A DNA stretch of 64,000 nucleotides, from positions 30,035,041 through 30,099,040 of the forward strand of contig NC_091931.1 in NCBI RefSeq assembly GCF_041260155.1, given 5' to 3'. Below the pieces are notes generated by a model. The model was not told where the DNA came from, searched no databases, and saw nothing but the letters and a program-made list of their open reading frames with translations. Of this stretch, positions 1-64,000 are shown piece after piece. Source of the stretch: Ptychodera flava. Taxonomy: Eukaryota; Hemichordata; Enteropneusta; Ptychoderidae. Each line of letters opens with the position of its first letter. The first letter of the stretch is position 1. Both the position numbers and the translations under genes were made by a program.

Positions 1-3000
1 CACAAGCCACCATCTCATTATGCAGAACACTTCGATAACGTCAAGAAATACCACAAGAATCTCCAAGAGCAGAGACGAGAACACCTCAGAGAGCTCAGAG
101 AAAGAGAGAAATCAGATGAAATTCATCATGTTCCCACAAGTGGCTTGATTGCCGATTCCGCTTCGTCGTCATTGTTGCTGTCAAACCTAAGGTAATAGTC
201 CTTGTTACGTTCTACAAGCCCACTCTGAAACAGAGCAAATAAATGCAAATACTGTTCAAGGACGGCTCCTGATAACATTTATAATTATATCATACCAGTA
301 TATTGATAGCACGAATAAAGCGATCTGATTGGTTGAGACGTGAAAATAACCTATATATAACGATAACAAATAACCGTGCTATATCCGTGATATAGCACGG
401 TTAGCACACACAAGTTGTTGAAAGAGCAAATATCCCTTTTTGACATTCCAAGAGAGAATTTCAATATACTGAATGGTATAATAGCAATTAACCACACTCA
501 GCGACGGGTACACCACTCAGTTTTGACCAGTTCACTTCATATATGCACTGACTATCCCTTGTGCATATATGTTGCGAACTGGGCAAAATATTGTTGTATA
601 CCATTGCTGGGCCTGCTATATTGCTTAAATATCACAAAGAGCGTATATTTTGTCAAAAAAATTTAAATTTTAAGTTAGTTAAGTTTTCAGATTTTTAAAA
701 ATGTTAAAATGTAATGAATCATTATTTGCTGTGATCATCAAAGGTCCACAGTTTCCTATGAACAACAAAGCAAATTTGTGAAGTCGGTGAAACAACACTC
801 GACATATGTTTGGCTGACTGTTATTGTTTCTCAATATGACCCTACAGACCCTAATTTATGTGCATACCTTCAGTTTCTGCCAGAAGACATTCATTTGTGT
901 TTACTTTAAGTTTAAAAATACAAGCAGTGGCAAAGTACCCTTACATTACTTGAAGGAACTATATGGGTTATTATCTTGTTTGTGATCTCATATTTAGGTG
1001 ATTTTTAATGCTTCACGTTTTGTTCTGAATTTTCTATCAAGGAAGGACATTTAAACACCGGGACTGTGGACAACAACTCTGGCGAAAGCAGTCACCATAT
1101 TCGGCCAATACGTTTAATTCACACAGAACTGAAAGAGCTCTCACTCTTTTAATCATGCTGAATAAATAGAAATTCCATAGAATCACAGTGTGCTATATTT
1201 ATATTGCTCAGTTGACCTAGGATAACATTGTATTGTACTTTCCTGCAGGAGACAGATGCAGGACTTGGATGACATGCAGAAAAATATGCGAGAGAAGCTC
1301 AGCAGATATGATGACCTTTTACCTACATCTATGACCTCTGAACCCCAGCACCACACAACTGGCGCTTCTTATGCCCAACTTGCCGACATACTGCACGGAA
1401 CAGTCAGTGACGTTCTGAATTCACGTCCGCCGCGACAAGAACATTCAAAGCCAAGAGAGTCGGCCAAACCTCCTCATGAAAGGAATGGTGAGAGGGATTT
1501 TAGAAAGGTGCAAGCTCCATCAGGACATGATCTACCTCAGGATGATATTGTGGAGGATATTCATCCTTCATCTTATTCCTCCAAAGAGGCAGAAGATGCA
1601 GAAAACCTTGACAACAGTGTTCCTTTCAGTGAAGAGGAAAGTGACCATGAAGATGGTGATTTGATCATTCCGAGAGCTCTCAATGACATTTCATCTCCAG
1701 ATTTCAGTAATTTCTTGCCTGAATATTTAAGAGACAGACAGGCTGGGGGAACGTATACCAAGCTGAGTGAGATTCCAAAATACGATACTCTTGAAGAGAT
1801 GCCAATGGAAGACTCCTTGTCAGATGCTCAGAGACATGACAGACAAGATGAGAGAGTTGAAGAAATATCTCCATGGTCGTCACCTACAGGGGAAGAATCA
1901 CCGGCAATGGTTTCTGATCAGCTGTCTTCAAAAGATTATGCTGATGACGGTGATGGGGTCGGAGGTCAGAGCTCCGAGATATCAGCTCCCCATGATGATG
2001 CACACAGTGGTGAGGATGATCAATTGGAGACTGCGCAGCACGATGCCAGGAGTGAGCAGGATGGGTACGCGGGGGATATTGACGACAGCCAACAAGACAT
2101 CCCAGCAAGTCCAACTGTCCAGCCAGACCCGTCAACAGATCCTGCCACACAAGGAGATGACCGTCCCTCACAGCAACAGACAGATGACCAGACCTCTAAT
2201 GGCTCTGCACAAGAAGACGCCAGGCCTCCTCATCAAGCCAGGTCATCTGAGAGCAACGATGAGATGTCTGGGGAAGAGAAGATGACACAACCGAGTCAAA
2301 GGTCACATGGAGATAAACCAGAGGAAGCAGTGCTTCTGGAAAATGTCAGTTTAGATGCCAGTGATGAAAGTAATCCTGGATCAGGGGGACATGTAGAAAT
2401 CCCACACACAGACAGTGGTGATGGTATGACTGATGTGTCGAGTGGCAAGAGTGACATGCAAGCTGAGAGTGACAACTCTGTGGTACTGACTCTTGATACA
2501 GAACAAGCTTTAAGACAGGAGATGACCCATACCAGAGAAGAGCCCAGACAGTATCCTTTCTTCAGAAAGACTTCTTTTATATCCATGGGCAAACTTTGGT
2601 TTGAACTTACTACGTGCTGTGACTAATAAGTCAGCTTTGAGCTCATGCATGCAAAATGTTCAAATACTTTAAAGGCCTGTGTTGGCACCAGATTGTCTCA
2701 TCAGAAAATTTACCCACCAGATTACAATTTCAAGCGAAAACAAAAGGCTATCACACCTCCATAATCCTCTTACAGACTAGAACAAAGGCGATTCCAAGCG
2801 ATTGCAAGTCACAGCACCAATGACTTTTGAAAATGTAACAAACTGGATATTTGTGGTCCGTACACAAGATAAGCTAAATGTATGGTGAAATCAAATTCAA
2901 ATCAGATAGGCTGTACACAATAGGCTACAATACTTGTAATCTTGTTCAAACTTAGCGTTTACGTGATACACCAACTCTTAGTGCTTCTCGTGAGATGAAA

Positions 3001-5475
3001 TAACAAAGCCGATATGTATATGTACGGTTTTGTTCACTGCTTATTGTATAGAATGTGGGTAAAAGGTTTAATTCCATAACTTGATTATGTTCAGACTGAC
3101 ATCATCCAGCAATGACAATGATGAAGTTCCAAACTTTTTCCTGCCACCTCAAGACCTGGAAGCCTCCATGAGAGCTTTGAGAATGGCAACTGCATTGTAT
3201 CCAAGATCTGAAGCTAGAACAGTATCATCTGATGAGGTAAGATTTATATTCAATCATTACAACGTCTGCAACCCAATCACCGCTAACTACTGATCAAAAA
3301 CCAATAAAATTAGCCATGGACAACAAAGATAGCAAGAGACTAGACTGCAACTAGTTATGCTTTGAACAACTGTGTCAACATATGCACAAAGGTTAGCGCC
3401 CTCCTCTGAAAAATACAAATAATGAAAGCTAAATGTAAAATATATGCCCCCTTTATGGCAAACATGAAGTTCCCCTGCCTTGTGATTAAAAAAAAATTAT
3501 TGAGTTTCCCATATTTAATTTTATAGATAGGCTCAACTTCCCCTGTCCCTGTTTTACAAGTAGCTTACCCTCTCCTCGTTTTTTCCTCAATCCTGGTCCT
3601 CAAGCCAATCTGCCCTGCCCGACAAAAAAACTAAAATCTGCTCCAGCTAAAAATATATCTGCTACCCAAGCAAAATTAAAATTTCCCCTACTCTCAAAAA
3701 ATTGCTCCCAAAATAGCTTTTTTGATGAATAGCTTTGTTGGCTGCTCCTGCCAATACCAAGGCAAAATCTCGAGCTACAGTACTACAGCTAAGTCCTGGA
3801 CTACTCTCATTCCAAGCCATGTTTGCAAATACACCACTGCATTGTGGATATAAGGTGAACCCTAGTTTGCTGGAAAAGGTAGCCTAATTCAAAGCTTCTA
3901 CTCCTCATGTCGGCATTCTGCATGGCATAATGGCATGTCTGCATTCTGCATGGCATAATGGCATGTCTGCATTCTGCATCACATAATGGCATGTCCACAT
4001 GTCCACATTTTGCATGGCACGTTCGCATATTGTATCATGCGTCTTCATTGCGCATGATCAAATGTAATTTGGCATTGAATATTCTTATAGTCAAATTCTT
4101 GCATTCTTCATGTAAGAATGTCAAGTCTTCATATCCAAATAATCGCATTTTGCATCTAATCATTTCATGTCGTGATGACAAAAGGAATGTAGTAATTACA
4201 AATGGCATAGCTTAATTTTGGCAGGCATTCAACGCCATACCCCCTTTGTATCTGTTGATACAAAGCAACTCTAATCAGTTCTTACAATTGTTCCCAGCCT
4301 AACTAGATGCTGCCTGATCTCTTGCAATCTTTGTTGTCTTTGGCCAATTTTGTTGGTATTTTTATCAGTAATTCAAAATGCTCGGGTTGCAGGCATTGTA
4401 AATGCTAATTTGTCATGACTTTGTATGTGTCTCACAGCAATTATCAAATTGAAGATGAAGTTGTTTACAAGTACTTGCAAAGAAGACAACTTGCTCTAAA
4501 TTTCTTTTCAGGCGTACATGCTTTAAATTCTAATTAAGTCAAGTTGTATTCCATTATTTGCCTGAGGTTGTATGTTTGCCATCCATCTTCACAAAAAGAT
4601 ACTAAAAAAAGTGCAATTTAATAACTTGAATGTCCAGTTAGGAACAAAATAGTGTATGTTTGTGATTGCTGATATGATGAAAAGCGATTTCAAAATTGTA
4701 ATATGGTATGAGACTCAAAGAATAGCAGTGAAAATAAGACATGTATATATATATGTCTGTCATATGTCAAATGTACAATGTCTGTCATATGTACTAAATA
4801 TTGGTACTAATGAAACATATTTTATATACAATATTTCCCAATATTTGAATATAAAATGGCCGCCATTAACTCTAAGGAGAACAATAAAATTTTTGATTTT
4901 CAAAAACTAAAACGATGAAAATTTTCTTGCTCCAAGAGCTTTAAAATGAGCCCTCACAAATGGAAGATTAGAAAAGAATTATAAAAGTTTTAGCGTCCAA
5001 ATATCTGTCCCTTAGGTGCATTCCACCTTTAATAAACATGTCAATTCTTTCAATGTGGCAGTGATTGCTGTGAATTACTTGTCCTCGTGACACCAGACCT
5101 TGGAGTTTTGCCAGTATGGCAGTTTTTGTTGAAAGACAAATCTGCACTACAGCAAACTTTGTACTTTACCGATTATGTCACATGAATGTCATAGTATGTC
5201 TTGTTTAATAGATTACAGTGTTTTCATAAACATATACCTCTCAGTAAATATATTAATTTCAATTTTGTGTTTTTCAGAATGATGAAAGATCACAGTACAG
5301 ATCCCAAACAAGACGGGAGTATTCTGAAAGAGTCGGGAATGCTGCTGGAATTGACAAAGAAAACAGTGTGCCTGGAATTTCAAGAGTTAAGCAGGGTGTG
5401 AGGCCAACACCAACAGCAGAACAAACCAAGAGAATTGCCAAAATATTTTCATCCAGATTTTCTACAAAAGATTAA
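1..5475 (+). CDS. 3' part of an acidic, low-complexity protein gene (four exons, 5' end off window)
   Basis: Exons 1-191, 1249-2550, 3095-3236 and 5278-5475 join in one frame with GT-AG introns, giving 610 residues to a TAA stop. The junction phases agree: AG|G, CA|A, then phase 0. The first exon is charged and coiled-coil-like (repeated Glu/Arg around EQRREHLRELREREK). The large second exon is rich in Ser, Asp, Glu and Gln with no domain I recognise and is probably disordered. The last exon has a basic, possibly conserved tail containing PGISRVKQGVRPTPTAEQ. The composition suggests a cytoskeletal or centrosome-associated scaffold, but that is a guess; I cannot name the family. The donor at 2551 (GTATCC) is weaker than the others; it was chosen because it alone restores the frame into exon 3. 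AATAAA at 6475-6480 could end the transcript. Confidence 0.75.
281..637 (+). repeat. Hairpin MITE-like repeat, copy 1 (decayed)
   Basis: Lies in intron 1 of the first gene. It starts with ATTATATCATACCAGTATAT, runs through AGCGATCTGATTGG, and ends with a diverged hairpin around CAGCGACGG / CCATTGCTGGG. Copies 2 (27571-27882) and 3 (50243-50530) share the same order of blocks. No coding capacity was seen. It is probably a non-autonomous DNA element. Confidence 0.7.
3397..3800 (+). other. Intron 3 low-complexity stretch
   Basis: A C/T-rich and A-rich run in which short blocks such as TTCCCCTG and CTGCTCC recur irregularly. No open exon and no transposon ends were seen. Confidence 0.4.
3907..4020 (+). 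repeat. 28-bp minisatellite
   Basis: GCATTCTGCATGGCATAATG recurs at 3913, 3941 and 3969 (period 28), then decays into looser copies until about 4060. It sits inside intron 3 of the first gene. Confidence 0.8.
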
Positions 5476-7698
5476 CCTTGACTTTGATTAATGGGCGCAG
5501 ACTCCTTAGGAAAATTTAAACCTATATTTGTGCATGTTATTTATGAAGAAATTTTCCCTCATCTTTTATTTAAATTTTTATAGTGATGGCATTGCACATT
5601 TTCTTCAACTGTTCATTTCATCTGTATTGACAACACAAATGAACAGAGTAATATATATGTACGTGATAGATTATTTAATGAGTAGATTGATTACTTAATG
5701 AGTTGATTGATAAGTAAACCAAACACTGTTTACATATGGTGATAACATCTCCAGTCATATGACAGTCAGACATAAACATCACATGACTGCATGTGCACGC
5801 TGCCATCACATGAACCATGAATGGACCGATTTACACATGTACTGTAAATATGATTGCAATAGTGCCAGCGCTTGTTATTTGATGAGTCTGGGAGACTGAG
5901 GTATGCAGGCCAGAAACACCCAATCCTTGTGATAAATTGCCTCCTTAAGGTCATCAACTAAAACAGCTAACACACTTTTATAAGACTAGCTGTTCGTCAA
6001 CATTTTCAATTCACCAAATTCCATCTTAGCAAGGTGAACTCTTTAACATAGTTGTATCATTTTCTGAAATGTACACTACCGTATTCTTAATATTGTATTC
6101 ACTTCTGACTTTGTAGAACAGCAGTGACCCATGTGTGGCTACAGTTATTGAGTGAATGCATACCTCACATATGACCTTTGTAATGTACCTGGGTCAATCA
6201 TTTGCAACAGTTTCCATGAGAATGCATATCCTTTCCACACACATAACAAAGTAAAGTAGAACCACTTTCTCAGTTATTGTACGTACACTTTGCTGGTAAA
6301 GTAGAACTTTAAAATGTATCCTCAACACGGCTATATTTTAATCAATTGCAGCCTACACTGTAAATCACACCAGGGACTTTGCTGTGGATTTCCTATTATG
6401 AAATCACTGTTTGGTAAATACGTTTGAACATATTTTAATGACGATATTTCTGTAAATGAGTAAAGCTAATTCAAAATAAATATTTTATTATTTATATGAT
6501 ACTTCTTTGAATGAATTTGAGTTTCTCAATCAAAACGAATTCTTCTGCTTTTTAGGTTGAGAGGTGTTTGACCAAATGATCCATTTACTCATTTGTAAAA
6601 TGTGCAGTGTGGGTTAACATGTGAATAAAACACATTGTGTATAGTATTACAACGTTACTGCCAACAAATGAATTCTACCCAAGACTAGAATTCAGTTGTC
6701 AACAATAACTTTAGCTGTTATACACAATTTTTACACATGCAGGCTGTGTTGACGCGTTGAAGTCAAGTTATTTCACCATGATGAATTGAGTAACGATGTA
6801 ACATTGTATTTTACAAAAGAGAACAAAAATAATGGAAAACTCATCAAAAGTTACAATTTAAATACACAGCCAATCTGAGCAGCATCTGGTTAAAAACTTT
6901 GCTTTATATGGGCTGATGCCGAATGTATATTATCATGAGTGACAGCAAGGTATTGATCAGCTGTGATGTGACAGGCGTGATTGTGAAGTGCCTTGCCCAG
7001 TGACCAATTTGTCCATTGAATATTTTGATATTTCCAACTGATTACGCTGTCATGCAAGTATACAGTTCCCCTATTCTGGTGGAAGAGGAAATGCCATGGG
7101 CAGCAAATCAACTGATTTTTAGCTCACTTTTACTTCATAATATTATGATATTTATAATATATAAACTGGTTGAGATGTAAGTAGCTGAATTTTTGTTGCA
7201 ATTGGCCATGTTAGCTAAGTGTTCCCTCCAAGCCACATTATTGTGTCATTGACTCAAGAATATCCTTTTTGATGCAAGGAATTTCACATAATGGTATTAC
7301 ATGGTATGGTGTTGACACAAAGAATTTCCAGAAATTCTGACATTGACTCAAAGAGTTCAGAAATGTAATCGGTTAGAGGCTACACTTGTAGCTTGACACC
7401 TACAGAGCTTTTCCCAGTTATCCCACAATGCATTGCTGTGGCTGTTTAAAAGGGTGTACATGCACTTGGAACAAAACACAGTGTTTGTTGTTTTACACAT
7501 ACTGTATCACATTGTCAAGTAATACCGTTAATGATGCTGAAAGCAGTTTTAATGCCTTATGCTTCAATCGGCACAAAGGTATCGTCTAGGGTAGTATCAG
7601 CCACAAATACCATACTCACCTGGCGCCAAAAGCACCATTGGAGCAGTAAGAGGACTGGGGGCATTACAGGGCATATTACTCAAGCCTAGCATGTACGC
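5476..7698. other. Intergenic / 3' flank, nothing recognised
   Basis: AT-rich DNA after the first gene's stop. It includes candidate poly(A) signals near 6475 and 6624 and probably part of a 3' UTR. No exon, RNA gene or transposon ends were recognised on either strand. Confidence 0.4.
6475..6480 (+). terminator. Candidate poly(A) signal AATAAA
   Basis: AATAAA about 1 kb downstream of the stop codon at 5475. A second AATAAA lies at about 6624. Either could end the first gene's transcript. The motif is common in AT-rich DNA, so support is weak. Confidence 0.25.
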
Positions 7699-7955
7699 TG
7701 AACACATGAAGGAACAGAGAGTTTTTAAACAACATGACATATTATATACCGTTCAAGAAAGCCTCCCCTTGGGGCAAACTGTCTTTTCAGGACAAAATGT
7801 ACAGGTGATGTCATACAAGCATGAACAATGAACACATACAGAACAGAGAGAGAGTTTAAACAACATGACATATTGTATACCATTCAAGAAAGCCTCCCCT
7901 GGGGGTAAATTGTCTTTTCAGGACAAATGTACAGGTGATCTCATACCAAATTGCT
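7699..7955 (+). repeat. Two-copy tandem repeat, period about 129 bp
   Basis: The block beginning TGAACACAT and running through AACAACATGACATATT, CAAGAAAGCCTCCCC and TTGTCTTTTCAGGACAAA occurs twice in succession with scattered substitutions. It leads directly into the dispersed repeat at 7930. Confidence 0.75.
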
Positions 7956-8640
7956 TTGTTAAACTTTGTAGCCTGCCCCACCCAAATACAAACACCTGTA
8001 GTCAGTGAGATAATAGTTGATGCATTTAAGTAGTTTAAAGTACAAACTGTTTGTTATTTGACTCAATTTGTCATGAAAAACATGTTACTCTGAGGAGATG
8101 CCTACTGAAGTAGATTTAAGAGACAAACTTGAAAAATAATTCAGGGTTTATCGGCCACTCTGAAAAAAGGATTGCCTGTGGGTGATGCTGTATTAGCCAG
8201 TTCCTCTGTGTCACTTGCATAGAGAAATGAAAAAACTGTCATTGTTGTAATGTCATTTCTTGAAGCTCTCTCTATAGACTCATGAGAAGAAGCATTTTAG
8301 AGAAATGTATTCAAAATTTTGTATCTCCGCGCTAGATTTCAATGTACAGTGCCAAGATTTACAAAGGGCCCTGCAAAAGTGCTGACTCAGCAGTTCTTCA
8401 CATCCAGCTTAATAAGCGGAGCATCAGCAGTATCCTCATTGCTTTGTCCAGAATAGACTTGTTTCTCTACATATCTGAAAGTTGCCTATAGAGGAATCAT
8501 ACATGTATAAGAAATATATGCTGTAAAGAAATGACAGTGCTTCAGTCTGTATCATCTCCCAACTTATAAGAGTGATATTGGTCATAAAGCAATGCCACCT
8601 GCATAAAATTAAATTATTACGATGTACTTCTATACAATGT
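7930..8640 (+). repeat. Diverged dispersed repeat, copy 1
   Basis: Blocks here recur in the same order at 30350-31050: GTGATCTCATACCAA, CCTGCCCCACCCAA, GAGGAGATGCCTACT, an ATTAGCCA segment and GATTTCAAT-like segments. Divergence is high with many indels. No terminal repeats or coding potential were seen; it is an unclassified repeat or an old duplication. Confidence 0.5.
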
Positions 8641-9037
8641 ATCTAAAAAAGTAAGATGAGGACAGTCACACCACTTTTTCTTGCCATGTTCTTTATCTAT
8701 GCACTGTCATAAACGTATGCAATTATGCAGAAAATGAAATATTCATACTTGTTGGTTGTCATCTACCCAAACAAGATTGACATGTTGCCATTTGAAGAAT
8801 TAGTTCTATATCTTGAGTATCTGCCTATTTTGATAACATAGATAACTTGAAAGAGCAATTTATAAAATTTATAAAATTTCTTCAATGGCAATCTCTTTTG
8901 GGCACTATGCTAGAGAGAAAAATTGCCAACAGGCAAACTTAATGTTGTAATGTGTCATATGCATGACTGTTATCATTGCATATGTCGATTTGTCATTCTT
9001 ATTGAAAAGTTACCATTATCATTCCTTTATCTCTCAG

Positions 9038-9213
9038 AATGATTAAAAAATCTCTTTACAAATCCCTAACATAACAGAAATACTCTCAAACATACTGTTG
9101 GAATATACAAAAACAGTAAGCCTGGGATTTTAAGAGTTGAACAAGGCATGAGACCGACACCAAAAGCAGAATGGACAAGAAGAATTGACAATATTTTCAG
9201 CCAGAATTTGTAA
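9038..9213 (+). pseudogene. Decayed duplicate of the first gene's last exon
   Basis: After a CTCTCAG acceptor-like site, the sequence aligns end to end with the exon at 5278-5475. Its 3' part still reads PGILRVEQGMRPTPKAEW and ends in TAA, against PGISRVKQGVRPTPTAEQ in the gene. The 5' part has an early in-frame TAA (third codon in the exon's frame) and indels, so it cannot replace the functional exon unless a downstream acceptor is used. It is an exon duplication, not a retrocopy, because the upstream AG of the intron is retained. Confidence 0.75.
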
Positions 9214-10323
9214 AAAAATAGCGTCAAGGAAACTGTGCTCACATTTGATCACACATGGTAGTTCAAATGAACAAAATACAAGCTATAGAGTGAGGGTGGT
9301 TCATGGTTTCTTTGAACCTTGATGAAGAATCTGGCAGTGCTAACAATGCTACCACCCCTACATGACAATGGTATGCACCAAAATGCCTCCAAGCTATTTA
9401 ACAGGGATGACAGTATCATAGTCAAATGGGGAAATGCCAACACTAATCTACATCTACCAAGGAGCCTCAAGCGACATATGTACATGTATTTTAGGACCCT
9501 GCAAACTAAATTTCAAAGAATCAAACAATGGATAAAAAATTATATATTACCTGACCCAGCTGGATTAGGGGGACAAGTTCCCTATCTAGCATATGAGATC
9601 TACCTAATAAGGTAATTGCATACAAATTTTCAAAGCAATCTGACCAGTAGTGATTGAGTTTTGAGTATTTACCCACTATACATTTGTTCTGCTCATTTAC
9701 ATATCTTGATTATGACAACTTCATTGACACATATTTCCAGTTAAGCAGTTTACAGTGCAGCATGCATCTATGCACCAAATGTGCGGCCATTCTCAAGGTT
9801 TTGAAATCAGACTGAGCAATTCTAAGAACAAGATATTTGGCATTTTTGACCAAAAACAACAAAAGTTGCCCCAAAATTAGTTTTGCAGGTTTCATCATGA
9901 CGTGAAGAAATTGACTTAGATCATGCCTAGAGACCTTCATATTCAAAGCATTCTAAAGAGTGGTGTTTGTTTTCAGAGATTATTTTGATCAAAAGAACGT
10001 CCCAAGAATAAAAATATGCAAGTTTCACTACAATTTAAACCAAACGAAGGACTCTACACATTAAAATTCAAGCAAGTAATCAGACAAATGGTTCCTCCTT
10101 GGAAATTTTTTGATCAAAAACAGGAAAAATTGCCCCAAAACACAAATATGAACATCTCACCAGAATTTGAACAAACCTGACTGAGGTGACCACTATGGCC
10201 CTCCATACCAAGTTTCTAACCCATCAGAGAAACGCTTTCAGAAAAAAAGGATTTTCTTTTACCAAAAACAGAAAAAAAGTACCCCAAATACATATATACA
10301 AATTTCGGACGGAAATGCTGCCA
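9214..10323 (+). repeat. Repeated AT-rich units, partly transposon-like
   Basis: A unit with an A-rich tract such as CCAAAAACAACAAAAGTTGC followed by CCCCAAAA recurs in diverged form near 9850, 10110 and 10255. Neighbouring segments mention CAAAGCAATC and GACCAGT-like motifs repeatedly. It has the look of a degraded satellite or dispersed element; no gene was seen. Confidence 0.4.
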
Positions 10324-13300
10324 GCTGACCATGTAAGCTCTGCATATGTACATATACTAAATGTGAGCTAAAAATATTTATGCTGATTTACAGTTGAGAT
10401 GACTTGGTGTAAATATTTTCCCTCCTATGCCATTTGCAAGCTCATACTATTGTAAGCTCTGTCTATCATGCAGCTCTCCTTACACACTATTCATTTTATT
10501 TTGATAGCAATGTATGTGTTCGTACTGACTTCTGACACCTGTGTTGTAATAGGGTCTTACAAAAGTTCTAAAAAGCTCAAAGGCAATCACTAGTGATGAA
10601 TAGCAGGCATGATTTGAGAACCATTTGATGCCAGCAAACACATCAAGCCCAAGTGAGCTTTTAATGAACCCTGTAAATTTTAGGCTGCGTCGGCACTCGA
10701 TGGTACTGTGTGCATACCTTAGTAGCTTCGGCATGTGCAGTAGATGTAAATAAGACATATACACTCCTGGTGACTCTTTTTATTATCAAATACAGTAATA
10801 TGAATTAGCTTTCAGTTGTACATTTGGTTTGAAGGTATTGTATGAAATATCATTTGAACAAATCAAGCGCAACTACATTATACATATCATTATTGGAACT
10901 ATAGCTGATTTTGTGCATTGTCTCATAATGCCAGGTAAAAATGAAATTTAAGTTGCACTGATTTAATGTTTCTATAACTATTCAAATGGTTGAAAAATAA
11001 AATACCTGTCAACTTTTGGTAGCACCTAAGGTATGCAGATGCAGTGGGTGCCAAAAAATTCTGTATTCATCTAGCGTCTCTCCAAGCGCGGAGGGACAAT
11101 GACTCGTCGAATGTTATGACGGCATATGTGTAACTTTTGACCTCAGCTCATATCTTTGTTGATGATCTCATTGACTACAGCGAAAAGGGGGTGCATGCCT
11201 GCAGTTCGTTGATCTGTGTACTTTGTTGAGTAAAGTTCACACACAGTCTACAAACATCTTGCTTGCCTTTTGAGCTGGTAAATTGTCTATAATAAGCACA
11301 CGGCGAAATTTTGTGAAACAACAAAGGCATCAAAGGAACTCTTCTTTCTTTATAAAATGGCATTACGTGGAATAAGACCAGACCCATTGTTACAATCGTT
11401 CTGGTCCATAGTGTGTAATCAGGAAGTGAATCATCATTAGCATCATTAGCATCATTGATTTGTTTCAAGGATGTAATAATATTAAAGTATGGATATATAA
11501 CAGCGATTCAACTTATTCTTGGACATTGTAGTCTGGAAAAAGCTACCCGAAATGTATTTGTTTGCTCGACAAGGTTTGGGCAAAAGAATTACATGTTTAT
11601 CAACTGAATGAATGTTCATCAGTCATACTTAAATATGTACATGCAGACATGCAGTTATTGTACGCAAGTATGTACGTGTTTTGAGATATGTGTGTGTAAT
11701 TATGTATTTACTGTGATAAAATGCCATTTCCTGCTTCCTTTGGGAGGGACAACAGATTTGGGCGTGAATCCACCTCTTTTCTGACATTATCTCTTCACTA
11801 ATAATTTTTGGCTTACAGAGCCAATGAAACCTGCTGCCGATTTAATTGCCGGCAATCAATCACACAGAGAAGTCACAATGGAACTTCCCCAGAAGCAGCC
11901 ACAAAGATATCAGGCGGTAGTACCGTCTTGTGACTGTTACCATTGAAACGTTTCAGGGACAGTTCACTTTTTACGATTCAGGGTGGTAAAATTCTCCTTT
12001 CACATCCGTCAAAGTATTAGAACTCCTACTTACTCTAAAACATGATTACTTCCTCGGAAGATAATTTTTTTTGTAAAACTTGATGGCCACCCAATCTCCA
12101 TCCCACCCTTCCCCGTGCCCCGCTGCACACCACTGGTCAATTGTGTAAAAGCCATCATTTGCCTGTATTCTGTTTTTTCACTTGTGTTATTGTTAAAAAC
12201 ATAAGTTCAAGTCTGGACGACCTGAATTTGATTATCAACATTCAATGCAATTATATGGTTCCTGTGCCTATATCGTATACATTTGGCCCCAGTTTATAAG
12301 GGAAACGTCATCACTTACGGCCTTGGGGCTCGGAAGAATTTCATCGGAAACTGAAATTTCGAGTAACTCCTCTGCCAGCCATGACTAATTTGAGTAAACC
12401 CCTCTCTAACACAGAAATTTTCACTGACCGCCCCCTCCCACTTAGAAAAGTTAATTATCAATACATGAGTGTTTTGTAAAATTTAAAAAAGACCTTTCAT
12501 TAAAAAAGACCTTTCAAATCCTGCTGTACCCTGCTAGATTATTATCGGTTATCTTCTGACAGTTGAAAAAGGTGAAACCAACAAAATGAAAGTCGCAACA
12601 AAATGTAGATATAAAAACTCACGCTGTGACAAGTATCCAACCATGATATTGATGGGCATCATGACAGGATTTTAACTAAGACATCAGACAGGGCACAATT
12701 TAAAGTATAGAGGGGAGAACACGCCGGAGGCTGAGATGGAAAGTGTCAGAAGGGTGTCCTCTATCTTGCGTGGAAAATGTTGAGGAATTGTGTGCAATGG
12801 TGCAGTCTGGTGCAATCTGAAAGGTGTTTTTGTTGTTTTTACTAAGTAAAACTGTTAGAACACTCGAAGAGGGAGAGCACGAGAAGGGGTGCCCCCCTCT
12901 CGTATCGAAAATTGATGTGTGAAATGGAGCAATCTAAGAGGTGTTTCAGTTCATTTTGTACCACAAATTGAGCACCCCCCTTCTTTCTCTCCACATTTTG
13001 AGCAACCCCCTTCTAGCTTTCATTTTTTTATGAAGGCGCCCTAAGGTATGGTCTGCGCAATGTCTCATATGGAAAAACTTCCAAAATGTCGTCATCTTAA
13101 CTTAAACCAAGTACAGAGCATAACTGTATTATCTTAAGCAGATCATATTGTTTTCTGTGATGTTGGCCCGAAGTACAGGGTCTGGACTAAACCATGTATC
13201 ATAGGGAAACACTTCCTGGCTTTTTTATAAGAAAGCTATTGATGTCAAAGTTGCAAATAAATTTATTGAATAACATTATCCTAAAAAGATTTTACTTCAT

Positions 13301-13545
13301 AGAGAAACATCATTGAGTAAACATAATGTATCAAGTATCACATTTTGTGTTGACACTTTGGTTTGCCTAAGTTCTGCCAAAGCATTTTATGAACTTGCAA
13401 TTTTTACTCTGCTCATGAAAGCTATTGTAAGGCATGCCTTTATAGACTTGTCAGGAGTTGATGAGACCAAAAAACATAATTATCTATTCGTATTCAGAAC
13501 TTGCCTTCAGAGAATGCGTCAGGAGAATAATCACCTTTATTTCTC
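10324..13545 (+). repeat. Tandem segmental duplication, unit 1
   Basis: Landmarks shared in order with unit 2 (13703-16720): CTGACCATGTAAGCTCT (10324/13703), TTCAAATGGTTGAAAAATAA (about 10980/15205), TTTTGGTAGCACCTA (about 11015/15353), the CCAATGAAACCT block (about 11820/16163), ACTTCCCCAGAAGCA (about 11885/16230) and GACACTTTGGTTTGCCTAA (about 13350/16530). Unit 1 has about 1.15 kb (roughly 12137-13290) that is absent from unit 2. No intact gene was seen; open frames are short and not shared between units. Confidence 0.75.
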
Positions 13546-13792
13546 GGTATGCACACTGACACAAGGCTTTTTACCCGAGTACTAGTTGGCGTATTCACAG
13601 CTCTACCGTTGGCAGCACCTTTACACCGAATACTAAGATGCTTTACAGTTTTCAAGTTTTTGATGTGGACGGATATACATACATACGTATATATGCTTCT
13701 GACTGACCATGTAAGCTCTATTCGGTATATATACATACCAAATGTAAGCTAAACACATTTATGCTGATTTTCAATAAAGTTGACGTGACTTA

Positions 13793-14726
13793 GGGACCGT
13801 TCAGTTTTTACGGCCGGGGGGGGGCGGCAAAATCCGGGGGGGGGGGGGTCATCATAATTTTGGAATCCAAGAAGGGGGGGTCATCACTTTTTCACTGGTA
13901 GGAAAGGGGGGTCACCACATTTTCAAAAACATAATACCTACAATAAAGTCCACTTTATGCCATGGCCATGATTGACCCTCTTTACCGGCGGGCCGCCTTC
14001 GGCGGCCAAATACAATAAATATACTTTATGTATTACCCATGACCCTCTTAGCGGGCAGACGCCTTTGGCGGCCCACTCCAATTAGGTTTACTTCATGCAA
14101 TGGCCATGATCGACCCTCTTTACCGGCGGGCCGCCTGCGGCGGCCCACTACAATAAATTGACTTTATTGTAATACCCCATGACCATCTTAACGGCCGGAC
14201 GCCTTCAGCGGCCCTGTTCAGTAAAGTTTACTTCATGCAATGGCCATGATCGACCCTCTTTTTACCAGTGGGCCACCTTTGGTTGCCCACTAGAATAAAG
14301 TTGACTTTACGTAATGGCCCCTGACCCTCTTAACCGGAGGGCTGCCTTTGGCGAACCACTCCAATAAAGTTTACTTTATACAATGTCCATGGACATAAGT
14401 TGTCTATGGAAATGAAGTTAAAAATTGCCTTACAGTCGTCCTAATTAACAGACGTTTGCATGGATGTGGCTGAGAAGTTTGTACACTGGCATCTCTGCTA
14501 CACGAATAAAGTGCGCCGCGTACCGGAGTTCAAATCCAAACCGTGCGGGTAAATTTGACATATGGGTTTTGGTTATTTTTCAGGGGGGGGGTCATCAAAT
14601 TTTTTCGTCTGACAAAGGGGGGGTCATCATTTTTTCGCGAAAAATGCAGGGGGGTCATCATGTTTTTGAACACCGGCAACAAGATTTTGCCGGCCCCCCC
14701 CCCGGCCGTAAAAACTGAACGGTCCC
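13793..14726 (+). mobile_element. 934-bp TIR element with TTA target duplication
   Basis: The left end GGGACCGTTCAGTTTTTACG and the right end, its reverse complement, are perfect for about 22 bp. Both are flanked by TTA (13790-13792, 14727-14729). Unit 1 of the segmental duplication lacks it at the matching position, so it is a real insertion. A 3-bp TWA duplication is typical of PIF/Harbinger elements. The interior has no transposase; it holds poly-G stretches and a satellite, so it is non-autonomous. Confidence 0.85.
13930..14390 (+). repeat. Satellite inside the TIR element, about 68-bp units in alternating pairs
   Basis: About seven units combine an AATAAAGTTTACTT block, a CATGGCCATGA-like block, ACCCTCTT and a GC-rich palindrome such as GGGCCGCCTTCGGCGGCC. 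Alternate units resemble each other more: one type has CATGCAATGGCCATGATCG, the other ATACCCCATGACC. This gives a dimeric higher-order period of about 135-140 bp. Confidence 0.75.
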
Positions 14727-15870
14727 TTACTGTAAATTTATTTTTACAGTAGTCATATTTACATTCCTATGTCATTTGCAAGGCCGTACTATTGTATTAG
14801 TTGCGTCTGTGCAGCCCTTCTCACTACATTGGTGTATGTTTGGTTATACACTTATCAAAACTATAAAAGCTCAAGGGCAATCACTCACAAACCAGTGATG
14901 TATAGCAGGCATGATCCAAGAAGAGGACAGCGCTTCCTTTTATACTCCTTGTATTTTCTTATTATAGTGACACGTAACATAATATCTTTGGGCAAGTAAA
15001 CAATAACACAAAGAATCATGTGATATGAACAAATATACCACACCCAAGTGAGCTTGCATTGAACCTTGGTAGGTCACCACGGGAGTTGTGTACACATATA
15101 AGCTTAGGCATGTGCAGTGATTTAAATAAGATGTGCACGCCAGGTAGCTGTAGTCTTTTTGTTATCAAATAAAGTAGGATGAACTACATATGTTTTAGTA
15201 AATATTCAAATGGTTGAAAAATAAAATACACAAAAATATCATCATGTACGTAGTTACCTCTTCATGGAAAGAAGCTTTGCATGTTTTAAGGTTGTTTGGC
15301 GATGTGTTTCACAACTGTCTGTGTGAGGAAAAAGGCCATCTGAGAGTTTAACTTTTGGTAGCACCTATGTGCAGTAGTAGCAGCAAGTACCAAAGAATTG
15401 TGCATTAATCAAGCGTCTCTCGAAGCGCCGAGGGACTGTGACTCATCGTATGTTATGACGGCATATGTGTATTGACCTCAACTCATATCTTTGTTGATGA
15501 TCTCATTGACTGCAGCGAATGGGACGTAAAGTTCCTTGAACTGTGGACTTTGTTAAGTAAAGTTCACGCACCGTTTACAAACATCTCGCTTGCCTTTTGA
15601 GCTGGTAAATTGTCTATAATAAGCACACAGTGAAACGTGCAATGTTTTGGCTCCAAATCTTCTCAGGCAAATATATATATACCTCCTCGGTTAGTTTTTT
15701 TTCACACCACAATGTCAGAAAATGTTTTCCTTGCTTTTATATATCCATGCATTTATATATCCGTGCATCCATATCCATACATCTCTTAGACACACTGATG
15801 ATGCTTAGTAATGATGATGATGATTCACTTCCTAATTGCACGCTAATGGTCAGAATGATTGTAACAGTGG

Positions 15871-15921
15871 GTCTGATCATAGACAGTAGAGGGGTTCCCC
15901 CTCTCCTGTCTATGGTCTGAT
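15871..15921 (+). mobile_element. 37-bp hairpin insertion with 7-bp direct repeats
   Basis: CATAGACAGTAGAGG...CTCCTGTCTATG (15878-15914) is a near-perfect hairpin flanked by GTCTGAT on both sides (15871-15877, 15915-15921). The paralogous, inverted sequence in unit 1 (around 11370-11385) has only one GTCTGGT and no hairpin, so the empty site is visible. Confidence 0.7.
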
Positions 15922-16302
15922 CGTATTCCACATAATACCATTTTATAAAGAAAGAAGAGTTCCTTTGATGCCTTTGTTGTTTCACAAATTTTCACTGAAT
16001 GCTGTAAAATCCATCTGTCATACTTTGATACTATGTATGCAGTACCTGTTTTGAGATCTTTGTTTGTAATTATGTGCAAACTGTGATAAAATTCCATCAT
16101 ATTTGGAAATGAATGCACCTTTTTACTGGCGTTATCTCTTCACTTATGACTTTTCCTTACATGACCAATGAAACCTACTGCCGATTTAAAAAGTACCGGC
16201 AATCAATCACACACAGAGGTCACAGTGGAACTTCCCCAGAAGCATCCACAAAGATATCAGGCGGCCGTACCGTCTGGTGACTGTTACTATTGAAACGTTT
16301 CA

Positions 16303-16900
16303 GGGACCGTTCACGTTTTACGACCCAGGGTAGTAGTATTCTCCTTTCACATCCGTCAAAATATTAGAACTCCTACACATTCTAAAATTTAATTACTCCC
16401 TCAGAAGATAATAACATTTAATGACCACATAATTTGCATCGCACCCCTCCCCATGCCCCGCTGCACGCCATTGCAGGAATAAATTTTGATATTTAAAAGC
16501 ATAATGTGTCCAGTATCATATATTTTGTGTGACACTTTGGTTTGCCTAACTTCTACTAAAGCATCTTAGGATTGCAAATTTTCTCTGCTCATGAAAACTA
16601 TTGTAAGGCATGCCTTTATAGACTTGTCAGGACAAGATGTTAATGAGACCAAAAACCATATCTACTCGTATCACAACCTTCAGAGAATGAAACACGTGAA
16701 TAATCACCTTTATTTCCCGAAATGTATTTGTACACTAAAACATGGCTTTTTAACCGAGTTAACAGTATTGAAATCGAGTCACTACAATCCGTGCCGATTG
16801 AAAAAACAGCATGACCCCATGCTTGTATTCCCAAAGTTATGGCGACTCTCTCTGATTTTGTCACAGTGCTCCCACCGCGCCTTAAAAACTGAACGGTCCC
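16303..16900 (+). mobile_element. Older, decayed relative of the GGGACCGTTCA element
   Basis: Left end GGGACCGTTCACGTTTTACG and right end TTAAAAACTGAACGGTCCC resemble the TIRs of the 13793-14726 element. The right flank is TTA; the left flank is TCA. Its left part is also present in unit 1 from 11956, so the insertion predates the segmental duplication. Confidence 0.55.
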
Positions 16901-17900
16901 TTATATTGTTTAACGGGAGAAACTAGAACACCGGAAAAGCTATGCAGTTAACGTGATCTTTAACTGTTTTGGCTCATTGATCGTCACGGTATCACTGGGT
17001 ATTGTGTATTGCGAAATCAAGCATGCGTATGTTATCCTTACGATCACGAGGCTGACTTGGGCCGAAGCCAAGAATTCGAACGTTGTTTACTCTATTAGTT
17101 GTAAAAGATCACTCACAGGGTGACGTCACTTTATCCTCTAAGCTATTAAGTAGGTGCACATACTTATACTTGGCGATACAACAGACTTTAAATTATTTGA
17201 TTAAGACTTTCACTTGAGCCAACTTTTTGAAACAGCGAAAGTGTTTCGATCCGCAAATGAAAACACGACGGACAAATTAAAAGCATGCCAGTGGTTTAAT
17301 ATTTAGCGGTGTATCATGAGAGTGGGTCCCATTCGGGACTTACCCTTCTGAGCTAGCGAATCGTAGGGTGCCCCGTATAATGTTATAACGTGAATACGCT
17401 ATGCACTTAAATTCAGGCGCAAATCAGTTTTTTTTTTCTAGAAGTCGGGCGGCTGCAAAACTGTACAGTGCTGAGAGCCACAGGTGGTTGCAAAAGTACA
17501 AGAAAGCCAACTGAACAGGAATACTTTTCTTTTTAACTGGTAAGGCTATCGTTCTGTACCTGAGCACAAAGCTGTGGAGAAATTATGGTTTTACAACATT
17601 TTATACGGAATAATTTTCTTACAGCAAATCCACAGACGTGAGTGAAGTTATCGAGATTTGTCTTGACGTCTCCGCGCTCTGAGACATACGATCACTTAGC
17701 GAGCATGTCACGGTAGTTTCACGCGGTGGAAATGGTCTTTTGCACTAAATTATTGACAAAACAGTGATGGGCGTTTGATTTTTGTCCAGTTAAGCCTATA
17801 TTAAATCAAACATTTATATTAAACGAAACTCTCGAAACAAAATAATTTCACGCTGATAATAATAGGCTTGTGTATCTTTTCTTCTTTGTTTACACTGCAG
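16901..17900. other. 5' flank of receptor A
   Basis: No exon was recognised. TACACTGCAG ending at 17900 is a good acceptor, so the first coding exon may begin at 17901 after an unseen non-coding exon, as in receptor C. No clear TATA box could be assigned. Confidence 0.35.
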
Positions 17901-17967
17901 ATCGCGAGTTGGTTGTGGGAATCCCCATTTTTTGTTGAAGATCAACATTCATTGGTGCGTGGTAAAG

Positions 17968-20900
17968 ATGGTCAAGATGGTTTTGATTGTAGTAATCATA
18001 AATGTCCTGCTGCTGGCAGATTTAATATCCGAATCATCATCATCTTCCGACTCTGACAGTTCGCAGGTAAGGAGAAAAGTACGATTTTCCTGTTGTCTTA
18101 GCGACAACAATACTGGTGTTTTTTTTGTGTTTTTTTTTTAAATATTAGGCCTAACACCTAGGGGTGTTTTTCACATTACTTTTTTCAACACATCCAGAAC
18201 TTGGCATTGCCGTTCCACAGTCCTGGAGATCCAGGATCCATTAAGTTGGCAAATCGTTTACCGTACAGGAATAACTGTTCGATCGAGGATGGCGAGCTCA
18301 GATGGTATGAAGACGAAACAAGGGAAGAGGGGAATCGGTGTAGGAAATGTCCCAAATGTAACCCCGGATTTCAACCAAATCAGGTAACTTAAAGCTCTAC
18401 TGTATTATCATTCGAAAACTTTTGTTCTTTTGTCATGCTCTCTTGGACACTATTTGGTAAATTCTATGCACGTTGAGTTGGTGAACAGAGTTCACTTATT
18501 TGACATACACATGTAGAGGTAAACATAACACACCTATCTTCGAGCCTGCAAAATGCGTACAAATAAAACGGTGACGTAGTTTCTGGGTCGTTGCTAGAAG
18601 TACATAGTCATAAGGCAACCCTCTTGACGTGGCCAAGCAAGCAACACTTTAAATTTAGGGTGATACATGTATTTGCTTTACAATATCGTCACGCCCTGTA
18701 TTTGCATAACGCAAACATTTTAGCGCAGGGCAAGCCGTCTAATGATCGATAGTCAGATCTCCTTACCCATTTCTACCGCTGGCTGCGCCGCTAACGAAAA
18801 TAGGGTCAAGTATGGGCTAATGTTTCAGTTGGAATTTTGACTGCATATTAATGATCACGGTTACTTGTCGAGATTCTGTGATCAGCACATCTGTACAGTA
18901 GCAAGGTCGGAAATTTGATGACGAAATGTTGAAGTTGTTTGCTCGGCTTCACTTTTAATGTCTCCTACTCTGTTCTTCTATGATGGTATTTTGTGTTGAA
19001 ATGACGATAGTCGTCTACGATTTTTTTCTCAGACGTGACCTGACGACCATGGTGACCTTTTACATGTACGGCAACGGCTCAAAAATAAATGATATTTAGT
19101 TTTTCATTCAATGCCGACATAGGACGCTTGGTTCGGGAAACTATGCAGGTAAAATTACCCCATGGGCATACGGAAATCTAAATTTGAAGGATGCTCCAAG
19201 TTGGAAATAAATTCAACGCGATCACTGCATCCGTAGTACGACCATGATTATGGTATATGCTATCGAAATTGAGGTTGTGAACAAAACTGGCTATCACGAT
19301 CATGTTTTAGATGGCATGGCTCCCTCAGTGTTGGCGCATGTTTACGTAGGCGGAACGTACTCAGCGACGCCAGGCTCCTGTAAATCATGGTTATAGTTTA
19401 TTGGTACATGTGTTTTCATCAAATTTACATTATGTAATTTTTATTTTACCTATCTGCACGCACTCTAAGATATTCGATAGTGCACCTGTTGTGTTCTGAA
19501 CAAACACGCAAACGTTTTTTTCCATTTTTGGTTAAACCAAGCTACACTAAATTTAATATAGAAGAACCAATTAAACTAACAAATCTTGCGACTTACTTCT
19601 CTCAAAAAGATTGCCGTAAAAATCAAATTTTACTCTCTGAAGCTGTAGAATTTCCGCCGCCGTTTCTGCTTTCAACGCCAACCCATGTGTTGTCCAGCAT
19701 CTGGTAATCACATAAATCAGGCCTTGGGGTATGATTGTTGTGATTGTCAATCATTGTTATTTGACGTATTCGAATGCACGAGGGTCTGTGGGTTGACCTT
19801 GGACTTGAAGAAGTTCTTCCCCTGTTAACAAGGTGTAAAATACAGTTCTGCCTAGCTCATGTCATCGCAAGAAATCTAGCACTTTTCATACTATCTCTGA
19901 AATAAAGGTTCGACGATTTACATGTAACGTTCATTTGCAATTTAGTTTTACCATGGACTATTTTGGTGATGTTTATATCTTTGTTGTGATTATTTACCGT
20001 GATAGGAGTGTGGAAATGGAGTTGGCAAAGGCACAGAGTGCGAGGAATGTCCACCTGGAACGTATTCAGATGAGTTTGGCTATGCACCATGCAAACCCTG
20101 CTCTGTTTCCTGTTCCAACACAATCAATGACACGGATTGTACACGCTTCAGAGATAAACGATGTGGTCCTTGTCAACCGATGTAAGAGACTTCATCATCA
20201 ATTAATATTCTCAAAATAAAAATTATCCACACAAGGCACACACATATATACATGTACACACATGTACATAAAACCTGCAGACATTGCATATAATAGGGCA
20301 TAAGCACACATTTTAAGTGGCACTCTCAACAACACCGTATCTATGGATTTCCACAGTAAAATATTTGTGCAAGAAATTAAGCGTTAGAGCAGTCCATGGA
20401 AGTCTTGTACTGTTTTATAGTTTAAAATTGGCCTATTCTAGAGTGTTCTTGATTCTCGTTGTACTTTGACGTGTGGAGTAGTGCTACAGTTAAAAAACAT
20501 TTTTTTTTGCAATTCATACATACAAATATACTCTTTTGCAAAACTCCCCATGGCTTTAGTATTTCTTAAATTATACGTTATTCCCTTTGAAAAATATGGC
20601 CATAAAATTGTTTACATAATTTTTGGTATAATTTTCAGGTATTTCAAGGATTTCAATGGTAACTGTGAATTCTGTGGTAACTATCGACCTGACGTTGACC
20701 CGGCATGCACGTTGACAAGTACACCAGTAATGCAATTTGAAACCAGCAAATCACCAACTACAAGTGAGCAGACGCCAAAAAAGTTAATTGAAGGAGCGAC
20801 ACCTTTGGCGACATACGGTGTTCCGACCGCTTCCGATGATGCATTGGCCAGCATTACTTCATCGAAAGACTCCAGTACAGTGGGAATATCAGCAGCACCA

Positions 20901-23900
20901 AACCAAACAACAGAAGACGATGCTTTGGACAACGCAGGTGACGTAGTTTTCAATCATAAATTGTTACGATTCGAAAGGATAGTACGCGTTTGATAAACAG
21001 TGAAAATTCCTGTGCTAGATTGATAAAAACTTCTTGCAATTATTTGCGTGTGTGCCCTCAATTCTCTGGTTTATGCAATGTCGATTATGAGACCGCCCTC
21101 TGAACGAGCGAAGTTCACCATATATAATAAAAATAAAATAAAAATATCGGGTGGTCTTCTGAAAGACGGGGAAAGGCCCACACGGTGAACTTTCAGAGAG
21201 GTCAATTTTTCTCACTATCGTGGAAAAAAATTGCAAAGGAAATCAACGTATGACATTCTAACTTGTACATTTATTCAAATACTAAAATTATACCAATTAA
21301 TCAACTTTCAGGAGATATACGTGATGACGCTGATACACGTAACAAGGGAAAATACCATGCAAATATGATGCGCCTTGTAGCCGTGAATGCGGCGTGCGTG
21401 ATCGCAGGTTTACTTCTTTGCTTAATGTGGATAGTGTACTGGAGGTTTATTCATCGAAGATTACGATGTGCCGAGGAACGCCCGAAAGAAATCCACGAGC
21501 TTCGAGAATTGCGAGGTAAATGATGAAAATACAAAAATATAGAAATCCCATTTAATATTTTCCAAAACGAATATACAGATAACATCATAACATTCACAAT
21601 AGATTTACTTGAGTGTTTGAGTAATAACTCAATAGGAACAAGGATCTTTGCCAAATAATGTTAACGTGCTATACATAGCACATCATATTTCAAGCATGTT
21701 CTCTATAGGTAATACCCTCTGCCTGTCACCGGTTTGTTCAAATAAAATGAGTTTCGTGCCAAACAAGGGAACAACGTATATGAATTATGAGATAAATGTT
21801 ATAAGATGATAAAGATGTGAGTGCGAAATGGTTTTTTAAAAAATCAATGTTAACCTACTCCGGTTTAATTCAGAATGCAAGAAATTATCTTGCTTTGTGC
21901 TTGATGTCGGAGTCGTAAAACGTACCATGTCGCCATCGATCCTTTCATAATGATCTCACCTGTCATGTGGGATTGCTCCTAAAGAGAAAACTCCGCAGAA
22001 TAAATTCGATGTAGGAATAAAATTTATGATCTCTGTTTCATGATAAATCACCATTATCAGTTATCAATTAACAAGTTTGTTTCATTTGTTTTTTGTTTTT
22101 TGTTTGCATTCAAAGTTTATCATGAAGCGCTAGCAGGAATCGGCAGATAGTTTTATTTACGGATTTAGAATGCTGCATTGGCATCAAATTGAGATAGATT
22201 TTCCTTTCGTTTCTGTGACCGACATTTTCCCCAGTTGCTAATGATGACCATGATGCAGAAGATTTTGTTGAGATACTGGATGATGCGGAGGCGGCGTCAA
22301 GAAAGAGAAGCCAATGTGCATCAGAAATACCAAATGAAAGGTAACGTGTCCTTTGTAATCGTATTGTACGGTAATGAAAGACACTGTGATCAAAATGGTG
22401 ATTGGAATACGATATTGAACTAATGTACGCATTAGATTCAATTACAAGTTTAACACGATTGGAAGTAATTTGGGATAATTGGATAAGTAATGTCGGTTTA
22501 CTCTACAAACATATTCTCATCTGCTTTTCTTTTTACAGCACACTCTTGTTTTTATGAGTAATTTGCAATATTGCAACATTCAGCTATACGGCACCTAAAA
22601 CTTTTGAGAAATATGAAAAATATGGAAATCCAATTATCCCAAATCAGTTCCAATCGTGATGTTTTATGTAATTTGTTCATTTTATCACGTTATAAGCTTA
22701 CATTCAGCTAAAAAGAGTTCACCTGTTCACCTATCAAGATGGTGCTAATTTTTTAGCTCACGTGTTCACACGTGGGCTAATGTCATAGCGATGTCTGTCT
22801 GTCTGTCCGTGTGTCTGTGTGTGAGTGTGTGTGTGTGGGTGTGTGTGTGTCTCTGTCTGTCTGTCTGTCTGTCTGTTTACACGATAACTCAAAAACGCCT
22901 GAACAGATTCAATTCAGATTTGGTAGACAGGTACCGTATGCTACTTGCAAGAACTGATTAGATTTTGGTTAGTGTGGCTTGCATATTAATGAAGTTATGC
23001 AATATCATTTTTTCCGTACAATGGTTTCCCTACTGCACAAAATTTCATGAAACTTTTCACAGATGACGATCTCAGAACATTATGATGATACTATGAGTGT
23101 CATGTCAATTATCTGCTCATTTGCATATTTAATGAACTTTTGTTATTAGTGACATAACTCTGAAATTCCTGCACCAAACTTGATGATACGTGCAATAAAT
23201 ATTGATCTGATATACATCTAATTATACTTAGAAGCATTGGGCAGTGTCAAGTTAATAAATAGCTCATTTGCATATTTTATGAAGTTTTATGATTAGTCAT
23301 ATAACTCCGATATAACTGCACCAAATTTGATGAATTCTGCTGCAGATACTGATCTGACTGATATCTAACTGTGGTGTAAAGCACTTAGTAGTGTCAAGTT
23401 AATTAAGGGTTCATTTGCATATTTAATGAACTTTGTAATTAGGTATATAACTCTGAAATCACGGCACCCAAGTCAGTGAAATCTGGTACAGATATTGATC
23501 TGATAAATATCTAATTGTACTGACAAGCATTTGGCAGTGTCAAGTTAACAAATAGCTCATTTGCATATTTTATGAAGTTTTGTAATTAGTCATATAACTC
23601 CGAAAAAACTGAATCAAATGTGATGAAATCTGCTGCAGATACCGATCTGACAGATAGCTAATTGTGTTGTAAAGCATTTAGTTGTGTGGAGTTAAGTAAG
23701 GGTTCATTTGCATATTCAATGAACTTTGTAATTAGTGATATTACTCCAAAATTACAGCATTACATTTGATGAAACTTGCTACAGATATTGATCTGATAAA
23801 TATTTAATTGTACTGAGAAGCATTGGGCGTGTCAAATAATAATTAGCTCATTTACATATTACACACGCGTCGTGTGCTCAATTGAACTGCTGTCAGAATA

Positions 23901-25805
23901 TACAATGTCTGCCTTTGTTCTTGTGTTTTGGTTAGTGATTATCCTGAGGTCTGCAAATGTTGCGTAACATCTCCTTGCTCGTTGATTTGTCACTTTGATA
24001 TAAGACAGGTCAAAGGTACAATTGTTTTACACAACTTCATAACAGTCAAAAAGTATGCAGTAATTCATGTCATACTGTATTATTTCATGCGTCCAGTAGT
24101 GTCTGATAAATGTCAATACATGTCGAGTCATCGGCAGTCAATTTCAATGCTTGATAACTAAATTTGTAATTTTGTCAAACTCAAAGTCATTCCTCCCATT
24201 CAGGGGTCACATTAGTAGGTCAAGTTGTTCTGTTGAGTAAATGCTAAAATTTTCTAGTCTGTTACTGACTATTAATGAACCTGTTGTAAAACACGTGAGC
24301 ATATTCAGTTCATATCTGGTTAGAAACGGTAATAGGTCATGCATAATGCTTTTGAATTTTTTTCTATTTTCTTGGTAGATTGTTATAAACATTATTTTTT
24401 CACTTTCATCGATGTGTATAAATGTTTTACATGTAGGGCTATGAACGAAGGTATTGCTGACAACAACATCGGGGAAAATCCTGATCCACTTTGCAGCGAA
24501 CAACTTGACATTATCAACGAAAATCGAGAACAGAATAGACTGGTGAAGATTAAAAGACCATTATTTCCTCGTCATTCGATATCTAGAGAATCTCAACCAG
24601 AAGAAGAAAATCCGCTACTTTCTTGCCAACGTGATACTGGCGATGGAGGCGTGATTCACAACGAGCCGGAGGGGCAGTCGCCAGACAGTGAAAAAGCTTA
24701 TGTAAACATAGCGGTGTCTTCTAGAGGTGCAGCACTCATTCAAACAGCGACAGATGATGAGAATGGTGGCCTTAAACGTAAACCATTACAAACGGAACAT
24801 CCGAAGGTAAAAATTGTCTTCGCTCCATAAACAAATGTGGAATTTGCCAGATATCTTAAAGTTGGTAGGGAAAGCGATTAAGCAGTTGAATCATTTTAAA
24901 TGCCTTAACTTATTTGAAAAATTATATGTAGTAGATTTAGATGATGATACTTGTTTATTGTCAAACATTGAAATGTTAAATCCATACATTTGAGAATAAA
25001 AACACGCATGTCATTTATCAATTAGAATGTGACGATTATAAACATGCAGTTACTGATTAGACAAGCAGAGCAACTAACCGTTCGAAGAGTTTGAAATCGT
25101 CACAGCCTAATTGTAATCGTTTTGACCCTAAATCTTGTAATCATCCCTCGGTTTCACTGTAGATGCGAGCAGAGAGTGGGAAATGTGACATTGACGAAGA
25201 AACAGCGACAATAAGACAAACAGCTAAAATAATCGCAAAAGGTAATGGTTTTCTTGTGTGAAATAATTCATGCAATTAGTGACGTGTGTGCAGCCTTCTT
25301 TTTGATTGGCATTTGCACAACAAGGTTTCGAGATGTAGTTTGTGGTTTATTCGCTCTGTAAGACATTCACCTTACTTATTCATCGTGGCATGTCAGGTTT
25401 AGCAATCTCACTGTTGCAATATCAAACTGACGTATGTAACAAATATAGGTAATTTGATCTCTGACTAATACAAAGATGTTTTTTTGGTTTTACACAGGTA
25501 AGCCTATCGATGACGTACTTGACGACATTCACATCAGAGATACCATCACTGGATTGTTAACAGTACCACCGAACAGCGGCACATCTGAGAAACCCATCAA
25601 GTACTTTCGTGACTTAGCTCTATCGCTGGGTGTAAGTCACATTAGAATAAATGTGTTTGACGGACCCCAGGATGTGCTCAATTATATGAACACCAGCATG
25701 GAGGGAGACCGTGATCAACTTACTCTTATCGAACATCTCGAGAACATTGCAAGATATGACATCATGGATGAGCTCTGCACCTGGATTTTACAAAAATACG
25801 GTTAA
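17968..25805 (+). CDS. Receptor A: EDAR/NGFR-like TNF receptor superfamily protein with death domain
   Basis: Nine coding exons (17968-18066, 18198-18383, 20006-20181, 20639-20937, 21312-21515, 22235-22340, 24437-24806, 25163-25241, 25498-25805) join in frame to 608 residues. Order: signal peptide 1-20 (MVKMVLIVVIINVLLLADLI), cysteine-rich domains about 60-180 with CRKCPKCNPGF and CEECPPGTYSDEFGY motifs, a Thr/Ser-rich stalk, transmembrane helix 275-297, an acidic Ser-rich cytoplasmic linker, and a death domain about 510-606 ending IARYDIMDELCTWILQ. The family binds TNF-type ligands outside the cell and recruits death-domain adaptors inside. Spacing of the cysteines and the C-terminal helix pattern recall EDAR (from memory, not searched). 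XEDAR and TROY lack a death domain, so EDAR or NGFR is the closer model. ATG 17968 was chosen because the hydrophobic leader follows at once. Confidence 0.87.
20999..21260 (+). repeat. Imperfect inverted repeat in receptor A intron 4
   Basis: GACCGCCCTCTGAACG...GTTCACC near 21091 pairs loosely with GGTGAACTTTCAGAGAGGTC near 21184. It may be a decayed MITE; no target duplication was recognised. Confidence 0.35.
22454..22658 (+). mobile_element. 205-bp MITE, copy 1
   Basis: Ends CACGATTGGAAGTAATTTGG and its near reverse complement form TIRs of about 29 bp. The second copy, in opposite orientation, is at 63159-63367. It lies in intron 6 of receptor A, 114 bp after exon 6. No convincing target duplication; no coding capacity. 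Confidence 0.85.
22750..23885 (+). repeat. Complex repeat: AGCTCACGTG head, microsatellite, about 147-bp tandem array
   Basis: A head with AGCTCACGTGTTCACACGTG and GTCATAGCGATG is followed by the microsatellite and then by tandem units anchored by TCATTTGCATATTT at about 23115, 23263, 23411, 23556, 23704 and 23846 (spacings 142-148). Units alternate: one type has TTTTATGAAG, the other TTTAATGAAC. The right edge is near ACACACGCGTCGTGTGCTC. The whole sits in intron 6 of receptor A. Confidence 0.8.
22791..22877 (+). repeat. TG / TCTG microsatellite
   Basis: Pure to near-pure runs of TCTG and TG. It forms the left part of the larger 22750-23885 element. Confidence 0.9.
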
Positions 25806-27570
25806 TTGCTCGGCCACATTGTTAAGTCATGAACATACTATTACACGGCCATAGAGATGTACTCTCCTTGGCACAGTGAGATCCAGGCACGTCGACATTC
25901 CGTTTGAGAGGATGGATGAGTGACCAGAAACTCTGTCATAACTAGTTTATATGATTGAGATACAAGACTCTAAAGGGCTTGCAAGCAATTCGTTGAAGTA
26001 ATCGGCCGGTTTGAGTGAGAACAAATTATACGTAAAGAATGAAGTACGGTTAACTAATTAGTCTCTGATATTTCAAACTTCTCATCAACCAAAGATAGGC
26101 AACCGTACCGAAGAGCCAATCGAAAGTCGTAATACCGAAGAATACAATATTAAGGCCCTTACTTCCACAGCAGTGCATCGGGCGTAATTAATGACGTTTC
26201 ATGAATACGATAAATATATCGATTAATTGGTGGCCGATATTTCGGGGTAAACGTTGTTAACGTTTTGAAGAATCGTAATCTTTGATGTCATCACTTCTAC
26301 TTAACTGTAGAAACCCGGTATCAAGAAGGCAGGCCTTTATTGGTAAGGGTCAGGCAGATAACAGCAAACACACTTGAGTTTACGGGGGAGGGGGAATTTG
26401 AGCAAGAAAAAAATAATATGTTTATTTCACAGTTTTCAGGACTTGGGGCAAGGGAAGTATAGATAAAATGAATGCCCAAAATGTAGTCATTTCAGGGTCG
26501 TTTTAGAAAATACTGTTAATTTTAACCGGAAAATCAATCGAATTCCAGTGTAAATGCTTCATATGCCAGCAGAATCTGCCGATAAAATCTGATAAAACTT
26601 TGAATTATTTAAAATATGAGGTTTTGAAACATATTTACAACTGTACCACAGTTGATTATCACCGATACCGGACTATGATTTTAATATATTGGAATACACA
26701 AATGTGACAATGGAGGACAGAGTTATTGATATGGATAAAAATTAACCAGGCAGTCCATATTACAGACGGACAAGGTCTTCTGTATTTATGTAGAAACTGG
26801 ATAGGAGTACGCACTCAAACGCCATTTTGTATATTGCTAATTTACAAAGAAAAACATTAGACGTAGGGAAACTTACAAAAGATAGATGGATGTTTACTGT
26901 AATCAAAGTAAGGTGGAGGATGTTTTTTTATGTTGATTCTATTTAGATATTGTAAGAACTATACAGAATATTATGATACATAGGAATTTGTATGTTAAAT
27001 GCATGAACAAATTTTTTTTATAAAACCTTAGTATCGGTATAGTTCAATAACAGTGTGCCTAAAACGTTCTGCAAATCTCATCTACTGAAATTTTTGGCTT
27101 ATGTTATTCAGATTTATATAACGTTTGTGTTCTCGTAAGATATAGATTTTAGTTTTGTTATATATGCTTAGCTAGAGTGTTCCCCGGTCTGTATAGCTTT
27201 ATTTAGAATTGTATGTTAACGCATTTTACCTTAGTGTTATTTTATCATTCATTTGTCATCCAAATATACATAACAGTTGGATTTAGTTAGTTTATAGCAA
27301 TTTCAAAATGCATTAATTTTTAGAGGGATACGATACTTGTTTTAATACAATGACAACGAGAATACATAAATGTCCTCTTACGAGATATTTCATCATAGTT
27401 ATTGTGGACAATTTTTTGAAAAGTACCTGTCTTTGTTACGTGTTAATTTAGCGATTAACTTGTACATGTATGTTTAGTGGTTTTGTGAGATATAATTATC
27501 TGCAGAATTTTTATCAATGACATTGATCACTTAAAAATAATATTTCATGAAAAATGGCCGACTTTGTCCT
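25806..27570. other. 3' flank of receptor A
   Basis: AT-rich, no exon recognised. It probably includes the 3' UTR. I could not assign a poly(A) signal with confidence. Confidence 0.35.
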
Positions 27571-27882
27571 TTAAAGAAAATTATATCATACCAGTACATT
27601 GATGGTGCAAATACAGCGATCTGATTGGTCGAGACTCGAAAAGAACGATGGTATATTGGCGATATACCATGGCTGGCATACAGCTCGAGCAAAAATCCTT
27701 TTTTTGACGTCACACGCCAGAATTTCAATATACTGTTATGATATAATAGCAATAAATCACACCCAGCGACGGTATACCACGAGATTTTGACCAGTTCATT
27801 CGCTCGTGCATATATGTCGTGAACTGGTCAAAATCTCGTGGTATACCGTCGCTGGGTGTGCTTTATTGCTTAAGTATAGAAC
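27571..27882 (+). repeat. Hairpin MITE-like repeat, copy 2 (best preserved)
   Basis: Same blocks as 281-637. It carries a long hairpin: left arm 27748-27798, right arm 27820-27870, 51 bp each with one mismatch and a 21-nt loop. Confidence 0.85.
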
Positions 27883-28640
27883 ACTACCTTAAAGCCTTAA
27901 AGAAACAGTTTCCTTGATTGCCATTGCATTAAAAGTTAGTATATGACTAAATCTTATTACAGTGTACTTCATAAAGGTCTGTCTCGGTGTGTTTCTCTTT
28001 TGCTTAAGATTAAACATCGTGCGTAATGTATCGGTTTTATAATATTTAGTAAAAAGATTGCTCATTAGATGTGTTGCAATATGTTGTACAGTGCAGCCAA
28101 AATAAACGTAGATTATAGTAAAACTGTAAACTGGCGTACTGGTAAGGAAAGTTATTTACAGTGTATTTTGCTATCATGTGAACAACTTCATATATTACCA
28201 ATTTGCAAGTTGAAATCTAAGCTTGGCAAGTTTTTGTATTGTAAGCTTAAATGTATTAGCTTTACACACAAACGACACTCTGTGCTTGGTAGAATGTAGG
28301 TTTGCCTCCAAAGGGACCCTGGAATTCAATATTTTGAAACATTTGTGTTACACCAAAGCTACTCCCGTTTGCAAAATGCCAATATTACCACATACTGGGT
28401 ACGTCATTTAAAAATCTGAGTCACAGGAAAGTGCTTCATGCTGTATAATTTGACGTGCCAATGGATAAGCGACTTTTATTTTCAGATTGGCTCTATATGT
28501 ATAAAAAACGAAATATTCTTAGATTTGGTAAGTGCAGTTGCACTTAACTAACATACGTTTTACGAGGCGATAAGCTTAGTTCTTATCAAATATGAAATGA
28601 AACCCTATACCATGAATTTTCTGAAAGAAGAAATATAAAG
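27883..28640. other. Intergenic stretch, nothing recognised
   Basis: AT-rich with short open frames only. No homology to other parts of the window was noticed. Confidence 0.3.
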
Positions 28641-29050
28641 TTTTATTCGGTAACAATAGTTTACTGGAAGGATGGAAATGGTGCATATTCTGGGTAGAAA
28701 ACATCGATTTTGGTATGAATGAGAATTTAATTTAAGTCGAAAACTTTTTACTACGTTATGAAATTTATTATCTCATTTGAAACTACAGTAGATGTAGGAA
28801 AACGGCAATTTTGTTTTGAATTTTCTATTCCCTTTTTTTTAATGGCAGAAGTTGATGAAAGTGATTAAAATCATGATAAGCAAAGTTAAACTAACTCTTA
28901 TTCAAAAATTAAGAATTTTATTTCCCAACAAAATCGTCATATTGTTATGTAGTATGTGAAGAACACAATGTGGAAATTTCCCCAGATTTGACTCAGCAAG
29001 AATTTGTTGAAATATTGAAGACGGGAGAAAACGGAAGCCAAGAAACCTGG
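28641..29050 (+). repeat. Duplicated segment, copy 1, ending in a relic receptor exon
   Basis: Blocks AATAGTTTACT, CATGATAAGCAAA, TTGTTATGTAGTAT and TTGACTCAGC match 63571-64000 in order. It looks like a piece of an ancestral receptor locus (intron plus exon) duplicated to two places. Confidence 0.65.
28986..29050 (+). pseudogene. Relic exon of a TNF-receptor-like gene
   Basis: The acceptor context TTCCCCAG is the same as at receptor A exon 6. The next bases, in the same phase, read LTQQEFVEILKTGENGSQET, against the DFVEILDDAE...RKRSQ of exon 6. No flanking cysteine-rich or death-domain exons were found nearby, so this is an isolated remnant. A GT follows at 29051, but in a different phase from exon 6. 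Confidence 0.55.
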
Positions 29051-30349
29051 TGATTAGCATAAATTTGCATTAATTTACTCTTTTTCTCCATCCAACTTAC
29101 GACTGCTTGTCATGTTTAGAGGTTAACCAAACCGATATTTTAATCTCGGGTCAACAATTTAGTCATTGCAAAAGACTCGAAGTTTAAGCAAACTTTCGAT
29201 TAATTGGTTCAATGATAGACAAAGACAAAAGCAGAGTTGACGGTGATGTAATGATACAACAACGTTTGAATTAAGGCTTGCGTTTCACAGATCAATAAAG
29301 CAAGAAACTAGTACTTGACGAAAGTTCAAAATACGTTCAAATAAAAATAAAAGATTTGCAGACAATACGTGTTTAAACGTTTGCTCAGAAGAAACGATTC
29401 CTAGAAATATGCAATGAACTTTATCTGAACACAAAAGACGGAGCATAAAGCTTATTCATTCTCATTTGTTTCTCATTTTCACCCGTGGTATGAACAAAAG
29501 ACCGATGCTACAGACATCGATTACGGAAGCTTCTGCTAAGCAAGCAGAAGATCTAGATCGCAAACTGTCGGTCCCTTTTTTATTTTATAAGTTTATGAGA
29601 TTATTACAGAACATTGACTAGCCGCAAGTGTCACAGTAAAATTGTCGAATCAACAAAATGTATGCGCACTTGTAATAGGTTTATATCAGTAAATTTCTCG
29701 AACGACTGATTTTACCTAGATATGTTCTTATGCTTCCCTTTAGAAAACAGAAAAACATACCAAGTGTTTGTATATTTTCAATTGATCAGTTGTTAGCAAC
29801 AGTGTTTCACTGCAGCAAATGACAAACCGATGGCACACCAGTCAAATACTGTTACTACCAAGAGCCCGTTCTACAATGTAGGCCTATAGTGCAGCCAATT
29901 AAGCTGTTCACACAATTCTTTACATTCGAGTGTTAAATCGGCGTGCAAGCGTAGAGGTAATCGGTGGTCGTATTTGAGAAAGTGGGAAACACATGCAGTT
30001 ACAGGTACTTATCTAATCAGTGTTTTGGAAAAGAAGAAATGTAATGTCAATTGGGTAGTGGAAGGGCTTATATACGAGCAGCGTATACTTGTACGAGTAC
30101 GGTATTTCAGAAAGCCTCCCATGTACATGAGTGGCGAAGTGTCCTTCGCCACTTGTACGGACTGTTTGTACAACAGAAAAAAGACAAGTGTATGCTATGG
30201 ATTACGTGCAACCCCCTGTTAATATGTGAAGCCTGTCCCACCTAAGTACAAAGGTAACACGTCTCTTTAATGATACTACAAACAGCATATCATGGTATGA
30301 TCAAAGTCGCAAGTGGTAACTTATCTTTTAAAGACAGCTTGTATGGTAC
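29051..30349. other. Intergenic stretch, mostly unassigned
   Basis: AT-rich. A short hairpin, GTGGCGAAGTGTCCTTCGCCAC, lies near 30131. No exon was supported. Confidence 0.3.
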
Positions 30350-31050
30350 CAGTGATCTCATACCAAGCCCAATTCAACTTTGGATCCTGCCCCACCCAAG
30401 TACAAAAGCCTCTCAACGAGATATAATTAATTGCATAAAGTGGTATGGAAAAACAGCTCAAGGGTCTTTAACCCAGTAATACAAACAACTTGTTGTTCAA
30501 TGTTCAATGAAAAACATATCACCCAGAGGAGATGCCTACTTGAATGGCTTTAGAAAGCAATACTTGCAGATAATTGAGAGCTTATTGCCTACTTGAGGCA
30601 CAGTACAGTTCCTTGATAGTACAGAATTAGCCAATGCAATTGACATACAAATGCCAGGAAACGTCATTGCAATATGTAAAATTCTCAAAACTATCTCTAA
30701 AGATTCACAAAAAGAATTTAATTTGGAAAATCTGCTATACTCTTACGTCACAGTGCTGGATTTCAATATAAATGTACAATGACACGCTTTACAAATGAAA
30801 AGGCTGTAAAATGCATACTTGGTATTTTTTTCTGTGCCTTTGATAAACATAGCATCGAATAACTCCATTCCCTGGTCAGCTACCAACTTGCTACGTTATA
30901 CAACAGTTATACTTTTGCGGAGAAAAGTTTAAGTAATCAATGCTGTAAGTAAATAATGTTTCAGTCATACATTGTACTTCTCCCAAGGCCGATATTTCTC
31001 ATACAGAATTATTTGCAGCAGAAAGTCGAAAATTATACATTACATTTCTC
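30350..31050 (+). repeat. Diverged dispersed repeat, copy 2
   Basis: In-order matches to 7930-8640: GTGATCTCATACCAAG, CCTGCCCCACCCAAGTACAA, GAGGAGATGCCTACT, ATTAGCCAA and a GGATTTCAATATAAATGTAC segment. Confidence 0.5.
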
Positions 31051-31610
31051 TGCAAGGTATAACCTACATACGTAAAATGGGAATACAATTTTTCTTACAG
31101 AATTTATTGTACACGCACTCTGTCCTATAACATAAGGCCAAAACAAAATATATGTGCCGTTCCGATTACCCGACCTACTTCAATTTTATCCCCCCGACCC
31201 TAGACTTTTTAGAGCTTCCTATATAAGTGGAGTGTGTTTTGCTCAGGGACAAGTAGTTTAAATACATAGATTGTTTTCGTACGAACAAACATGTTAAAGG
31301 CAATTGCAGGCCAGACCAACTCTGTGGTGTTTATTGTATATGTCATTGTGAAAGACTTTTGTGAGGGAGCTAGGGCTGGTACACCTCATATAACTCGCCA
31401 TTTTAATCGAGGGGAAGGCTAGTATCGTAAACAATATTTATATTAGTATAACGGGAAGGTGCCAGTATTTTTCAAGTATCGGATTTTGAAAAGCACAGGC
31501 AATCAGGCTATTAAGTAGGTCTGGATCCTTACAATGACAAAGTCGATAGATAAAGCAAACAGTATAATGCTAAAACAATTCTCATTCACAATTATTTCAT
31601 AGTCATTTAA

Positions 31611-32853
31611 GGCCATCGTCTGGGCTAATGTCGGTCAAAATGCTCAAAAATCAAATTTTATTTTTTCCCTTCATTGTCACCCTCGACATGTATACTTTCA
31701 AATAAGCTATATCATTCTTCAAAAAATATTAACTAAAATCGAGAAAATCGCGTTTTTTCCCACTGACCCCTGGTCAAATATTATTTAGTCTAATTATATA
31801 TTCAAAACAGGTAAATCGCTATTTTTGGTTGCCTAAAAACTTTGTTGAGTTATGGCATCATGTATGAAGTAGTGACTATTTGCTTGCTTATTGAAGCAGC
31901 TTTTTCAGAGGTAAAAATATATGGCGTTGTGGAAATTGTGAGTTTGAGACTAATTGCAGTCTAAAAAAGCCAGATCAATGAGTAATCGGGAAGAAATTTG
32001 CAACAAATGACTCTGTTTTATATTTTGTGTGGATATTACTGTAAGGCATATGAAGATTTTCATTCAGGTATAGCAATTAAACCAGAAAACAAACCATATT
32101 AGACGTTATGGTGTCCATATACATAACAAGTAAAGAATCTCACATGAATTTCATTATCATGCTGATTATAAATCAATGTTTTTTTGATAATTAACAGTTC
32201 ATTTTTCACTTAGAAAGCAATTACAACCAGGCTTTTGTAAATAGAATTCTAGCTGACAATTTAAGCTTGTCGAATACCCTATTTTGAGGTCTTTAACTTT
32301 GCACGAAGTATGATTATCACCTTTATGTTGTAAACATTTCAATCCAATACTCCTAACAATTGTGTTTTTGTACTGCATTCGTTTCTTGTGGCAGTAATAA
32401 CTCTTGAAAGAATGGTTGGAATGCAATGAAAATCAGCTAACATATGTGAAATTAAATACTTTACAAAATAAACCTCAAAAAACAAGGTCATCCAATCATG
32501 TCATAGTAGAAACTTGACGGAAAGTTGTGAAATTTATTATTTTTCAATCTTACCGAGATGACTATGATTTAATTTATATTGACATCTTATACAGTCATAG
32601 ATTTAGGTTCATATTGTAATACATATACATCTGAATGCTACAGAAAAAATTCGGTTGTTGTATGACTTTTCGTTCAATAGATATCTTTGCCACAAATTTC
32701 CTCATATTTTTAACCCTGAAATTGTAGCCATGCCAACCGAATATCCGGTTTTCCCCCTGCACTGCATTTTACCATCTACTGCAACAAAAGATGACAAAAT
32801 CTGAAAACAAGGTACTACACGGTTAGTGTTTTAAAATAGCCCAGACAATAGCC
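31611..32853 (+). mobile_element. 1.24-kb TIR element flanked by TTAA
   Basis: Left end GGCCATCGTCTGGGCTA and right end TAGCCCAGACAATAGCC are inverted repeats (about 15 of 17 match) with TTAA directly outside each (31607-31610, 32854-32857). TTAA flanks suggest piggyBac-type targeting; a TA duplication with slightly longer TIRs is the alternative. No transposase frame was seen, so it is non-autonomous or decayed. Confidence 0.65.
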
Positions 32854-34021
32854 TTAACCTATTTGTTCTATATTTCACCACTTACATAATTTATTAGGAT
32901 CAGTTTGCGTCATGAATCAATTTAGTATTCTTCTTTGTAAGCACGTATAAGCACAGGCTGACGATTAAATACACGGTATCAACAACTGCAATCTCAGCTA
33001 AAAAATCATATTTTTGACTGTTTTACAGATCACACCACACAGTCTAAAGGTTGCTTTTAGTAGAGGCAACACCTTTTAAATTGATCAGTTGCCAGTTAAT
33101 CAGTCGATTGAGGCAACGCCTGGTAAATCCACAAGTTTCATCCGTCCATTGATAGAATGTCTTTTAACTTATTGAATAGTTTATGTCTCACATTCACAAA
33201 ATTTTTACTATGATCCCTTTAGTAGATACGCCCGTTGTATTGTCACACCAAAGTACTGAAATGTGCCAGTGTCCTACTTTCCTTTGTCAGGCTCGTTCAC
33301 TAAAATTCAAACATAAGAGCTGTTTTAATGAATGACCATTACAACAGGAACATTTGAGGGTTATACTGTGTAACAAATCTCGACGAACGGAAGATTGCTT
33401 TCGTGTTTTCGAGTGCTAATGCACTCGATTGCGCGGAAAGCATAGGATCAAACATTTCATCGTTGATTGGGTCACAGTTCATTCACTTGTTTCTTTGATG
33501 ACAAAATCACGCTGTTGTGCACTCATCTCAGAAGACCTTGCAGCGCGTTAGGGAAAGTAATACCTTTGACTTTGAGATTGTACTCACCCATTCAATTCTC
33601 GACACCGTCTGCTAAACGAAAAAAGATATCACAGATGAATAAATTGACCAACGACGCGTATCTTCGTAAGGTCGATACAGGTCAGGTCAACAAATTACGT
33701 ACAACAACTGCTATCATGTACTGTACACGCCCAAGAGATGTCAAGAGATATAGGCTAATGATATGGTTATAATGGTAGGTAAAAATTGATGTGAACTCTG
33801 TACTTCTGAATGTAATCTTTTCACGTGTAAAACACGGAGGGACATCGTAATACATTTTGCAGCTACATATTTGTATTTGTTACATTACGTAACTCTACAC
33901 TTCCAAAGGTGATTTCAAAAATATTGCGAAGTTTCTTATCGTATATGGGTAATCATATATTTATATGTATCCCGAAGGTCGAAGCTCTATCCACTGTGAA
34001 AACTTTGCAAAAGCCCATTTA
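32854..34021. other. Intergenic stretch
   Basis: Nothing beyond a short hairpin CGAGTGCTAATGCACTCG near 33410. An open frame around 33467-33772 has no splice sites or domain that I would trust. Confidence 0.3.
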
Positions 34022-35058
34022 GGCCAGAGAAAAAAAATCTTGTTCATCGGATTTTTTGGACCAAGTCCCAGGAGCGGCGAGCGAAAATTTTTTTTTTTTT
34101 TTATTTTTTTAGGCCGAAGGTAAAATTAAACGCGGTGGCATTTTTGCACAGATGCAGACAAGGCAAGATAATTGTTTCCCTTTTTACCAGAAATATCTCA
34201 GACAAGAAACACTGATGCTGGTAACTGAATTCAATACTATATTTCCCAACAATAACAGGCCATTACATTCACAGTTAAACAACATATTCTGAGCATTTCA
34301 ACATTCTCTCAGATAAAACTGAAATGTACAGCAAATCACTGAAATTCAACAATTCAGTATTGTCCTTTAATATTGTCCTGGTGGGACCTAGCATCTGAGT
34401 TTTTTTCATTTTACTTTGGCCCCATGTTTTGGCCTCTTTACCACTGTCTATATATACACATTTTACATAATGGTCTAACAACACTGTACTGTGATCGGAG
34501 TGAAGTTATATAGTCATCATTCAGATCGTACTTTAACATCGACGCAACCATGTGTTTTGTCATTGCCGTAAATTTTTATACTTTCGATGCAATTTTCATT
34601 CAATCGGATGCACCGTCCATCTGCTGTCACGATCTTGTTGAACAAATCGCCGAACGTAATATCAGGACAAACACTGCACTGAATAGCATCTCTGGAACTA
34701 ACTGTTGGCCATCACGTCGAATGTTGGCGATCAAATTAATACTCATGTGACATGTACTAACCTTTACAAAACGAGCAAATTTCTGGCCAAATCGACCCAC
34801 TTTGCGTCGTGATTCGCCAAATTCAGACGTAACAACAACGTGTTGGCGGTCAACTAAGTCCGAACACGAATGAAGTTTCATTCAGAATCCCGTGCCCGCG
34901 AAAACCCGACACAGTGTAGGGCGCCACCAGCGGCAGTACTAAAACTATTTGTAATGCGGAAGTAAGAATTTGCCTCGATCAAAAAAAAAAAAAAAAATCC
35001 AAATATGCCAAAGTAGAAGCGGCGATTCCGATGAACAATTTATTTTTTCTTCCTGGCC
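34022..35058. mobile_element. 1037-bp TIR element with TTA target duplication, carrying gene exons in antisense
   Basis: Left end GGCCAGAGAAAAAAAATCTT and right end ATTTATTTTTTCTTCCTGGCC are imperfect inverted repeats of about 30 bp including TTGTTCATCGGA / TCCGATGAACAA. TTA lies outside both ends (34019-34021, 35059-35061). The interior holds three consecutive minus-strand exons and a CpG-bearing promoter-like segment instead of a transposase. This is what a gene-capturing (Pack-TIR) element would look like. Confidence 0.7.
34442..34881 (-). CDS. Captured 5' exons of a C4 zinc-binding-type protein gene (partial)
   Basis: Minus-strand exons 34881-34762, 34678-34532 and 34488-34442 have GT-AG borders (GTTAGT, GTACGA, GTAAAG donors) and compatible phases 0, 0, 2. 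They give 104 codons plus two bases. Exon 2 starts CSVCPDITFGDLFNKIVTAD and exon 3 has RPLCKMC, so two C-x2-C pairs are separated by about 52 residues. This resembles the spacing of ZAD-type or other treble-clef modules at the start of zinc-finger proteins, which is an inference. The ATG has a charged, basic N-terminus and no signal peptide. An ACTTCCG (ETS-like) motif lies on the minus strand about 80 bp upstream. No downstream zinc-finger exons follow, so it is a fragment and may be silent. Confidence 0.5.
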
Positions 35059-36182
35059 TTAGAAGTTTTTCATAGCTTATGTTTCGCAGTTGGCAACTAT
35101 TCAAGCGATACTTGTGCGATTCAAATACACTACTATAGGCGTGGTCGAGGGGCAGGGATTCTATCAGCTAAATAACACTGTTGTTATAGACAGCACACTA
35201 AGATCTGCTACTAATATCAGTGGGGAAATCCAAGACTTAAACACAAACTTTAATCCTATTAGATGTTTTGTCAAAGAATAGAACCATTAGTCGTATATGA
35301 CCACGTAGCCGTGACATCATTAATCTTTACACACAACTGTGGACACATAACTCCACACGAACGATTTGGCGGACAACACTTTAACTACCTGTGTTTCAGA
35401 GAGGAACGCGTTCAAAGTAAGTTTGACGTTGAAAAGGCACGCATATTGCATACTTTGTAACCATCGGGAAAAAAGGGTAAGTGGTCAATTATAATATGAT
35501 GAAGTCTTTGCTATTACGCACAAAGCTTTCAAAACTGTGCAATCTGCACAAAGTTAAATCTTGCCGGGAGACAACCAAAAATTCAATCGTTGAGTTGCGA
35601 GATATGGCTGGTTGATTGTTGGGCGTAATGCGTAAAGTGGAGGGAGATAAAATTACAAACACTATGCACGAGTTTTCTTTGAACTTTAAAAGCAGACCTT
35701 CTAGGCAAATTTCAAACATTGATCTTTATGATTTTACATTTAATCTCCTCGGCTAAGATTAAATTGGGATAAATTACCAATTACTTCATTTATTCGAACC
35801 ATTGAGCCTAATCTTTGATATTCTGTTTTACAGGATCCCACCCCAAGAACAAAAAAAAATTCTCCTTGTAAAACAAGCTGACATCATCGCACAATAATAG
35901 TTTTACTTTGATGTTCACAATCATCATGATGTAGGTGTCGAGGCGATTGATCGCAGTTATTTCGTTGATGGTTTCGGTGAAGTTCGCTTCGGGAAAATTT
36001 CAGGTGAGGCCTTTATAAGAGACTATCAGTAAGTCTAGAGGTATTTTTTGTTACACTGATACACGAAGAAAAATATTACTTCTGATATTAACATGATTCC
36101 AGCTTAAACTGTTCTTTAAGACTGAGATCATTGAGTTGCTTGCAGTTTAGGATCATAGAGCGTTGAGGTTATCATTCTACAG
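35059..36182. other. 5' flank of receptor B; signal-peptide exon not found
   Basis: Receptor B exon 2 needs an upstream exon ending in phase 2. No such exon with a hydrophobic leader was recognised here. Short open stretches at 35090-35281 and 35263-35460 lack support. Confidence 0.35.
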
Positions 36183-39100
36183 TCCTATGGAAACCAGCAA
36201 TAAATGTTCCGACCTGGACAATCACTTCAAATGGTATTATGGTGAAGAAAAAGGGTGCAAAAAGTGTCCAGAATGCAACCCCGGATTTCAGCCGAGTCAG
36301 GTTGGTATCACGACTATTTAAATGTTTCTGAGTTGTTGACCGTGGCCTATTTTATTGGCTTTAACGTTGTCCATTTATCCTTGCTTAACCAAATTGGACA
36401 AGAAGTTCACCAAGCCACTGTCCATTATTATAAAATAAATGTGATTAGCCGTATGAAAGTGAAATAAAACGGGGGATTAAGTAGAATGTGAAGAAAATTC
36501 GGACAAATTCTTCATACAAACATGAGGGAAATAAACTTAGGTATGGTTTTCAGCCAGTCGGAAATTGGACTGTTATACTTTTCAGTTGAAAATTTTGTGG
36601 ATGGCTTTTCTTTCTCTCAAATTTCACCCGTTATAGTGTTCACATAATAGTTGACCGACAGTCTCGCTAATATAGCGACCTGAAAAATCACGACATGCGA
36701 GTATTCCATCATATCGATGTATCGTACGATGTAAGCGTCAATCATTTACGTGAAGGTGGCGCGATATGTCTCAAACAAATATTTACATCTTATGGAATGA
36801 ATGAATGAATTAACCACATACCAATGTTACTAACTATCCTTACCACTCCAACCAAACTAAAATTTCTAATCGAAAAATGAACGCCCTCTGCGGTTGAAAC
36901 TGTATAGACGTAGCTCCTGATATAGGTCTTACGCCCAGCCACTATAGTGGCTAAGTACGAAGTACATAAACATGGGCACGAAGTTTATTGTACTTGTACA
37001 AGCCAAGAGAGCTTTCAGTCATCCGTGACTTCTTTGCCTAAAACATCGACGGAGCCAGTGTAGAATATGTACGAAGTCAACGCATAATCTTTTGCCCAGC
37101 GGAACATTCGAGATTTACTGTCATAAGTGCAGCAAATGCCTCAAAATGACACACCTAAAGCTACTGTCGACAATCTACTTGTCATGAGTTGTTATGGCTA
37201 AGCTGGGTCATAGACCCTAAAAATATCTAGGTTCGGCAGGCAAATTCTTTTCATAACCGTATCAAATAAATGACCCCTGCAAAAAATATGCTCCCCCCTC
37301 CTTTAAAGGTACGGAAGCAGCAACTTATCTGCTTCATGTATAAAACCTTTCACACTTTCAAGTCCCAACTGTTTGCTTATCTCGCTCCACTATTCGAAAA
37401 CTGCTTTATCTGATGCTCCCTTCTAACTCAAAGGAGGATTGTCCAGACTGCACAACTTCAAAACCGAGACTAGCAATACATTAGGCTAATCATAACTTAA
37501 ACTTCAATGGACTAACTGAGTGCTCTTCTTCCTTTGTGCGTCCGAGTCGGAATAGCTTAATATCTAGTATTGAAAACTCATTTGAAATGTTCATGCTCTT
37601 TGTATCCCTGTGAACATTTACTGAAAACCATCGCATTTTCCTTCTTGTTCCAGGAGTGTGGGCATGGGACTGGGAAAGGAACGGTGTGTGAAAATTGTCC
37701 AGCCGGAACGTACTCCGACAGTTTTGGTTATTCTCCATGCAGACCATGCTCGGTTGTCTGTGATAATGCTATCAACTACACCGACTGCACGCCTTTCAGC
37801 GATAGAGAATGTGGTCCATGCAAGCCAATGTGAGTATACAAGGTATCATAATAGAGACAACCAGATAACTGGTTTGAGAATTTACAATCAAACAGATGTG
37901 TTATTACAGAAGAATTTTACACAAAATCAAAAGTTTGAGGGGGAAAGTAAAATCTGCTCGAAACTGCCCTGCTGTAATGAATTGAAATGTTGGCACTGCC
38001 GCCAACAAAATTTTGCCTCATCCCGCCAACAGGTCGCGTCTCCTTGCTTGCTCATATGAGAAAATTGCCTACCAAGAAATTGTTTTCGAACACAAACTTA
38101 TGCGACAAAGAGAGGCCATGATAGAGACACAGTGATACCAATTCTTGAAAATTTGAAACGAAAATTATCTATATCTGCAACCATCTTATACATTGAGGGT
38201 GCAATAAGGTGTCGTTATAGGGGGCGCTAGACTCAATTTAAAACACTCCGAGCAACGCTAGACATAAGAGCTATTTCCCTGAAATTGACTATGGTTTCAC
38301 ATAGACAACCCAGTAGTCTGTGAGAAATTTTACAGTCCAATACAAAATGAATGTCAATGAAGGCACAACATCCAGGGCGGAAACATGCGAAAGATGCGAC
38401 CAATGCAGAAGATTAATAGTACTCGGACCAAAGGTGTCCCAATCTCTTTGTTCACCGTTAATTTCTTTGTTCACCTGTTTCACAAACTTGTTTTTCTGAA
38501 AATATACGCTTATTTTTAAATTTACATCCTACACGTCTCTTTGACCCGGTACTGCTCGTAATTTCCTCGCCTACCTAGGCCCAGTATTGTCATGAGTTTT
38601 AAAAAATTCTCCTGTAATTCACTGTTTCACCTATAAGTATCATTGTGTTTCTGCGGCCCTTAATGAAAGCTCAGACCCACAAAACAGTGTTTTATGATGG
38701 TTTTGTGGGTCTGAGATGAAGGTCGTCCGTGTACACAGACGTGTTAGGAAAAATAAACAGTGTATTTGTAAATAGCAGTGAGACTTGTAGGCCAGAGAAT
38801 GCAATTTTGTATGGGCCTACATATAATCAGCATGGTCAGTCAAATTATGCTTCATCCACTGGAAAATCAGACGTCCAGAATTCACATATCTAAGGGTATC
38901 TTTTGAAGGCAAACTCACACCCTTTAAATAGATCCTAATTTTTTGCCGTTTCACCCACAGCATACATCTTCAAGAGTTTCATTGGGAAAGGGTTTGTGAT
39001 CTTGCTAATAAGTATACGCGCACTAGCATTCGGTAAATCACTTATCATTGCTAGGTATTTCAAGGATATGTATGGGAATTGTGAATATTGTGGTAATTAT

Positions 39101-42100
39101 GACCCAGACGTCGATCCTGCATGTTCAGTTACGACAAGTACATCGGAGCTAACTACAGCGCCCTCTACACCTACCCAGAAGTTAGTCACTAATCAATCTA
39201 CAAAGGCAGTAACTACTGTTCAGATGACTACTGAGAAACAGTCAACAGATGCTACACGTGTGATTTTGTTAGAGTCAAACAGAACGACATATTCATCGAC
39301 ACACTCAGTAACAGCAAGTCATACAATATATGAAACATCAGGTAATAAGCTATTCCACCTTCAAACAATCGACTTTGATACCGTTCTACAAGGCAATGTG
39401 GTCTCTGCTCTTTAAGAACTCGGTTGACCGGGTGTATTTCTTCTTACTGAAGCGTTCATATGCCTGTGTCGGATAACTAATTAATGTTAACTTTCATGAC
39501 GTCTTTGCGGAAAGAATATCGTAATTGCAAACAATCTCATTCCATGTATCTACAGAAATCAAAATCTTGACAAACTCATCGTATGCACAATTTGTACCGC
39601 TGTAGAGAAATAAAACACCTTACATTTTACAACACTATACAGATAATTCTTTTACGATTTTTGAATCGTTTTCAGATACAAGGGGAAGGAACATCCACCA
39701 CATCCGCCACTTTGTTGCAACGACCCAAACTGTATTAGTATTGTTTTGTATATTATTTGTGCTTGTTCTGGTTTTGGTGTTCACACTCTTTATACACAAA
39801 TATCGACAGAGTCTGATTATCAGACATAGGCAAAATGACCTGCAGTCAACGATATCTAGTGAAAAAGGTGGGTGTCATGTCTCTAAGATTTAAAATTGGC
39901 TAAAATGTCAGGAAAGGTCAGGAAAAGCTACGCAAGAAGACGTGAAACATATCATTAACAGATTTATTCAATATTCAAATATTGAGGTAAAATATTAAAG
40001 TGTGTTAACAATTTTGTGTTCTTGACTTTTTTCATGTCACAGAAAATGAGGTTTATCGTTCAAACGAATATCCATTTTATATTTCCATTTTCCATTTGTC
40101 ATTTTACTACAAATTAACTGTTTCTGCCGGGCAGAACTTTATATTTCACATAATACTTGGCTGTGACTTTCTGTTAGGGCTTATAGTAAATTCTGAAAGT
40201 TATTTTGAATGAAAATATGCCGGAAATTCAAAACGTTTGTTGTATCGATCTCATTAAGCTTGCAATGATTGCAAAGATGTCCAACGAGGTTTTCACTGGT
40301 TACATTTTGTAGGAGTAGTGAATGGCGACCATCATGACACTGAAGAACTTCCGAGCCATGATCTCTATGAGGTAGATAATTCAACGAAACGTGAACAACA
40401 TGTAGGCCCCCTAATAACAGAAAATGTACACAAGTGTAACAGGTATTTAGTACAGTGTATAAAAAAAATTCCATGATTTATATTGTCTTCGTTACATTTA
40501 TGTCGCCAGATGTGAGGCATAAATAATCAAGGCAACGACGCTGATCTATATTCGTAAAGAATATTTTAACCAACTATACACAGATTTACAGCTTCAAAAA
40601 GACAAAATGACATTCAGTGACGATATGAGACATGCATGTATGCATGGCAAATTTGGGCAAGCTATTGCGATACTTGTGTTATCTTACAGCTTAAAGTCAA
40701 GATTACTTTATTGGGAAAGTGATGTTACAATATACGGCACTTGCATGACTTTAAATCACTGTGTATTATTGCAAGAAATAATTAACTATTAACTGCATTG
40801 TCTTAAACTAGGGTTGAAGAAGTCGCCGAAGAAAGGTTACGAAGTGAGGTTGTTACTGACATCAGCACTCCTGGGAGTCATGATAAAGCAACTTCACTTC
40901 CAGACAATAATGTCTGTGAAGTCATGAATGAGCAGCAACAGCACAAAAGCCCATCAAAGCTAAAGAAAAGAAGAAGCCTGTTTCGCTCTCTGTCTGCAGA
41001 ATCCGACCCAGGAGAAAAAGACCATCTACTCAAACATGGAAGTGACGGTGACATGGTCCCTAAAGGCTTGGGTCAGCAAGGAATTGAGTATCAATCGGCT
41101 GAAAGTGAAACCACTGATGTGAATAATGTTGCATCCTGCAGGGGAGCAGTCCCTATTCAGACTGTTGGACACGGCGTTGATGATAAACATGGACATCGTG
41201 AGCAACAGCCGGAAGAACCAAAGGTAAGCAATAGCAGCTGAGTTAAATAATAACACATGAGAGCGAGGGCAATATCACAATTTATTGCCTGCCCAAGGGA
41301 TGGTGGTCATGATCGAAATACTGATGATGCCCGAGCCGTAGGCGAGGGCATCATCAGTATTTCAATCATGACCACCAGCCCGAGGGCAGGCAAAAAATCG
41401 TGATATTGCACAGGGGCTTATGTGTTATTATTTTTATTACACCGAACAAGCAAACATGTAAAGAAACAAAAACACAAAGACTTCTTCGAGTACAGTTCGC
41501 CTTCTGAGTCCGGACCTCAGCGTAAAATGTTGTCAGTGCCGAGCCTAGGGTTGCCGCTAAAGTTTGCCGATCTCCTCGGTGGCGTATCCAAATTTGTTGC
41601 TTGCATAGTCGCTGAACACAGAAATTGCATTCCTTGTTGCCATTTTCGTTCGTTTGCTGTTTACTTGCATCAAAATATCGTCTAACTGTGCCGGTGACAG
41701 CTCTGCATGACGTATCGCAGCCATAAGTTGCGAACTGCAAAGTACAACAAGCGAACGACAATTTGTTTTGCGCAGAAAGGATGCGCAGTAAGTAAAATGA
41801 CGTCATCCATGTAATATCAAATGCAGAGGGCATCATCAAGTTCGCAGAGGGCATCATCACATTCGCAGAGGGCATCATCACGTTCTTTTACATGTCACGT
41901 GAGTCGTGTTTAACCAATGGCAGTGCACGCTGAATGAGTGAGGTGTAATAATAAGCAATAGTAGCTGAGTAGATACTTCATACTGCCAACCATAACACCT
42001 GTTAAGTCATTATAACTTAAGGTACCATATTTGCGTCAAAGTCAATTTTTGTCACCTATATAGAAAATAACTCAGACATTGTTTTTCAGGTTCGAACAAT

Positions 42101-43509
42101 TTTTTTCAGATTTTCCTAAAATTTTGATCAAAAAGCGTGGCCTATGAAAAATGCTGCTCATTTAGTCTAAAATAAAAAAGGATTACAGAAAAAATCTATA
42201 TAAGAGGTAAAATGTTGCACAAAAACTTTGGCGGAAAATTACAGCATTCAAAGGGTTAATAATCAACACTTTAGAGTAACCTTTGTTTTTCTCTTCATAT
42301 AAATACTTTAGTAAAAAATAGTGTCTTTTTCAATCTTTCAATGTGGCACAAGGGGTAAATTCACTGAATATTCTTTATCGACCCATGATTGTTACTCTGT
42401 AAAAATGTCAAAAACTATGACATAAGTCTACTCATAGACTTAGGTGCTGGTCTGCTACCTATGACTTAGCACAAAGAGCAAAATAATTAGAAGCAAAGGT
42501 AATTCAACGCAGATCTCTATATGGGCAAATGCTAATCTAGCTTGGTTTATAAATGCTAATCTAGCTTGGTTTATGCAGATGCAGATTAACGAAAACAGTA
42601 TTAGGTGTAATAGTGACCAGGAATGGATAAGAAAACATGAAGAATCTCTAAACTTGGCAAAAGGTAATGATTGAATTTTGTCATTTCCTCACGGTAACCA
42701 CAAGCTCATCGGAATGGAATATGATTAATGACATTTAGGATTTAGTGTATACAAATTAGGTATTACTAATCAAACTTCTACCAACAGAGGGTACCAGCAG
42801 GATTACCAGTACCATAAGTAATACGCGTAAGCTTAATCCTAATCTACTCTTGGAATTGACGTCGACCAAGTCATTACTGAACTTTGGGAACCACTTTCTA
42901 CCAGAATCACAATGTATATTTACTGCCTCGTGCTTACAAGTATTTGTGTGTTAGCTGTATTATGTTTAGCATGAATATTTTGATTTGATTTGATTTTCTG
43001 ACTGAACACTCAAGTAGAGTTTGACGAAGAACTTAGTTTTTATACCATTCTGTACTTACAGGAGACTCTTTCACACTAACCTAATAATTTAGTAATATCG
43101 CCTGAAATTCACTTTTGATTGGATCTTCGGATAAAAGGTGATTTTGTTTTCTTGATTGAACAGACATACCTATTTCTAAATTGCTTGATGATATGACCAT
43201 GAGAGATAACGTCGTTGAAGCGTTGACTATGCCACCGAACAGAAAAACAGACAGTACACCCGTCAAGTACTATCAGGACTTGGCGATGTCCTTGGTATAA
43301 GTCATACCAAATCAAATATGTTTAAGGAAGCTCTTGACGTACTGGTATTTATAAACACCAGCATCAGTGGAAAGCGTGACATACTTACACTGATCCAACA
43401 TCTCAGGAACATTGCAAGGTTTGATATTATTGACAAACTGTGCTCTTGGATTTCACGAAAACATGACTCATGTGTCACACTTCAAAGGCACACACCAAAG
43501 AACGCCTAA
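36183..43509 (+). CDS. Receptor B: TNF receptor paralogue with disrupted death-domain exon
   Basis: Exons 36183-36300, 37654-37829, 39055-39341, 39676-39867, 40313-40442, 40812-41223, 42579-42663 and 43164-43509 parallel receptor A in order and phase. Cysteine-rich motifs include CKKCPECNPGFQPSQ and CENCPAGTYSDSFGY. The stalk is Thr-rich, followed by a very hydrophobic helix (TVLVLFCILFVLVLVLVFTLF) and a linker with RSLFRSLSAESDPGE. Two problems. No signal-peptide exon was found; if translation began at ATG 36187 the protein would lack a leader. In the last exon, one base is missing relative to receptor A in the ...SLG(V/I)SH... codons near 43295, so the frame meets TAA at 43298-43300 early in the death domain. 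Beyond it the other frame reads on through NTSISGKRDILTLIQ and IARFDIIDKLCSWI to a stop at 43507. It is either a recent pseudogene, a truncated decoy-type receptor or a sequence error. The first donor (GTTGGT) is weak. Confidence 0.72.
38670..38715. repeat. 16-bp-arm perfect hairpin in receptor B intron 3
   Basis: CTCAGACCCACAAAAC and GTTTTGTGGGTCTGAG are exact inverted repeats around a 14-nt loop. It may be another miniature hairpin insertion like 15878-15914. Confidence 0.7.
41225..41970. mobile_element. 708-bp hairpin-bearing element between 19-bp direct repeats
   Basis: TAAGCAATAG(C/T)AGCTGAGT occurs at 41225-41243 and 41952-41970. Between them lies a long hairpin (about 41248-41328 with 41352-41437, containing GATGATGCCC / GGGCATCATC) and an A+T-bounded tail. 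The left direct repeat begins one base after the GT donor of receptor B exon 7 starts, so the insertion is at the very start of the intron. No coding capacity. Confidence 0.65.
41823..41885 (+). repeat. 21-bp minisatellite, three copies
   Basis: GCAGAGGGCATCATCA recurs at 41823, 41844 and 41865. The same GGGCATCATCA core occurs in the nearby hairpin, so the array may have grown from it. Confidence 0.85.
42018..42258 (+). repeat. Dispersed repeat, copy 1
   Basis: Blocks CAAAGTCAATTTTTGTC, TTTTTTTCAGA, TTACAGAAAAAAT and CAAAGGGTTAA match 45407-45638 in order. Lies in receptor B intron 7. Confidence 0.6.
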
Positions 43510-43632
43510 AACAGTTCACGTGTTTATTACTGTAGTTTGTGAGAAGTATGATTATACATATAATTATTCTCAATATTGCCTTTTTCTTCAGCGAAAGTCA
43601 ACTCCAAATAATATCATGTGTTATCTTTATCT

Positions 43633-43820
43633 TTAGCACAGGCATTCGGATAAGTCGATCATGCACTCTGTGATATAAACTTGAACTGTATATTTCTTGT
43701 TCTGTTGTTTATTATTCTATGACTGAAATTATTCTTAACTGGCTATTAAGAGACCTTTTTCTTAGCTGAGTTTTAATGTTCTTCTTTACCTCAAGGATCG
43801 TTACTTGGTCATCTGTGTGA
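43633..43820 (+). repeat. Duplicated 3' flank of receptor B, copy 1
   Basis: ATAAGTCGATCATGCACTCT and GGATCGTTACTTGGTC align with ATAAGTCGATCATACACTCT and GGATCGTTACTTTGTC at 45150-45325. A looser match continues: GAATTTTGTCTAAATCC near 44390 with GAATTTTATCCAAGTCC near 45863. Confidence 0.6.
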
Positions 43821-45149
43821 ACATATAAGTGATTTTCGCCAAAGTTGAACCAGTTGCCAGTGTCTATCATATGCTTCAGGCCCATATCAGATTGTTAAAT
43901 GACATATGTTAAGAATAATGGAGGCATGAAATGTTATTGGAAACTATATTATGCAAAACTGCTTGTCTACATCTTTTACCAGGAAAAGATTACCAATAAC
44001 TTGAATCATTGCATTGCAGAATTTTATCTGAAGGGAAACAGTCGTTTGAACTGCGCCTGTGCGACTTTCTTGTTTACAAACAATGTATTTCGTGCACGAT
44101 AGCTAGATGCAACTCATCATCACAGCTGCGACATTTAATTATACGATGTAGATTATGACAGATACGGTATGTTTTAACTTTCATCAATCACCATCGTACC
44201 TTAGATACAGTGTTTACATTTGTCGTACATGTCCCATGCGACCTTTGAGCACAGTTCAAACGACTGTATCCTTTTAACAGACTAAATCAGGTTATTACGA
44301 TTTGGGAGGTCTCCAAAATCAAACATTGGCTCTTTCATTTACATTTCTTTCTGGAATGTTTTGGTTTTTTAACAGAAAACTTTGAATTTTGTCTAAATCC
44401 GAACTGAATAGTCTTAACTTTTCTTTTGCAAAACGTTGAGTCGTCTTGAGTACAGTTACGTTACGTGGAATTCGTGGCAGAAGTTCATCAGTCAACTTCA
44501 GAAAATGGTGAAAGAAAACGTGTTTGTTATTATTGTGTATACACTTACACATGCGATGTGTATTATCTTTCCATTGTGCAGCCCCTCATTTGTAAACACC
44601 ACCTTTTCTTAGTGCATTATGTATGTCAGTTATGTAACCGATTTTGTTTATAGTTAGTTCATTTGCTTGATAATTTGACATAATAAAGCAAATTAAACTG
44701 TTCGCAAAAAGTGTATTGTGGGCAAGCATATTTGAAATCTTTCGAAGTTATTTGAAAAAATGCTTGAGAAGACTGTAGGCATGATAAACAAAGTCGTGAC
44801 AAGGTAAAAAGAGAATTTCAGTCTTCTGGGAATTTTCTGTCAGTTTGGAGATCACACTTTGCCCAAGACTATGAGAAGATGCTTTCATGCGATAGCTAAT
44901 TTCAATCTGCTTTCAGGAATGAAGCTCAAACTAAAAGGAAAATGATGATGTCACTGACGAAATGTCATTCAATGTCAGCGGTTATGTTAAACATCTTAGA
45001 ATACTCGACCAATAGATTGCTATAGGTCGTGATAACATATCTGGACTTATTCTCAATATTGCTTTCAAATTGTTAAGCACAGTTGAATATGCTTCGTTCA
45101 TCACATATCAGATCCAAATAATCTTGCAAATTACGTAATTTAACTTTTG
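43821..45149. other. 3' flank of receptor B
   Basis: AT-rich; no exon recognised apart from the poly(A) candidate. Confidence 0.3.
44682..44687 (+). terminator. Candidate poly(A) signal AATAAA
   Basis: About 1.2 kb after receptor B's last stop codon. Weak evidence on its own. Confidence 0.25.
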
Positions 45150-45325
45150 TAGCATTTGAATAAGTCGATCATACACTCTTTGATATTAACTTAAACTGCA
45201 TGTATTTCTCACTCATTGCTTACTTTACTGACGTCCTACTTCTAACTTACCGCAAATAGGAGTTTGCTATGTGGAATGTAACATATGTTTTGTCATGTCT
45301 TAAGGGATCGTTACTTTGTCCTCTT
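45150..45325 (+). repeat. Duplicated 3' flank of receptor B, copy 2
   Basis: Second copy of the 43633-43820 segment, about 1.5 kb downstream and in the same orientation. No receptor exon accompanies it. Confidence 0.6.
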
Positions 45326-45406
45326 TGCCCTTCACACCGCAGATGTGATAAATCTCAGGGTGTGATATTTGCCGATTGTCGTGCAAAAATCGTTAGGGCT
45401 ATGTTT

Positions 45407-45638
45407 TAAGGTGGCAATAACCATTTGAGCTCCAAAGTCGATTTTTGCCGCCTTTAAAAAATATACCCAAGCAATTTTTTTTCAGAATTTTGCCAGAATT
45501 TTTATAAAAAACTGCAATGCTGAAATTTAATGTCCATTTGGTTTAAAATTATCAAAAAAGTTACAGAAAAATTCATAAAAATTTGTTAAATGTTGCAAGA
45601 AAATTTTGGAGGGAAAAATTACAGTACTCAAAGGGTTA
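45407..45638 (+). repeat. Dispersed repeat, copy 2
   Basis: CAAAGTCGATTTTTGCC, TTTTTTTCAGAATTTTGCC, TTACAGAAAAATTC, AAATGTTGCAAGAAAATTTTGG-type blocks and CTCAAAGGGTTAA match copy 1 at 42018-42258. Confidence 0.6.
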
Positions 45639-46168
45639 AGAGAATGGAGGCACGAATTGATCATGGAAATTTGGTTTTTATTTTGCAAAAGCCTTGCCTG
45701 GATATTTTCTAAAGGTAAAACCATCATTGACTTTAATGCGGAATTTTCTGTGAACAGAGTAAATCACGTAAAAAGATTGGGAGTTCTCGTGAAACAAATC
45801 CTTAAGATTTTCAGTCTCATTTCTTTGCTATAATATTTGTGTTTTTTAAACGCAATACTCAGAATTTTATCCAAGTCCATGCTGAATGAACCCCCATCGT
45901 TTCCGACATAAGAAACAGTCTTGGTTACACTTTCGGAATCCATGGCAAAACTCTGGCAACTCCAATGTATCCCACACTGGCAACTCCATGCACCTGTGGT
46001 ATATTGCAAAACATAATCGAGAACCTCGGTGTGCTTGCCTCGATCACACTATACATACAGTTATCATATCGTGAGTAGATTCAATGTGCTCAATGAAAAA
46101 TGTGCATGCCAAGGTAAGGTCGATGGAATTCGGACGTCGAGTCTCACCCAGTCAGCTAGCCCAGCTTA

Positions 46169-47819
46169 GGCTGCGTTCACAAATAATGATGGGGGGCCTG
46201 GAGAATCGCGATTGAAATCTGGGTTTTTTCTAGATCCCCCCTCAATACCCTAAAAAATTCAAATGCCCCCTCTATATGATCAAAATTTTTCAAGTCCCCC
46301 AAACTATCACAAGCCCGCATATTTGTAAAGGATGTATGCGCAGAAAAAATAAACACGTATTGCGCCGTTCCGCTCGCAGGTGTTCAACACTACCTGTTAT
46401 TAGCAGTTTGTAAAGTAATATTCCTAAGGCAAGTTCTTAAATTGATTCATTTTAAACGCATCGGTGAACTTTTTGGATTTATCGGTCTAAGCCAACTTGA
46501 GTTAATCCAACTCTGGCCAGGTCAATTGCTCCTGCCGAAGAGCACACAAAATGACGATCATGAGAGAGTAGGCAAATTGTGAATTCTGGCTAATTGCCAC
46601 ATTGTAAAAAAACTGAGCACAGTGACCTACCAAAAATTTGTTTCAAAAGTACAAGACATATATGAATTAGATGCTACTCAAAATTGACAATACTGGAAGG
46701 TTAAAATATTCCATCAGATAAATGTTTTAATCTCTGAAATTTTGGGTGTAATAATGGCAAATTTAGTCCCATATTTTTTCATTTAGTCTTTACTATTCAA
46801 AGTTTTACTTTTGTATTATTTTATGACAAGAATGTGAAAATTTAGAAAATCAAGCGTGTTGATCCCATTTTTTTTCTTTATTTGATGATATTTGATGATA
46901 GTCATATGCCGGAATTCAAACATTCCGACAATTTTTATTAAAGTCTCCTTGTCTTCCATGTGTTACTCTGAGACTCTGGCCTGATCTTTTGTACAAGTAT
47001 GTTTCACTGTCATGAGCGTCATTTGACCCAAACTCTTTCTTCAACTACCATGTACATCAGGGTCAGAGCTATCTCTGTCACTGCTTAGGTGTGCAGTGGA
47101 CAGTGACACTGCAGTAGCAGGGCTGTACCTCATAGTGACACTGCCCGTAGGGAGTAGCTGATGATGATGATTTTGGCAATATTTTTTTCAGTTTAAACAA
47201 CTGTGTTCTTGTTCTACTCCCCACAGCATGTTGAACTGTCCAGTATTCAGCTTGCTGTCACAGCCTGTGTATGTATAGCCTACCATGCATTTTTATTACT
47301 GACAACTGGCTGTCAGTCTGGACTATAATTAAATTATCACCTAATATTTATATATACAGGCTTTGTCGACGAACTGAATATTGTGTGTTTGAGCATGCTG
47401 TAGGGATGCAGCAAGAAACTGTAGTTGATATATTGCACAGAAATATTGCAAAAATCATCAACATTTGCAGCTTCTGCCCTGTTACTAGGCTCAAGTTTGC
47501 TTTTTTACAACAAATCACACGTTTAGATTTTTTAGAGATAAACGTAATGAAATATGGCAAAATGGTTCTAGATTTTTAAAATTATTACTAACAATACAAC
47601 AATCGGATGACATAAATATGGTATTCGTTTTTCATTGAATTACCTACAAAAACTTGGAGTTGGAAAATATACAACATAAAACTGAGGGAAAAAATTTTCA
47701 AGTCCCCCCTACAGGTAGATCAAAATTTTCAAGTTCCCGCCCCTACTACCCCAAATATTTTCGAATCCCTCTGAATTGCAACAACCCCCTCCCCTAATCA
47801 TTTTTTTGTGAACGCAGCC
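46169..47819. mobile_element. 1651-bp TIR element with TTA target duplication
   Basis: Left end GGCTGCGTTCACAAATAATG and right end CATTTTTTTGTGAACGCAGCC are inverted repeats, flanked by TTA at 46166-46168 and 47820-47822. Subterminal regions mirror each other (CCCCC-rich, with AAATTTTTCAAGTCCCC-type blocks). No transposase frame was found, so it is non-autonomous. Confidence 0.85.
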
Positions 47820-48140
47820 TTACCGTGCTGTGTGTTCCAGGCGCTATGGAGGCCGTATAACGACGGGAACAAACAGCACGGGACGCTCGGCTACACAGTC
47901 AACTATATAGGCTGGGTTTGTAAAAATTACAAACTACCTCAAAAGAGGACCTCAAAAGAGGGATAAAACTGCAGCAAGTGTAAATGAATACAAGCGGGAA
48001 ATACAATACTTGTGAAGATAAAAACTGCAATAGTTAAAACAAATACAGTAAAATACTAACCGACCAGCGGGAAATAAAACACTTGCAAAGTGTTTTATAC
48101 TCCTGCAGGTAGGCGATAGTTTGCACGACTTGTAAACAAA

Positions 48141-48168
48141 GGGGCGGAGGCACTGACCGATGACGTCA
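48141..48168 (+). promoter_or_regulatory. Candidate promoter of receptor C: GC box and CRE
   Basis: GGGGCGG at 48141-48147 and the full palindrome TGACGTCA at 48161-48168 lie about 145 bp before the donor that closes the non-coding first exon. The CRE is the CREB/ATF consensus. No TATA box at the expected spacing was assigned, so the start site is inferred. Confidence 0.45.
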
Positions 48169-48219
48169 TTCCAATTGTTCATAAAGTTGGAAATCCCCAT
48201 GCGAAAACGAGGCTGTTTG

Positions 48220-48312
48220 GCAGGGGCAATATAACTTGCTGTCGTTACGTGTTTTTGACGAATATACGAATTCCTATACAAATTCGTTCACTGGAAAAAT
48301 TCTCGATCACAG
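48220..48312 (+). other. Probable non-coding first exon of receptor C
   Basis: CGATCACAG|GTGAGT is a strong donor at 48312/48313 with no long frame upstream. The next acceptor, TTTACAG at 49118, opens the exon with the start codon. The 5' boundary is uncertain. Confidence 0.45.
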
Positions 48313-48775
48313 GTGAGTATTTTACCATATTTTCTGTATCGTAGTAGAAATGACCATTAAAATAAGTCTACACACATCATGCGTAACGACAGTTGTGGTC
48401 ACTGCGACAGCGCTGACTTGGACCCGGAAATAGCGTGTAGTGGAGGGACCGTGGCGGTAGCCATGTTCATTTGCTGAGCAAGTGGTTCAGTTTTACCTCC
48501 ATGTTTTTAATCAGAGACAGAATGTAACCTCCATGGCTCGCAATTACACATTGTAAGTGCTAGAATATACATGTTCGGGCAGGGTCGTTCTTGATCCCTT
48601 TTCGGCGCTGCGGACGACATTCTACTGGCCATCTGCAGGCTCGTACACAACTCGCTCGCCGTCTGTCATACAGCGGAGACCGTTCATACACGCAAGAGCC
48701 AGCATGGTTTCATTAAACGAAAAGTAAAATTGTGCTTTGCGCTATTAAGTGCTGCCTCGATAGTTTTCATGTTAA

Positions 48776-48920
48776 ACCATAGACCCTGAGGCCTCGAGTC
48801 TATGGTATAACCACAGTCACCTGTGTTCTATTGTTGTGCGCCTCATAGCGGAATACATGTAGAACACAGGTGACTGGTGATGGGTACAACCAGTCCACAG
48901 TCCTTCCACTAGGACTGTGG
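48776..48920. repeat. Three consecutive perfect hairpins
   Basis: Hairpin 1: ACCATAGAC / GTCTATGGT (48776-48806). Hairpin 2: CAGTCACCTGTGTTCTA / TAGAACACAGGTGACTG (48814-48876). Hairpin 3: CCACAGTCCT / AGGACTGTGG (48895-48920). All are in intron 1 (5' UTR) of receptor C. Hairpin 1 has the same CATAGAC ends as the insertion at 15878-15914. Confidence 0.85.
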
Positions 48921-49169
48921 TACAACATGGAAGTCTGTCCACCGTGCCATGGGTAGTATCTGGTATAAATATTATTAGTATATTCGATGTCTTTGAGACT
49001 TTTACAAAACGACGACTAAAATATAATATCTGGCCATTGAGGGAAAAACGAGAAAAAAAATTATATCATTTTTGTTCGGGCTTATAATATTAGTAACAAT
49101 TAATTATGTAATTTACAGGTATTCACCAAGTTTCAAGGCCGATTTGTGTATTCTGTGACGTCAGTGCCG

Positions 49170-52100
49170 ATGACGTATCCACCTGCCATCAAGGTTTATC
49201 AAGGATTCTTATTGTCATTACTTCTGGCTGGGATTTTCACAAAGGTAATACTAATTTGACCATGCATATTTGATAATAAAGTGCAAGTAATGCTAACTTT
49301 GGTTGATTTTTTCGCTATTTTAGTTTTTGATGTCAAGGAAAAAAAAAAAAAAAAAAAAAGATGTTAAATTCTTGTTCTTCTCCACAAAGCATACGTTGAA
49401 ATACACAGTATTTAGCCCGTCAACCCAAACTGTATATGTGTAAACTGTGTTGCTATTGTTGACAAGTGAATTATCTGGTCTGGACTAGTATAGAATTACA
49501 GGATTAACAGTGCATTTTTCACGTATAGATGTAATGTTGACAAGCTAAATAGTGGATATTTCAACATTTTCATGAGAGTAGAATGAGAACTTTCAATTGG
49601 CATATGAAATAAAAATAGTGAAAAAATCATGAAAGGTTAGCATTACTGGCCCTTCTGACCAGTAATTATAATTTTTGATAATTATTTTGCCATATTTGTT
49701 TTGAATGTCAGCCATAATTCCTTGTTATTATTCCCCAAGGAATGTTAATATACACAGTTTTCATCTTGTCAAGTCAGTGTATGTGTGCAATCTACATTGT
49801 CATTGTTGAAAGTGAATTCTAGTCTAGACAAGAATTAAAATGTAAACAATAACAATGTGTTTTACTCATATAGATGCTACGTTGACAAGCTTAATGGTGG
49901 CATTGTTTCAACATTCTTCTGGGAGTAGAATAAGAAGTTGCGGTTGACATATAAAATAAAAATAAAGGAAAAAATCATCAAAAGTTAGCATTACTGGTCC
50001 TTTGATCATTATCATACAGTACGTTTTCAAAGGATAATCACTTATTTTCAAGACTCATCAAATTGCAAGACCACAGCTCTCTAAGCTGATGGACCGGATT
50101 ATTTTTATCTTAATTCATAGATGCCTGAATTAGCAGCAAAAGTAATTCCAACCAAAGAGAAACCGATAAAAACCTCTTCATTTAATAACGCATCCTGTGT
50201 CATTCTCAATGAGTGAATGTTTCAAAATTTGATATTTTGATATAATTTAATGTATCATACCAGTATATGAAAGGCATAAAAACAGAAATCTGCAGACTTG
50301 AAAATAATGGGCTAAATTCGCAATATAGCATTGTTTGAACACACATGAGCTCTCATCTGGAGAAAATCCCTTGTTTGACATTCCTCGCCAGAATTTAAAA
50401 TAATATGGTGACAATAAGCAAGCTGGGTGACGGGTATACAGTGAGATTTTGACCAGTTCACTTCATGCACTCTGGCTTGTGCGTATTTGTTGTGGACTGC
50501 AAAAATCTCAGAGTTACCCTTTACCGAGCTGGTTAATCCTCTTTCTACCAGGCTCCATAGACAAAGCACAGAAATAAACACAACTTGGGAGAAAGAGGAT
50601 TGCTTAAATATGGTTTTCATCAAAAGTACAGCAGGACTACTCTGTGAAATTAAGCATTGTATATTTGTTCTAAACATTACCTTTGATATCTAGATACAGT
50701 CTGTCACTACCCCTCAAAGATGTAGCGATGATGGAGATTATAAACAGTACTGGGATGAGGTCGGGGGAACGTGCAAGCACTGCAACAAATGCAATGCTGG
50801 ATTTGGTCTGAATAAAGTATGTAGTTTATATTGAATTTTTTGTGACACCTATGGGCTACTAGTACTACTGATACAACATAGATATCTGGGATGATGTTCT
50901 ATCCGTGTAGTTGTAACAGTTCTTTATGTTTTTATCCTAAATGCTGTTGCTGTCATGATCATCCCTATCCATTCCATGTTTTATTTGTAATGTACTATAA
51001 ATATACTCCCAGTCCCTGCCAGTGCTTGTCAAGTATTAGATAAATAATTAGAATATACATACTACTTATATTTTGTATTCTCATAAAGAGTATCTCTCAT
51101 CGCTGTTTCTCTGGTATACATTAACGTATTTCAGTTGTCACAGTTTGTAATTTAACCGTTATTAGTTCATTCTCCAAATCTTATGAATCCTCAAACATTC
51201 TGGCAAAATATCACAATATGTAGTTTCAAGAATTCAAAACCCCAAAAGAATCTCTGAATTATCCTCGGTGTTGCTCATTTAGTGGTTTAGTCCTGTTCCT
51301 ACAGAACATTAGTTCACTTCAAGTCACATTTCTATGTTTCTATGTAATACAGTTCCTTCATAGATGTGTTTCTTTTACTTTTGTGTCATTCTCTTTAGCT
51401 GTGTGGTGATGGAGAGGGCAAAGGTACCATTTGCGTGGATTGTCCTGCCAGCTATTTCTCCGATGACTGGAATCATGACGTTTGCAAGAAATGTCGAATC
51501 TGCGAGAATGTAGAAAGTGTCTACAAAGAATGCACTGCAAAGCATGACAGGGAATGTGGAAAATGCAAAGATGGGTATGTGCATTTTTGTTATTAAATTC
51601 ATAACTGTGATATTCTACAAATGTAAGCTTCTCTTGCTCTGAAATCGTTTTGAATACCCAAGTCGTCATGTTTGCGCAAGCTCTGTTTGCATACAGGCTT
51701 TATCGTAATTACTTGTTGAGCAACCTGATTGTCATCAATATAAGGTTGTTGAATGTACGAAGAAAGCAAAAGCACTAAACTTGAGAAATCATGATAATTA
51801 CAACTATGAAAGCAAATACGTTAAAAACGAGTTTTTCAAACTTTGTTTGTATGTTGCTATTGTTGCTGATATTTTAGCTTTAACACTAGGGAGGGACCCA
51901 TAATGACAAAATTAGAGTTTACATCACAGTTTTCCTTGTCATGAATTGGTAATAGGATCTTATACAATATGGTGGACTGTAAGGTTTGTTTACCCATAAT
52001 GCTATAGTCGCACCTTTACCAGTAACTGAGCATACAGAGTGAAATTGTTTATGATCTTTTCTATCCTCTAGTTTTTACAAACACATTCATGGCACGTGTG

Positions 52101-55100
52101 AGCCGTGTGAGCAAGAACCGGAAAGGCCAGAGTGTAACGGGATCCCAGTGACAGAACCAACCATGAACATTACCATTCCCAAGCCAAAGAGAATTCCATT
52201 GATTGTCAATGAACAAGGTAGGAATTAAAAATCCTCAAATCATGCCTTTTATCTTTAAATTCCGTTGCCGCACTCTGTAGATACATGTCTGTCAATTTCA
52301 CTTCAGAAGACAGTAATTTTTGATCTGCAGTGTTTTTGTCAATATTTATTATTATGATGATGACAGGAAAAATTTTTAGAAAAGTCATTTACACTGTATT
52401 TACATCTATCACTGACAGGGACGAATGAAGACCAAAGTGGTGACAGCACAGGTGGACTCCTAGTGGCAGCCATTGTGTTACCGATAATTGCCACAATACT
52501 GATCATCATTCTGCTACTTATTGTCATCTACATGTCAAGAAGGAAAAAAAAGCAGCCGAGAGCCAACAAAGGAAGGCAGGGCAGGAAAGATGGAAGAAAA
52601 CGCATTGGTAGTAAGTAATATGTAATTACATGTACAACGCAACATGGTCTTTCTAAACAAATATGAATCAAATCTGTCTTCGCTTGTCCACACAGTTTTA
52701 GCAGGTAAAGAATTAATATTTTTTCAGATATTGGATACTGGCAGTCTGAGTAATTAATGTTTAGTGTGGTATATACCAGTATACTATTGCAAAAAAGGGA
52801 GGTATTGCTTTGTGGAGGATGACTGTTAAACATTGGCTGAAGTACTTGTAATATGAATAAATCAGTTGAGGGAGCTTACAATTGGATACTGTTATTGGTG
52901 CTGGTGCTTATCATGTCTGCCATGTGCACTGACTAAAACATATGTAATGTTCAAGGCATTGAATGTTGTGTGAATATTTTTAGAGCATAATTGCTCACAT
53001 ATATTTTCATATGTATAGGGATATGTCAAAGTAAACATTTAAAAAATTGACTCTCATCACCATGGTAGCAATGATCATCGTGTCAAAGGTTCATTATCAA
53101 CAGCAGTTTCACTGAAATTTGTCAAATGTTGACATAGAACGTCAGAGAAATTGTATGTCACCTTAAGACTTTATTCATGCATGTAGTTAGGAGTGGTGAT
53201 TGTGGACCTGTGTACAGGGAATTTGGGTGAACAGGTGACAAATTTTACCCAGAATGAGAAATTTTTCAGTGTATACTTCTTGTGTAATGTGTTTCCTCTA
53301 TCAAATGCATAGGTGATGGAGGCCCAAACGAGGCATATCAGTCCACACCAGAAATGCAAAGACACACATTAAATACAGATCCGGAAGTAACACAGTTGAT
53401 TCAGAGATCTGTAGAATGGTAAGTTAAATAAATATGCTGTAGAGGACATCTTCAGAGCAAGAAGTTGGTTTTGTTCAGTAACACACAGTTGACAAAGACA
53501 GCCTCTGCCAGTGGCTTTAAAGGCCCAAAACAACATACAGGTACATGCATGATAATGTTTGTTTCAACCTTCCATATTTAAAAACTCCTGCCCTTTAACG
53601 TTTTTGCATTTTCTCAGATCAGAGCGAGGCCTCAAAAAAATCAAATCATCTTTTCAACTGATCCTGTGTATCAGAAGGATATAACATGAAACACAAATAC
53701 TTTCTTTATCTATAAAAATTGAACTGTTTAACAATTTCTCCTTTGTTACATTTCACAGTAATACTGATGCAAGTACCACAGAAGAAATCATTCAACGATC
53801 TGTAAAAGCGCCAAACTCACTAGGATGTGAAGATAATAATACCCCTCTCCTGACAGACAGTCTATGTAATGTGAGTCATGAAAATGAGTTGAGTACCAGT
53901 GATAACATGTCGTCAAGAGATGGTGTTTTAACTTCACCCTCAGACCCAAGTTCACAAGGACAGGATGGAGGAGTACAAGAAATATTCACCGTGGACGTCC
54001 ATGAACCTCCTGAAGTTAAGGTAATAATTACCAGAAGATCTCAATTACTATGAACTCTAAACAAGAGACATGTATGTAGCCTGATAGGTAAATTTTGTTA
54101 AGTGATGGCATTGGCTTGTACTTGATGCAAAGGAATATCTTAGAATTTGACAGAGTTATAATTGTGAGATTCAAACCCAATATGCACTAGGCTTATGTAC
54201 CGGAATGCAAAATATGCCCGCTCATGCTTACGGGGAAACCTGAAATGTGACACAGATATTGTCAATAATATGCTGTGTACAGTTTTTCAAATCATAGCTG
54301 TACAAAATTACTCTGTCAATGTCACTAATAGATCTATCAAATTAGTTTATGGTGTTGTTTATATTTTCACAGTTTAAACCAAGGAAGTGAGAATATATTA
54401 AGTCTTAAAAGTGTTCTAATGAATATATGAAAATACTGCTAATTTCTGTTTTATTTTTGAGGTTATTGAGGATGTTAATATTCCAATAGTTATGACTTTG
54501 TCTACACACAGCATTGATCATTGAAAATTAGCAGTGTTAATAGCCTGTTTTAATTGCAACTTTCCATTAATGTTGTGAGCGTCTCAAAACTTAAAGACTA
54601 AAACTTTTTCTCAACCTTTTGTTATGAATAAGAATCAGGGGGTCAGCGTGCAAATTTTGGTAAAAGAGAACAAATTACTCATTGCGACCGATATTTGAAA
54701 TTCAAAATAGTTACCATTCCTGTGTGAAATGTATGGGGAAAAATTAAATTTTCCTTTTTTTTTCAAAACTAAGAGAGAGAGAGTACTTCTCTTTCTCCAA
54801 GAGTATATTGATTCACTTTTGCAACAGTCTGCTAAAGATTTTTCCAGCAGTTTATTCTATATTGATAAAGTTTATATGCACACAGACTTTGGTTAAGTCA
54901 ACTGAGGTCGTTAATGAGTTATACAGTGTTGATCAAAGCTCATGGACAGACCCAATTCATAACTCTCGAACTTCCACATGTATCCCCATGAAATATCTGT
55001 CACATGTAAACATGTATTACTAGAGCCATCCATAGTTATTTTCATTTTGTGCGGTTTATCTTTCTCATGCTTATTTTAGCCATAAGTGGAACAAGTTTGA

Positions 55101-55720
55101 TAAAATAGGTGTACTTCTCTCAGCAGAATGTTACAGACAAGATCGAACAGAAAAGGGAAGATGCAAAGAAGTTTGCGGAAGGTATGCAGACATGTATTAA
55201 ACATTTGTTTTGCTCTTTCTTTCCAGAACAGCCATGCAAAGCTCAAATGTACATTAATTCATGCCCATAAGACTTGATTGAAAGCCTCGGTTGAAATGAC
55301 AACTTGCCATCAGCTTACCTATTTCTGCTCATTTTTAGTTTGTTTGATGAACCAACTGTTTGTTTTTTTTTCATTGACCAGTTTCTTTTATGATTTCATT
55401 CAGGTCTCTCTCTCAGTGACGACTTACCATACCACATCAATCATGACATCTCTAAACGACTCAAACAGAACAATGATTATCTTATGCTGGCATCTTATGT
55501 TGGAGTGAATCCAGTCGGAGTGAAAGCCATGGATAAGCCAGAGGAAGTACTGGGATACATGTCAACCAGCATGGAAGGCAAACGTGATGTTGCAAGGTTA
55601 ATTGACGAACTTCTGAAAATACCAAGGTATGACATCATTGATGAGGTGCTTGTCAAGTGGTTGTTTGAGGAAAAAGAGAAGAGGCAATCACAGATGCATG
55701 AAAATACAGACCAAAAATAG
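49170..55720 (+). CDS. Receptor C: EDAR/NGFR-like TNF receptor superfamily protein with death domain
   Basis: Coding exons 49170-49244, 50700-50816, 51399-51574, 52072-52217, 52419-52610, 53313-53418, 53759-54020, 55127-55181 and 55404-55720 give 481 residues. Order: signal peptide about 1-25 (hydrophobic GFLLSLLLAGIF), cysteine-rich domains 34-145 (CKHCNKCNAGF, CVDCPASYFSDDW, CEPCEQEPERPEC), transmembrane helix 185-209 followed by the basic anchor SRRKKKQPR, a Ser/Asp-rich linker, and a death domain about 378-460 with STSMEGKRDVARLI and IPRYDIIDEVLVKWL. The middle cysteine-rich exon (176 bp) and the TM exon (192 bp) equal those of receptor B; exon 6 (106 bp) equals receptor A. At the exon 5 end two donors three bases apart exist; GTAAGT at 52611 was preferred as stronger. 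The death domain lacks the W/F-x-x-LA core seen in A. The 5' UTR exon starts at 49119. Confidence 0.88.
49287..49994 (+). repeat. TIR repeat plus partial second copy in receptor C intron 1
   Basis: GTAATGCTAAC at 49287 and GTTAGCATTAC at 49636 bound a 360-bp unit. A diverged partial copy (about 49735-49994) follows, ending in the same GTTAGCATTAC. Shared blocks include ATACACAGT, TGTTGACAAGCT and AAAAAATCAT. A run of 20 A's lies near 49340. Confidence 0.65.
50243..50530 (+). repeat. Hairpin MITE-like repeat, copy 3 (decayed)
   Basis: TATCATACCAGTATAT, CAGAAATCTG, TTTGACATTCC, CCAGAATTT and GAGATTTTGACCAGTTCACT appear in the same order as in copies 1 and 2. The hairpin is eroded. It ends about 170 bp before receptor C exon 2. 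Confidence 0.7.
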
Positions 55721-56082
55721 CAAATACGTATATTGTATCATTTAACTTTAGCAACATTCAAGAAGTATTGCAACCACAAACTAATGACAAGGGGACTTGA
55801 AGATATACCTAAGGCAGGCAGGCAGGTCAAAGGTTGCATTCTAAGAGTCCATAAGAGGAGAGAATTTGAATCTTAGGGATTTCTGAAGGAAAATATTCAA
55901 GTTCTTACAAGTCCATAAGCTAGCCCTAATCCAACTATTTGAGTTATTACAACTTCATAAGATAGCCCTAATATACGCTCAAGGTGTATATCACAGTATG
56001 TAGACACTATTCCGTCAGAGTCCAGAAAAAGGATATACATGCATGCATAAGTAAAGTTCAGATTGATTCTCTCATACCATTA
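55721..56082 (+). other. Receptor C 3' UTR, start
   Basis: Non-coding after the TAG stop. It includes a short GGCA run (AGGCAGGCAGGCAGG near 55813). Confidence 0.4.
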
Positions 56083-56459
56083 GGGGTGACGTCAAAAGAT
56101 CGATGTTTCAAAAAAAACTTAATTGCTTAAGTTTGGGAGTGGGGGGTTTAGGCCAAATTAATTTCTGTGCAGTCAAAAATGATTTAACGTCTTTTTGGCA
56201 AATTTTACGATTTCAAGGCTGTTTTTGTATGCTAAAACCGATCCAGTCACCCGCATTTTTGTTACTTTATAATGGTTTTCAATTTTTATTTAATTCAATG
56301 GTACATTGGTACGTCGTTTGAAAGAATTAGTACAGGGTATGAGTCCGCAATGTTTTTTCAATTGTAGGTCAGTTAAGTTTGAAGGGGGGGGGGGGAGGTC
56401 TGAGGCCAAACTTAAGCAATTAAGTTAGATTTGTTATATTGAACTTTTGATGTTGCCCC
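56083..56459. mobile_element. 377-bp TIR element with TTA target duplication
   Basis: Left end GGGGTGACGTCAAAAGATCG and right end CTTTTGATGTTGCCCC, with the mirrored inner block CTTAATTGCTTAAGTTTGG. TTA lies at 56080-56082 and 56460-56462. Non-autonomous. Confidence 0.8.
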
Positions 56460-58893
56460 TTACACTGCTGAGTACTACTTGTATAGGCGTCTTTATGTCA
56501 TGTAATGTTTGTATCATTATTAGTTTGTGGCTTGCTAGTTCCCCTTCCTGAATGTTGCTGAATTTTAGTTATTAATGAGAGGTTCCCTTTTCTACATCTC
56601 TGTGTAAAAGCATGAGGAATATATCTTGTACTTTATCACTCCTTGGTCCACTGTATCTTTGTAACTGATCAGGAAAACGTCAACATATCTGTTTGTCAAG
56701 ATTCCAATGGCTGGCCCATTAGAATTTTCAAAAGTTGGAATACAAGCTATATAAGTCTGTAACCAGGAAATCAAATACAGCTTGGCCTCTATTAAATAGT
56801 AACCAGATTTTTTAGTGAAATACGTGTATTCCATACACAGACTTCCCTTTACTTGTGTAAATTTTTGTAACAATATAGACACTGTGCGGGATGTGGATAA
56901 TTAAACACATGCATGACAAACTATTCTAATTTGCTTTGCAGAGGTTGGGGTACAGGTTTGCATGTAGCCCTGTTCTGATCAATTTAACACAAATTGCCAA
57001 GGTTATGCTATGGAAAGTATGCATGTGCATGAGACCCGTGCAATATTCAGATTTTGTTTTGAACAAATTTTCAAAAAGCTGTCTTCATTTTAAACTTCAA
57101 CAACCTATTTCAGCCATTTATTGTGTTTGAGAAAAGTCAAACCACAAGTCTGACCAAAGACTTTTGCATTTCCTAACTTCCTTTTAGAGAATGGGGGGTT
57201 TTGTAAGTGAAATGCGGTGAGTTTTGTTTGCCTTGCCTGTGTTTTAATTATCCACAGTCGCCTACTTGAGGCATGTAAATTTCATAATAATGTAGACATT
57301 TTCTTGGAGGTGTGTATATTTCCTAAGGTGTACATTTCCATGTATCTTACATCAGAGTTTCATCAATTTGTTTTAATCAAACATCTTCATGGCAGAATCT
57401 TGAAAGAAAACTTCCTAGGTCAATATAAGTACCTGAATGACAGGTACAGTACTCTGCAACTACTAATTGTGTGATGTGATATTATACTTCATCATGGTCC
57501 AAGGAATATATTTTTTCTTTCATAAAGTATGGTTATATTTTTATATCAAATGATTTAAGATTAACAAAAACACATCTGTACAACAGTTAATACTGGTCTC
57601 CAGTATTTAAAACTTTACTAAGGAAATAGTGTTCATTCTAAGTATCAAATACATTTTGTCTGTGCATCATTAGAACTGCTCTTTCATAGATGCTTGTTTC
57701 ATTCATGTCAACAATAACCATTTGACCCCAGTTTCCCTGTATAGAGGTCCACTTATGTCACAGCAAATAATGGTGTTTGGACAAATCATGATGTTGATTT
57801 GGTAAAAAGTGTATACGTTTTCTGTGACGTACATGTACATCTGAGAGGTGGAGTAGGGTGACAAGGAGCATTGCTCTATTCACACTGACTCAACGAAAGC
57901 ATAAAGGGGAATTTTTACTCTTGTCTCATTTTTGCATAAAGAAAAAAGTGGGCATGGGTATAAATTAAGTGTCAACATTTTGGGTTACTGAAAAGATAAA
58001 ATCTTTTCTAAGGCCAATCATGGTCCCTCCACAAAACCTACAACCCAAGTCAGTCAGGAAGTTGACAGCAAAAGAGTTACAATGATATCATGATTGTCTT
58101 ACATGTCCAGAAATTCATTCATTTATGGATAGACCGTGGGCCAATACACAAAAATGTTTGTTTTCTGAAAAATTTGCTACATCATGCTTATCATCGTGAT
58201 CTTGCAAGTCTAGAATTCACTCATTTAGATTTAGATTTGCATATTTTTCTTGCACAGCCGCGGTCATGCATGTGATATTCTATCACATCCATGAATGTGA
58301 TATTCTGTCAAAATGATCTTTTATAGGTAAATAGAACAAGTACTGATTGTTTCATATTTTAAATTTTACAAGAGTATTCAACTGTAGCATTGTACAGAAG
58401 TATAACTTTTCCCATGGGTCCCTGGAAACAGTGATATTGGTGGGTTTTTTATAGATCTTCAGAGACTATATTTTTATCAACCTAGGAAAATAACACCAAT
58501 TTCAAGATTTTTTGCTCTTTCAATACGAATCCGAAATTTTATTTTCTTTGAAATGTTAGTTAACGAGTGACACATATTTTATACAGATGTATTGATTTCT
58601 TGGTGATATGTGCATTATGTTTCATCTATAGAGTGGATATTTTTTGTTGTCCAAAGTAAAACAGCAGAGCTGTGAAAAAATGCATTTTATAAATGATCAA
58701 AGTAGTACATACATTTGGTGCCTCATAATAGTTATATAGAGTTGTATTAGCAATAATTATAGGTATTTACACTTTCAGTGTTATTTCCATATTGATCTGC
58801 ATATCGCCATTGTAAGTATTGGTTTGTTGGTGTTTTTCCCTGACATTTAAATATAATCTTTTGTGAGATTTTATTAAAGTAATAGTTTGCCAA
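56460..58893. other. Probable long 3' UTR or intergenic DNA after receptor C
   Basis: AT-rich; no exon supported. If receptor C uses AATAAA at 59098-59103, this would all be 3' UTR of about 3.4 kb, which is long; an earlier cryptic signal is as likely. Confidence 0.3.
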
Positions 58894-59063
58894 ACTGTGT
58901 TTCAACCAATCTGATTAAAATCAGATGCAGAATTAGCGGCGTTTCCACCTTTGCTTATTCTTTGCCATTCTAGTGACGTAGAGCCAATGAGAATAGCAAA
59001 GAAGAAGCAAAAGGTGGAACGTCACTTCCTCTACATCTGATTTTAATCAGACTGTGTTTCAAC
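58894..59063. mobile_element. 144-bp palindromic element with 13-bp direct repeats
   Basis: ACTGTGTTTCAAC flanks both sides (58894-58906, 59051-59063). Each end of the element is itself a palindrome (TCTGATTAAAATCAGATG left, CATCTGATTTTAATCAGA right), and the interior is also an imperfect inverted repeat (CCACCTTTGCTT / AAGCAAAAGGTGG). It resembles a foldback MITE. Confidence 0.75.
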
Positions 59064-59097
59064 ATGCTAAATGAACATGTGTATGTACATATTATGA

Positions 59098-59103
59098 AAT
59101 AAA
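59098..59103 (+). terminator. Candidate poly(A) signal AATAAA
   Basis: First of several overlapping AATAAA motifs (also near 59158) downstream of receptor C. On the minus strand AATAAA at 59188-59193 would suit the 59409-59832 candidate. Confidence 0.2.
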
Positions 59104-59408
59104 ATAAGGCTTGTCAAACCTACTTAGAATCACTTGTTGATGGCTTGTTTTTGTGATAAAATAAAACTATTTTGTACCGCATCTTTGTTTATTGTTTTAT
59201 TGTGTTTATTAAGTGTCTGTATGTCTACTTGATATCATACGAATTGTAATTTTTTCCTTCAGAAATGCACTGGACTTTCTTGTCTCTTCATCCAAGTATA
59301 CAGGTTTTTTTTCTGTTTTTGTATATGAAACCCATATTTTGTCATGATCAGTATCTGAAAACTCAGCTACCCATAACGTCATTGAAATAAGAGGTCATTA
59401 GAAATGTC

Positions 59409-59832
59409 TTACAAAGTAAAAGCTAACAGATATTGATACAAACACTGTATGTATACTTTGGTGGTAATTTTGTCGTGTGGATGCAGGGACAGTGAATTAT
59501 CACTCACAGCCTTTAGTGCTTGTCTTCCAATGCTCACATGCAATAGATGGGTAATTGTTTTGTGAGCAAGCTTTAACTGGAAAACATAAATATTGTACAA
59601 GTATCAAAAGCAAATGATTGTCAGGGAGTGTTTAACGAAAAAGAGCCTTGATACTCTGATGTTCTTGGTGGTTTCTTTTGTTTGAGCAAACAAACCGGCC
59701 AAAAAGTACTTGCTGTCTGTCGTTGAGGGCGCTGTGGCGTGGCAGGGAGAAACTTGCACACTGCACAGCTCGAAGTTCAAGTTTCGTAGTGGATACATAA
59801 AGGTGTTTATCGCCCTCCATTCCTAACACCAT
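59409..59832 (-). CDS. Candidate small two-exon gene, function unknown
   Basis: Minus-strand exon 1 (59832-59710) starts with ATG in a good context (A at -3, G at +4): MVLGMEGDKHLYVSTTKLEL. It ends at CAA|GTACTT. Exon 2 (59576-59409) follows TATGTTTTCCAG and reads LKLAHKTITHLLHVSIGRQA to a TAA. Both junctions are phase 0, giving about 96 residues. Minus-strand AATAAA lies about 220 bp beyond the stop, and a TCTCGCGAG motif lies 100 bp upstream of the ATG. No family recognised. The frames are short, so this could be chance. Confidence 0.3.
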
Positions 59833-59931
59833 AGTGATTAGATGTGAGCTGAACGACTGTGCAAAGTGTTACTTCAACTTTGTATCATCCGGGCCTGGAT
59901 TGTCATCTTTTGAATCTCGGCATCACATCAT

Positions 59932-59940
59932 TCTCGCGAG
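59932..59940 (-). promoter_or_regulatory. TCTCGCGAG motif
   Basis: This near-palindrome matches the TCTCGCGAGA element known from many TATA-less animal promoters. It lies about 100 bp upstream of the minus-strand candidate ATG at 59832, in CpG-bearing sequence. It supports a promoter here, possibly bidirectional. Confidence 0.35.
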
Positions 59941-59999
59941 CCAGAACAATAACTTCCGCTCCGCTGACCTACGCAAAAATCGAGGGTAACGCTAAACTG

Positions 60000-62396
60000 T
60001 TGCCGTAAAGGGGCGTGTGGTTTAGGACGATGCATCACATTGAGAATGAAGTCATTTGCATGGCATTAGCAATAGATTCTAGAATATGTGTATTGACTCT
60101 GTGCCAAAACCTGAAATTTCGTCGAAAATCACGACCGAATATCCGAGTCAGGTATAAAATACTACCCACCCTCTGTCCTCCTTCATAGCAGGTGTACCTC
60201 GCGTCGCATCTCGGAAAACGAAAATCCGGCAATTATTCCCACCTATCCATCGGACAGGCAACTGAATATTTCACTTGCCGGGGCAGGCGGTAACGTTATG
60301 CTGCAGTCAATGTCAACCCCCACCTTCACCTCGGGGCACTGTGGGGGATTTGGAGATTAGTCCTATGAAATTTGTCAAATGCCCCACCCCCTGGGGCAAG
60401 ACTCTGGAAAATCCCTACCTAAAACAAGTAGGCCTAAATCCTCCACATTTCCCCTAACCCAATGGGTGGGGCATTAATAAATTCTGCCTTATCCGTGGAA
60501 ATGACAAGGGAGATCAATATGAGGCAATTGCCCACCCCCTCGGGCATGGTTTCATGGCAAACACGGTTTAATTCCACACATTTGTCACGTATCACCCTAG
60601 GTGGGGTCCCTCTTGGATTACATTGATCACTGCTGCATTGTTTAATACTCTCCATCACAATTAATTTCTGACCGAGTTTGGAGGTCCATGTTGTTTTCCA
60701 AAAAGGCCGGGGGCCCCAATCAAAATATATATTCAGTCATTTAGTCTTGTTTTATACTATAGTATAAAAAAAACAGTCGGTAACTTTGAATCGATGCAAT
60801 GATTCTCTTCAAGTTTTCACCATTTAAAGTCATTTCGTCACCCTCCATCTTTATACAAGTGTTACCTGTCTTATTAATGCATCGCTATGATTGAGAAGCC
60901 TAGAGGGCCTGCCTTGCTTTAAATTGTAACAGCAGAGGCGGAAATAGAGGGTTCCTGGCAGGTTTTGACTGAGATAAAGCAAGCCACAGGTGGAAGTAAG
61001 AAACCGAGAGCATCTGTTGAAGTTTAATACTTAGGTAGAACACCCCGTCACTGAATGGAAGATTGATATACTTGGACACGGTTTCGATCTTTTCGATCTC
61101 TTCGCTTCTCCCTATGCCTATGTATGCAGAAGATACGAGCAACGAGTGCCTTTGCTTGTGTCATTGACTAAGTCGCAATGCCTACATTGGCGTAAAATCT
61201 GGCATATGTCATGGTAGGACGGTATAAATATGCAGTCTTTCCACGGGAAATTTGCACAACTATGAAAAGAGTTTTCCATAATGAAAGAGAGCGCAATTTA
61301 TTGGCAGTTCAGTAGAGAATTCAGTGAATACATGTATGGTAGGAATCTACCGAGGGGATTCTACTCATCGTATACCAAAGGGATCAAGTGAAAAAATAAA
61401 GCAGCGACAAATGATGTACCCAGGAAAGAAAAAAAAACTGGAAACAATGAAAGCAACAATTGAAATTGTTTTTAAAACCTAACAAACAAATCAAAGTCAT
61501 GTATGGGAGCCATGCACATTATGAAGGCGCACGAACTTTTAACCTTCCGAGACACAGCACACTTAGAGCTGAAAAAAGAACTGGGTCTCGAGAAAAAACG
61601 CTTTACTGCGCATGCTGATGTTATTATCAACACACAGTATGAATGTATACCGGCAGCGGCATTGAAAGTTGCATGTAATTCAATTTGATGTTTTGCATGT
61701 GTGTACAGGCTGTGGTTTCAAGCTCTAAGTGCTCATGTCAATATATCTTTGGATAAAAAGGAACAAAACTGCCAACAAAGTCATCAAAAATTTACTGAAG
61801 CACGGACGATGTCACCGGGGTCATCAACATTTTTCATTGGGTAGGAAGTTCGCGTATTTTGAGATACTACTAAAAAAATTCCGACTAAACCCGGCCATAG
61901 TAATTGAATGCGCGCGATCCAAAACATGTTTACCGTTGAGGGGGCATTTTGTTGCGGAGTTTTAATCCTCTGAGACCACTGCAAATTTCCATACGACGAC
62001 CAGCAATGCTACCCGGACAACAGGACCGTAACAACACGGAAGTTTCCATATAAGCCTAAGGGGCGGTCGGACAAAGGTCACTTGTTAGGAGAAGGAACTT
62101 AACCCTCAAGTCATGCAATTGTAAAGTGATCACTTCTTTTGTGTCCTCGACCTAATTCGCTTTCTTTTTTTGAACAGCTGGGACTCAAGTTCTACAGCCG
62201 AGTTCAGAAGGTGCCGTCTTAATGCTGCCTATGCCGTCATATTCAAGTTGAGCACAATTCGCAAGTTGCATACCACTGACATCTTTATGAGTGCATCAAT
62301 CAGTGTGTAACAAGAAGGAAGTATATCTTTTGTTGAAAGTCAAGCAATTAAACTGTGAACCCGGATATATCATCACCGTTTTATTTAGAGACGAAG
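60000..62396. other. Intergenic DNA upstream of the last exon
   Basis: Between about 60270 and 60620 there are repeated C-rich blocks (CCCCACCCCCTGGGGC, CCCACCCCCTCGGGC, CCCCAACC-type) that suggest a decayed repeat. The rest shows no exon. The 5' UTR of the 62397 exon probably lies at the right end. Confidence 0.35.
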
Positions 62397-62463
62397 ATGG
62401 ACGTATTGCGCCACATTATCGCATTACTAATTTTGACAATTTTCCCACGGTTATCGTCAACTG
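62397..62463 (+). CDS. First coding exon of a secreted or membrane protein (continues beyond window)
   Basis: ATG starts a classic signal peptide: MDVLRHIIALLILTIFPRLS, followed by ST and a GTGAGT donor in phase 1. It is in the same orientation and about 6.7 kb after receptor C, so a fourth receptor of the cluster is plausible. However, receptors A and C end this exon in phase 0, so it may be another kind of gene. Confidence 0.55.
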
Positions 62464-63158
62464 GTGAGTAGTGGTTCAAGTTGTTCAACGAAGTAGATAG
62501 TGACTATTTCAGTTCGCCGACCGAGACATGTATTTGGTGTTAAAGTCTACAGCATTCAAGTAATGGTTTGTGCAACAAATCCCCTTCACGCTTGGTGGTC
62601 TTGGATTTTGCGGCTTGGATAAAATTATAAGAAAATTATTGCAGGTGAAATTTCTCGAAGTGTTACACTTCGTGCCAATTTGAAAATGGAAATAGATATC
62701 CCTCCGTCTTAAACTTGTGCTTTAAAATGGACCAGTGAAGGGAGAGGCGAACAAGTAGCAATAACTTTCGTTTTGGTCGTATACAACGCCCCAACTCCTG
62801 AGTCCCTTGAGAACGAAGCTTCGCGTTGCGAAATCGATTTTATGATTATTATTTTCACATTTACGCGCAACAAGAGCCGGAACTGACCACCAAAACAAAC
62901 CATGACACACGTTCCCAACTAGATACTTTTCGCAACGGGACAATTTTCACGATCGTTGGTCCGATAGCGGGACGTAGACTTCCACCGAGAAAAGACTGTA
63001 TTGTTTGTGTCAGTGTCTTTCGTTACTGTCCGAAGCTTATACGGACCCTTTCTCCGCTAGAAAGCGATATGATAGCGGTCTCTTTTGTAACACCAAATGA
63101 TAAATGTCCGAAAAGGTTCACCTTTTTTTCTCTCCGAGGCTAACATGAAGATAATAAA

Positions 63159-63367
63159 CACGATTGGAACTAATTTGGGATAATTGGATTTTCATATTTT
63201 TCAAATTTCTCAAAAGTGTTAGGTGCCGTATAGCTGAATGTTCCAATAATACAAATTACTCATAAAAACAAGTGTGTTATGTAAAAAGAAAAGCAGATGG
63301 GATTATATTTGTAGATTAAATCGGCATTACTTCACCATCCAATTATCCCAAATTAGTTCCAATTGTG
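63159..63367 (-). mobile_element. 209-bp MITE, copy 2
   Basis: CACGATTGGAACTAATTTGG at the left and its reverse complement at the right. The interior is the reverse complement of the 22454-22658 copy (shared AGCTATACGGCACCTAA and TTTTTATGAGTAATTTG). Confidence 0.85.
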
Positions 63368-63570
63368 TTATAAGTAAAAGGGTCACAAAAAATAGATAAC
63401 GCATTACGAGACGCAACAGTAAAAGGAAGAGTATTTATATTGCCTTCTATCATAGTAAATCTAAGAATACAGAATCGCCGAGGCGGTCTCAGTGTTACAT
63501 TAAATACTACTCCGAGTGTAAAGTAATTATGTCCGTTTTACTGCAGAGTTGACGTTAAGGACAATCTGAA

Positions 63571-64000
63571 GTTTAGTATGGTAGCAATAGTTTACTCGAA
63601 GGATGAAGGATTACATATTCGGGGCAGAAAATCTTAATGTTGGTATTAATGTTAAAAATTAAGTCATAGATTGATACTATTTTCTAAAATTTAATATTTC
63701 ACTTGAAATAAGAGAACATGTAGGAAAAAAGACTATTTTATTTTGCTTTCTCTATCCTCATCCTAAAATAAAGGGGTTGAAAGACTGACACTCAAAAAAG
63801 GCGATTATTTTCATGATAAGCAAAATTAAAATACTTCTTTTTCAAAATGTAAGAACTTTATTGCCGAACAAAATATAAAATTTGTTATGTAGTATTTAAA
63901 GAACATAATGTGAAAATTTCAAAAATATTTGACACAGCCAGAGTAGAGTTAAATTCTTTGGAAATCTTGGCATTGGGAGAAAAGAGAAGCCAGAAAATCG
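63571..64000 (+). repeat. Duplicated segment, copy 2, reaching the window edge
   Basis: Matches 28641-29050 in order, including AGCAATAGTTTACT, CATGATAAGCAAA, TTGTTATGTAGTAT and TTGACACAGCCAGAG. The part corresponding to the relic receptor exon (about 63940-64000) has lost its AG acceptor and has an in-frame stop. Confidence 0.65.

Follow-up and report, generated by a model that had tools for sequence, protein, structure and literature searches.

A genuine and ordinary non-autonomous transposon is located at positions 34019–35061 of the analysed window, a stretch of 64,000 nt from Ptychodera flava (contig NC_091931.1, positions 30,035,041 to 30,099,040). The explanation we favour, with some confidence though well short of certainty, is a cut-and-paste element mobilised in trans by a PHIS-type transposase, the interior of which probably encodes no working protein. 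The element is about 1.04 kb long and is bounded by terminal inverted repeats (TIRs) of 30 nt at the left end (34022–34051, plus strand) and 32 nt at the right end (35027–35058, minus strand), each abutting a copy of the target site TTA (34019–34021 and 35059–35061). The TIRs are imperfect, with identical bases in 27 of 32 columns of the left–right alignment, and both carry GGCCAG at the tip and share an exact inner block of 12 nt. Each end shows the same layout of TIR, short spacer and T tract: the T-rich tract within the left end (34088–34110) is mirrored by an A tract at 34981–34997, which is a T tract reading inward from the right end. Between the ends lies an interior of about 860 nt (34113–34972).

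The window was scanned for every TTA...TTA or TAA...TAA pair at a spacing of 150–3000 bases in which 5 or more of the 6 tip bases matched. Among the 1314 pairs that passed this filter the focal element ranked second, with a score of 21, while the best score in 30 dinucleotide-shuffled windows was 16. With a score beyond all shuffles and largely identical TIR columns, the TTA-flanked TIR element that had been proposed in the sequence-only reading is upheld. Matches to its ends elsewhere in the window, which might represent sister copies, did not exceed chance expectation, and two exact end patterns were not found in viral contigs.

The ends and the target site agree with the PHIS superfamily (PIF/Harbinger or NuwaII), a placement assigned by the ends alone, and the element may also belong to another superfamily with 3-bp duplications. 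For PIF/Harbinger, the sections of PMC4482050 used here describe a TWA target, TIRs of which about 93% are shorter than 60 bp, and a first TIR base that is usually A or G; the focal element has TTA on both sides and short TIRs that begin with G. For NuwaII, the same sections give a TNA target, preferably C-TNA-G, and TIRs of 13–46 bp, most of which start with GG. The focal TTA, the initial GG and the G following the target agree with this pattern, whereas the preceding base is T instead of the preferred C (T-TTA-G). Non-autonomous PIF/Harbinger and NuwaII elements resemble the focal element in the TTA duplication, the short TIR starting with GG, the length of about 1 kb and the lack of a recognised transposase, but the focal ends are imperfect.

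The absence of a recognisable transposase, likewise noted from the sequence, was confirmed for 31 of the 33 open frames that overlap the element and span 25 or more codons: none gave a Pfam family above cut-off. The two frames outside this comparison just touch the left edge and span the right edge of the element, respectively, and the frame 34517–34711 entered it as 61 of its 64 residues. The element would thus depend on proteins supplied in trans. Most likely, a PHIS-type transposase (PIF/Harbinger or NuwaII) would have bound the ends of about 30 nt, cut at them and inserted the element into a TTA, thereby duplicating it. No transposase is recognised in the interior, which today probably does not encode a working protein either.

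The sequence-only reading had gone further and proposed that the element captured a promoter and three exons of a zinc-binding gene. Such a Pack-TIR would have acquired, via gap repair or template switching, a minus-strand copy of the 5' end of a host gene comprising promoter, ATG exon and C-x2-C exon. This would be compatible with a non-autonomous transposon provided that the copy has ceased to work as a gene; we consider such a capture possible but rather doubtful. As expected for a Pack-TIR, the interior is flanked by both ends of one TIR element. The proposed ATG exon with a GT donor could be located on the minus strand at 34881–34762 (40 codons). Its donor AAG/GTTAGT scores 3.7, a strength reached by 1.2% of the 7552 GTs in the window, which speaks for capture. 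However, the ATG frame is open without an intron as well (84 codons, 34881–34630), and shuffling the element 500 times gave an ATG frame of at least this length, on either strand, in 125 cases. A C-x2-C frame opens at 34678 in phase 0 with exon 1 and ends at 34520, giving a possible second exon of 53 codons (34678–34517, minus strand) with one C-x2-C and a stop codon at 34519–34517. Its acceptor is weak, with an ordinary score of -3.0 that 39% of AGs attain. The third exon, for which no coordinates had been given, is not supported: 34474–34438 (minus strand) is one layout with a C-x2-C and phases 0/0/2, and this exon needs a donor at 34613 scoring 0.0 and an acceptor scoring -3.0.

A model of two exons is nevertheless rarer than chance would predict. 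The layout required was an ATG exon of 30 or more codons, a donor of at least 3.5 and, in matching phase, a C-x2-C exon of 40 or more codons. It was found in 3 of 400 shuffles and, among 278 equally long non-coding strand-stretches, in 2, figures that flatter the model, since the thresholds were chosen post hoc with the model in view, acceptor strength was ignored and the 278 stretches overlap one another. Stricter minimum lengths of 40 and 50 codons were reached in 1 of 300 shuffles, and of 35 and 50 codons in 0 of 300. Codon usage is less favourable to capture. Exon 1 scores -6.3, which 37% of the non-coding open frames (n = 1527) match or exceed, and exon 2 scores 0.0, which 6% of 724 match or exceed. 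Compared with the training 120-mers, scored in-sample (5th percentile -0.08, median 10.2), exon 1 lies below the 5th percentile and exon 2 about level with it. The training set comprised 1636 codons from exons and long open frames of the window, picked by similarity or length, and about 28% of it stems from a single frame (1226–2623) without Pfam match. On the basis of these two comparisons, exon 1 looks like non-coding DNA and exon 2 is intermediate. The exon 2 score, which beats 94% of non-coding frames, and the rarity of the two-exon layout are the observations that stand against a mere filler interior.

The interior is further divided by a sharp step in CpG content. The part at 34113–34500 is CpG-poor, with 4 CpG in 388 nt (o/e 0.32), while the part at 34501–34972, which covers the supposed promoter and exons of the minus strand, contains 31 CpG in 472 nt (o/e 1.45). 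Such a step would be expected at the 5' end of a gene in an animal whose methylation is mosaic. Within a scan in steps of 20 bases, 34781–34980 reaches 17 CpG per 200 bases, the highest count of the window jointly with the segment at 62801. Upstream of the ATG, on the minus strand, lies the 7-mer ACTTCCG (34957–34963), which had been named ETS-like. The CpG-rich upstream segment and the 7-mer of the sequence-only reading are present, but ACTTCCG occurs five times in the window, counting both orientations, and CpG-rich stretches are found elsewhere, for example 14 CpG per 200 bases at 13981, inside another TIR element. By its composition only, the segment 34501–34972 appears promoter-like.

Comparison of the interior peptides with Pfam, NCBIfam and PDB sequences revealed nothing above curated cut-offs, which weighs against capture. 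The top Pfam match of the three-exon model was Cmr2_Zn-bd with 13.8 bits (E 0.062, cut-off 27), and weak PDB matches were obtained with CRP2 (E 0.22), a LIM protein, and 1ibi (E 0.62). Although the CRP2 match would suit a captured zinc-binding gene, we take all three as chance, with less assurance than for the other sub-threshold matches. As to the zinc-binding label, one C-x2-C is present in the frame of exon 2, but all family matches are sub-threshold and the second C-x2-C can be reached solely via weak splice sites. A ZAD-like domain was also considered for the C-x2-C frame and dropped, as no ZAD match appeared in Pfam. For a 60-residue piece of the exon 2 frame, AlphaFold run without alignment yielded a mean pLDDT of 50.4. 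Other matches were likewise attributed to chance, namely CoV_S1_C (E 0.2, sub-threshold, interior frame against Pfam), Macoilin (E 0.013, 14.5 bits against a cut-off of 32, in a frame running out of the element) and 14 protein-kinase matches (E 1 to 1.7, from a search up to E 10 with one mistyped residue in the query). A PDB match to Crov588, with E values from 6.4e-10 to about 3e-15, sums many weak repeats of a repetitive chain; in all three comparisons, 0 stretches passed alone, and the match was rejected.

Taken together, the proposed capture is only partly supported, with the two-exon model and the CpG step on one side and the weak coding signal and the weak splice sites of the third exon on the other. 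The idea stays under consideration, given how seldom the two-exon model arises by chance and that a gene start would show such a CpG step. No relative was detected in one scan of viral contigs and one of prokaryote genomes, neither of them an animal genome collection, and comparison with the rest of the window returned just A/T-tract and other DNA matches of up to 32 nt.

The interior could instead be the element's own, left over from a longer autonomous parent after internal deletion, so that the promoter and part of the parent's second, DNA-binding protein gene remain. We regard this origin as unlikely, even though internal deletion is a usual source of non-autonomous TIR elements. The sections of PMC4482050 cited above describe a second gene of the Myb/SANT type in most autonomous NuwaII elements, but no Myb/SANT or transposase match was obtained in the frames tested. 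That no transposon exists here and the inverted ends and TTA copies arose by chance is scarcely credible: A and T tracts do inflate inverted-repeat scores, but the focal score exceeded those of all 30 shuffles, and the ends have in common the GGCCAG tips as well as a 12-nt block, identical in both, which is neither an A nor a T tract.

The element is situated in a window of eukaryotic appearance, in which introns interrupt TNF-receptor-like exons. The next recognised gene to its right is TNF-receptor-like and on the plus strand; the first exon recognised for this gene follows about 1.1 kb downstream of the element, which itself overlaps no recognised exon. This first exon, at about 36163–36318, has no Pfam match of its own but resembles two others in the window, among the matches listed, and a TNFR_c6 domain was detected in 37561–37830 (E 6.4e-7, Pfam), with TNFRSF16 as best PDB relatives. 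A simple scan of 31500–36180 did not find a signal-peptide exon of this gene, and the element may occupy either the promoter or an intron of the gene. A tandem array on the plus strand comprises at least three TNF-receptor-like genes (18201–25799, 36151–43506 and 50667–55663). A weak death-domain match at 25578–25799 (E 0.089) is below cut-off. Tandemly repeated units of about 147 bp extend over 22992–23828. It is conceivable, but in our view improbable, that a PHIS-type element took up the CpG-island promoter and first exons of a small zinc-binding gene, now antisense upstream of the TNF-receptor-like gene, and that transcription from the promoter it brought along could proceed away from the receptor gene.

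Further TIR elements were observed in the window. The first-ranked pair of the scan (score 31) is a TTA-flanked element at 13790–14729 with near-perfect ends (GGGACCGTTCAGTTTTTACGGCCGG...) and an interior of tandem units of about 140 bp. The third-ranked pair (score 19), at 46166–47822, is also flanked by TTA, has ends starting GGCTGCGTTCACAAA... and C/G-rich subterminal stretches, and its longest stop-to-stop frame comprises 114 aa. The ends of both differ from those of the focal element. A possible further element at 16300–16903 combines GGGACCGTTCA ends with TCA/TTA flanks; a counterpart of the left end lies at 11953, within a duplicated stretch close by.

The sequence-only reading had described gene capture as best known from plant Pack elements and less often reported in animals. 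For animals it is documented by 370 Pack-TIRs from 100 genomes (PMC8277862), which are mostly single-copy and attributed in that study to gap filling. The focal element resembles them as a TIR element with a non-TE-looking interior and falls inside their search range of 100–5000 bp, but 323 of the 370 are hAT or TcMariner, whereas the focal element is PHIS-like by its ends. An earlier animal case, Turmoil-1 of C. elegans, is reported in PMC2572040 as a TIR transposon with host coding pieces; these derive from rsp-2 and cpg-3 and, in contrast to the focal arrangement, lie within the inverted repeats. Our literature searches found no report of the focal element, from which we do not claim that none exists. 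Were capture to be shown, the animal Pack-TIRs would gain a promoter-bearing and probably PHIS-type example; for now, the element counts as one of the TTA-flanked transposons, at least three in number, that this window of the P. flava genome contains.
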